This document shows positions 1 through 64,000 of a stretch of 64,000 bases of DNA, piece by piece (the first letter of the stretch is position 1; every line of letters starts with the position of its first letter). Made by a program: the position numbers and the translations under genes. This stretch comes from Terebella lapidaria (taxonomy: Eukaryota > Annelida > Polychaeta > Terebellida > Terebellidae). Location of the stretch: the NCBI GenBank assembly GCA_949152475.1, contig OX424555.1, forward strand, positions 16,262,868 to 16,326,867, written 5' to 3'. The notes under the pieces were generated by a model, which did no database searches, was not told the DNA's origin, and saw only the letters and a list, made by a program, of their open reading frames with translations.

Positions 1-72
1 ATATCCTCGTTTGACACTGAAATGGCCTTCTTGAGACCAAAGTGCCGTTAAACTTTATTCCTTCTTCTTCCA
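1..72 (+). mobile_element. 3' tail of TTC-tailed LINE, cut by window edge
   Basis: The first bases match the terminal 70 bp shared by the many truncated LINE copies in this window: a block around TTGGCACTGAAATGGCC (here with GACACTGA), then AAAGTGCCGTTAAACTTTATT, then a TTC run. The copy's start lies outside the window. The same 3' end recurs at 1.7, 3.8, 4.06, 12.0, 15.9, 16.2, 20.8, 22.2 and 23.8 kb. Confidence 0.85.
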
Positions 73-679
73 TCACAGACTGTGTTGTCGAAAGCGTTTT
101 TCTCGAACTCAGTTAGCAAAACCCTGTTGTCTACGTCACCACCAGCTCTTCCTATGTGACAGTCAACGAGTCAGTGTAACGTATAAATTTATTTGATATA
201 ACTCAAATTCAATGGAATTGATCAACATATTATTCCACTCCGCTCCCATCTTTCATTTTCTGGCTCAGTTTGTGTTTGTTGTTGTGAGGAGCAAGAGCCG
301 CACATTAGTCGGACTTGTCAGGTTCAGAATTGGAACTGCCCTCTTCATCTGGAATTACCTCACACTCGTTATTATCCTCAAACTCACACTCGTCATACAT
401 CTCCTAATAGACCTGGAGCCTTAGTTCTGTAGCAGATAAGAATAATTCTAATTTCCTTCATTGTCGCGCATAAATTTACATCAAATATAGCGTGTGACCC
501 TGAAATGTCTTGAATACACTCTACATGTAACAGGCTAAGGCTACAATCGGAAACAGTGTTCACGCTACACTGTAAGTAACCATTTAATAAAAAGCAGTAG
601 ATGTAAAACACATAGTAAAACAAATCGGATACCTGCTTGCCTTCACACCCTATGAGGCATGTGTCTGGAGTAACGAAAC
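73..679. other. Unassigned AT-rich stretch
   Basis: Short open frames on both strands show no recognisable motif and overlap one another. I see no gene, RNA or repeat structure here. Confidence 0.5.
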
Positions 680-1180
680 TGACTGACTCGATATGTGGCG
701 GATCTCTACTAGCTAACTCGGGAGTGTGGAGGATCGCTGCCGACTGACTGAAAGTGTGGAGGATCACAGCCAGCTGACTCGGGAGTATGGATGATTGCAG
801 CTAGTCGACTTGGGAGTGTGAAATATCACAGACAGTCAACTCGGAATATGGAGGATCACAGCCAATCGACTCACAGTTGACTCAGGGTGTGGAGGATCAT
901 AGCCATTTGACTTAGAGTGTGGAGAATCGCAGTCAGTTGATTCAGAGTGTGGAGGATCGCTGTCAGTTAACTCGGAGTGTGGAGGATCGCTGTCAGTTAA
1001 CTCGGAGTGTGGAGGATCATAGCCATTTGACTTAGAGTGTGGAGAATCACTGTCAGTTAACTCGGAGTGTGGAGGATCACTGCCATTTGATTCAGAGTGT
1101 GAAAGATCGCTGCCAGTCAAGTCAAGAGTGTAGAGAATCACTGTCAGTCAACTCAGGAGTGTGGAGGATCGCAGTCAGTA
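680..1180. repeat. Minisatellite, about 30-bp unit
   Basis: About 15 imperfect copies of a unit built from GAGTGTGGAGGATC followed by a variable block such as GCTGTCAGTTAACTCG. Because the unit is a multiple of three, an antisense frame stays open and gives a repetitive Ser/Asp/Pro/His peptide. I regard that frame as a by-product of the repeat. Confidence 0.9.
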
Positions 1181-1420
1181 AACGTAATTACCTACAGGAG
1201 CACCATTACATGTGCATATCACCTGTTTGATACACAGTATTGGTTGTACAATACAGTGTGTGGACGTAGATTACATGTACCATTGCAATTTTCCCGAGAC
1301 AAGTCTATAAACACAGAACCAATACCCAAGTACAGATTATTCCGTTATCCAATCTCTAAGTCCAGTGTCGAGCAAAATCGAGAAAAATGGAACTTCGGGA
1401 AACCCCCATATATGGCCATA

Positions 1421-1752
1421 AGGGTGTGTGTGTTGCCTATCGAGAGTGGCTGACTTTAGAACATGTCCTGGTACATTGTCAAGATTTGGCTGACACTCGT
1501 CACATGTTTTATGAGTGTCAGTCAGTATATGATGTTTTTAATGAAGGTAATATTTGTGAAATCATCAATTTCATTCGGGACATTGGAGTATATTTTCATT
1601 TCTAGACATGTAGTCTACTATTCTAGTCATTACATTTGTGAGTGCACCCCCACACGGCAGAGTGAAACCACTTTTTCTGAAGCCTTCTTGAGCCCAAAGT
1701 GCCGTTAAGCTTTATTTCTTCTTCTTCTTCTTTTTCTTCTTCTTCTCCTTCT
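1421..1752 (+). mobile_element. 5'-truncated TTC-tailed LINE copy
   Basis: This matches the 3' part of the long copy at 22742-23805. It starts in the segment for the C-terminal Cys/His tail (CREW..EHVLVHCQD type) and runs through the 3' UTR into a long TTC/TTTC tract. The UTR middle is diverged or replaced, so this is an older or recombined copy. No intact ORF remains. Confidence 0.8.
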
Positions 1753-2778
1753 GAAGCCTAAACATGTTTTTTATCTAAATCTAACTGGTAACATTGCATG
1801 AACTGGGATGCACTTTGAAACTTTAAAATGGGATAATCGGTTTCTGAAATTCGTTATCAATCAATTGGCCAGCATATATTAGATGACATAGCACGGCTAC
1901 AACCCCCCAAAATACGTCCGCAGGACCCCGCAGTGGAGTTTGAACATACCATAAAAACACACAATGTGAACTAATTGTTTACATCTACGCTGACATAAAC
2001 AAAGACATGAATTTCCTTATACTGTCGTTATTTGCAAGACAAAAAAAATCGAACTGAATACTTGGAGTTTCATCACTATAATATACCATACTTATACGAA
2101 TTTCAAGTGATAGGATTGTGTATTTCTCTATATTTTCAGCTATTTTTGTTAATTTTGCATCACTGCATGGAAACTGTTCCGTGCGAGAATATTTTTAAAA
2201 TCCGATTTTCAATGTGAAATTTAGTTTGTGTGCGCATTTTGCACTGATCACTTTCAACCAGAAAACGATTATTCCATTTTAACACATTTTCAATGATACC
2301 GTCGACCACATGGAATGAAATGACACCATTTTCGAAAATGTGGTTTTCATCATATCCTTACTTCTAATCGTGCTAGAATCATAACCTTAGTGTCTAAGCT
2401 GATGTGTCTCAGGTCAATTGGTGTTATCAATTTGATAAAATGCTTGTTGATGACTGATAGGTTTTGCATTGATACATGATGCAAACTATAATCACCATTG
2501 CACAGTGCATGTACATGTATTGCATTACTTGTATTGGAGTTGCATGTATGCATAATATTTTATGTTTGCATATACCAACCTCTTGATTCCAAACATATGT
2601 TTCATTGACGAATTGATGGAGCAAGAATACATACCTGCAAAAGTTCCATGATGAAATTCTTCACCTTGTGCCACACATCATGCTGATGGGTTATTCCTTG
2701 GTATTTCTCTTCTTTTCCTGGACGAGTTAAAAGTAGTTGTTGGATGAGCTTTGGCATTGTCAACTGACAAGCAGGCAT
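1753..2778. other. Unassigned AT-rich stretch
   Basis: No supported gene. The open frames are short, overlap, and lack domain signatures. Confidence 0.5.
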
Positions 2779-3330
2779 TTCTAAGTGACATGTATATTTA
2801 TGTACCCAGTACTCGCTCATCAAATCTTATTTGAACGTGTTGGTCCGTGACAGCTTCTGCCACTCGTTAGGGGCTATATTCCACTTTGGCCCGCGTGCAT
2901 CCACCCCAGCTTCTCTATGTTGATACTTTTGTAATTCGCTTCCCGTGAGCCCACCACATCCAGTGATATGATTCAGTTTGTATGGATATTGTTGTAATTC
3001 GCTTCCCGTGAGCACACCACATCCAGTGATATGATTCAGTTTGTATGGATATTGTTGAACCCCGATAAACGAAATGTCCAGGCGTTCTAAGTGACATGTA
3101 TATTTATGTACCCAGTACTCGCTCATCAAATCTTATTTGAACGTGTTGGTCCGTGACAGCTTCTGCCACTCGTTAGGGGCTATATTCCACTTTGGCCCGC
3201 GTGCATCCACCCCAGCTTCTCGATGTTGATACTTTTGTAATTCGCTTCCCGTGAGCCCACCACATCCAGTGATATGATTCAGTTTGTATGGATATTGTTG
3301 AACCCCGATAAACGAAATGTCCAGGCGTTA
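2779..3330. repeat. Tandem duplication of about 300 bp with nested 62-bp duplication
   Basis: The segment beginning TTCTAAGTGACATGTATATT at about 2779 recurs at about 3085. Both copies continue through TCATCAAATCTTATTTGAAC and TGACAGCTTCTGCCACTCG. Inside the first unit, a 62-bp block beginning GTAATTCGCTTCCCGTGAGC is itself doubled (about 2931-2992 and 2993-3055). Each unit ends with AACGAAATGTCCAGGCG, which belongs to the LINE 3' region, so the duplication appears to include a LINE junction. Confidence 0.85.
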
Positions 3331-3820
3331 TCAACTGGTCATATCACGGCTCGTATAGAGCATACATACCTAACTCAGGGTTACCTGCTCGGGGGGGGGG
3401 GGGGGGGCTGTGTGTGTGCCCTGTCGAGAGTGGCTGACGGTTGAGCATGTCCTGGTACATTGTCAAGATTTGTCTGACACTCGTCGCTTGTTTTACGAGT
3501 GTCAGTCCATCTACGAGGTTCTCAAGGATTTTATTTATAAATGTTTTCAATGATTTTATTTACAAAATCCTCAATTTCCTTTGGCAAATTGGGGTATATT
3601 TCTATTTTTAGACATATAAATTCTAGTCAACGCCTTTGAGTCTAAATCTAGTCATCAATTCTTCACCACCAACCTTGTAAGCTTTTACTGTTCACTACAA
3701 ATTTTTAATTGTATAACTTGCGGTTTTATCATTCTTGATACTACTTTTATATCCTTGTTTGGCTCTGAAATGGCCTTCTTGAGCCCAAAGTGCCGTTAAG
3801 CTTTATTCCTTCTTCTTCGG
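3300..3820 (+). mobile_element. 5'-truncated TTC-tailed LINE copy with poly(G) tract
   Basis: This copy covers the end of the RT/RNase H ORF (AACGAAATGTCCAGGCGT, then GAGAGTGGCTGACGGTTGAGC, then CATGTCCTGGTACATTGTC), the 3' UTR and the TTC tail. A run of about 16 G interrupts the coding part near 3392-3407, where other copies read CCATGGGGAGGAGGCC. It is a decayed copy. Confidence 0.85.
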
Positions 3821-4062
3821 GAAATTGGGGTATATTTTTATTTTGAGACAGTATGTCTGCAAATCTAGTCAACTCGTTTGAGTCCAGCTCTAGTCATCAA
3901 TACTTTCACCATTAATCTTGTAGGCTTTACCGTTCACTAGAAATTTTTAATTGTAGAACTTGTGGTCTTATCATTTTGATACTACTTTTATATGCTCCTT
4001 TGGCACTGAAATCGCCTTCTGGAGCCCAAAGTGCCGTTAAACTTCATTCCTTCTTCTTCGTA
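3821..4062 (+). mobile_element. Second LINE 3' end abutting the previous copy
   Basis: This starts at GGGAAATTGGGGTATAT, directly after the TTC tail of the preceding copy, and runs through the same 3' UTR to AAAGTGCCGTTAAACTTCATT plus TTC repeats. Head-to-tail placement shows a second insertion at or in the tail of the first, or a tandem duplication. Confidence 0.85.
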
Positions 4063-6763
4063 CGGATATCCATCAGGGAATAGGTGCAGTATTGCACACA
4101 ATACCCTGGGAAATCATACCTGCCATCCCCATACACCACAAGCGGTTCCGTTACCTTGTCTAGTTTTCGCCAATAGCCTGACGAACATACTTTTCTTGGA
4201 TTATAAACATACCATCACGGAAACAAACTATTGATATATTAATGTGTTACTACTATAAAATGTACGTATAATATGGCTTCGTTAGTGTACGTATAATGTG
4301 GCTTCGTTAGTTTTTGCCATGTTTAAGTCATGTGCATGTAAACAAAAAAATATGTTCCACAAAGCAACTCCTTCCCTATAACGAACTTGTGCCCATTGGG
4401 CATTATAAGCCTAATATTTCATACTGTAATGGTGTTGGTAGCACAGTGAATATAGACAAGAATTTTTGCACTCTTGAACTTAAACAAATTTGGATGCCCG
4501 CAATTCCCCGACATATCCAAGATTCAAAAAAAGGGCTTTCACATAGCTATTGCCGGAGAACAAATGGCAAATACGAACCATGAGGTTCCTGGCCTTCATC
4601 CCGAACAGGTTGGGCTGCGACAATCATATTCCCCTCTGATGTTTGTCGCTGTGAGAACAACGCCACTTGACCATCATGCATGTGGCATACATGGTGGTGG
4701 TGTAGACAAGCGACTCGTCATAAGATGTACAAGTTGTCCCAAATGCCGTGTGTAGTAACTGCAGAACTGCCCATTCGAACGCAATGCACTCTTGCTCATG
4801 TCTGGCTGCCTGCTTTGCTTATGTTGTAGACAAGGCAGGTGTTATACAGCACTCTTGTTCGGCTTTAAGCAGGTTCGGGGTCACCCAAGTTCTCCCAAGA
4901 TACATTGGGAAAACTAATGTTGTTCACGTCATCCACACTGGTAACAGATTATAATACATATGTAAATTACTACTCATGAAGGATATATTTAGGCTATAGG
5001 TATATTCCAGGTTTTTGGATTGGCTTCGTATCTGCGTATTCATTTATGACCTACTCGTGTCCGCTGGAGGCACCCAAAAGCACTTTTTGTTCATCATGGT
5101 CCTCAGATATATTGGAGGCATCGGCAACATCCATGAATAATTCGATCCTGATGAGAAAATTAATTGAGCACTCAGCAGTGTGACACCAAATTCATGATAA
5201 AATTGGTCAGTTATCAATTTTTGCTTTGTAATGATGTATCACTTTTAAGAATCTGCGTACACGTATATACGAGCGCAAGGGACCGCTAAAAATTAGACGG
5301 CGGGGGGTCTATGTTTGAACTCAGTTCAGTTAGGACTCAATTCAGTTAGGATTTTGGCACTTGAAGTGTCATTAGTAGCCACTGTGAAAGTATATCCTTG
5401 AGATGTTATAATAAATTTGGCAAAATTTAAGGCGGAATAGTCAAAGATGCCAAAGAAACACCACAACCAGAATATTATATCATACTTTATACGATAACAC
5501 CACAACCCAAATACCGAATATCGTCACCAATGATGTATTGGTTGGCGAGGATGGCACACATACTAGGCCTTATAAAATGTGTTGTTCGGAAATACTACAG
5601 CCACATGGTGACGTGATGGTTCAGCATCACCATACTCATCCACATTCAATCCACATTCTTAATTCTCAAAAAAGCTCTTAATATTCTTCATTGCATTTTC
5701 ATTGTCTGGTTTGGCACTGAAATGACCTTCAAACTTTATTTATTCTTCTTATTTTGTTTGTTCTATTCCCAATTGTTTACAAGAAATCTCAGCAACACTC
5801 TATTGTATTGATAACTTTCCAGGAAAGATTGGTTCTGAGTACATTTGCACATTTGCTGGGCGGAAACCAAATGTTTGAAAATATGTCTGGCCCTCAAGAC
5901 CAAGTAGTATAGATGCAATAGCATATTTACTTTCCGTATCTCTGGTGCACCAAACAGGGATGATTTACATGGAATATACATGCGGTTGTAAATACCGTGT
6001 ATGTTGAAATAAAATACACTACTCCATCAAAATGGAAATTCCTGTATGATCATGTTCACTGCACATGATGGGAGTGGCACTCTAGTTTCTTTATCGATGA
6101 CCCCAAGCACCATCAAACCATTATTGTCGATAGCCCATGTACCGATGGAGACAGAACAACATTTATTTTAAATTGTATGTTTCTTCTCTGTACTTGCCAT
6201 ATTAGTAGTTAAGCTCCCATATATTCATTTATATTCTGTGACTATTCGTCTGTCATGTTCTTGCTTGTACTGGTAGTATGCAGCCTGAAACATCCAAACA
6301 GTGTTCCAAAGTATGAATTTACTTACCTTCACAGAATCTTGTGAGCAAAATCGTCAGAGATTTCGGCTTCTGTAATTTCGCTGTTTTATCGAACATGTCA
6401 AAATTGAAATTCATATGCAGTGATTTCAGTGGTGATCTTGAATTCAACCTTCAATAACCTTGAAAGATCAATGCAGCAACTTTTTCTTTTGATCATTTAT
6501 TTCAAGTGGAGTCACGTAATACATTCAGCAATGTATTACGTGCAGCAACTTTATTGGGGATTACATGCAGCAACTCTGTTGGGGGAAAAAACAGTTGTGG
6601 CTTAAGATTTTACATTTCTCTGGTTATCTTTTTAGCCCTCGCTCTAGTTTTTTCACAGTTTTAAACTTTTTGACACAGTTCTAAACACTTATCGAAACAC
6701 TGCCAACGTCATGATGATATCAATTGATACGAAGATTTGTAGCGACAGCCAGCCATACTAGGT
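4063..6763. other. No supported gene; decayed LINE tail near 5707
   Basis: No gene is supported. A diverged LINE tail (GTTTGGCACTGAAATGACC, then AAACTTTATTTATTC) lies at about 5707-5756. A short direct duplication of GTACGTATAATATGGCTTCG occurs at about 4262-4310. The rest is AT-rich. Confidence 0.5.
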
Positions 6764-6890
6764 CTAGTTTATCACCAATTTAGATATGTAACGTTTGGAC
6801 AAGTACATGCCACTGCATAAGGAAAACCATGTCAACAACAATAAATTGACCACTCCGTTCTGGTTCAGCCCTATTTTAGTATAATGGGGT

Positions 6891-7199
6891 TTACCTTGGC
6901 GCGTCTTTTTTAGTGCAATCGACAACCTTTTTTTGGTGATTTTCTGTTGTTGAAGGCACTGAGCAAGGTCGGCACAGCCGTGGGTGTGAGTGTTTTTCTT
7001 TTCCGGTATGGAATCCCAGCATGAAGGTCGATGTGTCTTGCTCGAAACAATCAGAGCTAAAATGGTCCGAACATAAAACACTGCTCGCGGTGGGTTCTGC
7101 ACGAGTCCGTCTGTCCTCGGGAAAGTGATGCAAACTTATTTGCAACGTGGCAGCATGCTGCACCCACCGGCGAAGCATCTTTTTACCATCACTGATCAA
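6891..7199 (-). pseudogene. THAP-domain remnant
   Basis: The minus-strand translation contains SLHHFPEDRRTR, then LCSDHFSSDCFE, then a short stretch to a VPS motif. This resembles the THAP zinc-finger core: the FP motif, the Cys-x2-His pair with HF, and a C-terminal proline-containing VPT-like motif. The first Cys pair of the C2CH finger and a credible start are not in the same frame, so the domain is probably broken by indels. THAP domains bind DNA and occur both in P-type transposases and in host transcription regulators; which applies here cannot be told. No adjacent catalytic domain was seen. Confidence 0.5.
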
Positions 7200-8949
7200 T
7201 CGTTAAGAAGAAAACACATACTACAACGACTAATGCAATAGAAATCCATTTTGTCATCATGGCCATGTGTATTCCCCTTTTACGTCACTTCCGGTTTGGC
7301 AAGATGGTGAGATTGAGGTTTTGGCAGCAAATTTGAATTAACATAAAGATTATACTTCCTCACTTGTCGGTGGTTAACCTCGGCCCATATTATCAGAATT
7401 GTCAACCTGGAACTATCATAAATGAAATGATACCACTTTATGGTGCACTTTAAACCATTGAACGTAACTTTGACCACTATTAAATTTGCCAGATAGTCCG
7501 GAATGAAATATTTTCTTGAAAACTTTACTTTACTTACTTATAAAGCAATTGATGATGCAGGGTTACATAAAAGTATCTGTTTATCATAAATATCAGGCAA
7601 TCGAATCAGGCGATATTAGCTAATCAATATTATTACCACGGTGTCCCCGATGTCCACACTGCCGAAGTGTCGAGTGCAATAGTGAACCTACAAAACATGC
7701 GCTTGGATAAATGACGGTTGGAAAAATTCCCCTGCGCAAAAATATTCCATGATATTTATCAACAAGATTAAAGATGGCATATCGGAGTACCACCTTGTGA
7801 ATTATTTGTCCACCAAATGTTGGTTTTCATATTTAGCTGAACAATATATTTTACAAGCAAATCCTTGAAGGCTTGGTCATCAACTATTTCGGAACAGAAT
7901 CTCTCGAAATATGTCATATTTGTGAATTGCTCTTTTGGCGATATAAGTCAAGTGCGTCATCGGATTGCACTCTCATAACGATGGCTGCCTTGAGTTCGGG
8001 AAGGTCGTTCATTATCAGGTCACGGGCGACCGTCGTTTTACGTACGTACTTTCTTTTAGGTACGTACTTGGAAGGACGTACGATCGTACCTCGAACGACG
8101 CTGGCAGCAATTCTTGATATATGTGATTGGGGGAGTCCTCTAAAATGTCATTACTTTCACAATTGCGATTGGTTGACCGTGTTGTATATTCTGCGGCAAT
8201 GCTGGGCTATATTTAGAAACCGGAAATTGTAATGACTATGGCACGTGGGTTTTCATTTCTGGGTTTTCCTGAAATGAAAACCAAGTGTCAATATTGTTTG
8301 GTGGAGTGCAGCTAGATGGAGTGCAGCTAGAATCATTAAATATGGTAGTTTATGTACATCAGGATCTCGGGTTTCATTTGACACCAACATTGCAATGATT
8401 CTATTGCATATTACTGAAATATCACGAGTTAAAGAACAATCCTCATCAACCCAAAACTGAGCGTACTTCGTTTCAGGTACGAACGTATTTCGATTTCGAT
8501 TTGTTATTCTTTCAGGTTTACTAGTTAACAAGATAATGGTGAAAACTTCCTTGTATGATCTGATGTTCATAATCAATCATAGATTTGTTGAAAACTACAG
8601 ACACAGAGCCAATCTTAACCCTTTCCATACCGACTGAGGCCATACCGAAGGGGGGGGGGGGTATCTGTTACAGTCCTTCATTATCCCGTTTCCAACGTAT
8701 AAAATGTTTCAATTTGCTAGACTGCCTACATCAATAATATATGGATTTTATTTATTTACAGGTTGGTATGTTTTCCAGTTGTAAATATGACTCATCACAT
8801 TGTATTTATGTGTTTTGTGACGGGGGGGGGGGGGGGGTGGGCACGACATACATCGTATGTATGTATGTATTTGTGAGTTGTAAATATTTGTTTTGTTTTT
8901 TTTAAAATTCGTTTCATGTGAGATGTATATAAATCCCAACTACACCGTT
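7200..8949. other. No supported gene; ACGTAC-rich patch
   Basis: A cluster of CGTACGTAC and GTACGTACTT motifs, many self-complementary, lies at about 8038-8100. Two G runs (about 8650-8661 and 8822-8837) bracket the stretch before the next gene. An open frame at 7873-8232 has no recognisable domain and I do not call it. Confidence 0.5.
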
Positions 8950-9892
8950 ATGGCAGATCTGACCTTCGAGTTGTTGGATGCCATATTCTTGCACAGGCAA
9001 GGGATACGCAACGGAAGATTTCTTGACATCAAAGCTGGGCGAGCCAAGTTTGCCAAACTATGGTCTGGAAGACATCATCCCTTGTACAGGGAACTTGAAG
9101 TTAGTGATGCACTGATGTTGGAACGAGTTCCTGAGGAACTGTTCCCGTTTGTGATGAATCAATCTTAGTGATGAGCCATCAACTTCTGAGGGAGCTGACT
9201 TTCGGCTGGAGGAGATAAATCGACAGGTACAGTACTGGCTGCCGAGCGTACCTTCCACACAGGATTGGAAATTGGCCTGCTGCAATTTTGATGAATTATC
9301 TAAATTAAGGAACATCATTTTCAAACAAATGGGAATTGAGGATCCAAAATTGAGATGTTCAAAATATGTCCAGAACATCGACGAGGGGATCAATGGCTTT
9401 AGAGCAGATTTGCGGGAGCAGCATTATCTGTCATCCCCAAATACTCCAGAGGTCCACAGGTCATTGGATGGCAAGGCGCTGGATTCAGAGTTGAAACATT
9501 TCTGCCAAAATGCTAGAGAGATTCGTGCTCATTATGTTCAATCCTTCCTGGAGTATGAGGCTGTGGCAGGAGAGGGGAAAGCAAGACCGCCTTCCTTCTC
9601 AGTTAGACCGCTGTTTGTGCACAACGAAGAACGTCTGAAATACACTGCCATTGAAAACGAGACAGTTGCAGAGATCAAGACACTGGTCGATGAAGGTATT
9701 GAGTCGATTGCAGACAATATTGTACGAGACGCTCTACGGAACACATGGACTGATGTAACAAAACCTTCAAGTAAATCGTCAAAACAGGTGTTGCTGCTTT
9801 TCTACTACGAACTGCATGTCTACATGGCATATGACCAAGCTGACAATCTAAATGACACAAGCAGTGATTTGGGCGATATTGAAGATTCATGA
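8950..9892 (+). pseudogene. Orphan single-exon gene with one frameshift
   Basis: The start MADLTFELLDAIF follows a good ATG context (GTTATGG). That frame runs to a stop after MNQS (about 9168). One base over, the frame continues without a break (LSDEPSTSEGAD, then QYWLPSVPSTQDWKLACCNF) and stays open to 9892, where it ends with an acidic tail (DLGDIEDS). Together these suggest a roughly 310-residue protein interrupted by one small indel near 9165. The composition is ordinary for a soluble, helix-rich protein with several charged segments. I see no signal peptide or membrane segment. I do not recognise the family. Poly(A) signals AATAAA follow at 9920 and 9957. It could be a host gene with a sequencing indel or a passenger ORF of the surrounding transposon debris. 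Confidence 0.6.
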
Positions 9893-9919
9893 CTTTCGTT
9901 GTGCCAAGAAAAAAGTGAC

Positions 9920-9962
9920 AATAAATTTGAAGACATTTCTTGCATAATATTCCTTTAATAAA
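9920..9962 (+). terminator. Poly(A) signals of the 8950 gene
   Basis: Two canonical AATAAA hexamers, at 9920-9925 and 9957-9962, lie 28-70 bp after the stop at 9892. This supports a transcribed + strand unit ending here. Confidence 0.5.
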
Positions 9963-10189
9963 GATTCATATGCACAATTGCTTTACAATATAATAAGTAC
10001 AATTTCATATGTACATGTAGTTTGAACGAAATGTCTACAAAGAAGTTGGAATGTCCGTTCTGAACAAAGAACAAACTATAACTTGTCTATTCAAGTGTCA
10101 TAAATGTACATGGTTACATGTAACAAACTAAATACAAAAGACCGGTAAGAACACATGCCATTAAAGTGCAGCTTTTAAAAGAAAAAGCA

Positions 10190-10402
10190 TTATGAACATT
10201 TCTGACAAAAGTAATCTTTGGAATCAACATCCTCTGCAGTCCACCCAATGCAAAATCTATGAACCCACGTGCCACATAACTTCTTTTCTCCATTTTCACA
10301 CCCGATCCATCTGCCTTTAGCACTGGACTCGTTGTCTTCAGTTTCATTGTATGCGTCATTACATATTTCATAGTAGACATCCATCGACGTAGAAAAATAC
10401 AA
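10190..10402 (-). pseudogene. PHD-like zinc finger fragment
   Basis: The minus-strand frame ends GRWIGC, a short spacer with C, then GTWVHRFCIGW, then DYFCQKCS and stop. The order Cys ... Cys-x3-W-x-His-x2-Cys ... Cys-x2-Cys with a WxH core is that of the C-terminal part of PHD-type fingers found at the ends of many invertebrate transposon proteins. It lies downstream, on the same strand, of the SWIM and C2H2-like fragments at 11.2-12.9 kb and could be the C-terminus of the same protein. The 5' boundary is uncertain. Confidence 0.55.
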
Positions 10403-11218
10403 AATTAGTTTGACATTGGTAGCTCGATTGTAACCGGAGTTATAACGATTTCCCCTTATTAATTGACGTTTTGTGGGACCTGACCTTACTTTTCTACCTT
10501 GACCTTAAATTTTAATTTTGTAATTTTCTACGTACAATTCCATGCTTTAATTATTTTGCAAAAATAATCAAAATTGAAGGCACAGTGGACAGAAATACGT
10601 TTTCACATGTATCCGAAAACTTGACCTTTCGTCTAACCCTTAAATTTTCAAGGTCTACCTCTTGGAAAGACTATGAACCCTACATTCAAGTGTGACATGA
10701 CATACACATACGAAAGGTTTTTGGACATAGAAAATTACAAAATTAGTTTGACGTTGACATCTCAAATATAATCTTATAGTGATTTTCCGTATTTGACCTT
10801 TTATGTAAAGTTGATCTTATTATTCGACCTTGACCTTAAATTTTATTTTGGTAATTTTCTATGTGTTAATGCACATCCCTGATCAAAATGTCATAGAAAA
10901 AAATCTTCCTTATTGAAGGCACAGGCTTAGATAGAATATTTACCCATGTTAAAGGATAGGGAAAATCTGATTTTCAAATAGTTGCCATGGCAACAATTTT
11001 CCTCGGATGTCGCCCAAAATTTAATGGGTTCTTTGGAAGATCTATATGAATGTTTTTGATTTGGAAATAATCGGATCAAAGCCCTGGATGCTAGGCTGCT
11101 AACAGACACACAAACAGACATACAAACGAACAAATATATGCAGGTTGTATATAATAATTACCTTTACGTATGGAATCAGTGTCGTAAATTGTCCCTTTCT
11201 TGGTGTGTATCTTGGCAG
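10403..11218. other. GACCTT-rich non-coding stretch
   Basis: Contains two diverged copies of a block with TGACCTT, CTACCTTGACCTTAAATTTT and TAATTTTCTA(C/T)GT (about 10470-10530 and 10790-10865). It is related in style to the GACCTTGA repeats at 31-37 kb. No ORF is supported. Confidence 0.6.
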
Positions 11219-11560
11219 TCAATTTCGGATTACTTGGACATGTGGACAGATTTCTTCTGAAGGTATTATGGATGTCATGTGCTCTAGGGAGCTATTTATA
11301 TATTTGTCCACATTAACTGGGATTCTCTTGGATGTGGACAAATACTCTAAATACTCATGCTGAAGGTTCACATTTGTTTCAGGAACAGTGCAGCTGTCGT
11401 TCAATTGATCTTCACTCTCATCTTCTGGTCTTTCGGGAACATTGCGTTGTGAGGGGTAATTGACAAAAATGTGCACTTTTGCCAACTTCTTATGCACACA
11501 CTGTGACTTGCCCTGCACACATGGACAGACATATTCCCCTGACATCAAAATGTACCGCAC
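11219..11560 (-). pseudogene. SWIM-type zinc finger fragment
   Basis: The frame reads MRYILMSGEYVCPC, then VQGKSQCVHKKLAKVHIF. This gives C-x-C-x6-C-x-H, the spacing of SWIM fingers. Upstream on the same strand (11705-11570), one base out of frame, it is preceded by ELSGRNHVVSRTWNPIAF and a segment ending KSYAKLV, which reads like the N-terminal continuation. So there is a 1-nt frameshift near 11570. SWIM fingers occur in Mutator-like and KDZ-type transposases and in some host proteins. No catalytic domain was recognised. Part of the minus-strand multidomain gene described under findings. Confidence 0.55.
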
Positions 11561-11705
11561 AACTAATCGACTAATTTGGCGTAACTTTTCGCCTTCGTGG
11601 TATTAACAGATAAATAAACGTAAGAAGAAGAATTGTATGTGGCTGCCATGATGAAAGCAATGGGATTCCACGTCCTTGACACGACATGATTACGTCCAGA
11701 CAGTT

Positions 11706-12039
11706 CACCAAAATTTGGCTGACACTCGTCGTTTGTTTTATGAGTGTCAGTCAATATATGATGCCTTCAGTGATATTAATATTTATAGAATCCTCAATTT
11801 CCTTCCGGAAATTGGGGTATATTTCTATTTTTAGACATACAATTCTAGTCAACTCGTTTGAGTCTAGATCTAGTCATCAATATGATCACAACTAATCTTG
11901 TAAGCTTTTACTGTTCACTGCAAAGTTTTAATTGTAGAACTTGCGGTTTTATCATTCTCTATACTACTTTTTTATCCTTGTTTGGCACTGAAATGGCCTT
12001 CTTGAGCCCAAAGTGCCGTTTATTTCTTCTTCTTCTTCG
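11706..12039 (+). mobile_element. TTC-tailed LINE copy inserted into minus-strand gene
   Basis: The copy begins AAATTTGGCTGACACTCGTCG and runs to AAAGTGCCGTTTATTTC plus a TTC tail. It is flanked by CCAA on both sides (CACCAAA on the left, GCCAAGAG on the right), a probable short target duplication. Removing it lets the flanking minus-strand frame continue (TEKSLG before, ELSGRN after), so it is a genuine insertion into a pre-existing coding sequence. Confidence 0.85.
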
Positions 12040-12941
12040 CCAAGAGACTTCTCTGTTAATATATGGTTATCCACCATGTCTTGCACATCGTTCACTGTTA
12101 TTGAGACACTGGTAGATGAACAAATCTTACTTTGTTGAGCTGCAAAAACATGGTCACAAGTGAACGAAGACACTTTCCCTCGTCCATAGGCTTTCCCAAC
12201 CTCTGTACATGTGTCTGATTCACAGACAATGGATTGAACTGAGTGGCTGCTGCGTATCTGGACATGTAGAGGATGCTGATTCCCTTGAGAACTTTTGCTC
12301 ACCATGTAAATTCCTTCTGAAGATGACACAAGAAATGCTTCCAGTTTGGAGGATGTCTGATTTGTATGGTGCACATCCCGCATATGCCTGGCAATGTTCC
12401 TCTTGAGCATGACTGTTCCAGAGATACAACATGCAGCGGCCAATGGACCAATGATTGTCTTTGGTGTCTGTTGAACTGCAGCAGGTTTCTTCGATGGTAA
12501 CCGTCTTGCTTTTGTATCCGGATCATGAACTGGGTGCGGATTTGGCACTCGTGCTTCTGTTGGTGGACGATATATTCCATCACCACAGTTGGACGTTAGA
12601 TGATAGGACTTGTGCTGCACGCTGTGCGTCAAGCGGTAATTCATGTGCTGTTTCCTCGAGATAACTGTGCCACAAACACAATGATAGTGGCCATAGCGCA
12701 TGGCCGATGGAGTGGAACAGTCCAGGTTACACATAACGACAGATATCCCTTGAACTTCGACTGCATGCTTCATGTGTGACAGCCGCATGTGAACAACAAC
12801 TTTTTCATGCCTTGCCGGTTTGAACTTTTCATCAGAGCAGATCGGACAGGACAGTAGACCTTTCTGATGTGGGAGAATGTTGGAAATCCAGTCACTCTCT
12901 CTGCCTGAGGGAATATGTGTTATATGCTGCGATCCATCCAT
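12040..12941 (-). pseudogene. C2H2-like zinc-finger protein fragment
   Basis: A long minus-strand frame starts at a true ATG (MDGSQHITHIPSGRE). It holds finger-like blocks: LSCPICSD with HMRLSH, VMCNLDC, HYHCVCGTV with H and H, a second CCISGTV with NIARHMRDVHH, and later a block VCESDTC with SFTCDHV. About 300 residues are open before the frame enters the LINE tail at 12039, which adds a spurious poly-Glu end. Fingers of this type bind nucleic acid. I do not recognise the protein. The next coding pieces on this strand are the SWIM and PHD-like fragments, so this is likely the middle of a larger, LINE-disrupted protein. Confidence 0.6.
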
Positions 12942-12985
12942 CTTGCTATTCTTCTGGGGAAAACCTCGCGACTCCTCAGGTTGTG

Positions 12986-13143
12986 TCCTTCAACGTCAGC
13001 TGCGGTAAGCCGCCTACATCAAAGTCGACAACACCATCATCGCCACACCTGCTTCTCTTCTAGCCTTGGCACTTCGGGTTAGCATGGTCAGCCGGGTCAT
13101 GTCCTTCGACGTCAGCTGCGGTAAGCCACCTACATCGAAGTCG
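12986..13143. repeat. Direct repeat of about 45 bp
   Basis: TCCTTCAACGTCAGCTGCGG at about 12988 and TCCTTCGACGTCAGCTGCGG at about 13100 begin two near-identical 45-bp blocks, each continuing through GTAAGCC and CCTACATC to AAGTCG. They lie between the zinc-finger fragment and the next LINE copy. Confidence 0.8.
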
Positions 13144-13144
13144 G

Positions 13145-13375
13145 AGAGTGGCTGGACGTTGAACATGTCCTGGTACATTGTCAAGATTTGGCTGACAATC
13201 GTCGCATGTTCTACGAGTGTCAGTCCATATACAAACGTTTCAAGGATTTTAATATTTATAAAATCCTCAAATTTCCTTCGGGAAATTGGGGTATATATTT
13301 ATGTTTAGACACATAAATTCCAGTCAACGCCTTCGAGTCTAGATCTAGTCATCAATTCTTCACCACTAAGTGGCT
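13145..13375 (+). mobile_element. 5' half of a TTC-tailed LINE copy split by another LINE
   Basis: This starts in the C-terminal tail coding part (GTGGCTGGACGTTGAACATG) and runs into the 3' UTR as far as TTCACCACTAA, where another LINE is inserted. The rest of the UTR resumes at 15770. Uninterrupted copies (for example 3300-3820) read straight through this point. Confidence 0.9.
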
Positions 13376-15774
13376 AAGTACCATTGAAAATTGTTCAAGT
13401 AGCCCGGGTGTTTTAGATTTTCCATTGACCGAAGAAGAGCTATCAACAGCCCTGAGAAAACTCAGAAGGGGTAAATCGAGCGGTATAGATTCGATCACAA
13501 ACGATATGCTACTTGATGGCGGATTATGTCTGCATCAGACAATTCTTCACATCTTTAACAAACTACTATCTGAAGGTTGTTACCCATCCTCTTGGCAGTC
13601 TAACATCATTGTTCCAATATTCAAATCCGGGGCAAAAACTGACCCCGACAATTATAGAGGAATTGCCATCTACAGTTGCTTGGGAAAACTATTTAGCTCA
13701 TTAATAAATAGCAGACTGGAATCCTTTCTGAAAACAAATAACATGATCTCAATTAATCAAAACGGCTTTAAAAAAGATCATCGTACGGAGGATAATATTT
13801 TCATCCTACAATCCCTGTACGACAAATACGTTAAATCAATGGGCAATAAATTATATGTTGCCTTTATTGACTTCCGTAAATTCTTCGATACAATTAATAG
13901 AGACTTCTTGTATTACAAGTTGCAGAAAATGGGCATAACCGGCAATGTATATAATGTTATCAAGTCGATGTATGCTTCCTGTTTTTACCATATCAAATGT
14001 GATGATGGAATCACAGACAAAATACGATCGTCTTCTGGTATGAAACAAGGTTGCAATTTGAACCCAGCGCTCTCTAATATATATCAAAATGATATACACG
14101 ACATCTTTGGTGATTCTTGTCACCCTGTATCTCTTGGTGCTCATAAATTCAACTCTCTGTCTTGGGCGGATGACCTTGTCCTTTTGTCGACCTCTCCAGC
14201 TGGTCTACAGAATTGCTTGGACGCTCTTTATAAGTATTGCTTTAAATGGGCTATTAATATTAATCCAGGTAAAACCAAATGTATGGTTATGTCGAAGGGC
14301 AAATGTAAACACTGCCCCACTTTTACTCTGAATGAGTCTGTACTGGAGAACACTAAGCAAACAACATATCTTGGTTTTGTGATAACTTCGAATATGAGTC
14401 ACAGTGCTATGATGGACGATAGGATCCTGAAAGCGAATCGTGCCTCCTTTGTTCTTCGAAAGGCCATCATGTCTTCCAATAATTCTAGTATAAATGTAAA
14501 TATTGCAATTAGTCTTTTCGACAAAATTATATCTCCAATCCTACTATATGGATGCAGTATATGGGGGATGCCTACCTCCAATAATTTAATATACTTAAAT
14601 GGTGTACAGGAAGGGGGAGACACCAGAGCTGCCACGAATAATGCTTTCTATAAAATTAGCGGGCAACATATCCAGTTTTGCTCGGCCAAACGCGTAGGAA
14701 AAATAGATATTAACACGCCGAGACCTATATTAGTTAATGTAGGACGCTTGCAAGACAAACTGTTACTACTCAACAACTCGCCATTGGATAACATCCACGT
14801 TGTAAATTACGATTCTCGCTCTGAGAAAATTGCTTACGAGAAAATGCATTCTAAATATCTTAAGTTCGTTTTAGGAGTCAATAAATGGTCTAGTAACTCG
14901 GCTGTCAGGGCTGAACTCGGAAGATTCCCTATATCTATCAAAGCAATGTCCTTGGGTGTAAAATATTGGCACAAGATTGCGTGCGGCAACACCCCGAATG
15001 CTCTCTTAGTAGCCGCCTATACTTCCACGAACGAGAGACCATCTGCGTGGTTACAGTCGATTGAGTACGTCATTAAAATGACTGGTATGAACTACGTGTG
15101 GGAAAATCCCCTATCTATAACAAACAAATACATTTACCACAAAATTAAGCATATACTTTGTGATCAATATGTACAAAACTTTTTTGCAAACCAGCCGTAT
15201 GATGCTTGCGGTTTGAATGGTATTAAGGATACATACATATTTAGTAACTACCTCTCTATCATTCAATCGCCATCGATGCGAAGCACATTCACAAAATTTA
15301 GAATAAGGAATATACACAAATATGTTCGAAACAGTGATATCAGTTGCCCCCTGTGTTCCTCAAATGTTAACAATGGCCTTCACCATGTATTTTTGCATTG
15401 TAAAACTGACAAAGTATATAATCTAAGAAACGGTTTTGACCATGATATGAAAAAACTCATAAAAAATTACGAACGTATGTCTGACAAAGAGAAGTTATTC
15501 ACCATTTTAGATCTAAGGACAGACAAATGTTGCAATAAAGAAAAGCATCAACAATTTATAAGGTTAGTAACTTCCTATATTAAAGCAATGCAGGTGATCC
15601 TAAAAGAGTAGGCCTTTATAACACCATCGGTGCTCATGGTCATGTCTGTAACATGTTCTCTCTGTATCATTTTTTATTTACACGTATCTCATTGTATAAT
15701 ATTTGTCTGTATGTTGGTTATTATGTAACCTGTACATTTACGCCAATAAACTTGATTGATTGATTGATTGATTG
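13376..15774 (+). mobile_element. RT-encoding LINE nested in an older LINE
   Basis: The element carries a 728-codon RT frame, a short 3' UTR with AATAAA at 15745, and a TTGA-repeat tail (five or so TTGA/TTGATTGA units). It interrupts a TTC-tailed LINE at a site duplicated as ACTAA on both sides. It is 5'-truncated just upstream of the RT: no endonuclease is present. It is the youngest event here, since its ORF is intact while its host copy is decayed. Confidence 0.9.
13425..15611 (+). CDS. LINE reverse transcriptase (5'-truncated ORF2)
   Basis: An uninterrupted 728-codon frame encodes a non-LTR retrotransposon RT. The order is LRRGKSSGIDSI (finger motif), FKSGAKTDPDNYRGIAI, the D-containing box A FIDFRKFFDTI, the template-grip box GMKQGCNLNPALSN, the catalytic box SWADDLVLLS, and then the thumb and a long C-terminal region ending in a Cys-rich block (ISCPLCSSN with HHVFLHC) that probably binds RNA. 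The active box reads WADD where most RTs have YADD or FADD, and box A reads KFFD rather than RAFD. The frame begins at TTG because the 5' part is missing, so no native start is visible. The clade is uncertain: it resembles CR1/L2-type elements, but a tree is needed. It may be transposition-incompetent for lack of an APE domain. Confidence 0.9.
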   Translation: MTEEELSTALRKLRRGKSSGIDSITNDMLLDGGLCLHQTILHIFNKLLSEGCYPSSWQSNIIVPIFKSGAKTDPDNYRGIAIYSCLGKLFSSLINSRLESFLKTNNMISINQNGFKKDHRTEDNIFILQSLYDKYVKSMGNKLYVAFIDFRKFFDTINRDFLYYKLQKMGITGNVYNVIKSMYASCFYHIKCDDGITDKIRSSSGMKQGCNLNPALSNIYQNDIHDIFGDSCHPVSLGAHKFNSLSWADDLVLLSTSPAGLQNCLDALYKYCFKWAININPGKTKCMVMSKGKCKHCPTFTLNESVLENTKQTTYLGFVITSNMSHSAMMDDRILKANRASFVLRKAIMSSNNSSINVNIAISLFDKIISPILLYGCSIWGMPTSNNLIYLNGVQEGGDTRAATNNAFYKISGQHIQFCSAKRVGKIDINTPRPILVNVGRLQDKLLLLNNSPLDNIHVVNYDSRSEKIAYEKMHSKYLKFVLGVNKWSSNSAVRAELGRFPISIKAMSLGVKYWHKIACGNTPNALLVAAYTSTNERPSAWLQSIEYVIKMTGMNYVWENPLSITNKYIYHKIKHILCDQYVQNFFANQPYDACGLNGIKDTYIFSNYLSIIQSPSMRSTFTKFRIRNIHKYVRNSDISCPLCSSNVNNGLHHVFLHCKTDKVYNLRNGFDHDMKKLIKNYERMSDKEKLFTILDLRTDKCCNKEKHQQFIRLVTSYIKAMQVILKE

Positions 15775-15927
15775 ACTAACCTTGTAAGCTTTTACTGTTC
15801 ACTACACATTTTTATTTGTATAACTTGCGGTTTTATCATTCTTGATACTACTTTTATATCCTTGTTTGGCACTGAAATGGCCTTCTTGAGCCCAAAGTGC
15901 CGGTAAGCTTTATTCTTTCTTCCTTCA
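15775..15927 (+). mobile_element. 3' half of the split TTC-tailed LINE copy
   Basis: This resumes with the ACTAA duplicate, then CCTTGTAAGCTTTTACTG, the TTGGCACTGAAATGGCC block and a short TTC/TTT tail. It completes the copy begun at 13145. Confidence 0.9.
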
Positions 15928-16168
15928 GGAAATTGGGGTATACTTTTATTTTTAGTCATACAATACTTGTCAACTCGTTTGAGTCTAGATCTAGTCATCA
16001 ATATGTTCACAATTAATCTTGTAAGCTTTTACTGTTCACTGCAAATTTTTAATTGTAGAACTTGCGGTGTTATCATTCTTGATACTACTTTTATATCCTT
16101 GTTTGGCACTGAAATGGCCTTCTTGAGCCCAAAGTGCCGTTAAACTTTATTTCTTCTTCTTCTTCTTG
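15928..16168 (+). mobile_element. TTC-tailed LINE 3' end
   Basis: Begins GGAAATTGGGGTATAC right after the tail of the previous copy and ends AAACTTTATTTCTTC plus TTC repeats. The head-to-tail arrangement mirrors 3300-4062. Confidence 0.88.
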
Positions 16169-16497
16169 TATGGACATCAACTTTGACTGCACATGATAGG
16201 TGGTTGATGCACGTGTTTCGTCTTGATCATTATCATATAAAATTTCGTGGCGACCGTGGGCGGTATGTTTTGTTGTAAAATCACCGCCAAGTACAAATAC
16301 TGCAATGTCATGAAGCGGAAATCTATGTGAGACCTCCTCACTGCGGCGAACGAGTTCGTTAAGAATAATGTCATATGTGGCACCACTCAAACAAGATTCC
16401 AGTACAATAGTGGACGGAGGAAATCGACGTTGTGCATCAGATATTCACGGATTCCTCGACCTCGTGAATCAGTGATGATCACAAAGCAGAATGGCAT
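16169..16497 (-). pseudogene. SGNH-hydrolase-like fragment
   Basis: The minus strand from ATG 16497 reads MPFCFVIITDSRGRGIREYL. After a frame change it continues through TIVLESCLSGATYDII, LVRRSEEVSHRFP and IAVFVLGGDFTTKHT. The TDSRG element resembles block I (GDSxG-type nucleophile region) and VLGGDF the GGND block of SGNH/GDSL hydrolases. Such domains occur in ORF1 proteins of some LINEs and in other invertebrate transposon-type proteins. The fragment is cut by a LINE tail at 16168 and has one internal frameshift near 16430. If the intervening LINEs are ignored, it lies directly upstream of the zinc-finger fragment at 12941 and could be its N-terminus. Function is inferred from motifs only. 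Confidence 0.45.
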
Positions 16498-16893
16498 TTT
16501 GAATTTTCAATGACGCCCCTGGGCCTGTTCCCTGGCCCCTGAACTGTTGTCTGCTGTCAAAAAACTCAATATACCACGACTGGTCGTGAACAAAATTAAG
16601 ACCATACACAACAGAGCTAATCAATTATACAGTATAGATCTAGATCTAATCCTAATCAGGACAAGTCAGTGTCAAATGAATATGATCTGCAGAAGAACGT
16701 GTCCGCACTCACTGAATGTACATTCAAAAAGAAAACATGTGACACTGAAACTGCGCATGCGCATCCAGGGACCTGCGCATCATCTGTACGCGGCATGAAA
16801 ACTAAATCATAACGTACTCAATACGGTATTTGTCTCACATTGCCGATCTGAGGTTGCCGGTCTGAGTTTGCCGACGCTGACTTGCGTAAAGCC

Positions 16894-17089
16894 CCGCTCA
16901 AAACGGAAGCGAACATTTGAATAGTGTCGATCCTGGCGGTGAGACACAGTTTGACGTATCCCCAATAGTAAAGGCGGTTTTCATTCATAAAAGACGTTTT
17001 GGTCACAGATATTCATTCATAAAAACGCAAATGTAGTAATTCCTCAGTCTGACCGCCAGGGGTATTGTTCGCTTCCGTTTTGGCCCGAG
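16894..17089. mobile_element. MITE-like inverted repeat
   Basis: The left arm (about 16894-16945, CCGCTCAAAACGGAAGCGAA, then CCTGGCGGTGAGAC) is mirrored by the right arm (about 17046-17089, GTCTGACCGCCAGG, then GTTCGCTTCCGTTTTGGCCC). The arms are imperfect, about 45-50 bp, separated by about 100 bp that contain two copies of ATTCATTCATAAAA. No coding capacity. Confidence 0.7.
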
Positions 17090-17564
17090 TGGGCTATCTT
17101 GGTATAGAAAATCTTTGACAGAACCAATGCCGGACACCTATATAGGATTAGGAATATTGGTCGGTGAGCATTTTTTTCCTTGACCTTTCATCAATATTTG
17201 ACTACTTCCGGTGGAATTCGACGTAATAGCTAGTTTACAACCGGCCAATAAGATATAAGTCATCAAATCGGGATATTGGATGCGGAACAAAAATGCTGGT
17301 ACTGTAAAATCTGGTCGATTGAGTAATGGACCGCCGCTGAACGAGAGGTGCTGGATTGCACAATCTGTTGAATCTGTACTAAGTTCGATTCTAGTTCAAT
17401 TCATGTACATTGCTTTACATATTCTAAAGTATCCTTCAAAATGTGGATTCTTTCCAATTGTACACAAGGGTCAGATTCAGATTTCCAGCTATGATCCACA
17501 CGTACTTCTACGCAGAATGGTAGTCATTCTGGACTGAGGAACGCCCATAAGAAGTTACACAAAG

Positions 17565-17745
17565 TCCACCCAATGCTTGGTTGTTGTACCCAAATAAACG
17601 AAATGTCCAGGCGTGATCAACTGGTCATGTCACGGGCTCGTATAGGGCAAACATACCTTACTCAGGGTTACCTGCTCCGTGGGGAGGAGGCCCCTGTTTA
17701 TGTGCACTGTCTGAGTGGCTGACTGTTGAACATGTCCTACTGGGG
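17565..17745 (+). mobile_element. Internal LINE fragment without 3' end
   Basis: Matches the region just before the C-terminal tail of the TTC-tailed LINE: GGTTGTTGTACCCAAATAAAC, AAATGTCCAGGCGTGATC, CTCAGGGTTACCTGCTCC, GTTGAACATGTCCT. It stops before the 3' UTR, so it has been trimmed or interrupted at both ends. Confidence 0.8.
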
Positions 17746-18772
17746 CCTCGATTATACAATTATAAAATAAATCAAGAATACAGAGAATCAAGCATCAACT
17801 AATTGTCCTCAGCTTGTTTTATACACGCATGCATTGATTCTCATACCACTTTCCATCCCAATCTTTGGCCTCTACCAAATCACCAACGCCTGATGGTCTT
17901 GTGTTGTAAGTACTTTTTTCCTGTCACCAAAACCCGGAAAGCACACTGAAATAACAGCACAATCTAAGAATGTATGTGAGTACAAATTAGCTGGAATCGT
18001 CAAGATTACCAGAAGTTCAAGAGGAAAATTCATCTGAAAAAAAAAAGTGACCACTCAAATTCATCAACTCGTCTGAAGAGAAAAAGAGACCACTTATTCT
18101 ATGTCAACTGATTCATCAGAATCCACATGTATATGGGTCAGACCAGGTTTGCCATGGAGGACAGGTTCGACACCATAGTCAGCTTTGCCACCAGTGTCCA
18201 AGTTGTCTACACAAAGGCTGTGATGCTGAGGTTTATCCCGGAAGATTGATCTCTGTCGCAAACGCTCAGAAAGCACACTGAATCAGATTTTGTACTCAGA
18301 TATTTTCACTCAAAACATCTGTACAAAAACAGAAAAACACATTTGCCACACATTGTGGTCACAGACATTGATGAAACAGGTGGAAACGGTGTACAAATGT
18401 TGCTAAAAACTGATGACATTTCAATACAACATTCTGTATCCAGATGATCCCACAATACAATTTGAAATACAATGTAATATAGCTGAATTAAATATTGGTA
18501 TTTAAATGAGTCACATCAGCAAATCTTTATTGCCACACATTTCAAAATATCACATACATATGTCCACATTATTTAAACCGTATCAAGTTACAAACACTTC
18601 AAAATGCAAATAGGCGCTCTTCGAAACCAACGGCCATGTTGGTGATTACATATGCTGGTATTGGTGTACAAAGTACCAAGGTGATGAATGAATAGCTTTA
18701 TTTTCCCAATTTCAACAGCACATCGTTACACAAATATTATTATACATAAATCAGAGATAAAAATTGGGCAGA
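17746..18772. other. Unassigned stretch
   Basis: No gene or clear repeat was seen. Short overlapping frames only. Confidence 0.45.
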
Positions 18773-19942
18773 CCAAAGTATGGATATGACAATATTCAAT
18801 ATGACATTTCGTTATTTAACAGACAATGCTATTTTGATATGCTATTTGCAAAGAGAGAAGACATAAATTTACTACATAAAATAGTTACTGATTACACTGT
18901 TTTTAACACCGCTGCGTATGCACACCTAGTTGCAATGACGTGTACAAATTCCATCAATTGACTGGCTAGTTCCAAACACTTGTTGGCGTCTTCACTGACT
19001 GTGTATACAGGCTACAGTGCGATAATCATTACTTCCAATGTCCATCAGCACAACACTGGAGCGCACTTCCGTAAAAGGGCTTATGAACACCTAGTTGCAA
19101 TGACGTCGTGCACAAATTCCATCAATTGACTGGCTAGTTCCAAACACTTGTTGGCGTCTTCACTGACTGTGTATATGCGATAAACCGTTACTTCCATTGT
19201 CTATCAGCACAATACTGGAGCCACTTCCTTAAAGGGGATGATCTTAGATAAATGTAAGTCAGGAATCAAATTTATCTTGTCACAAACATAGTAAACGCCA
19301 TGAAATAGTTCGAATATATCCAAGAACGAAGCACCTTGGGCCGCTAGAGTGGGCGATGAAATGTTGTATTTCGCACAATCCCGTTGCGAAATATGACAAG
19401 GCAGTCGGCGGATGAGCAAATGTTCCATCAAAACACAATCCCTGGAAGCTAATGTCTATTCTCACAATTCGAAAAGACTTGAAATTGTCTGGTGAACGAG
19501 ATGTTGGTGGATGGAAAAAGTTTGATAACCAGTTTTATTTTGAACAAAATGGCGGCTAAATACGGAAAATTAAAATTACGGAAATTATGTGGAACCGTGG
19601 TATGGGTAGTGGTACAATACGGAAACTGTATGGACCGTTGCTAAAACATTGATAAAAACTGAAATTATAAATTATAACCTAAATCGTCGTTATGTAAATA
19701 AAATGCTTTATTGCATAAAACATTGATTTATTGACGTCAAAATAGATCAGTCACTGTCGATTGAGTCCCTTGACAGCATCTGTGAGTGTTCTGACTGCCC
19801 TCAGATGGGAGTTCTGATTCCCATCTGACTGCCTTTGACTGCATCTGGGAGCGTTCTCTCTCTGCAAATAGCATACCAAAATAGCATTGTCTGTTAAATA
19901 ACGGAATGTCATATTGAATATTGTCATATCCAGTTACCTTCT
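18773..19942. mobile_element. Inverted-repeat element with internal direct repeats
   Basis: The arm at about 18773-18862 (AAAGTATGGATATGACAATA, then TCAATATGACATTTCG, then ACAGACAATGCTATTTTG) is mirrored at about 19859-19942. Between them, a block of about 170 bp starting CACCTAGTTGCAATGACGT occurs twice in direct orientation (about 18921-19080 and 19088-19240). The layout is that of a non-autonomous DNA transposon or a foldback. No transposase is recognised, though minus-strand frames at 19204-19465 have some coding-like character. Confidence 0.65.
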
Positions 19943-20094
19943 GCACGTGAAAAAAAAAATTTCAACATGGTGAGAACTCACATATTCATAATATTGGAAA
20001 AAAAACACATACCAAGTGTTTTTGTCATCCTCCTCTGGCGCACCCCTTCACGGTCGTTGGCATTTAAGTCACTTCTTGATTTCGTCTATTGTGT

Positions 20095-20114
20095 TAAGCT
20101 TTATTTCTTCTTCT
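20095..20114 (+). mobile_element. Ultra-short (about 20 bp) LINE 3'-end insertion
   Basis: Only TAAGCTTTATTTCTTCTTCT of the LINE 3' end is present. It is flanked on both sides by the same 10-mer, TCTATTGTGT (20085-20094 and 20115-20124). That is the signature of target-primed reverse transcription that aborted almost at once. Confidence 0.75.
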
Positions 20115-20124
20115 TCTATTGTGT

Positions 20125-20654
20125 CGGCCTCATTGATTGAAGATTTCTTCCCAGCATCTGAATCATACAATGTCATGTACATGTACATCATACAAACGCA
20201 GAAAAATGAGCAGCAAACAGAATTTTAAGAAATGGTTCTGTACAATGTGCCAGTACATGTATATTCACCTATGGCCACCCGAGTGATGCTCAGCCCGTCC
20301 TTTAAACCCTTTCCCTTCTAATTGAAAGTTTTGGCAAGGGTTGTGGTCAAAAGTCGGGACAGCATGTTGGTCACGATATCCCTTGGGGTGATCCCTCCGA
20401 TCGTTGTGAGATGGGAAACCTGAAGAAGCGAAAACAACACATACAAATATATAGTAACGATATCTGCAACTTTCAGAGATTATTGCTGGGTATTTATTTA
20501 TGGTTTTATGCCACACTCATTATGTCAAGTGACCTGTAATCTGTACGATTGTGATGTGCACTGGCATGTCAATGTCCAATGCCATATTCCGTGCTACATT
20601 TGACGTGTAGCGTGAGTGCCCTCTGATTTACGAACATCATACATCACTCCCAGA
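20125..20654. other. Unassigned stretch
   Basis: No supported gene or repeat. Confidence 0.4.
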
Positions 20655-20812
20655 TCCACAATTAATCTTGTAAGCTTTTACTGTTCACTGCAAATTTTTA
20701 TTTGTAGAACTTGCAGTTTTATCATTCTTGATACTACTTTTATATCCTTGTTTGGCACTGAAATGGCCTTCTTGAGCCCAAAGTGCCGTTAAGCTTTATT
20801 CCTTCTTCTTCA
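20655..20812 (+). mobile_element. TTC-tailed LINE 3' end
   Basis: Begins ACAATTAATCTTGTAAGC and ends AAAGTGCCGTTAAGCTTTATT plus TTC repeats, with high similarity to the other copies. Confidence 0.9.
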
Positions 20813-22010
20813 TCAAAACATGTACGGTATTTTTCCCAATATCGCTAGCCCAGAATCAGATTGTGCATGGACATTTCTTGTAATATCTCGTTTCTGTAAC
20901 TGTTTTGTCAAATATACAAAGGCATACATACATACTGTCTGTATCAGTGCAATTAAGGGAAACTGTCCTTTGGAATATGTACCAATTTCCTGAGCTATTT
21001 GATATCTCTCTCAAAAAGTTGGTCCAGGCAATTTTCTTGAGTAGCTGTTTGACTTCCAGCTTTCAATTGAGTTCTTTATATTCAGCATTAAGCATTAAAC
21101 AGATTTTGTTCAAGTGTACATTTCTAATTAAATCCCACATACCCTTCGGAATCTGTATTTTTTGATAATATACGTATCCATTTATCCGCAGCACAGGCAA
21201 TAGTCTTCTCAATTAAATAACTATGTAAAACGTGCACATATAATATGTTCGGGAAAAACTGATGTGACATTATTGAGATGCAGATTTCTCGGAAATTCAT
21301 AGCCCTGAAGATGACCTTTTAGTCATTGTTGTTAAATTTGTTCTCAATACTGTAATACATTTCAAATTTGATTTAAGTTCACCTCATACATTGTAAGAAA
21401 AATAAAAATTGTGGGACAAAATGGAATATATAAATATATATTCTGTTTCACACAACATTCACTACGATTTATTGGGAAATCAAAATGATGTGTACCTTGA
21501 CCAAGATACCTCTTCGCAAGTGCATGTCTTTGTCCTCATATTCACCGTTATGCTCTCTAAATCCAAATGGACGGGGTTGCAGCACGTATTGTTATAACAA
21601 ATATGTGTGCGGTTTGCACATAACTCGGTTCCTTTGGACCCTCTCACGCACTCCTGCCGTTTTCGACTGATATTTCACCCTCGGTACTATGACCTCTGAG
21701 CCCACTAGTGTCCACAGTCCAGGTCCGCTATGCCCCTGGTGCCGTTGTTTCTATTTTTCGCTCAAGACGATTCCACAGGGTATTTGATATCCCCGCAATG
21801 ATAATATGGCAACAAGCAAATCGTATTCGCAGCAATAATAAAAATATATCTGATATTGTTAAGGTTCTAAACCACACAAGAAAAATGCCATTCATAACTT
21901 CGTCTGGAATTCGACAGCACCTTTAGATGTGCATTTCACCTTTCAAAAAATAATAATATGTGAATAATAATAATACTTGTGAAATAAATGATTTTCACAT
22001 TCAAAAACTG
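20813..22010. other. Unassigned AT-rich stretch
   Basis: No supported gene. Possible distal intron of the downstream sorting-nexin gene, whose 5' exons were not found in this window. Confidence 0.4.
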
Positions 22011-22019
22011 TCTTTTTAT

Positions 22020-22270
22020 GTCTTCTGTGTAGCACTGAAACGGTACTGTTGAGTCCAAAGTGTTGTTATACTATATTTCTCCGTCTATTCCCTGATACTA
22101 CTTTTATATCCTCGTTTGGCACTGAAATGGCCTTCTTGAGCCGAAAGTGCCATTAAACTTTATTCCTTCTTCTTCTTCTATTCCCTGCTACTTTTATATC
22201 CTTGTTTGGCACTGAAATGGCCTTCTTGAGCCCAAATTGTCATTAAGATTTATTCCTTCTTCTTCTTCTA
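22020..22270 (+). repeat. Serial LINE tails at one target site
   Basis: Three LINE 3' ends lie in a row: a diverged one (about 22020-22085, AGCACTGAAACGG, then GAGTCCAAAGTG) and two close to consensus (about 22095-22180 and 22185-22262). The motif TCTATTCCCTG occurs before, between and after the last two. This indicates two separate short insertions that each duplicated the same target, or a tandem duplication that includes it. Confidence 0.8.
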
Positions 22271-22504
22271 TTCCCTGGTTTTTGCGTAATATTCAACATC
22301 TAACTGACTAAAAGATTTGCCAAAGAAGTATTTCTCGCTCTTCGTGGTGTTGTTCTTCGTGTTGTCCAACGTGATGCATGTTGTTTGTGTCCCGTCTGCT
22401 TCAACGAACCTCGGCATTTCAGTGGGCAACCGAAGCTGGCTTCCGAATTGCTCATTCTTTCCCTCAAATAGCATTTTCAGCATTTTAAATTATGTATTTA
22501 TTTA

Positions 22505-22566
22505 TTTCGTTTTGGCACTGAATGTTGAGGCCAAAGTGCCATTGAACAATATTCATTCATTCGTTC
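22505..22566 (+). mobile_element. Relative of the LINE tail with ATTC-repeat end
   Basis: GTTTTGGCACTGAATGTTGA, then GCCAAAGTGCCATTGAAC, then ATATTCATTCATTCG. The core resembles the TTC-tailed LINE end, but the tail unit is ATTC, suggesting a sister family. Confidence 0.55.
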
Positions 22567-22741
22567 CATGATGGGTTTCAGCAATTCTGTTCTGTTGTTT
22601 GCTGGTGTATTGAAAACCATTGTACGTTACATTGTACGAAAACCATTGTCATTTATATAGATCTTACTCAGTCTCATCTTCAAATCCTCTGTGAAAGTAG
22701 GCAAAGTTTTTTTTCTAGAGCTTTCTTCCTGACAATATAGT

Positions 22742-23805
22742 TTACTGGGTATTGATTCCACGTCTATTCAACCCTTTGGATTTTCACAGTGGTTTTAATG
22801 ATGTTCAATTAAACTATCCAAATTGTAAGTTTATCTATACTGATGGTTCTAAGGATTGTAATAAAGTAGGCTGTGCCGCTGTCACCTCAGGGAAAACATA
22901 CAAACAACGTCTCCCTGATGTGTGTTCAGTGTACACAGCTGAACTGAAAGCAGTACTATTAGCACTATCCCACATCCGCCGGTCCGGAGAACTGGGTTTT
23001 GTAATTTGTTCAGATTCTCTATCAGCCCTTCAAGCTATAGAGAATCGTAATATTGACCATCCTCTACTTTTGGATATTTTGACTGAACATCAACGTATTT
23101 TTCAAATGCATAAAGTTGTAATATTTTGTTGGGTGCCCGGTCATGTGGACAATCCTGGGAATGAGCGTGCCGACAAGGCTGCCACGGCAGCTCTTGATCT
23201 GGACGTCACATTTTCCAGGGTGCCACATTCTGACTTCAAGCTGCTCATCCACACGTACTTGTACGCAGATGAGCAGGTTGATAACAAGTCACAAAAAGTT
23301 AAACAATCTCTTGGTTGTTGTACCGCACTAAACAAAATGTCCCGGCGTAATCAACTGGGTTACCTTTCTCAGGGTTACCTGTTCCATGGGGAGGAGGCCA
23401 ATTTGTGTGCCCTGTCGAGAGTGGCGGACGGTTGAGCATGTCCTGGTACATTGTCAAGATAGTGCTGACACTCGTCGCATGTCCTACGAGTGTCAGTCAA
23501 TATATGATGTTTTCAGTGATTTTGATATTTATAAAATCCTCAATTTCTTGCGGGAATTTTGGGTATACTTTTTTTTAGACATTTTGTCTACAACCCTAGT
23601 CAACTCATTTGGGTCTAGATCTAGTCATCAATACTTTCACCATTAATCTTGTAAGCTCTACCGTTTTTTTATTGTAAAACTTGCGGTGTTATCATTCTTG
23701 ATACTACTTTCATATCCTCGTTTGGCACTGAAATGGCCTTCTTGAGCCCAACGTGCGGTTAAACTTTATCGCTTCTTCTTCTTCTTCTTCTTCTTCTTCT
23801 TCATC
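22742..23805 (+). mobile_element. Longest TTC-tailed LINE copy (RNase H to 3' end)
   Basis: Contains the RNase H domain, a C-terminal Cys/His tail, the full 3' UTR and a tail of about ten TTC units. It is the reference for the truncated copies elsewhere. Presence of RNase H after the RT places it in the I/Tad/Jockey-related assemblage of non-LTR elements (for example I, Nimb, Loa or Tad-like). The RT and endonuclease are truncated away. Confidence 0.92.
22752..23435 (+). CDS. LINE ORF2 C-terminal part: RNase H
   Basis: The 227-codon frame encodes an RNase H type I domain that would degrade the RNA strand of the RNA-DNA hybrid. All four catalytic acids are visible: D in FIYTDGSKD (near residue 30), E in VYTAELKAVLLAL, D in VICSDSLSALQ, and the last D in GNERADKAA, next to the His of CWVPGHVDNPG. 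The first frame ends at 23435. The original C-terminus then continues in another frame at 23386-23646 with CREWRTVEHVLVHCQD, a Cys/His motif, so one frameshift separates RNase H from its tail. It is a 5'-truncated, probably dead copy; the first Met is arbitrary. Confidence 0.9.
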   Translation: MIPRLFNPLDFHSGFNDVQLNYPNCKFIYTDGSKDCNKVGCAAVTSGKTYKQRLPDVCSVYTAELKAVLLALSHIRRSGELGFVICSDSLSALQAIENRNIDHPLLLDILTEHQRIFQMHKVVIFCWVPGHVDNPGNERADKAATAALDLDVTFSRVPHSDFKLLIHTYLYADEQVDNKSQKVKQSLGCCTALNKMSRRNQLGYLSQGYLFHGEEANLCALSRVADG

Positions 23806-24092
23806 TTCTTATCATCATCTCAAATGCATGTTGGTTTATCCATTCCGTTATGGCACATTCATTCATTCGACAAATGTATCGTGTTTTACTTTTTTCGAAT
23901 ACTGAAATGACATCGTGGATCCCGAGGTGTCGTCTGCACTATTATTTTTATGACTTTCAATATTGTTATCCAATCAACGGTGCCTCTGTTTCTACATCCA
24001 AATGCATACATACAACACGAGTGAACGTCCTCAGCATGAGGTTGGTTTGCAGATGCGTGATATTACATGTGCTTGTATTTATGTATTTGCAG
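23806..24092. other. Intronic sequence upstream of the first visible SNX exon
   Basis: Ends in a polypyrimidine-containing acceptor TATTTGCAG at 24092. No earlier PX-domain exon was recognised here. Confidence 0.5.
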
Positions 24093-27000
24093 GATGTTGA
24101 CGACTACTTCCAGAAGGAGAGAGACTGGGCGACAGAACACGCCAGGTGCCTGAAGGATCTGTCTGAGGTGAGTCGTCACTCATACATAATTATTGCTGAT
24201 GCAAACGCATTTTTTTTAATCCAGTAATCTAAGTTCTAATACCTAGTGTTGTTTGGATTTTAATAGATGTTTATATGTAAGTCGTCTTGTCCATTAATTG
24301 TTTCAGAGCTATAATAATGTGATCTACTGTGAGCAACGTAAGTATAGCACTGTATTGTGAACGTGTTGCCGCGATGAATACTACTGTGGTGTGTATTTTG
24401 TTCAGACCACACTTTGATATCTATGACCAGAGTGATAATTGTTCACGTACATTTGTGGTCATCAAGGAATTTCCGGAGCCTATGCACATCTGTCTACTGC
24501 TTTGAACCTCGGCGGTGGTTATGATGATGACCATTCCATCAAAACCAACACGTATGTGTATAGTAATAGAGCATGTTTTATTATGCAACGAACATCATCT
24601 ACTAGTATTTGGAATTATAATTGGAATGGTTTGGATGGTGTCCGTGAGTGAGTCAGTGATTGAATGAATCCCCAAAGTAATAATGCCTTATGTTTCTGCA
24701 CACCAGGGTACTTGTACGATTCAGTGAAGCCATTGAAGACGCCAAGGTGAGTATACCGTGTGATCCTATAACTGTGTCATCCTCTTTTCGAAACTTATCT
24801 CGAGAATAGGCATATAATCATCCCAACATATTACGTTGGCAGCATGGATGCGATGTTGACGTTACAAATGATGAAAACACGCTCGGTTTCCATCTGGATC
24901 TTGCTGCACGCTACGCCGAGGCTCTGAAGGTGAAAATTTTGTACTCGAAAACACAGCAAATTTGCAGTTCTCCCCCATTATCCCCATTATCTTCTCCCCC
25001 ATTATCTATATTCGTATTACCTGTGCATTTCCATGATTTTGCTGACATCCGTAATCTGTTCGGTCAATGTATTATATTTACCCATATTGGTATTTATATC
25101 AAATTCCGGAAATTGAGACACACTTCTATTTCTGTAACTTTCTTTCCATTTTGTGATTATACCTGTTTCCTACGTACATTATAACATTTCAAATATAGTT
25201 TTAATATCTGTTGGTACTGGAATAATGTTGTTGAGCCAATAAAGGCCGCTGGATATATGACTCGACCTATTACCGTTTAGAACAAGACTCTGATGATGCC
25301 AATGTAAAACTTGGCGAACGCTTTTGAAACAGAAATAGCCCAATCACGTGCAAAAACGTGCACTATATCACACAAGGCATGATGTCGTACACAGGAGATG
25401 CTGTTCCAGCGCACTTGTCTGATGGTGAATTACGAGGAATCGAATCGGGCGCTGGACAAGGCTAAACCCAACAAACGTGCAGAGGTGAGATCAAGCGCGT
25501 TCATTCATCTTATAATCAGTATTTGTCATTGAGTGCTATATACCGATTATATTGCAACTGAATACATAGCGTCACTTTTAAATGTCTCGATAGGCCTACC
25601 TGCAAAATATATATCTACACAAATTGCTTATACGGTCATTCGTATTCATCAGCAAGCGTGCCCTTGACGGAAACTGCCGACCTGCACAGATTGTTATGTA
25701 TCGATTAATTTCATATGCCATTTGTATCGTCTTAGCACAGTTATCTCTGATGTTGAAAATTATTGACATGTGACGCGACCACACCCAGTTTTCGAGTATA
25801 CCCACACACTGCTTGTTCACATGTTCCCCAAAACCGAGAAACAACAATGTAACATGTTGAATAATCAAAGATGAATGCGGATTAATAAATATTAACGTAC
25901 AGAAAAATGTTGAAACGTGTATCGTGGACATGTGCACTAGGATTTCTGCTACTAGAATTGATGATGTTGACCCGAGCGTTGCAATGAGCATCTATGTTGA
26001 TTACACAATTTGGTATACGTATGAATCCCTGTACGGCGGATGTGTTGGTCCCTGTACAGGAGTTGACCGAAGACCGTGTACCGCGTACGAACACAACACC
26101 GCTCGAGGCAGTTTCCTGGCTATGACGCGAACTGCATGCAATCAGGCGACAATAGCGCTTGGTGTGCCGGGCCATATCTAACACACGGCACGGCTTGTGA
26201 TTGTTGTCGTTATACTGTCGCGCCGTCATCGCCGGTTGTAATTTGGTTTGATTGGACATTGGTGTATGTCTGACATACCTGTAATTAGCACGGTGACGCG
26301 TGGATACGGAATGTATCGCCGCCCTTTCCTGCCCGGGGCACTTCCTTGTCATGTCGTATTGATTTTCCCTAGATGATTGGATGGATACATTTTCATCTGT
26401 GTGGGAAGGCAATACTAGTAACCATCCACATGGCTGCTGCGGAGTAAATGGCTGAATCATGACGGCAGTGCACCTGTACAGAGCACAAGACGACATGAGA
26501 GTGATAGTAATGACATATAGGTGAGGACAGTGTACGACACAGTGTTGTTGGAGACGTTGTTACCACAGTGTTCGAGAGAGGAGAACACACTGTGACGAGA
26601 GGATGACAGACTTGACCAGTGCGGATGACAGTTTGTTATCGGTAGCCGTGACGAGCAGCACACCGGGAATCATGTCCTCGCCGGACCCCACGGATTATGT
26701 GGTGCCACCTCGCACTATCGCAGGACTCCCTGTCACAACCTTCTCGTATATCTTTCTTGCAGTGGGCGGCACTGCTCCCATCCTCTTCATCATCGTGGTA
26801 GTCATCTCGATGAAGTGCTACTCGTGGAGGAAGTTACGCCGTTATCGCAGGTACGCAGCCCAGCTACAAGCCACGAAGGACATCTGGGAGTTCGAACGTA
26901 ATATCCAGAACGGCAAAAACGGTAATCACGACAACGTATTCGTCGAAGTTCCCAGTTTGAGTGCTTCGGAGTTTTACGCGACTTCCAGCGAAGACTTCCG

Positions 27001-29596
27001 GGACGTAGAATTCCGTCCATCATCATTGTATAGAAAAGGTAAAAGCGAGGTGGACCTGCGGAAGATCTCGAATGAATCCTCGCAGTCTTTGAGTGCCAAG
27101 CTGAGTTACAGTAATCCGAACGTCTATTTTAAAGAGACGCCTTTGCTTTTGATAAACGGTTTGTACGACAGCAATTCTAATTCGGATGCAAATAAAAACT
27201 TTCCTGGCAAGAATTTCAGTCACCTGGGGAACGGCTTCTCGCGAGGCGCACTTGGACTAGACAGACACTCCAGTAAACTGAGTGGTAAGATTCCTGAAAT
27301 CAAACAGTTGGAAAACGGCGGCAACGCTGTATCTGAAAATGTTGACAAAACCGGAATAATCGTTTACGAAGTGAACAAGCGAAATGGAGCGACTTTAGCT
27401 CCTGAAGCTACCAAGCAGGAATTAGACGGGACACTGAGTCTACACAGACGGCGTCACCTCCGTAACGGCGGGGGCAGCAACATTAGTCTTAGCAGCGAGG
27501 AGGCTCGGGCCCTTGCATGTTTCGATCACATCTACGAGGGAATTGACTCGAGTCCGACTGGCACTGGAAGAAAGTCAGGTCGATCAACCTTGAACGTTCC
27601 TAAGAAACCCGGTGATTCTCAAGGACACGTCAACCATGGGTTCGAGGGTGACGATGCGTGTTCAACTGTGATTTGTAGGTGCCGCACTGAGCAAACAGAC
27701 AATAGCAGACAACTCCACGTAATAAATCAACAGAAGCAATCTGACCGAGACAATGGTTCTGATCCTCCTGAACCTTGTATCAGATGTGCTGGCAGAGAGC
27801 AGCTAAGTCTCGTGCAAACGTGTTCTTATTCGTTGATAAATGACGGAAGCACGGAAAATCAAACATCTGTTGATAAGGACACTGGTGATTGTGCGATAGA
27901 AGGTCAATGCCAGAAATGTTCAAAGAATACGGACAACGGCGTGTCGACTTTGACAAACACAGTCCTCATTTCTCCTACAAACGGAACGCTGGACATTCAC
28001 GTGTCAAAGCCAAACCACATGGAAGAAAATTCACCATCCGCAAAGGACGGAAAAGTTCTAAGCAATGGTCATTTTGCCCAAAATGACAAAGATCATACGA
28101 CCACTGATCCTATACAAAGGAAAAGCACTTGCGATGACTCTGATGGAAATGAACACGCTGGACCATTAGTCACATCTGATCCCGAATACCCCCGGTCCTG
28201 GCTCTATCGATCGTACAAACAATAATTGCCTTCTTCGTCTGGATAGGTTATAGTGACTGTGTTCGTGCATGTGTCCTAATCTGTTTCTATATATTAGACA
28301 CACTATGAACGTGTGATATGCACAACTAAAGATGACGATGATATCATGTGCTCCACTGTACTTCGAATGCTAGTTGTCTACACCATGAATACGTTCTGAA
28401 ATAAATAATTATTCCAAACAACTCCATAATTCAGATACAAACGCGGTTTGCAATTCACTCTTAGTCATTGCTCACCACATCACATTACATATTCACTGGT
28501 ACAGGTACAAAGTTATGCATGAATTTATGCTGGCGCCAAAGGCGTAATGACTGGTCAAGTCAGTTATGTCGTGTTATGTTGGCAGGCTGAAGACAATAAG
28601 CTGGCAGCCGAGAGAGCTTTTGATGAATGTTCGGATGTGGCCAGAAAAGAGGTATTCACTCTCAGTTATATGGATTTTCTTATGTTTAGGTTGCCGAACC
28701 TTCAGTCCGATAACCTATAAGGACGGCGTTGCGTCCATCATCCGTCTGGCCATCCGTCCTTGATCGTCCTTCCATCCGGCATGAACAATTTTATCTTTGG
28801 AGTCTACGATAAGATTTTTTTTTTAGTTTTCAGAAAAATACCTATAAATATTCCAAGTGGGAGGTATTTTTTTTATGTTCGCATTTCAGAATGGTGACAT
28901 TTAGTTCACGAAAAAACACCAAATTTTGGACCTTGATGGCCATTTCTCCAAAAACTGTTTAGACAATTTTGAGATATTTGTTCCAAAATATGCTAACTGA
29001 ATTGTTGTGGAAAAAAGGACCATTCAGACGTTGACAGATTAACACTATAGATACTTCCGGTAGCATGGGTTAAGTTTATATGTTTCAAGTGAAAGTTTTC
29101 AACAACAAAAAATACATGTAATTAATTGTATCGTGATTAAAATAATGATTGAGATAAGGTTGCAATATTTTTGGTGCTTCCTTTTGCACGCTGATCTAAT
29201 ACCGTGTTTATTCACAAATAGCCTCCAGATATCGCACCGAATATTGTTATTGGAATGGTATTCTATGTTAGTGAATAATTTGCTAATAACCTCGGGTATT
29301 ATTATCTGATGTGCGCCTGCACTAATTGCTTGTTATCCAAGCTAATGTATCATCATGTAATATTACAACATCTATTACTGGAGTGGGCGTATGGATTATT
29401 ATAGACATGTTGACATAACGCTAATAGACATGATGCTAATACCCTTCACGCACAGATACAGCAGTACAAGCGAGATAGGGTTCTGGCCATGCAGAAAGCG
29501 CTGACGCTTCACGCCGAGGCCAAGATCAAAACGGCCCGAGATAGCTACGCCCTGCTCGCTAAGTCGCTGCTACACTTCCAACAGATGGACGTCTGA
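24093..29596 (+). CDS. Sorting nexin, SNX5/6/32-type, BAR-domain exons
   Basis: Eight exons join in phase and encode 204 residues to a TGA: 24093-24167, 24307-24337, 24467-24551, 24707-24746, 24843-24929, 25395-25484, 28586-28651 and 29456-29596. All have AG acceptors and GT donors. The product is a C-terminal BAR domain: DVDDYFQKERDWATEHARC, then RFSEAIEDAK, YEESNRALDKAKP, KLAAERAFDECSDVARKE, QQYKRDRVLAMQKAL and AKIKTARDSYALLAKSLL. YEESNRALDKAK and the FxxxxKRxRVxAxxK-like helix align by eye with SNX5/SNX6/SNX32. SNX-BAR proteins bind endosomal membranes as dimers and act in retromer/ESCPE-1 type sorting. The PX domain and start should lie upstream but were not found, so the gene is 5'-partial. 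The 31-nt exon (24307) is the least certain, but its phase fits exactly. The 3.1-kb sixth intron holds another gene. Confidence 0.85.
26603..28225 (+). CDS. Single-pass membrane protein of unknown family (nested gene)
   Basis: A 540-codon uninterrupted frame starts at ATG 26603. It has a Ser/Thr-rich N-terminus of about 45 residues, one strong membrane helix at residues 47-70 (FSYIFLAVGGTAPILFIIVV), then a basic stop-transfer (WRKLRRYRRY), and a long polar tail. The tail is rich in Ser, Asn, Asp and Gly, with a Cys-containing stretch near residues 350-450 (CRCRTEQ, CIRCAGRE, CQKCSKN). There is no cleavable signal peptide, so type III orientation with a cytoplasmic tail is the simplest topology. 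Several YxxL/NPxY-like tyrosines are present, but no known domain. It lies inside an SNX intron, same strand, and has its own AATAAA at 28400. It could be a single-exon gene or the large terminal exon of a gene with a 5' UTR exon. I do not recognise it. Confidence 0.8.
   Translation: MTDLTSADDSLLSVAVTSSTPGIMSSPDPTDYVVPPRTIAGLPVTTFSYIFLAVGGTAPILFIIVVVISMKCYSWRKLRRYRRYAAQLQATKDIWEFERNIQNGKNGNHDNVFVEVPSLSASEFYATSSEDFRDVEFRPSSLYRKGKSEVDLRKISNESSQSLSAKLSYSNPNVYFKETPLLLINGLYDSNSNSDANKNFPGKNFSHLGNGFSRGALGLDRHSSKLSGKIPEIKQLENGGNAVSENVDKTGIIVYEVNKRNGATLAPEATKQELDGTLSLHRRRHLRNGGGSNISLSSEEARALACFDHIYEGIDSSPTGTGRKSGRSTLNVPKKPGDSQGHVNHGFEGDDACSTVICRCRTEQTDNSRQLHVINQQKQSDRDNGSDPPEPCIRCAGREQLSLVQTCSYSLINDGSTENQTSVDKDTGDCAIEGQCQKCSKNTDNGVSTLTNTVLISPTNGTLDIHVSKPNHMEENSPSAKDGKVLSNGHFAQNDKDHTTTDPIQRKSTCDDSDGNEHAGPLVTSDPEYPRSWLYRSYKQ
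28400..28405 (+). terminator. Poly(A) signal of the nested membrane-protein gene
   Basis: AATAAA 175 bp after the stop at 28225 and still upstream of the next SNX exon. It supports an independent transcript within the intron. Confidence 0.55.
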
Positions 29597-29849
29597 ATGA
29601 TATGATTAGCACTTACAGTTGTGCACGCCCATGGTGATTGTTATCGATTAGGTATATTCTTGTGAAATATATTCGTAACTTGCACGAAATATTGCCGGAA
29701 GTTCAGATCTGATGTCAATACATAGTATGTGTGTATTCTACTCTGGAATGATGATCTGTGTAATATCTAGTCATGATCAGCTTTAATTCAACTGCAACAT
29801 ATATTTAGAAATATTACGTCATGTTCTAGTATATAACATACATTCACTC

Positions 29850-29937
<88 letters not shown>
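29850..29937. repeat. (AT)n microsatellite
   Basis: About 43 uninterrupted AT units in the region just downstream of the SNX stop codon, probably in the 3' UTR or flank. Confidence 0.98.
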
Positions 29938-29942
<5 letters not shown>

Positions 29943-31380
29943 CAATAATACGCATATCTGCTTTAGTGTATTTATTATGGGTAAATTCAATTCTTACGAT
30001 AAGTATTTTTGCTGTATACTGATAATGGTCCTATATTCCCCATTTAGCCACAATACTATTTTTGTGTTTATATAAAGGCCATATCTTTGTAACAATCGTC
30101 TGGCTGTGGTCACGATTACTGAGGATATTTGGATGTACAGTTGCGGTTAAGTCCGGTATCGATGATGCTGCCTTAATACATTCTATACCATAGGCCTATA
30201 TTCAGGTATGCGCAAGTGAGACCGTTTTGCATTCATTTTCGAAGTGCATAATACTGTGTGTGTAATAGTGACAAAAACTCTTCTTTTTGCATTCTCATTT
30301 GGTACCATTTCGTGGGCTGACTAATTAATTGATTATTGTGATGCGATTGCGGGAATGTTTGCGCAGTTGATAACTCGTGAAATCAAATAACGCAGCTAAT
30401 CGATCAGAGAAAATGTGACTCTTTAAGGGTTGTTATATATACATTATATTTAGGCACGATATATCTAGTATTTCAAGGATTGGTATCAATTTATAGAATT
30501 TGGGCTGTAATTTGTTGATCGGTTAATATCAACAGAGAGTGAAACAGTTTTTAGATGTTTATTTGTACAGATGTGTATGTGTCATGTTATTGTATACATT
30601 TATCAAATCATTTCCAGTGATAAATATGGGATGCCACATTGGAACTGCATGTCCTAACCATATATGTAATTCCTTTACATTCAGCGCTTAATCAGTGTAC
30701 CTCGTGGTAATAAATCATTCCAGAACAAAACCTTGGGGGTTTTTTTGTTTTGCTTTTTTGTCAACATTACATTTACTTAGACGTCAACGCGTCCAACACG
30801 ATATGTATCATAACAAACCATTTCACTTTTCGACTGTCAATGGGGGACCTGCGCCAACTGCGAATTCGTTAGTCATTCAGTAAAGACTCACCTTGCATGC
30901 CATGTCCTTTTCTGGGAAATCGTTCATACATAACGAAGTCAGTATTGTTGACAAATTTTAACCTTCTTACTGGTCAGCACCGACCATGAATATCGATTAA
31001 TTTTTGTCATGCATGATTAAACTGAGAAAATTGGAAATCTTTATATGGCAAGGTGGATCTATACAGAAGGACAACCAATTTGTACCTTCCGATAATGTAC
31101 CTCATTGACATTCAGTTGACCTTGGAAATTCGGCATCCTGGCTGTGATGTCAACTTGTCGTTTTCTAATGTCAAAATGCTCCATGTATATATATGTATAT
31201 AGTAAATACCACCATTTGAGCATTATGACTCGTATATGATACTCCACAATATAGAGGTAAGCATTCTCAACAATCGGCTGATAACTGTACATATAATGAC
31301 GATACTGTTGGGATACGGTCTCAGTGTTAAATTGTTTTTATTACTATAATATATTTCATACAATTGTGGAAACCACAGAC
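29938..31380. other. Downstream flank of SNX, no gene seen
   Basis: No supported ORF. AT-rich with ordinary composition. Confidence 0.5.
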
Positions 31381-32300
31381 ATAATTTGTGTTAATTTGTG
31401 GAAAGTCATATATGGCGACTTGTGTGGTGACCTTGGATGACCTTGAAAGGTAAAAACAGCCATTTTTGGGTCAAAAAATGCCCAAATTTGTACCTTGTCG
31501 GTCTTATCTCGAAAGCTGTCTGATCAGTTTTGAGATTTTTGTTTCAAGAGATTCCCCTTATGTACCTTTATGATGTGTATAAGTTTTGTTGCCCTTGAAT
31601 CGCCGATCTCCGTGTGGCGGCCATTTTTAATTTTTGACGAGTTGGTGAAAAAAAAAATTTTCGCCCCAAATCGCATTACTATCCATTTTGGGCCATTTCT
31701 AGGCAAAAAAACATTTTTCACCCTTTGAAAAAAAATTTGGACTTGTCACTTTTTTCCTCCATAATGGGAGCTGTCAGGACTGTACTCATAGAACGCTTGA
31801 AGATACAGCTTAGAAATTGGCACTTTCAAATGGGAAGTCATATATGGCGATTTGTGTGGTGACCTTGAATTTGACCTTGGATGACCTTGAAAGGTCAAAA
31901 CAGCCATTTTGGGGTCAAAAATGCCCAAATTTGCCTCTATAGATTAAATGCTTGCAGATAGAGCTCATGTTTGCATTATGAACATATAGCAAGACATATA
32001 TGGCACAACTAATGATGACCTTGAACTTGACGTCAGATGACCTTGAGTGCCAAATGTCTGACTCGTAATGTGTAAATTGACCTGAGCGGCCTAAACGATT
32101 CCACCCAGATATATCTTTGTATCATGAACATATAGAATATCAAATGCCACACACATACATGTAATGGTGACATCGGAGTTCACACGGATGACCTTGATTG
32201 GTAAATCTCAAGGTCATTTGTTCACACTGCGAACCTTGATTGGTAAATCTCAAGGTCTGTTACCTGCCAATGCTGCCATGGCCAAACCAAAATTGTCCGG
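31381..32300. repeat. GACCTTGA-type dispersed repeat, two copies
   Basis: Two related blocks (about 31405-31495 and 31836-31935) share AAGTCATATATGGCGA, TGTGTGGTGACCTTG, GATGACCTTGAAAGGT and AACAGCCATTTT. Further GACCTTGA and CAAGGTC motifs follow to 32260. A related block with GGCCATTT and GAGATATTTGTTCC lies at about 28920-28990 in the SNX intron. Confidence 0.75.
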
Positions 32301-32329
32301 TAACCTGTCTTAGCCTTTGGGCTAATTTT

Positions 32330-32930
32330 TATGAAAACATTGATCAACTTTTACATTGAATTTCAACTTGAGACCATGTTTGGCACAAATTATGAGTTGA
32401 AATATAACTTACGGTGAAAAATTCGATCTGGCTCCAATTTCGTCATCTTGAAATGCAGTTTTGGTCAACTTTTACTTTGAATTTCAACTTGAAAGCATGT
32501 TTGGCACATATTATAAGTCGAAATATAGCTTATATTGAAAAGTTCGATCTGGCTCCGTTTTCGTCATCTTGAAATGCAGTTTTGGTCAACTTTTACATTG
32601 AATTTCAACTTAATACCAAGTTTGGCACATATTATGAGTTGAAATATAACTCATGGCGAAAAGTTTGATCAGGCTCCAATTTCGTCATCTTGAAATGCAG
32701 TTTTGGTCAACTGTTAGTTTGAATTTCAACTTGAAACCAAGTTGGGCAGGTATTATGAGTCGAAATATAACTTATAGTGAGAAGTTCGATCTGGCTCCAA
32801 TTTCATCTTGAAATGCATTTTTGGTCAAATTTTACTTTGAATTTCAACTTGGAATCAAGTTTGTAAAATACTCTGAGTTGAAATATAAATAGGTGAAAAG
32901 ATTGATCTATCTGTATTTTCGGTATTTTAT
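32330..32930. repeat. Tandem repeat, about 121-bp unit, five copies
   Basis: Units start TTTGGTCAACTTTTACTTTG and continue through ATTTCAACTTGAAACCA, GGCACATATTATGAG, TTGAAATATAACTTA, TTCGATCTGGCTCC and CGTCATCTTGAAATGCAG. Starts fall near 32345, 32461, 32582, 32702 and 32819. The last copy is truncated and diverged. Confidence 0.92.
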
Positions 32931-33757
32931 CAAACATGTCGAAATGGAAATTCATATAAAGAGATTTCAGTGGTGATTTTGAATTCGACCTTCAATAACC
33001 TCGGAAGATCAGTGCAGCAATTTTGGTGGGGAAAAGAAAACAGTTGTGACTTGAGATTTAACATTTCTCTGGTAATCTTTTTTAGCCCTTGCTCTAGTTT
33101 TTCACACTTGACAGTGATATATTTGGGGCAACAGATATGATAGGGCTACGGGGGATACACCCAAGCGGTCGTAGGCGACCGGAAGCGTCTATTTTTTTCT
33201 GATAGAACTTTCGACAGTGTGAACAGGTTTGGGATTAATCAGAGACCGGATAATCAGATATAATCAGATACACTAGAACGATATTCTAGGATAACGTCGA
33301 CTTTATACAAAATAATTGACTGGGATAATCTGAAGATGATTAACAAGATGTAACATTATCATCTAACAAGTAGTATTTGTTTTCACGTTCACTTGTAACT
33401 CTAGCTGCATTTTGTACATGTAATTAAATTTGTGGTCATCTTGGATTTTGCAAAGTGACCTGGTTTGATTCATATATAAGAGAAGAAATATGATTTGTTT
33501 GGAAAAAATCAGGAGTGATTCTAAAATAACGATAAAAAATGACCAAGTCACATCCCAAATATGGATTTTTTACTTGCAGATACGTGTTTAAAACTTTGAC
33601 AACTCAACCTGCGATATATCAGGAAATCTCACTCAAACCCAACGCAACACTGTCAATATCAACTGCTGATAGTTACACAGCCATCGCACTCCGACAACTC
33701 ATTATCGAAATGCCGGCAGATAGCACTAATACATCGAATGCCGCCTGTCAGAAGCAG
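32931..33757. other. 3' flank of the AChBP-like gene; duplicated piece of 6.4 kb
   Basis: 33000-33100 repeats a block also seen at about 6420-6650 (GATTTCAGTGGTGAT, AATTCAACCTTCAATAACC, CAGTTGTGGCTTAAGATT, CTCTGGTTATCTTTTTAGCC), so a dispersed repeat ends here. No ORF is supported. Confidence 0.6.
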
Positions 33758-36700
33758 CTAGCGGCGGATGAGCCTCATTGTGTAGGACACCTGGGACCAG
33801 GGCTCGCGACAGCAGCGTCTGTTGATGACGCGGCGGGCGCTCTCGTTGCCCGTGATGCCCCACACCTTGTTCGTGTAGCCAGACAAGTCAAAGCCGTCCC
33901 CGCGGATGTAGATGTCCAGGTCGTAGCCGTTGTACATCCAGGAGCCGAAGCGGAAGGGACACTCCCACGTGGCGTTGGGCATGCGCGGCCGTATGCCGTG
34001 CCTACAGTTTCAAAACTTTCGGAGCGCGCAGTGACACTCCCACTGCGCGCCCCTAGAGTATCAGAGCGCGCAGTGAAATCTCGGAGCGTGCTGGGACATT
34101 TGGGAGCGCGCAGTGAGAACTGGAAACACTCCCACTGCGCAGAGCGCGCAGTGAAATCTCGGAGCGTGCTGGGACATTTGGGAGCGCGCAGTGAGAACTG
34201 GAAACACTCCCACTGCGCGCTCCGAGAGTCTCAGAGCGCGCAGTGAAATCTCATAGCGTGCTGGGACATTTGGGAGCGCGCAGTGAGAACTCTCAGACCG
34301 TGCTGGTGAATCTTGGATTTCACTGCGCGCTCCCAGACTTCCTGACACGCTCCGAGATTTCACTGCGCGCTCCCAGATAATTTCACACGCTCTCACATGT
34401 CGCTGCGCACTCCCAGACTTACCAACACGCTCTGAGATTTCACTGCGCGCTCCCAGATTCACCAGCACACTCTGACAGTTCTCACTGCGCGCTCCCAAAT
34501 GTCCCAGCACGCTCGGAGATTTCACTGCGCGCTCTGAGACTCTCGGAGCGCGCAGTGGGAGTGTCACTGCGCGCTCCGAAAGATTTGAAACTGTCGGCAC
34601 GGCATACGGCCGGTGGCAGTGGACGGCAAGCCACATCGGGACCACGCGCTGGACCTTACCGTCCTGACTGATCGTCACCTTGGCGTGGTCGTCCATCCGG
34701 ATCTTTGGGTCCAGACTGCGAGGATAGGAGAGGGAGGGGGGGGGGGTGAACGGTACTGTAAGATTCGTGTATGTGCTCGATCCAATGTTCCAATATATTG
34801 AGCATATATTGATCACACTAAAAGCGAGTGGAACAAAGTTAACATTCAATATGTACGAGATTTGATATAAGACCTACAAAGTATATCACTCGAGAAGAAA
34901 ATGCATGTTCGGACTGATCAGCAGCGTGATTTTCTGAACTCAGACTGCTGGAGTAGGATGGATATCATTGAACAAGTACGTCATGAAAATACGTTTCGAA
35001 ACAAAGCGGGAACACATCCGTAAGATTTTCTTCACTATCCGTATCAGTCTTCGATTAATTCAAGAGCATATTAAGCATTGTCCGCTTAATTACGCCCGTT
35101 GTCAGTTTTTTAGTGTCTGCAGATAAGGTGAAATTGTACTCTATCACATGATAAACACTTATTTCGTAGGCCTTGCCACTAGATTCCACCATGTTCACAA
35201 CTGACACTCAAGTCTCCACTTGTGCAGACCCAGGTGTTTTGCTCCAGATGAGCTTATCCGAGAAGTACTAGTATTTAACGTTTAGAATCTTTCATTGCTC
35301 ATATTTCAACTCACACTTCAACATTCATTACCATTAGGCGTACACCACAAACGGTTCAGTCTGGAACTGAAAGGGATTTACTAGTATAGCCTGGCGCTGT
35401 GCACGTGTTCTAACGTTACATATATTGTGGGTTTCGATGCACGTGTTTTTATCCGAATCCGGAAAAGTCGATCCGGGGCCTAATTTCCCGGACGACAATG
35501 TGAATGCTTTCAAATGAGCGAGAATTATTTTATCTGATGGGAATACGGGTGACGAAAATCGGGACATTGCATATATGTCTCCCCGACTCAAGGCTATCGC
35601 ATGGTAGATTGATAAATTGATACTTATGCTATACAAAATAGGCAGGAAATAAGTTACTGTGTTAGGTTACGACAAGACAGACGTTCAACCTCAGCTTCAG
35701 CTATCTATCACATTCACAGCCAATCAGAATTGCTTAGTTCGAATGGATACAGTCTACATATTATCTCAAACGGGAAACAAGTCAGGAAATGAATTACCTG
35801 TTGTATAACTTGATATCCGGCGTCCAGATTCTGTGCGGAGACATGATTATTCTGTTCTGTGGGTACTGTCCAGGTTTCCAGGCTAACCTCGGGTCGTACC
35901 ATTCCTGTTTTCCAGGTAATTAAAACTAATATACGAGTGTATACAATATTGTTGATAACTCAGACTATCACGTGAATGAATTTAATGTAAATGGTGATAG
36001 AGGAAAAATTAGCCCAAGGTCTAAGAGAGGTTACCGGACAAAATACATTTTAGATATTAGCCTTTTGCCCAGTGATCTTGAAAATAAAAACCATAAATGA
36101 ATTCAAGGCCTTGAAATATTCAACAAACATATCATTTCTAGTATGTCCACAATAGATTCCTAAGCTGTAAAGTTCATAATAAGTGAGATATTAGCCATTC
36201 TGTGATGTGTCCTCGAAAATGAGGTCAAAGCTCAAGTTCAAGGTCATGAAAATTTTCAGCATATATCATTTCCTCTATATTCGCAAACATTCCTAAGCTG
36301 TAAAGTTGATGATAACCGAGATATTAGCAATTTTGTTCTCTGACCTTGAAAATGGGATCATAGGTCAAATTCTAGATACCGAAATATTCAGCATACATCA
36401 TTTCCTATATGTTCACTATGGACTCCTAAGCTGTAAATTCAATAATAAGTGAGATATAAGCCATTTTGTCCTGTGACCTTGAAAATAAGGTGACTGACCT
36501 TGAAATTTAGGTAAAAGGTCAAATTCAAGGTCGTGAGAATATTCAGAATATATCATTTCCTATACTATATGTTCACAATTGATTCCTAAGCTGTAAAGTC
36601 GATAATAAGCAAGTCAAGATATTAGCCATTTTTGTCCTGTAGCCTTGAAAATGAGGTCAAATGTCAAATTCAAGGTCACGAGAATATTCGGTATATATCA

Positions 36701-38672
36701 TTTCCTATATGTTCACAATTGATTCCTAAGCTGTAAAGTCGAGAATAAGCGAGATATTAGCCATTTTGTCCTTTGACCTTGAAACTGAGGTCAACGGTCA
36801 AATTCAAGGTCACGAGAATATTCAGCATATATCATTTCCTATATGTTCACAATTGATTCCTAAGCTGTAAAGTCGATAATAAGCATGAGATAATAGCCAT
36901 TTTGTCATGTGACCTTGAAAATGAGGTCAAAGGTCAAATTCAAGGTCACGAGAATATTCAGCATATGTGACTTCCTATACATCCACAATTGATTCCTAGT
37001 CTCTAATCTCAATATTAAGTGAGATATTAGGCATAATGTGTCCCATTATAAAGCATAGGAGAATTTAACATGGGAACGTCCCATTTGGGCCGAGTTTGGG
37101 CCCAAAATGGCCCACTTCGAGCGATTCAAGGGCAACGAAACTTATACATGTCACAGGGGTACATATGAGGAGTGTTATGCGTCAAAAAGAAAAAAAGTTA
37201 CCGAACAGAATTTGAGAAAACAACCGTCAAAGTCCAAAATTGACCGTTTTTCATCAAAAATGGCCGCCATTTTGAAATAATTGCGAAAATAAAAAAAATA
37301 AAAAATACCTCCTTCTTGAAATATTTTTAGGCATTTTTGTGCAAAATTTCAGAAAGATTCGACCGTAAACTTTAAAGATATAATTGTCTACGGACGGACG
37401 ACGGACGCAACGCCATGCCAATAGGTTATCGGACCAAAGGGTCGGTAACCTAAAAACAAATGGAGATGCAATTATAATACTCATAGAAAATGCGTTGCCT
37501 ATCGCTCACCATGTAGAGCCAGACGCCGGCTTTGATGGACGCCTCGAGTGTCCCCTCGTTCATGCTGATGATGTCGTTCAGCATGACGTTCAGGGTTACT
37601 ACGGTAACGTTACCGCCCTCAGTGGGACGCTTAGTGGCGTCATAACCACTCATCAGCTGCATACTCAGGCGCTTGGACCTCTACAAATAGCAACAAGAAA
37701 ATGCAGCTAACTGCGGGGGACGACATTAGAGCTCGAGCACATCATCAGCACCACGACAGTATATTATGATGAAAAACATAGGCCTACTTCATTCATATCC
37801 CTAATAAGTAAAAATTTATTTTGAACTCAATGTAACAGATAGATCTACGCCTACTAAAATGGTATTTCATTTAAAAATAAAATAAAAAAAATATTGAAAA
37901 CCATGAGAAATATCTGCATCTGATATCATGATACATATGCCTACTGGGCGAATTGAAAGGCCAGTTTAAAATAAAAATTCGCATCCCCGCATGGAACACC
38001 TTAATTGTCATGTGATACAATACGTCAAATTACGGTAAATTTAGCCGTGGCGTCGCAGACGTATCATCGTGTTTACTTCATCATAGCGCCAGAGAATGTC
38101 ACACGCAAGATGATGTATGCATGCACGTATTGCTGCACAGAAAATTGTGTGTTCCATAATATGCGTCATTGCGGTAAAATTTGCTTTGCATTCTGGGAAC
38201 GTCAATTTCCATCGGCTCCGCCATTTTGGACGTTTTTGGATAATTTGAGGATCTTACGTTATTTTCTCAATCCTAACACATCGATTTATGCATTATACAT
38301 CTGTGGAATATTGGAAGTTTGCCATCAATTCGACAGATTTTATGTCAAAGACGAAGAAAATCCTCATTTGGAGTAGGTGTCTGAAGGTTTACCTGCCAAA
38401 ACGGGCGTCGATAGTTTGGCATGAAACCTCCATGAAAAAGTCAGCACATAGACATGTAGAGGGTTGGGGGCTTCGCCCCCAACGCTCTAATGTCAAAAAT
38501 GCAACAGATGAAGTATTTAATCATTATCACGTGTGAAGTAGGCTGGCCAGAATAATAGAATCATTTTTAATGCATTAATTTCACATACCTTTGTTTTGAG
38601 CTTTGCCGCCAATATATATAGTGGCAAGGATACAAGCAGCAGAAGTCTCAAGAGTGAGAATACTTTAGCCAT
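33758..38672 (-). CDS. Acetylcholine-binding-protein-like secreted Cys-loop ligand-binding domain
   Basis: Five minus-strand exons join in phase to 237 codons: 38672-38589 (signal peptide MAKVFSLLRLLLLVSLPLY), 37680-37510, 35904-35798, 34715-34608 and 34001-33758. Nicotinic-receptor landmarks appear in order: MQLMSGYDATKRP (N-terminal helix), VWLYM then EWYDPRLAW (loop D), HRIWTPDIKLYN (loop A with its Tyr), AKVTISQDGKV, the first Cys of the Cys-loop in WLAVHC and the second in NATWEC, FGSWMYNGYDL (loop B Trp), and vicinal Cys in RRCCREPW (loop C). A TAG follows SYTMRLIRR, exactly where a receptor would enter M1, so no pore is encoded. Known molluscan AChBPs are about 230-residue precursors of this plan. 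The loop C tyrosines are replaced (R before CC, W after), so ligand preference may differ. The fourth intron is unusual (next entry). Confidence 0.85.
33985..34613. repeat. Inverted-repeat minisatellite (foldback) in the Cys-loop intron
   Basis: About 630 bp built from units such as GAGCGCGCAGTGAAATCTC, GGAGCGTGCTGGGACATTT and GGAGCGCGCAGTGAGAAC. The left half runs in one orientation and the right half in the reverse complement, with the switch near 34300. The outermost arms also mirror: CGGCCGTATGCCGTGCC at 33987 and GGCACGGCATACGGCCG at 34595. Within the receptor-like gene, the arm supplies a donor (GTATGC at 34607) and an acceptor (CTGTAG ending 34002) that keep the frame. Confidence 0.9.
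36090..37040. repeat. Tandem repeat of about 125-135 bp in intron 2 of the AChBP-like gene
   Basis: About seven copies of a unit containing ATCATTTCCTATATGTTCAC, GATTCCTAAGCTGTAAAG, GAGATATTAGCCATTTTGTC, TGACCTTGAAAATGAGG and GTCAAATTCAAGGTCACGAG. Conservation is highest at 36530-36960. Each unit carries converging TGACCTTG and CAAGGTCA half sites. Confidence 0.92.
37990..38540. other. Intron 1 of the AChBP-like gene, with a small hairpin
   Basis: Includes a perfect 8-bp-arm hairpin, GTTGGGGG-CTTCG-CCCCCAAC, at about 38464-38484. Plus-strand frames here are short and unsupported. Confidence 0.5.
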
Positions 38673-40230
38673 GTCTGTGATATCCGTGAAAACACCACCA
38701 ATTTATAGAGTAATTAATACAACGATACTCAGCAATTAATTTTTGGTCTGTGACGTACACACAATCATCGTCCGTACGTTCCGATGAACATGGTGCTCAT
38801 ATTTTTGGTGTCCAAACACTGTTTAATTAGATCCAAGCAGATAGCAGTTGGTTCCAAATTTGATGAAGTTTCACTAGATTTGAAAAAATGATTTTTACAT
38901 AGGTCCCGCCATGTGTACTTGTGTTCTACAATATCCGCAAACATGTAACATCACGCTTGGCCAAATAGTCCCGGCAATGTGCGGAGTTCTGCCTCAGAGA
39001 AAATAAACAAAGTAAGGTAAACCACTGAGAGTTACAGCCCCGGTCATCCATTAACTCGGTGCGCAATTTCAACGGAAACTGTACCGGGTGCTCAAAAACT
39101 TTTGACTGATTTCAACCATCGGGAAAACATCCTGTAAATCTTTCCTCTTTACGTTTGTATTTCTTGCAATATATGTTTCCATGCGTAGCTTGTTTAGTCT
39201 GCTTCCAACAATGGCCAAGTGATTATACCCCGCAATCCTGTAAACTACAGTTTAACCATTTCTATTGGCTAATACCCATGTAACTTCCAATACAATTATA
39301 CCTAAGAGATGCGGACGTGAGTGGACCCAATCTCTCGCAATAATCGCGTTAAATGGTCCAGGCCTGGTTGGTTCACCTGAGACCAGGGCCTATGTCTGGG
39401 CAGCCAGGGTCGGAGAACACAGCCCTCAGTCTTAGCCAGTCGTGTACGGTAATTACTGCTCATCCATCCATCAACTCCGCACATGTGTTCAAAGGGAAAT
39501 CCTTTCTTCCACCTATGTACTAGGGAATAGATATTTATCGATGACGACGGTGGGTGTCTCGTCCAGTTATGTTCAGTATATATACTCACGACTGAGTGTA
39601 TATATTGTTTTGTATGTTTGTGTTGTTGTATTTTCATATTGATGCCCGCTGCGGCCTGGGGTGGGGGAAATGACAGGGGAAATTCATGACAGGCGCGGCG
39701 CTGATCCATGATCGCTACATCCCTAACTTCTTCTAACATGCAATTTGATTTGTATTGCCCCATGGCGGACATTCGGTTGGTAATTTGCCAGTCCAAGAAG
39801 GTCCGTGTTTACCGAAACTTGTCAGCTTTGATCACCCAAGCGAGTGTTTTCTCAAGAACAATTCACAAGATTGATTCCTCCCAGAGCACCGGATATGTGC
39901 CAGAAGGTGATGTAAAAAAGTAGATAAACAAACCTAAAACGTGTAATACATTTAGTTACTTTATAGCATGAACGTTTCCTTTCCAAATTTAGTGGACTGT
40001 GAAGCAGAATATAGAGTGGGAGTTATATTAACTACCATTGAGAACATACGTTCTCGAAGTTTTAAAATGATGAGACATGAATACATGTCCTAACTGCAAT
40101 GCGCATTGATTAAATGTAGTTAGCCTAATGCACAGAGTGAAAAAATACGCAATCATGCTCATGCGTATCTTATCAATCATTGTTATGAAAATCATCCATA
40201 CAAATACGACGGCCATCGATCGCAAACGAG
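38673..40230. other. Upstream region of the AChBP-like gene; no further gene seen
   Basis: The 164-codon minus frame at 39302-39796 has no recognisable motif and I do not call it. No promoter element is convincing. Confidence 0.45.
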
Positions 40231-40231
40231 A

Positions 40232-40812
40232 GTCTATACTCTGATTTTTCTAACTTGTTTACACCAGTTTTTGACGATATCTTTGCGATGCTAAATGGTA
40301 TCGTTCTATAACTTGGCATACTTCACTTCGAAGACAAACGGCAATTTTGTACCAAATTTCAGACTTCCATCGCAATAATTGAAGAAGTTGGCAATTCACC
40401 GCAATGTTAAATTTCAGCCGAAAACGGGATCTCGAGAATCTGAGCTTATTCGAGGATTTGATCCTGTTAACATCTATCATGAATCGGAGTATTGTTGTAA
40501 TTTTAGACCAGAAGACACATTGGGTGTGTAATCTACACATACATGTTGATTTTGAAAGATTATTCCACTACAAAACTGAGCAAATGCACAAAATTGTGTG
40601 CGGACCCAGAAATCAAATGACATCGCTAAATTTAACATTGAGGTAGATTGCCATCTTTTTCAATTTTCGGGATAGAAGTCTCAAATTTGTTAGGGAATTG
40701 CCGCTTGACTGTCAGGTGAAGTATGCCAAGTTATAGAACGATAGCATTTAGCATCGCGAAAATATCAGTGAAAAACTGTGTAAACGAGTTAGAAAAATCA
40801 GAGTATACAGGT
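40232..40812. mobile_element. Foldback element with long imperfect arms
   Basis: The left arm (about 40232-40420: TATACTCTGATTTTTCTAAC, GATGCTAAATGGTATCGTTC, TATAACTTGGCATACTTCAC) is mirrored by the right arm (about 40635-40812: GTGAAGTATGCCAAGTTATA, GAACGATAGCATTTAGCATC, GTTAGAAAAATCAGAGTATA). Arms are about 180 bp with a spacer of about 215 bp. No transposase ORF; an open frame in the spacer (40404-40646) is unrecognised. Confidence 0.85.
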
Positions 40813-41013
40813 GTGGAACTTTTTGTGTGTGGAGCTGATCGTAAGCTGCATTCGAGGCAGGTGGACAGTGCAAACTTTTCACTGCAGCCACAATTTTTTC
40901 GAAATATGACCGTTTCACATGAATTCACATACATTTTCGTATAATTTCACGGGAAACTGTTCAAGTGCAGTGATGCAGAAATAACAAGTACAAAATATCG
41001 ACAAATAGGCATT

Positions 41014-41226
41014 CTAATTCATAGTTCCGACGACATAGCAACAGGCCACGTCCCCTCGGCAATCGCGGGAAAAGTCCCACGAAATACCACAGTTTTGTCC
41101 CATGGCCCGGTTTCTTTGTGGGACTTGATACGCACCACTGCGTTATGGAGTAATATTTGGCATTCTTTGATTGGCTAGTGACTATGGAAGTGGAGAGTTT
41201 TATGTATCATCGGAACTATGAATTGA
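41014..41226. mobile_element. MITE-like element, about 210 bp
   Basis: Terminal inverted repeats: TAATTCATAGTTCCGACGA on the left, TCATCGGAACTATGAATTG on the right, about 17 bp with one mismatch. The interior contains GTCCCACGAAA and TTTCTTTGTGGGAC, a second inverted pair. It has no coding capacity. Confidence 0.75.
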
Positions 41227-43191
41227 TTGTGACCCTTTTATTTATGTAACACGTTCCTGTGCAGTGATATAAAAATATAAGAAAATACGTTCGATTCGAT
41301 TGCTTGTAAATTCGGTGGAAATGAATGATCACATTGGTAAATACCTAAATTGGAATCATGACTGTTGTTCTATGAACAAATTCAACCTCGACATGTCATT
41401 TAACTGAAAATTATTTCAAAACATTCGATTGGGCCCTATCTTAGACATTCTGCAAGTGGGTCCTTCTTGTGAACGGCACTCCAATCCTTGTTTACGTCAA
41501 TCCCATCACACCCCCCCCCCCCCCCTCCCATCACCGGGGACTTAATATCAGCATTTCGACAAATACTACTACAGCATCAAGGAAATATACATTTGTTTGC
41601 ATATATTTGACGACAAATAATCTATACATCCTCCAAAATCCAGTCGATTGGCCCTGAATTATTAGAATACCCCGACGTGTATGAAAATTTCACAGTCACT
41701 TGATCTTCCGACCGGTATACATACTATTATTTTGTTGTTTCAGGACCTTTTACAACACTGGTACATAAATTATTATGGAATTGTTGATACACAGTTTCCT
41801 AATATTACTTTCTATTTTATAGGCCTTATCCTGCGCCCCTTGAATGTTGATGTGGGGAAATGCAAATGCGGTCATGTCCGCTGATGACGGAGCCGACTAC
41901 CCTTGGATTGGATATGTTGATACAACAGCTAACAAAGTTAACTGTCGCTTCACTGGGAGAAAAAGAAGGGAAAAATTGGGTTGAGCTCCATGCGCGTGAC
42001 AATATATCAATGGGAGATATGCAGGCAAAATTTGCCTGGGACACAACAACAGCACCCTCTTTGTCGAGTGAGAATTTCTTTTTGATCTGTAGACTCTTAA
42101 TATTGTACTAGTTTTATTTCCGATTCTAGTTTTCCAAATATACTATTTTAATACTGATAAGATTATATACCCAACTGATTTATTTTATTGAAGCAAAACG
42201 AGCACAAGGAATATTCGTATACTCATTCCCAGCTGTGAATTTCTACCATAGAAATTTGTGAGCTAGAAGAACCAGTCATATATTACTAGTACTGTTTGTA
42301 CTTTTTGCATTGTACGTCATAGTTTTGTATTGCAATAATCTGCGTGGTTAGGAAATGTAATGATTTTGTTAAAAATTATCTTCAACATCCTGCAAATTGT
42401 GTGATTTTCAAGATATATTAAATTTGTCAGATCCGAACACATACAAATGTGTCACATTCATGCATGTCTGTGTAGAAAATATATGGTGTATGACATAAAT
42501 GATTCAATTCAATCACACCTCGACACTGAAAATGCATCTTGAATCCATTGATTTTAAAATGGGCCCAACTTGGTGAATCAGAGAACCGCCAATTTTAAGC
42601 AGACACTGTTATTTGCGCAAAAATGAATATATACCAATGTGAGCATTCATTTCAACAAAAATATTCTCGTGAAAACCTAACAAGTTTTAAAACACTTCAA
42701 ACAACAAGGAATTACAAGTAGTAACAACACTTGAAACGACAAATTGCTATGATCACAACATAGGTAACTCGACAACTGTTCGTTTTCAATACTGGAGGAG
42801 GCCGTGATGAGATTGGATACAAACACAAATCCAGTAGCGCGTTCAATGTAACAAACGTTCTGGAACATACGCTAAATTATGGGTTATCAATGACTAGAAT
42901 CAGTGGAGATGACTCGGCAAACGTTCGCCTAACAGGCGGTCTTGAGCGCGCTACAGTCTGACATGGATCGCGTCAAGTCCTCACACCTCTGCCTGGAAAA
43001 GCTGTGGCGGATGTGGAGACCCCCGTCGTTGAGTTTCGAGTAAAAGTTGAATTGATTCGTGGTACTTGCAAACACCCACTTCCGGTCTTCTTGACGACAG
43101 TAGATATTGAATGAGATAGAATGTCATGCACCCATTTTCGTAATGAAAACAGAATTATTAATTATGTCATTTGGAGAATGCTCGACAATGG
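41227..43191. other. No supported gene; poly(C) run at about 41511-41526
   Basis: The poly(C) run sits at the upstream end of this stretch near 41.5 kb. The plus frame at 41860-42111 has mildly protein-like composition but no motif and no splice support. Confidence 0.45.
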
Positions 43192-44509
43192 TTAAATGTG
43201 ATTGGCTCCCGACTGCCGATAGATGTCCTGCGTTGCTGCGTGTACACGTCGTATCCTACTACAGCAGGCCACAGCCCTGAGTAACCTTCGCAGTTCTGTG
43301 TTGAATTCTGAGTTCCTGATCGTGTAAATGAAAGGATTAACTGTGTGATTGAATCCGACGATAGTTATCGCCATGTCAAAGATGTCCCTTCTGATGTACA
43401 GATCAGTGCCGAATGCCAGCAGGCAGGAAGAGAATCCCAAGGGGCATGTACAAGATGACAAACGCCATGGCAACTATCAAGTTGGACACGGCAAGACGAC
43501 GGTCCTCTTTCACGGATCGTCCCATGAAATATCTAGGCACGGTCGAGCGTATGTCTGCTGACTGGAGGGTCATAGACAGATGACCCTCTGGAACCATAGA
43601 TCGAGAGGATATTGATATGTTTTGCGAAAGACTTGACGAGCAATGGGGTCGAAACATATCACTTAGGTTGTCCGGGTTGGGTGGAGGTTCGGTCGTGATC
43701 CCGATAGGCACGGTTTGACACGCGCGTGCGAAGTAGGCAGTGTAGTCTGCCACCTTCTTGTTCAGTTGATGAAGCTTGATGAAGATTCTTGCGTAGCTAA
43801 CGACAGTAACAACCACGTTTAGCACATAAAGAACTACCACGTAATAGGTGGTTCGTATACCGCTTTGAACCGATACAACTGTTGAGTTATCATCATTCCT
43901 GACATCGATCAATTGAACCAATGATGCCTCGGTATTTGTTTCTGTTAAAGGAATAGGCGTTTGAAGATCCGATTCTCTGGTAATAACGATGCCACACCAA
44001 ATCATCATGAAACGTCCATGGGATGCGATTGTGATACCCATCGCGGACAGCGAGAGAATCAGAGTCATCGCGATCGTACAGACGTACATCCTTAATGGCA
44101 CGACATAGGCTGGATACAACACATTCCAACTGCGGATAACTGCAATGTTCGCGAGCACTATCATGTTGGACGATGTTGTGAAGCTCAAAATCTTGGCCAT
44201 CACACAGGAGGCACTCATCAGGGTTTGGTCCGGTGTGTCCGAGTCATATGTCGCTGTGTCCAAGAATCTTTTGACCATTAAAAACAGGCATCCGAGGAAG
44301 TCGTATGCTGCTAAGCTGACATGTAGGGAATTATCCCAAGTACGAAGACGCTCGTTTTTATAGACAATCGTCCAAACCAATGCATTTCCACACAATCCGA
44401 CAATACAACCACCAAGTTGTAGAATTGTTGAGAAAATAACGAAACTGTACATCTTGACATCAGTTGTATACGGTGTACGTGTGGTATTAACAACGTCCGT
44501 GCGCGACAC
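43192..44509 (-). CDS. Class A (rhodopsin-like) GPCR with one frameshift in TM6
   Basis: Minus strand, seven-helix layout: TM1 GGCIVGLCGNALVWTIVY (GN), TM2 HVSLAAYDFLGCLFL (LAxxD), a Cys in SASCVMAK at the start of TM3, TM3 ending NIAVIRSWNV (DRY replaced by IRSW), TM4, an ECL2 Cys in MIWCGIV, TM5 YYVVVLYVLNVVVTVV, a long third loop, TM6 NLIVAMAFVILYMPLG, and TM7 ending NHTVNPFIYTIRN (NPxxY). The first frame stops at 43403, shortly after TM6. TM7 is in another frame open over 43192-43473, so one small indel lies at about 43403-43450. The first in-frame ATG is at 44452; an upstream segment with NTT (glycosylation site) may start in another exon. Ligand unknown. The rest is clean, so this is either a recent pseudogene or a sequence error. 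Confidence 0.82.
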
Positions 44510-45437
44510 TATCGAGGCAATGTCACATCATAATCCTTTCCCTTGCAACGAACACTTGTTAGTAGGCATCGGGTACCGGGCATACTCCCTCCAGAGAAGT
44601 GCCATTACCAACGCACTGACGTCGGTAATGTTTGTGCGAGTAAGTTATAAACACTCAGCCATACTGTTAATACTTGCTGTCACCGCCTTCATCCCGATAC
44701 GGCTTGTGTCGTGGAATGACTGTGATCTTGGTTATCACCAATCAATATTTACCTGAACACCAGGTGCCTTACACAAGGGTATAAGTGTTTATTATCATAA
44801 TGTTGATGTATATTGTTGTTCTTCTTCACACAGTGTGATGTATTATATTAATAGAACACATTTCCACACCTTTGACAATGAGTGTAGACTAAATCACCCA
44901 AGGTGAAAGTGACAGTTTTGTTCAGCGATAATTAAGACGTTGTGACTGTATCATTAGGATGTGTATATTAGCCATCAACATCCCCAACATAAACTTAGGC
45001 TGATTAGTACCGTTCTATTGACGTCACCCCTGGCTCATCAACAACCTGTTATTCAATGCGAGTGTCAAGCATTACACGTGTTATAGCATATTATTACACA
45101 TCTAACTGATACTGAACCGTAACGTGCACGGTTCAACGATTCCGATATTGTCGTGTGTCACCAAACAATATCAGCCCACCCGGTCCGATATGTGCCCTGC
45201 TGGTCCGATATGAGTTCGCAATGACGTTTCTATAATAAATTGAATAACAGACCGATGCCGCGTCATACGCTCCCAGCATGCACAGTGACTTCATAATACC
45301 GAATTAGAATGTTTTCTTTCGAACAATTGACCGGAACAGATGTAATGTTATATTTGAACAAATTTCCCAACAATTAAATCTAATGGTTTCTAGTCTATTG
45401 ACTGGTAGTTAAGTTTCGATATGATGTGTAATAAGCA
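44510..45437. other. Flank of GPCR, no gene seen
   Basis: GGTCCGATATG motifs at 45180-45215 and ATAACAGACCGATGCCGCG at 45245 resemble the interior of the palindrome at 45440 and may be an older copy. Confidence 0.5.
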
Positions 45438-45439
45438 AA

Positions 45440-45569
45440 TTAATACATGGTTAATTTCATAACAGACCGGTTATCGGGACCGCGTCATAACAGACCTCGC
45501 TGCCGCTCGGTCCGTTATTTGCCACTTGGTCCCGATAACCGGTCCGTTATGAAATTAACCATGTATTAA
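45440..45569. mobile_element. Short palindromic element (hairpin MITE)
   Basis: 41-bp arms with one mismatch: TTAATACATGGTTAATTTCA, then TAACAGACCGGTTATCGGGAC on the left, and the reverse complement ending at 45569, around a 48-bp centre. It would form a near-perfect hairpin. Confidence 0.85.
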
Positions 45570-45570
45570 T

Positions 45571-47850
45571 AGGTACTCATTGTACGGTGGCTTCTTTTGG
45601 CCAAATATTATTATTTCGAGGGAAGTGCCTTTATGGTTTTGTCGGATTTATCACTGGGTGTAAACCTGATATAGGTACCTAAAGTACCTACATCCCAAGA
45701 TGGCCACGGGTAAGAGCACTTCAAATTGCAATTCCAGATTACAGATGATGAAGGTTTTGGGTGAAGAACTGTGTATAGTTTTTGGCATACAGGCATCCTT
45801 GATCGTTTATTAAGCTGAGAACCTCCGATAAGATGTAGGTAACTGTAACGACATGATGTAGATAACGGTTCTCGGACAATATTTAATGATGAAGGTGACG
45901 GTAATTCAACATGTGCTTTGGCTGGAAATACACCGGAAATACACCAAAAAGACTGAAACGCTAAAAACACTGAATACACAGAAAATCCGATAGAATTGAC
46001 AAGCATGCCATATCCAATAAATATTGTGATCGAATAGTTTTGAAGCCGGATCTGAGGTTCGTGAGGGTAAAGTTGATGTCGATTTTTGGACTTTGTTTCT
46101 GCGCAATAATTCAAACAGTATTTAGGCAATGGCTGCAATACTTGGCACTGATGTCCATATACAACCCTGTCGATCTTGGGGTCAATACGACTAACGACCT
46201 TTGATATAGAGCGCGGAAGAATTTTTGCTCAGTCGCCTTCGAGGCTTTATCGGTGCGTCATAGAATGACTTATCACACAAGACAAACATGTCTGAGGGGT
46301 AATAGGGATGAACTTTGACCTTGGCCTGAAATATTTGCCGAGTTGACAGTTTTTTATTTTCATAAGTAGCCTATCTCCAAAACTGTGTGTCGACGAGCAA
46401 AACTGATATATTTTGTCATTTCGTCCGAAGCATTCATGTCTTAGAGGTATAGATATTGGGTTTCGAGCATTTTTTACTGGGTCAGCATTTCTCATCTTCG
46501 TTGGAAACGTGCATCGTAGAGGAAAACGCAAATTATATTCAAAATTTATCCTTTGGGGTATTGGGGATGAACTTTGTCTTTTGTTTGCACTGAGTCGACA
46601 TATCTGAGGGATTTCTAATTTTGTGTGTATCTAATATTAAACTTGTTTCAAGTTATGCTTTACACCAAAATCATACCTCTAAGGCGTCTTAATGCCTTGA
46701 CGTCTAGTGTTTTATCACTGTTTTTCGAACATATATATCCAATAAATATTGTCAAAAATAATATTTCTGATTGTTTCGATGAGGTTTCACATTTTAATCT
46801 TGTGATTAAACGCAACTGCTGTGAGAGCTTTGCGATATTTGTTGATTTACCGTAATACAGACGCATGCCAGAACAACTTTTATAGTTTCTGACATGAAAG
46901 TGATAAAATATGATGGAAAATAGGGTTTTTTACACCAGAGTAGACGCATAAACTATCAATTTGATGCAAGACATTGTTCAACATTAGAACCATTGATGTC
47001 TGAACTCGGATATACATCTATAGATATTTTCTTCTATGTTGTTCGCCGCATCAGCGGCGGCCTATATCAAATACAATGTTACTTTAACTTCCGGTGCCGC
47101 TTAGCACAGTGCACCTTTTTCCACCTGCCGCTCAGCGCACGAACTGATATTTTAGCACAAACATCATTCAATTTTATCAGTTTATTTGACTGACGATCGC
47201 ACAGCAAGAATTTTGGCCAACGCATTTGTTTCATGCGGCGACCACTTTTTCTACTCTGGATCCCTGACGTTTACTTGTTTAGTATATGGAGAGCAAATTA
47301 ATCCTCTAAATTAGGGTTATTAATCACACAAACTTTCCCATCCCAACATATTTCACTGGCCACAAAATTAATTCTCTCCACTGTAGGTTACTTATGTTTC
47401 CTGTATTTCTGATGTTTTTGAACGCTGGCATGATGTTATCACCGATATCATGAATATTCCATGAAATCTGAATTATCGTTGTCTGCACGTGACGGGAGAG
47501 TATGAGAGTATTTACGAAAGGAGCATTCGTTGGAAATCGGGACCGCCCGTGCATGTAAACTAGGAAGTAATGCTGATTGTTCGTATATACTCAACAAAGA
47601 TTGACAGTGTCCATATGAGGAGCGCGGTATGAACTAACACAGATGCGAATGAAGTTACTCAAATTTCGGGTTTCGTAAAACTATATTTACCTTCGAAATA
47701 ACTATAATAATCGTAGCAGACATGCGCCACTGAATCCTATGTCCTATTATCTCTATTTCCGCAGGTTATTCCTCTGTCTCCTCTTGGTGGCAACGATATT
47801 ACACTCTTTGGTAGCACCTGAAACAAACAGCGAGCGCAGGTATGCGTGTA
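45571..47850. other. No supported gene
   Basis: Open frames at 45611-46138 (minus) and elsewhere are unrecognised and overlap others. A diverged pair containing GGGGTA(A/T)TAGGGATGAACTTTG occurs at about 46296 and 46555. Confidence 0.45.
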
Positions 47851-47851
47851 T

Positions 47852-48454
47852 CAGCCTGAGCGACGCGGAGCGTCGAGATGGCTGTCATTCACCCTCGGGA
47901 CGGAAATCGTTTGGACATCTTTTCAACTAATAAATCGAAATTCTCCATACCTGTGCCTTCTAGGCCTCATCTATATACCGAGAGGACATAGGGGATACAT
48001 ATTTGACAAACAATCATTGACTTTATCACTGAAATATCCCAACTTGAAAACGCGAACCAGATTTTGACAAGCTCTTGGTCGGGCCATGGGTTTATCCATT
48101 TTCCCAATAGTATGACATTGGATTCGCTTGGTGGCGCCACAACTCGATCTCAGATAATGAGAAGTGGCGCCACCAAGTGAATTGTGAGGTCAATACATCT
48201 GGAAAAATGGATGTGCCCATGAGATGTGTCAAGTTATCACAATCTGGTTCGCGTTTTTCAAGTTAGGATATTTCAGTGATAAAGTCACTGATCGTTTGTC
48301 AAATATGTATCCCCTATGTCCTCTCGGTATATAGATGAGGCCTAGAAGGCACAGGTATGGAGAATTTCGATTTATTAGTTGAAAAGATGTCCAAACGATT
48401 TCCGTCCCGAGGGTGAATGACAGCCATCTCAGACGCTCCGCGTCGCTCAGGCTG
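47852..48454. mobile_element. Large palindrome, about 600 bp foldback element
   Basis: The left arm (47852 to about 48150) and the right arm (about 48155-48454) are reverse complements over almost their full length. Matching blocks include CAGCCTGAGCGACGCGGAGC, GACGGAAATCGTTTGGACAT, CTATATACCGAGAGGACATA and TTGGTGGCGCCAC. The turn lies near ACTCGATCTCAGATAATGAG. Identity looks high, suggesting recent origin or gene-conversion-like homogenisation. Two antisense-related frames are by-products. Confidence 0.92.
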
Positions 48455-51400
48455 TGCGTGTATTAGTGTAGTAAGTACGTTGTCACACTGGTAACAATTA
48501 AGGGTACATGTCGGCACTGAGATACGATCTCGATGTCATTTGTGCCCTCTGATTTGGCGGATCATGTTATGAATTTGCCAACGTCGTGCCGTGATTTCCT
48601 TTCAGGTGCATAGCACGTCAACATTTAGAAATCGAATCTAATATCGAATCGCACATGACGCCTCGACAGTACCACTGTAGGAACCCTACTACCGTAACGC
48701 GACGTTCCGGTAGTCCAAATGATGGCGGAAGGTTATAAGCTTCGAAAAGTTTTTTCACGATAAACTAGGTGTTAGGCAGATTTCGCACATAACTCTTACA
48801 CGAGACGAATTGTCTAGATATACTTTATAGTGTGGACATATGATTAAACTGTGAATCTGATTGATTTGCGAGAAAAAAAACGGTTTGAAATATGCGACGA
48901 TTACTACCGTAACGTTAGCGGCCCACTACCGTAACGCCAATTTCCAGATTTCAAGTACTACCGTAACGCTTGCATATATATATATATATAAAAAAATTAC
49001 CATTATGTAAAACTTTGATTTTGATCATATTTTATTATTTGTGTTATTGATAAATAGTACAAATATTGTTGTAGATCGATGATCATAATCGGGACAATTT
49101 TTGGGAGTTTGTCATGCATATGTAGCCTATGTGAAAAATACATCAGGATACATATGTTATTACTGCCCTTTCACCAACCATTCGCTGTCATAATTTTTTG
49201 AAAACTATATTTCATACTAAACACGCTAAACTAACTGAATGAAATATACTCACATCAAACGCAATGAAAATAACCAGTCCTCGGGGAAATTTTGCTCATT
49301 TGAACAGGCGGTTCTCACGTAAATACAGGAACTGTATCCATCACACGCAGATGTGTCCTGATGTATTTTTCACATAGGTTACATATACATGACAAACTGG
49401 TACTGGTCCCACAAGCCTAAGGACGCGTAATGATTTTTTGTTGTTGTTCAGTGCGTTTTTTCGGGAAATACAATCGGTTAAATTCGGAAATTATATTAGA
49501 CTTGTTGATACAAATTCTCTGAAATTATTGGATTTATTCCTTTCATCCCAGGTTTACGATCTAATGGTATACGGTGTAGTCTTCATGTGTCATCGACTGA
49601 TGATGAATATGGGATAAGGGACCTCATTTTTAAATAATTAATTTACATGTAGTGCACCAGCCGACACCTTCGATGACCTTAATATCAACTCCAAATAGGA
49701 CGAAACATGATGTGAAAACATATTCAAATCCTACGTGTAATCTGCAAAAAAAAGAACAATGGGCAATGGAGAAGTATTAATTAATGATCACCGGAGCATA
49801 GAGAAGGTTGGAACAGCCTCTAGGTGTACAGCTCCTGAACGTTCCCATGTAACCACAGCAAGTTCTGCATGTATACAACGAAAGTATACAGTAAACTCGT
49901 AGAATATTTGCTACATTGGCACATTCAAATAGGAAGTCATATGTAGTGATTTGAGTGGTGACGTTGAGTTTCTTCAATGACATTGAAAGGTCAAAACGTC
50001 AATTTCAGTGAAAGAGAAAAAAAGCAGTCATGGCTTAACACGTCACATTTATCCAGTAACCTTTCCTGGCCCTTGGGCTACATATTTATCACCACGTTAT
50101 ACCATAACCAAATCATGATGTACCCATTAAGACATACCATGTTATAATTTATGTGAACAGAAAATAACCGTTTTTCTGCATGTAAGCCGTCCTGTTTCCT
50201 TCAGACACGGGTGATCTGCCGCAACTCATATTGGGACATTTAACTTGTTTACCTAGCATTGCCTAAAAATATATGTAATATATTTGTTCTGGGTTTTTTT
50301 ATTATGCAAAATGTGTGTTTCATTAGAAGTAATGCTCCTGAATCATGATTGTGCACATCATCATTGGATATTATCATCATCACTGGATATCGAGATTTCG
50401 CAGAATTTCTACTTGAAAAGTTGGAATTGCCTACCTGTGTGGATTGTTCGTTGTATCGAGGCCATGCTACACCATTTCATTGATTGGTCTCCTAATCATT
50501 CTCGTGAGGAACTCGCTACCAACTAAAGTAACGGTCCTGTGGAAATCTTGTCGATGTGCTTAGGCAGAGCGCTATTTTGACTTGGGCGACATCATCCCCT
50601 GCATGACCAAATGCCTTGAACAAGGCCCAGTTTGCACATCAGGTACCAGAAAATCTGAGAAGACGGCTTGTAGCCATCCGAAAAAAAAAATAGAATTCAC
50701 TATGGCTGATTGCATTCACTAATATAAGTACATAGTGTTGGCTTGATCGATGTGCGTCCATCTGCTCTGTATTGCGTTCTTCAGTTTCCCCTTTTAATAT
50801 TTGAACTTTATATATTTAGAGAAGCTGACCATCGGTTAGGTACAAATTCTTCATGGTGTATCGAAAGTCATTCGGCGAATTTTCGTGACTTCAATGCAAG
50901 AATCTGCTGAGCATCAACTTGGGTCATATGTCAATGATTTAGACAAGCCTGTGGTCATTACTCCCGCAGCAAGAGCGTTTGAAATTACACTAGGTCTAAG
51001 TAGGTGCGTATCTGTCTCCACAGTTTTGGATTTTTTAGTTGGTCTGAGACAGGACATTTCAAAAGTTAAAAAAAAAATCAATAGGGTAGCGAAGTCTCGT
51101 TCCACATGTGGGAATAGCCTTGCCTATAGTAGTCACTTTGGCTAATTTTGCATTATTACACATTATTACATGTAGTTCATCAAAATAAGGAAGATGAATA
51201 CTGTTTTCGTCATTAAAAAGTATTGCTACTCTCATTCTCGTCAAAGTCATGATCTGAATGCACAGAAACATAGCATATTTAAACCCTCCAGTCCACGAGA
51301 AATATTCATGCCAGAAGACATCCATCGATCTATTAAAGGAAGGGAATGTGTCAATGAGTGTAATGTGAAAATCCTATGACGTTCTGATGATTTTCATATA

Positions 51401-53030
51401 CATCTACATAAACACAAACTGTCATGATCTATGTAATGTGCAACAGATCAATTATTCTAAATTTTACAGAAAATTTGGCGAGAAAGTTGATTGTCCCTAA
51501 AATGACGAAAGAACGCAAAATAACGTGACGTTTTGAGTCTCGCTTCTGTATAGGTTTTTCTATCTCTAGACCTACATGTACAAATTAACAAGCATCACAA
51601 CAGCAGAACTTGAGGTTACGTGTGCGGCCACAGGGACAAAGGAGAGTAGAACCAGTACTCGAGGCTGAGTGAATACGAGAAAAATCAAGGATAAGTAGAC
51701 ACGAAACCCATTTCTTGGTTAAACAACCCTATTGATTAGTTTGATAACAATATGAAACAATGAACTCGAATCGTATTGTAACTCGAACTCGTATTGTAAT
51801 AACTCTCTACTTCCCTCTCACAGAGAACAATTCTCGTAGATGGTCTTACAATACCATAATACCTGCAATACTGGTGCAGAGCTTGTCCATGCGAAAATTG
51901 ATTATTACTCGCATTTGTTTGTCGATTCCTCCATTATTCTTGCCAAAATGTGTTTTAGTTGCACTTTCCACAAATGACCAAGGTGTATGTTTTCTTTGTT
52001 CAATATTTGCTACTTAACTTTGTTGTAATCTGAGATTGTGACATAAAATATGGATAATGTCATCGCTGACTTAATTCGGTAGCAATACGTCCACGCATGG
52101 ACAAGCTCCTCACCAGTAGTACCATGGGGTCAAAATTACACTAACATATATAGTACGGCTAACGCCGCACAATAAATAGGCTATTCGACAACAAGCAAAG
52201 TTTGACGCCTGTTAGGATAAGTTTCAACCGGTGATTCAACAAATGAAGTAATGCTCGGAGCGCTCTGTAACATATGTGTCGCTCTGTAACACATGTGGCG
52301 CTCTGTAACATCTGTGTCGTTTCAATGAAAAACATGATCTTTGTTTATAATGTGTTTATGAATAATATCATGTTGTTTCCACAATATCATGTTGTTACGA
52401 CTTCAAGTACGACTTCAAACAACTATTCGAAAATAATTCTGACAGTTCAGAGGCCTGCCATTGAAAAGTCTTGGGTTTTTTAAAAAACCTGAAAACTCGA
52501 ATTTTTTTAAAACGTGTGGTCCCGGTTGTGCTTGACCAACCTCTTCATTTTAATGTCAAGCATCATATAAAGTAGGCATACAAGCCATAACGACTTGTTG
52601 ACATATTGCTCCAATGTATTGCAATTGAAAAGCCCATCCGTAATCATGAGTTAACGCCATGAAAGATGTCTTGATCTTAGAACAGTGATGGAAATGTCCA
52701 TTCGTAAAACATATAAAATCAAGACAACCATCAGATGGAAACATTCTTCAGAAGTCTTACTGGTTTGAATTGTGTACAAATGTCAATTTCATTGACTATA
52801 TAAAATCATAACCTATATGCGAAAGACACATATTTTCTGAATCTCTCTCTCTTTCTTTTCGAGGTATCTGCATCATGTGGAGCAGTCAGGATTGAAATCA
52901 CTTTCTGATATGATTTCGAATAGGCATGAAATTCGATGAATTTTCATATGAGTAAAAACGTGGTCTGTGGCAAAGCAACACTAAAGACATTTCCGGGATA
53001 CACATGCATTTGTGGCCATATACTAACAAT
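48455..53030. other. No supported gene
   Basis: 48660-48970 repeats the motif CTACCGTAACG four or more times with CGACGTT or CGCCAATT variants. A diverged GACCTTGA block is at 49925-50000. 52255-52320 has three copies of GCTCTGTAACA(T/C)(A/C)TGTG. No protein-coding evidence. Confidence 0.5.
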
Positions 53031-53039
53031 GGTCTCTCT

Positions 53040-53345
53040 ATATATAGAAGATATTAATTATATCTACTCATGATATATCATAGCGTACAGACTGGCTGGG
53101 TGATCCGATTCTACAAATACTGGACGAATGCATGTATACATCTGATGATTTTTTAAGCAAATGAGATGTTTTGTGTTAACTTATCCTAAGAAGATATTTT
53201 TTAGATCTAACGATGATATATTATATCCTACAGACTGGTTGGGTTATTACGTGTTTTCCGATTCAACAAACACTGGACGTTGAGCATGTATGCATATATT
53301 TCTTAATCAAATGAGAGGTTTTCGTGTTAACTTATCCTCAAGTAT
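53040..53345. repeat. Direct repeat of about 150 bp
   Basis: A block beginning GATATATCATAGCGTACAGACTGG (53071) recurs as GATATATTATATCCTACAGACTGG (53214). Shared later elements are AAATGAGATGTTTTGTG/AAATGAGAGGTTTTCGTG and GTTAACTTATCCT. Confidence 0.8.
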
Positions 53346-53734
53346 TGGTATTAATTTCATTCGCTCACTTCCGCCACAAACGCAACTTTCAGCTCTGCTG
53401 GTGAGTTGCTTCTTATGTCTTTTGTTTACTACTGTCAAATTTTCACATTCCATTTTTATTTCATGAATAATTCGTATGAATGCGAGATCACTCCGATTTT
53501 CGGTCATCCCACTAAATACAATGGGAATTTTTTTTCAATGCTGTTCTATTACTCAAATTGTGATAGTCTCGTAACACAAAGAGTTTGAGAGATCGATGCA
53601 GCAAGTTGTTTGTTATAAGGCAACAATGGCAGTGGTTTGGAATTTTCTCTCTAAATATATCAATGTTTTCAAATAAAATCTAAATACATCATTTTGTTGA
53701 AGGTAAAAAATAATTTGTGGGTGAAAATTTCGGA

Positions 53735-53796
53735 AACTCGCTAAACTCGAACAAGCGACCACGGGGCTGAAGCCTTTAATCACTACACCTGTTTCT
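53735..53796 (-). mobile_element. Possible tRNA-derived SINE head
   Basis: Minus strand reads GTGTAGTGATTAAAGGC, resembling a Pol III A box, and about 35 bp later TTGTTCGAGTTTAG, a degenerate B box. The remainder does not fold as a clean tRNA, so a SINE remnant is more likely than a functional tRNA. Confidence 0.35.
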
Positions 53797-54208
53797 ATAT
53801 TTGCATTATTGAATAACTATTTTTGTTTTCTCACTTCTTGTATTCTATTTGTTTTTACTTTATTGAAACCAGTCCATGGTTTGTATATTATTACAGCGCA
53901 CGATGAAGTGGTATGTACAGTATTACATAGACACAGTGTATTCACGGCATTCATAGTGCGATGCAACTTTATTGGACTATTTGTACATGTTTCATATCTC
54001 ATTTCTTGAACTAAATGGACTCGAAACTCTTCCTGGAATATAGGAAAGATATATGAACCATCAAATACATTTAATTTCTGGTCAACTCATTGATGAAGTC
54101 AAAAAGGTTATCATGTTTCTCTACAAAACAAATAAAGATCAATTTATGCAGCGAGGTATTAATAAACGAGAGCATCTCTCACTTTCAGGTATGTTTGTAT
54201 GCATGACT

Positions 54209-55787
54209 CTAGTCGCAGTTGGATTCCACCTTGACATAGTGGTCCAGTTTGTTGAATTGGTGGAGTCCCCCAGCTTCGCTGGATGCGCTGTGATGCCAGC
54301 AGAGACTTGCGCCACTGGGACGGTCATTGTTGATGTCCACGCCAGCACAACCTGCGTCACATGCACAGGCGCTCAGGCAGTCATGTACCGTGGTGTACTG
54401 GGACTTCTCGGTGGCTCCCAGTTTGTGGTTATTCTCGTAGAATCGCCAGTCCGTGGCACAGTCAGCTGTACAGACATCGATGTGCATATGTACATAACTA
54501 TGAGCGTGTGCTTATGGCACAAACGTGTATCCTTTAAAAATCTGATGTATAAAGATGTCTCTGTGTATACATTTATTGCAATTCCACATACTACACTATA
54601 GTGTACGAAGCACACTCTACACAGACTCACGTGCTCCTGCAAGACAGCTCTCTGGTCGCCTAGCGTGCTTGACACCTGGCCCCACTTTGTCGTTATTCAC
54701 GCGGTCATCATTGAAGAACCAGCAGAGATAATTGGCGTTGGAATTCTCATTGATGTCAACTCCGGTACAGCTCGAATCCAGAGTACAGTGGATCAGACAC
54801 TCCCATTCACTGGAGTAGGACTTGGGACTGGCTCCAATGGCGTTGGTTTCAAGGAGTAAGTTCCACTGGTTGCAGGCCGCTATATAGATATATATTGTTG
54901 TTCAGTTAAAGAATATATTCCACATGTGCATGCGTCTCATGAGTCAGTCAAAAGAACTTGAATCACGGGTAAAACAATAAGGAAGATTTCATAGAAAACA
55001 TTATAGTCATTACCAACGATATATTGCTAAGTATATATTGCATGACATGTATATCTACTCATAACAATATATTTATCTAATTATCACGAATGTACAGAAA
55101 CCATTGCTACTATGACATCCGTTTTAGCATACATGCTTTTGCTATTTTGAACTCATATTCTGATCTATATGTTCACATAGACCAAGGTAATAATCTAGAA
55201 TTGACAACTCAATTTAGATAAACCTGAAAGAGCTCTGAACACGGAGTTTTTGGCCGTGGAGTGAGTCAAATAAACTACACGCTGATAGTGGTATAATGCC
55301 AATCATACAAAAACAGCTGACAATGGAATCAACAACTCATCTAAATATGTAACCCTTCGAATTAATGATATTCAACGAAACATTATAGCTGGGTATTGTT
55401 TATGTTGAGTTCCTTAGGAAGTGAATTTTACGTTGTGGACATATAATGACCATGCAGCCTAAATTTTGTTTGGGGTGTTTGTAAGGACATATATTGCCAC
55501 CAGTTTAGGGGCAGGCATATCTATATTCAGGCAGAAATTCAACCTTATTCTCACACATTGAATAAAAGCACTGAATAGGGGAAAAAGTTATATTGCAAGA
55601 TATTCGGCCATAAAAAGATACATTTGTTCTGTACTGTATACATGTAAGACTAAGTTACAGAGAACAATCAGCTTGAAATTTGTTGAAGTTGATGAACACC
55701 CAAACCAGACAAGCAAGGAAGGTTAATCATTCACTTACCATTTGCATAGGCGCAAAGTGCCAGAAGTGTCGTCAAAATCGCCAACAT
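54209..55787 (-). CDS. Small secreted protein with two tandem Cys-rich domains
   Basis: Complete three-exon gene on the minus strand: 55787-55739, 54879-54631 and 54465-54209. Donors are GTAAGT and GTGAGT. Phases 1 and 1 match, total 184 residues. Exon 1 is a signal peptide (MLAILTTLLALCAYAN, cleavage expected after ANA). Exons 2 and 3 each encode one domain of the same plan: C-x2-W, a GA-x2-KS motif, a Cys-x3-Cys pair (ECLIHC / DCLSAC), C-x-GVDIN, LCW and a final Cys. Both internal introns are phase 1, so the domain is a symmetric, duplicable exon module. The layout is reminiscent of PAN/apple-like extracellular modules, but I do not claim membership. Probably an extracellular matrix, mucus or shell-associated protein or a lectin-like factor; function unknown. 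Confidence 0.85.
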
Positions 55788-58277
55788 GTTCACGTTTCTG
55801 TTGATCTACTGCGTGTACTGATGTATTGCTGCTCGATCTCCTATGCTCGTGGTGTGAGAAGACGAGCTGTATTTATTAGGCTCATGTACACTAAAACACG
55901 TATTGTGATGTTTTGATTTCAAATGAGGCGTACCTTTTATCGAAGTAATCGGTTCAATCTAGTTGATTCACTGCACGTCCAGTGGTGGTTTGCGGAATTA
56001 TGGCTTCCCGTAAAGCTTTAAAGATTAATCAGGTGTGCATTTTAGCGTAGTTATGGCTGTAACGTTACTTTGGATATGGATATTTAAAAAATCATTTTTG
56101 AACAAATTTAGATAGTAAAAAAATGACCTCATGTCATACAACTTCAGCGTAGTTCATTCGCAGCTCACTGCGATGTATAGGGCACTATGATTCATGATGA
56201 CTATGACTCGTTTCATTACTTGGCAGCTGTCGTCCATATTGCCATGAAAATTTCGACAAAGTGCATTATATGCTCACATGAGAGTCACCCAAAACGGTAT
56301 CCATTTATTTTTTTAATTCTGCATTTTCGCATACTGAAACCTCAAACGTGTACTATGGGAATGTTTTTTTTATTGAGGATAAAGTATCATGCCCCATCAA
56401 CTTCCGGCACAATTTATCCTAGACAAACACAACGTTTGGGAGATGAAGTCTTATAGATACAGCTTGGGTTTGTGAGCATATAAGATACATTGTATTCTTG
56501 GTGTCCTTGTTCTCAGGTGACCTTCATTGATCAAACTCAATATCTTAGCATTTGTACATTTCGCATCAGAGAAAAGGGCCGCACAGAAGTTAAGGATTGA
56601 TTGCATGTGATCATCATGAACCTGGCAGTGACCAGCTGTCCATTAACTTATAATGTAAATATAAAGGTAACAAATTCATGAATTTACACACTTCCAATCA
56701 ACGTGAAACTTTGCCTTTCTTTTTGTTAGCCATCAAGGATTATTAACCGAGACTCTGTTTCTTACTAAGCAATGTTAAATTGGTTAAATTCATGGTTTTC
56801 ATATGTCATTTTCCGACGTATTTCTCAGTCTACAAAATACACTCACAACAATGTGAGCGGAAGGATTATGCTGTGCAGCAAATAGCTAGTGGGGCCAGTA
56901 AAACTCACAGGTGATATGCACTCGGGTGCACCGAGGTGTTTGGGATTATGAATGTTCAGCTCATTGTATTCATCTCACAGAAAGTATAGCCCTAGATATT
57001 CTCGTTATTTTGACGACAACAAGGAATAAATATATGCAACAGCCAGTGCTTGTCAAGCAGAACACTCGAATCTTCATTTTGGTGAAACGTATAAAATGAT
57101 TTATCTAATCAACAAATTGCACAGCTTTCGTGATATCATTTATGAAACCATGTCTCGATTCATCATCCATGCGTATTTGTGTGTGTGCTAGCCAAGTTTT
57201 AGGCCAGGGGATTGTATTGTTTTTGTGATTTTGTTACCTTTACTTTCACATTATAAGTCAATGGAAAAGTGCCTCAGTGCAGTCACCGGTAAGTTACGTG
57301 CAATCACACCTTAAAATACTTGAAATATAGCTATGGGATATGTTCAGTTATGTGTGACTGCAATGGGACATCAGAGAACATACGAATGATGTTTTTTGCA
57401 GAGCATGTACAAACAATTCTGACACACCATGATGAAATGCACAGTAATCACAAGCACTTCCATGCCAAATCTCAATCTTCCATATGTCATGCATACCACA
57501 TAGTGCAAATTTAAAACTGTTGTCTTTTGTTTCCGGTGCTTAAATGCTACAAACTTTCAAAGGCTGATACATGAAGGGCAGCACATTCCGTTCAGTAAGC
57601 CTTTCGTGGCAGGCCCATTCAATCAGTTGATGGTTTCGTAGTTCTACACAAGAATCATAGCTGGTCGGAAAAATAATTTCGAGAGAATTTTCCCCATGGG
57701 TTTCTCAGAATGCGTTTAAGAAGTCTCCCCTTCGGATAGACAACAATATCATAGTTGTGTGAATATGTTTTAACGGTTCGTCTATAATCAGTATTATATG
57801 CGTGTATCTTTTACTCGATGTTAGTTTTATTAAATCATTTATGCCCGATTTTAGTGTCGTTAGAAAACCTTTATATCACTTTGTATTTATTCATGACCAG
57901 ATTAACACAATATGAAATATAATCAAAATTATAACATGTAGAGCAATATAATTTGGGAATGTCAAACACTGGCGCTTTCCACGTTGAGCACTTTTTGACA
58001 ACAAATCCCGTATATACCGAAGTCTGGAACATTTCCGACGAGCATTGTGTCGAGGAGACAGGTGCTCAATACAGTAACAAAATTTTGTATCAGTTGAAAT
58101 GAGTTTATAGCGAATTACTTCGCTAAAGCATACGCCTGAATTAACATAAAATCATAGTAAAATGCATACAGAGTGACATGCACAGTGACATGTGTGTACT
58201 CCTGAGTTTTATATTTACAACTGATCTACAGGCTAGATATAAATTTACATGATGCAAAGCCAATAGACTATGAAGCT
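55788..58277. other. No supported gene
   Basis: Upstream region of the secreted-protein gene. A TA-rich element, CCTAATAAATACAG (minus, about 55866-55880), lies roughly 80-90 bp from the start codon and could serve as a TATA-like box; this is weak. Confidence 0.4.
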
Positions 58278-58760
58278 ACTTTAGGGACATTCGCCTTCGT
58301 GTGTTTTCGCCCTCGCCTTCGCGTAATTTCGCCTTCACCTTCTCGTAATTTCGACTTCGTTCCCGCCTTCGCCCATTTTCGTCTTCGACTTCTCGTAATT
58401 ACGCCTTCGTCTTCGCGTATTTTCGCCTTCGTCTTCGTGGTGTTTTCGACTTCGCCTTCGCGTAATTTCACCTTCACCTTCTTGTAATTTCGCCTTCGCC
58501 CTCGCCTTCGTTCACTCTCGCCTTCGCCTTCTTGTAATTTCGCCTTCGTCTTCGCATATTCTCGCCTTCGTCTTCGTGGTATTTTCCCCTTCACCTTCGT
58601 CCACTCTCGCCTTCGCCTCTTGTAATTTCGCCTTCGTCTTCGCGTATTCTCTCCTTCGTCTTCATGGTGTTTTCATTCTCGCCTTCGTCCTCTCTTCGCC
58701 CACTTTTGCCTTCGACCACTCTCGGTTTCGCCTTCTCCAAATCTCGCCTTCTCATGTGTA
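58278..58760. repeat. CGCCTTCG minisatellite
   Basis: Repeated TTTCGCCTTCG, CTTCGTCTTCGCGTA and CTTCTCGTAATTTCG blocks with higher-order units of about 45-65 bp. Strong purine/pyrimidine strand asymmetry keeps Lys/Glu/Arg-rich frames open on the minus strand; these are by-products. Confidence 0.9.
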
Positions 58761-58764
58761 TGAG

Positions 58765-58935
58765 ATACAAAGTATGAGGTACGCCTTCTCATACGTATGT
58801 GATACAAAGTGATACTATGGAATAATAAGTCATACGTATGAAATAATAGGTCGTATGAAATAATAGATCATACGTAATATAGTATATCTCATACGTATGA
58901 GATAGTATGTCATACGTATACGATACCGACCATGA
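58765..58935. repeat. CATACGTATG palindrome-containing tandem repeat
   Basis: About eight occurrences of (T)CATACGTATGA or CATACGTA, each self-complementary, spaced 15-35 bp with ATAATAAGT or GATACAAAGT spacers. Confidence 0.8.
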
Positions 58936-59950
58936 TGTTGCCATAGAAACTCCGTGAAATTACAGCGCCTAAAGACTGCGATTGGTCAGGTGTTTTTGTT
59001 TTATTATTAAACTGAAGCATTTTGATATTCACCATATGTTCACGATATATCACAAGTGTCCACCATAACCGATACCGATCTTTATTGGTTTTATTATTAT
59101 TTTAATATTGTTTTAATATTAATTTTTAGAATAAATTTTACACTGTACATAAATACAATTTATCCGGTCTCATGTCAGCATCCAAATAGTTTTGTTTTTT
59201 TTCATTTTTGAAATATTCTTTTTCTTATATTTCCGTTCGAGGCGTTCTTTGAAATATATATGACGGCTATATGTAGCATGAGTAGATTTCATTGTTATGC
59301 ATATCGTGATATCCAGTGAGTTTTATTATATTGTAAACATATGCATGTTCAAATCTATAATGGAAAGCTGATATATTCTGTATTACTCCTCAGAAATACT
59401 TAGACTGACATTCCTTTTATTCTACAATCGTTCGGTTTGTATATATATATTCGATTACGGCGGAATATTTATTCGGTAAGCTATTTCAACGAATATTGTA
59501 AAGTTATAAGGATTCCACCAATTTTATATCTATCAAGTATGGACACTATGATTTTTCTTCGCATTATGGTATATACATGTAATATCTGTATATATTTTAG
59601 ATGGTTAGTTTTCGTTCAAAGGTTTATTCAAGATGAACTAAACAACCAGAATTCTCCTTGAAGTCGACTGCAATGCAGATAACACTTGACAATGGTTTGA
59701 CCAATCAGTCGACTCGCTGCGGGGAAATAAGAGAGTATGGGTTGTAGGTGTGTGTGTGTGGGGGGGGGGGGTGAAGGTGAGGTGATACCTATGATTGGCG
59801 GAGTGACAAACCACACCTTTTAGCATGCAGATATAATTTATTACGAGGGAGTATACTGTATACTAAATAATATCAGCATGGGCCTGAATATCAATTATAA
59901 AAAATAACGCATAATTCAAGCAAGCAATATGATGTTTCGCAATCGATATT
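58936..59950. other. AT-rich unassigned stretch with a poly(G) run at about 59760
   Basis: No gene supported. GTGTGTGTGG followed by about ten G at 59750-59770. Confidence 0.45.
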
Positions 59951-59954
59951 AGCA

Positions 59955-60395
59955 GGCAACTGCTATCTCGCCTCGGCCAATTGCTTTCTCGCCTCGGCGA
60001 ACTGTTATCTCGCCTCGGCCAATTGTTATCTCGCCTCGGCGAACTGTTAACTCGCCTCGGCAAACTGCTAACTCGCCTCTGCCAACTACTAAAAGGCCAG
60101 TTGTGTAACACATCTAAATGGCAACCACAGTTCGCTGAGGCGAGTTAGCAGTTCGCCGAGGCGAATTAACAGTTCGCCGAGTCGAGTTAACACTTCGCCG
60201 AGGCTAACTACTAAGTTGCCAGTTATGTAATCCTTACAAACGGCAGCCACAGTTCGCCGAGGCGAGTTAGCAGTTCGCCGAGATAACAGTTCGCCGAGGT
60301 GAGATAACAGTTCGCCGCTCGAGGCGAGTTAGCAGTTCGCCGAGGCGAGTTAGCAGTTCGCCGAGGCGAGATAACAGTTCGTCGAGGCTAGCTTC
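59955..60395. repeat. Orientation-switching minisatellite (CGCCGAGGCGAG)
   Basis: The left part (59960-60090) has about six copies of CTCGCCTCGGCGAACTGTTA. The right part (60125-60395) has about twelve copies of the reverse complement (AACAGTTCGCCGAGGCGAG). The spacer ACTACTAA..GGCCAGTTGTGTAA, with CGGCAGCCACAGTTCG-type sequence, occurs twice in direct order (60087 and 60208). It is a foldback-capable array. Confidence 0.9.
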
Positions 60396-60469
60396 ATAAT
60401 AGACTGATTGATGTATTACGCTGAAAAAATACATCTGATTTAAAGGGGAACTATATGGGATTTTGTTTT

Positions 60470-60722
60470 TAGGGGATTTCCAAGACGTTTTATTCGTGAA
60501 TAGAATGTTTTAGTCGCGAATAGAACGTTTTATTCGCGAATAGAACGTTTTATTTGTGAATAGAACGTTTTATTCGCAAATAGAATAGTTTTATTCGCGA
60601 ATAGAACGTTTTATTGGTGAATAGAATGTTTTATTCGCAAATAGAACGTTTTATTCGTGAATAGAACGTTTTATTCGCAAATAGAATAGTTTTATTCGCG
60701 AATAGAACGTTTTATTCGTGAA
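60470..60722. repeat. 20-bp tandem array with TTCGCGAA core
   Basis: About twelve copies of GAACGTTTTATTCGCGAATA with variants TTCGTGAA and TTCGCAAA. Every unit is nearly self-complementary around TTCGCGAA. The array ends exactly at the start of LINE-derived sequence at 60723. Confidence 0.95.
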
Positions 60723-60728
60723 AAATAA

Positions 60729-61220
60729 CCCAGCCCAGCCCCAGCTTCCCAGCATCCACAGAACAGTGGCGCCCCTGACACCGTGTCCGCAGATGTCTCA
60801 CGGAATTTATCACGGCCTTCAGGCATCCAAAAGACGATATCTTCTGTTCCCGATAATACCCGTGTTGCAGCGTCAGAGGGACCGCTCCGCACCCAAGTTC
60901 TGCAGCCGCGGACGTCTGCTTCTACTTCTGTTTCCCCTCATGTCGTCCTGCGCTCTGCCAAGTCTGTACTCGGACCACGCCATGGCGAGGTACTGGCACT
61001 TGTTAGGCCCCGGCCTGGCGGCACTCCTACGAGACGATACAATCAGATACGTGATCATCCAGCGTCTCAAAGGGATTTCGTTGCCACCCCTGTGTCCTCT
61101 CGTGATTCTAAGAGGAAGGACATATCCCCTCCCAGTGACGCCGACAAACAGCCTGACAAGAAACCTTCGATGTCTAAAAGTCTCAAGGACTATTTTCCTC
61201 CTTCCTCTAATATGTGCTGA
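60729..61220 (+). CDS. C-terminal part of LINE ORF1
   Basis: A plus-strand frame is open from the element's 5' edge to a TGA at 61220. The composition is Ser/Pro/Arg/Lys-rich. It starts PSPAPASQHP and ends SKRKDISPPSDADKQ, then KKPSMSKSLKDYFPPSS. This resembles the disordered basic tail of an RNA-binding LINE ORF1, in a different frame from ORF2. The N-terminal part (commonly PHD, RRM/zinc-knuckle or esterase) is lost by truncation, and no start is native. Confidence 0.6.
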   Translation, partial: PSPAPASQHPQNSGAPDTVSADVSRNLSRPSGIQKTISSVPDNTRVAASEGPLRTQVLQPRTSASTSVSPHVVLRSAKSVLGPRHGEVLALVRPRPGGTPTRRYNQIRDHPASQRDFVATPVSSRDSKRKDISPPSDADKQPDKKPSMSKSLKDYFPPSSNMC

Positions 61221-64000
61221 TATCACATGTTGTATTGATGTTTCCATTACATATTGTCATCTATCAGTCCATGTTTTCACTTACATGTATGTGGCACGGT
61301 ATTCAGCAGTTGACCAATTAGTTGGCATTGTCATTCCCCAATTGCATATGTCTAATATTGCTATCGGTGCTATTACAGTGTTTCGTTTCGTATGTATACA
61401 TAATGTTCCTTTTGCTCATGTCGAGTTAACATCTTGTTTCCTTGAAGTCTACTTTTTCACTCATTTGTTAATTCACGTGCTTACTTGTGCTAATCTTTTT
61501 GTTGTTCTTATAGATTTCCGAGCAATAATCATGCATAACGGGCTCCATTTTGCTGATGACAATTCAGTGTCGTCATTCCTATATGTTTATGTATTCAATC
61601 AATTATCAAAATACGTAGCAATTGTAAGATTGCTTGATGTTGCCATTTTTCTCGTATGTTCTTGTATTTTTGCTTTTGGTGTCAGCATCATGCCATATAA
61701 TATATTCAAGCATAATGTTCTCTCTGTTGATATATGGTTCAGTCGAATATTGAACTTCTTGAATATTTTCGGGTCTGAGTGGACTTACTTCCAACGTGAT
61801 ACATGTTCATGTATATTATCATTTCGCAGATTGGCATATACCCACAAAAACATATTTCCCAGAATGCCTTATCAGAAATTTCATGAAAGCATTGGTGGCC
61901 GTACTTGTACATTGGTCTCATGTTATAGCGACAATCATATGTTTTGTTTAATCGTGAGAACTATTCTACTCCTCCTGGCAGGAGATATTGAGCTGAACCC
62001 TGGTCCCATTCAGCAACATAAAATGCCTGGGAATAGCCTTAATGTATGCCATTTGAATATACAAAGTATCAAGCGCAATGCTGATAAGATGAACCAATTA
62101 TCTCTGCAGCTTGGTGGTGTGTATGACATCATCACGTTATCGGAGACTTGGCTCGAACCTGGCATTCCGAATGACGAATATAAAATTCAGGGTTATCATC
62201 CCATTTTCCGGCGAGACCGGCCTAACAATATCCCTGGAGGAGGCGTTGCTGTCTGGGTATCTTGTGACCTAGTGGCACGAAGACGTTATGATCTGGAGTT
62301 AGCCGATATCGAGGCGATGTGGCTTGAAGTGAGGTCTCACAACAATGTATTTTTACTGAGCACCATCTATCGTCCTCCCTCTTCCAAAATTTCATTTTAG
62401 GATAATTTGCAAGTCATGTTGGATAACACGAAACACACTGGTATTCAACATGTGATGTTAATTGGTGACTTTAATTCCGATGATAACACCCGAGAAGGTG
62501 TGAATTTCAATACTTTCATTAATGCGAATCAGTTGGCTTCACACATAAATGAACCAACACGCATTACACAGAGAACTGCTACCTGCCTAGATCGGATTAT
62601 TAGCAACATGACTGATTTTGTGAAAGATATGAGAGTCCTTGCTCCTTTACACAATAATGATCATTGCACAATAGGTATAACGCTGAATTTCACTGTGAAG
62701 AGAAGCCGGTGTTATACACGTGTAATGTGGGATTACAACCGAGCGGATGTCACTGGTCTTTGCGCTCACCTTGCCGATGTTCCATGGAACGCTATCTGTG
62801 ACAATTATGTGGACATAGATAAAGCGACAGAGGCATGGACAGAAACCATGACGGTCGCAGCCAAACAATACATACCAAACAGAATTGTCTGTGTACGTCG
62901 CAATGACAAACCTTGGTACTCTACCGGCTTGAGACGACTGAGACGCAAAGTTCACAGAAGTCATAAACGAGCCAAAACTTCGAAAACAGATGCCAATTGG
63001 TCGGCATACCGTAAACTTCGTAATGAATATATACAACAATGTCGTGACGCCCAGGATAGATATGACACAGAACAAATCAGAAAATTATCTGACTGCAACT
63101 TTTCATCGAATGACTATTGGAAGTTGTTCAAGTCTGTGTTGGGTGTCAGTGTTAATCAGTCATGTCCTGCATTACACGATGCTGATCACATCGTTAATGA
63201 GCCTCTTGACAAATGTAACTTGTTCAATGATATATTTTTATCGAAATCCACAATAGATGATTCATCGGGCTATTTACCAGATTTCGATCAATCTGATAGT
63301 GCCCCATCGTTATCATCGATCGATATAACTGAGCGTTAAATCACTGAACAGTTATCTTTGTTGAATCCTTCCAAAGCCTATGGTCCGGATGGAATTGGTC
63401 CTAGGTTGCTGAGGATGACAAAACATGTTATCCTTGAACCGTTACTAAACATTTTCAACACCAGTTTGAAACAAAAGAAAATGCCGGCCATATGGAAGCG
63501 TGCAAACGTAATACCTATTTATAAGAAAGGGGACCGCAGTGATCCTTCTAACTATAGACCGGTCTCCCTGCTAAATACCACTTCAAAGGTATTTGAGAAA
63601 ATCATTTTAAAATATATTTTCAATCATTTACGCGACATTTCTGCTCTATCTAAGTGGCAGTCAGGTTTTATGCCAGGTTCTTCAACCATGTGCCAACTAC
63701 TTGAGGTATATCATAAATTCTGCCAACAAGTGGACAATGGCAAAGAAGTACGTGTAGTATTCCTTGATATCAGTAGAGCCTTTGATCGTGTCTGGCACAA
63801 AGGTCTGTTGTATAAACTAAAGAGAGTCGGTATCCAGGGTGAAGTCCTCTGCTGGCTGAGTGATTACTTGGATCACCGACAACAACGTGTAAGCTTAGAT
63901 GGTGTAAACTCCCAATGGGGAACCATCTCCGCTGGCGTGCCCCAAGGTTCTATTTTGGGTCCGTTGTTATTTTTGATATTTATTAATGACATCACTGAGG
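61221..64000 (+). pseudogene. LINE ORF2: leader, 2A-like, APE endonuclease, RT, two nonsense codons
   Basis: One frame runs to the window end, broken only by TAG at 62398-62400 and TAA at 63337-63339. About 250 hydrophobic residues precede LLLLAGDIELNPGP, an exact DxExNPGP-type 2A motif (last Pro at 62005-62007) that in related LINEs makes ribosomes skip a peptide bond. The APE domain then shows HLNIQSI (Asn), SETWL (Glu), IGDFNSDD (Asp/Asn) and NNDHCTI (Asp/His). The RT shows PSKAYGPDGIGP, NYRPVSLLN, FLDISRAFDRVWH and GVPQGSILGP, and the YADD box lies beyond the window. The endonuclease nicks target DNA and the RT copies element RNA there. The stops make this copy inactive unless read through. 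Confidence 0.88.
61978..62007 (+). promoter_or_regulatory. 2A-like ribosome-skipping motif
   Basis: The codons spell A-G-D-I-E-L-N-P-G-P. The D-[VI]-E-x-N-P-G-P signature is complete, and the preceding residues (TILLLL) are hydrophobic or helix-forming, as in active 2A sequences. Separation would occur between the last Gly and Pro, releasing the leader from the APE-RT polyprotein. Activity is inferred from the motif. Confidence 0.85.

Follow-up and report, generated by a model that had tools for sequence, protein, structure and literature searches.

Acetylcholine-binding proteins (AChBPs) serve nicotinic receptor pharmacology as the standard soluble models; to our knowledge, little is known of their natural role in animals other than molluscs. 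The annelid AChBP of Capitella teleta (PDB 4afg, 4afh, 4b5d) consists of the ligand-binding domain (LBD) only, carries the vicinal cysteines and has a Cys-loop without FPFD. The molluscan AChBPs (Lymnaea, Aplysia, Biomphalaria) are likewise restricted to the LBD; FPFD is missing from the Cys-loop in Lymnaea and Aplysia, and both loop C tyrosines are retained in these two. Biomphalaria AChBP2 is described with a potential N-glycosylation site within the Cys-loop, and in the exon pattern of the Biomphalaria AChBP, intron 1 alone is said to resemble that of non-molluscan species (PMC3423370). Human nAChR alpha-7, by comparison, has FPFD, M1-M4 and an aromatic loop C.

The preliminary description of the locus reported here had called such proteins a small group known mainly from molluscs and an annelid, which underestimates their spread. 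Table 1 of Jiao et al. 2019 (PMC6896357) gives 4-19 LBD-only models per mollusc, 34 for Capitella and 5-6 for two cnidarians, and a putative AChBP has been reported from a spider (PMC4569296). The lophotrochozoan LBD-only nAChR models in PMC6896357 are known there as gene models, and the term AChBP is absent from the main text of that article.

A gene with the same domain plan was found on the minus strand of a 64,000-nt stretch of the Terebella lapidaria genome, which was analyzed as a whole and is called the window in the following (Table 1). The mitochondrial gene order also indicates an annelid. With a probability of about 0.78, the sequence evidence points to a Cys-loop protein of the AChBP kind, encoded by an annelid gene and reduced to the receptor domain, the secretion being predicted.

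Table 1. Features of the LBD-only gene and of the element inserted into it (window positions).
Feature	Position	Strand	Remarks
Exon 1: start codon, hydrophobic signal-peptide-like leader, donor AAG/gtatgt	38589..38672	-	hydrophobicity peak from residue 7
Exon 2: basic stretch at the N-terminus carrying a furin-like RSKR, region of the N-terminal helix, conserved Trp of loop D	37510..37680	-	
Exon 3: W.D..L.W ... WTPDI.LYN (loop A)	35798..35904	-	matching exon 3 read in paralog L041
Exon 4, 5' part: through first half of Cys-loop	34608..34715	-	ends in the left GGCC duplication (4 bases, 34611-34608)
TIR transposable element, 617 bp (GTATGCCGTGCC...GGCACGGCATAC), inside exon 4; intron 4 of the preliminary description	33991..34607	-	
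Right copy of the 4-bp target-site duplication GGCC	33987..33990	-	
Exon 4, 3' part: remaining Cys-loop, loop B with GSW, loop C including the vicinal Cys, final strand, stop codon TAG	33758..33986	-	TAG at 33760-33758

Gene structure and coding evidence

The window gene is real and consists of three exons and one long fourth exon. The Neur_chan_LBD family (PF02931) matches with 123.1 bits when the insert is left out and with 121.3 bits when spliced as in the preliminary description (cut-off 26). The match covers positions 2-215 of 216 and thus represents nicotinic LBD homology over the full length. GC3 amounts to 0.78, compared to 0.398 for the whole window. The exon borders follow GT/AG with phases 0, 0 and 2, and the donor of exon 1 fits 8 of 9 consensus positions. 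Five exons with matching phases had been proposed beforehand, of which the first three introns hold, whereas the fourth is a 617-bp transposable element. The full LBD suggested there was recovered by the Pfam search, and the proposed signal peptide agrees with the hydrophobic leader of exon 1, as assessed by hydropathy alone. In a PDB search, human alpha-7 is the best solved homologue (4.6e-26), and the Capitella AChBP is not found among the best 60 of the 244 matches. No Rfam family was detected in the window at gathering scores, and no Pfam family at 0.01 in the frame 26528-28225.

A young transposable element in the Cys-loop codons

The interval between the two parts of exon 4 is flanked on each side by GGCC, a perfect 4-bp target duplication, and such a duplication is also present in 15 of the 16 other pairs of element ends examined. 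A copy on a different contig (L004) shares 615/617 identity with the element and differs from it by two substitutions and one 14-nt gap; the interruption of the exon is therefore recent. Joining the flanks without the element restores the frame and raises the Pfam score (123.1 vs. 121.3), and the resulting Cys-loop equals in length that of the paralog L041, in which a single open frame runs across the position of the element. The terminal inverted repeats, the target duplication, the sibling copies and the open frame of L041 rule out an ordinary fourth intron, and the five-exon structure is unsupported, because its intron 4 is a young transposon. A long hairpin is predicted for the RNA around the element (-498 kcal/mol for 641 nt, z -27). 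In this haplotype, a non-autonomous DNA transposon has thus inserted into the Cys-loop codons very recently. Most likely, this allele is disrupted; splicing with five extra residues is less likely.

The locus is unlikely to be a pseudogene in the sense of an old truncated receptor copy that was further broken by the transposon. The interrupted Cys-loop exon and the altered loop C would fit such a copy; in contrast, every exon is open in frame, GC3 is as high as given above, no M1 remnant was found in three frames over the 358 bases past the TAG, a clade of LBD-only genes shares the same plan, and the small distance of the element from its sibling marks the break as recent. A truncated pseudogene of a neighboring receptor, which had been named beforehand as an observation that would overturn the proposal, was ruled out: the closest other match on the contig lies more than 6 Mb away (93 matches in total at E <= 1, the exons of the window gene counted in), and the gene falls inside the LBD-only clade and not beside a receptor. 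It is not a truncated copy of an adjacent receptor, since its closest paralogs are LBD-only and have no FPxD-type motif, unlike the M1-bearing loci read.

It is similarly doubtful that splicing removes the element as a new intron and the gene works. The donor would consist of the first two bases of the element (GTATGC) and the acceptor CTGTAG would lie 11 bases before its end, so that 15 nt (11 from the element and four from the duplication) would remain and add five in-frame residues to the Cys-loop. GT and AG are there and splicing would keep the frame; in Aureococcus, introners are described that contribute 12 bp in a comparable manner (PMC9860276), and the Cys-loop of the putative spider AChBP (PMC4569296) has 16 residues, the length that the spliced product would reach. 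Against this, the donor agrees with the consensus at 4 of 9 positions, compared to 7-8 of 9 in the case of the three native donors, the acceptor tract holds 6 pyrimidines in 15 positions, compared to 8-14 for the native ones, and both splice sites lie within the stem of the predicted hairpin. The AG is already present in the sibling copy L004 and was therefore not selected at the window site, and none of four further copies of the TAG variant with both flanks read lies in an evident exon, as judged by eye.

An intron birth caught in an AChBP-type annelid gene, in which a young transposon is spliced from the GT at its one terminus to an AG within the opposite end with the addition of five residues, is likewise improbable. 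For this scenario, the Cys-loop would vary freely, since coupling to a channel has been lost in this protein. Regarding the features of introners, the element has terminal inverted repeats and a DNA-transposon target-site duplication; as to coding copies, only L004 among L004, L005 and L008 joins into a frame above 100 aa (125 aa), few copies having been read. Most flanks read around the copies appear non-coding by eye, and pieces taken from one side of the longest joined frames gave no Pfam match at 0.01 for the L004, C7, C11 and C16 copies (C15 was left out). An introner family was weighed, but is not shown.

Missing channel domain and LBD-only paralogs

The preliminary description had placed the stop at the M1 boundary, and the TAG indeed comes directly after the pre-M1 strand of receptors. 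M1-M4 exons, for which a search had been proposed there, were not found in the window by tblastn with the membrane part of alpha-7 (best match in the window E 0.89; no credible match on the minus strand downstream of the gene), whereas the same query gives membrane-part matches in 26 of 30 further LBD loci in this genome. Among 30 receptor loci from the PF02931 search, M1 follows the Cys-loop within one open frame in 26; it is not in this frame in the other four (L016, L028, L030, L035), nor in L091. That the gene belongs to a transmembrane receptor with overlooked M1-M4 exons is very improbable. Alpha-7 as best solved homologue and the loci without M1 in the Cys-loop frame (4/30; also L091) would fit this reading; against it stand the tblastn result, the same-frame M1 in 26 of the 30 loci and the missing FPxD-type coupling motif in the Cys-loop of the window gene.

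At least 14 LBD-only genes, including the window gene, were seen in this genome, the 13 others with degenerate or varied Cys-loops. The FPxD-type motif occurs in none of these 14, compared to 27 of the 27 M1-bearing loci read; the LBD-only paralogs were chosen by similarity to the window gene and the M1-bearing loci mostly as best Pfam matches, so that neither set is random. L016, L028, L030, L035 and L091 have the motif without M1 in that frame and enter neither count. The pattern lines without FPxD at L029-, L035+, L041+, L044+ and L059+ were discarded as chance pattern matches. PF02931 has at least 183 matches in the genome, with 150 of 496 candidates scored, and the LBD-only count covers the named loci alone. 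The vicinal loop C cysteines (C95 C96 of the alignment) are invariant in 10 of 10 aligned sequences including the window gene, as had been proposed for this gene; L088, outside this alignment, has no such pair. Some LBD-only genes show changes in loop C and three have possible membrane-anchor tails.

The closest paralog is L041, whose best solved homologue is the Capitella AChBP (4afg, E 3.8e-18). In trees with 10 of the 14 LBD-only genes, the window gene and L041 group with 98/91 (96/88 without the Cys-loop columns) and the six-gene LBD-only clade that holds the window gene with 95/87 (96/89). LBD-only genes and known AChBPs fall on one side of a branch with 86/82 when the Cys-loop columns and two AChBPs are included; without these columns and with three AChBPs, the grouping with the AChBPs of molluscs and annelids is weak (57/83, recovered in 54% of bootstrap trees). 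For the Cys-loop alignment and the tree without its columns, the L031 row, misjoined in its upstream part in the tree with these columns, was left out and six rows were shortened by seven residues. The LBD-only reading follows from the complete LBD frame in a window in which no transmembrane exons were found, the membership in the LBD-only clade and the loss of the FPxD-type motif. The AChBP-like plan put forward earlier is upheld by the stop at the M1 boundary, the window free of detected M1-M4 and 13 further LBD-only genes with degenerate Cys-loops.

Binding site and proposed function

Alignment to solved homologues shows that the Tyr of loop A and the Trp of loops B and D are retained, in line with the earlier assignment of these loops. 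The aromatic residues of loop C had been described as replaced, which applies to the first Tyr (Arg), whereas the second position (Trp) is still aromatic. The five-residue aromatic box for acetylcholine is thus incomplete. Published AChBPs vary here as well, though more mildly, as in Y92F and Y193F reported for Biomphalaria, and the positions occupied by Arg and Trp also set the window gene apart from Lymnaea, Aplysia and the Capitella AChBP. Identity to the latter is low and its Cys-loop has 8 residues as aligned (to L041), compared to 11 in the window gene.

The product would be secreted and glycosylated, as predicted from the sequons N52, N161 (within the Cys-loop, as in Biomphalaria AChBP2) and N204. 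As a soluble pentamer, it would bind a small molecule at the subunit interfaces and act as a scavenger or buffer, not as a channel. Because Arg replaces the first loop C Tyr, acetylcholine binding is expected to be weak or nil, and the ligand may be another, possibly anionic, molecule.

The window gene adds a new annelid member with an altered loop C to the AChBP kind. If polymorphic, the element in the Cys-loop exon is a natural knock-out or a newborn intron. With its 14 or more LBD-only genes next to many true receptor genes, this genome allows asking what these proteins bind and whether they have a single origin.

Gene structure and the element within the Cys-loop exon

The reading frame on the minus strand is a real gene and not a chance frame. 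Its product consists of a hydrophobic leader and a single Pfam domain, Neur_chan_LBD (PF02931), matched over model positions 2-215 of 216, which confirms the full Cys-loop ligand-binding domain (LBD) of the preliminary description. A PDB search with this gene resulted in 244 distinct sequences matching at 0.001, and the top chain among the best 60 of the 244 listed is human alpha-7 (E 4.6e-26). The third-position GC is 0.78 vs. 0.398 for the window, and the introns are at 0.35-0.41. Five exons with matching phases had been described, of which the first three were verified by splice borders and phases, whereas the fourth "intron" is a transposon within one exon.

Features of the window and their positions
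Feature	Position	Strand	Remarks
Exon 1	38672-38589	minus	GT/AG border, phase 0
Exon 2	37680-37510	minus	GT/AG borders, phase 0
Exon 3	35904-35798	minus	GT/AG borders, phase 2
Long exon 4	starts 34715	minus	follows exon 3
617-bp element	34607-33991	minus	starts GTATGCCGTGCC, ends GGCACGGCATAC, GGCC at either side
TAG stop codon	33760-33758	minus	
GPCR frame	43403-44527	minus	rhodopsin-type, single exon, PF00001, E 2.5e-8
Probable LINE-type elements	13317-15608, 22719-23432, 60706-63999	plus	frames matching reverse transcriptase, RNase H, endonuclease (weak, below cut-off)
Open frame of 566 aa	26525-28225	plus	one hydrophobic segment near start; no Pfam match at 0.01

The 617-bp element is mostly self-complementary (137-nt arms, 96%), with a predicted hairpin of -498 kcal/mol (z -27). 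Across the 761.6-Mb genome, 46 occurrences of its 24-nt end were counted, compared to none of the reversed control pattern. A perfect 4-bp duplication was found for the window copy and for 15 of 16 other pairs of element ends, made up of 8/9 fetched pairs, 4/4 further pairs and 3/3 full copies (L004, L005, L008), for which it is a free test on the right side only, because their search pattern already contained the left GGCC. The exceptional pair (L069/L070) probably represents two elements. The sibling copy L004 on contig C2 is identical to the window element at 615/617 positions with one 14-nt gap, which makes this a very recent insertion. When the element is left out and its flanks are joined, the exon is in frame, the Pfam score rises from 121.3 to 123.1 bits and the Cys-loop has 11 residues, equal to that of the uninterrupted sister paralog L041. 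Due to the terminal inverted repeats, the GGCC duplication, the sibling copies and the uninterrupted frame of L041 across this position, an ordinary fourth intron was rejected. Joining the flanks of L004 itself (C2:28513413-28514043) yields a 125-aa open frame, by eye like the window frame 9158-9889, which is probably a repeat gene; the longer side of the joined frame has no Pfam match.

It is less likely that the element is spliced out as an intron, adding 15 nt in frame. Donor (GTATGC) and acceptor (CTGTAG) are both present, and the mechanism has precedent in the Introners adding 12 bp that are reported in Aureococcus (Gozashti et al., 2022; PMC9860276), but the donor agrees with the consensus at 4 of 9 positions, compared to 7-8 of 9 in native donors, and 6 of 15 acceptor positions are pyrimidines, compared to 8-14 in native ones. 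Furthermore, the AG variant is already present in L004. Genome-wide it was found at 8 element ends, the window copy included; both flanks of four further copies were read by eye and contain no evident exon, and one-sided pieces of three of these and of L004 gave no Pfam match.

The stop codon at the M1 boundary and the LBD-only family

The TAG directly follows the last strand of the LBD, as previously described, and no M1 remnant is seen in any of the three frames over the 358 bases behind it. The M1-M4 search proposed earlier was carried out by tblastn with the alpha-7 membrane part against the entire window, where the top match has an E of 0.89 and the downstream minus strand no credible match; as a control, the same query matches 26 of 30 other LBD loci of the genome at E <= 0.01. 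In the PF02931 set, inspection by eye showed that the open frame continues into M1 shortly past the matching position in 26/30 LBD loci and stops ahead of M1 in four (L016, L028, L030, L035).

A genome protein search with the window gene resulted in 93 matches (E <= 1), its own exons accounting for five. The closest other matches contain the LBD only (L041, L044-L050, L055, L056), and together with three further genes (L088-L090) and the window gene 14 LBD-only genes were counted. An FPxD-type motif in the Cys-loop ([FYM]P[FMLYI][DE]) is present in 0/14 of these vs. 27/27 loci whose frame continues into M1, a contrast between sets from different queries (window-gene similarity and mostly the Pfam model) and not a genome-wide rate. 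The 27 loci comprise 17 loci, L029 and L031, and L009, L021, L027, L032, L034 and the near-copies L036, L037 and L038. L016, L028, L030 and L035, which carry the motif and end ahead of M1, are outside both counts. For PF02931, at least 183 matches were found in the genome, with 150 of 496 candidates scored.

A first tree (exons 3 and 4; 37 rows, 156 columns) has a branch (86/82) with 25 M1-type rows on one side and, on the other, the acetylcholine-binding proteins (AChBPs) of Capitella and Aplysia along with 10 of the 14 LBD-only genes; it pairs the window gene with L041 (98/91). In a second tree (39 rows, 141 columns), the Cys-loop columns were taken out and the Lymnaea AChBP and two receptors added. 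Here, the LBD-only and AChBP split falls to 57/83 and is found in 54% of bootstrap trees, so the grouping with the known AChBPs is weak and a single origin with them no more than a possibility. The pair with L041 (96/88) and a six-gene clade (96/89) hold without these columns, and the kinship of the window gene within the LBD-only clade is thus well supported, which argues against a truncated pseudogene of a neighboring receptor. The top solved homologues are the Capitella AChBP for L041 (3.8e-18), an Aplysia-AChBP-type chimera for L046 (1.1e-25) and the alpha-2 receptor for L055 (9.1e-31), with the Capitella AChBP third.

L045 (C14:27036930), L047 (C14:26814408) and L049 (C1:25977459) have small residues followed by a short hydrophobic tail at the C-terminus, resembling a GPI-anchor signal, and some of the paralogs may thus be anchored LBD proteins and not free ones. 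Intron 3 of the sister gene (L067/L041, C1:9678000-9680097) contains a long 40-nt tandem array, the unit of which reads as the exon 3 end with the donor site (WVPDIRLYNR); many copies of the splice donor thus appear to be present.

Mitochondrial sequences

The mitochondrial contig carries nad3-nad2-cox1-cox2-atp8-cox3 on one strand, with TGA within cox1 (cox1 named by Pfam model, the others by eye from translations). Annelid mitochondrial genes are located on one strand, with nad3 between nad1 and nad2, according to a sipunculan mitogenome paper (PMC2639372), and the gene order would indicate an annelid. Another contig contains a further COX1-like match, also with TGA codons (C417:44633-46450), which would represent either a nuclear copy or an additional mitochondrial genome.

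Binding pocket and proposed function

The first AChBPs known came from molluscs and a single annelid, as the preliminary description held, but the group is less small than assumed there: a putative spider AChBP was added later (PMC4569296) and LBD-only gene models are listed as common among lophotrochozoans (PMC6896357, Table 1). The window gene adds to this kind; within the limited literature consulted, its altered loop C, the number of LBD-only genes in one annelid and the fresh insertion appear to be new details.

By analogy with AChBPs, the product would form a secreted pentamer with pockets between the subunits. Its pI is 9.8 from residue 24 onward (assumed cleavage point). Sequons are located at N52, N161 and N204, of which N161 lies within the Cys-loop; a potential N-glycan site is likewise present in this loop of Biomphalaria AChBP2 (PMC3423370). 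A glycan at this position would suit a protein without a channel to dock onto. In the pocket, the loop A Tyr, loop B Trp and loop D Trp are retained. The loop C aromatics had been described as replaced, which is true for the first Tyr, now Arg, whereas the second is Trp and thus still aromatic. The first position is Asp in L041 and Tyr in 11/14 LBD-only genes. Since the Arg adjoins the aromatic cage, acetylcholine should be disfavored, and the ligand of this protein would differ from acetylcholine and may be anionic.
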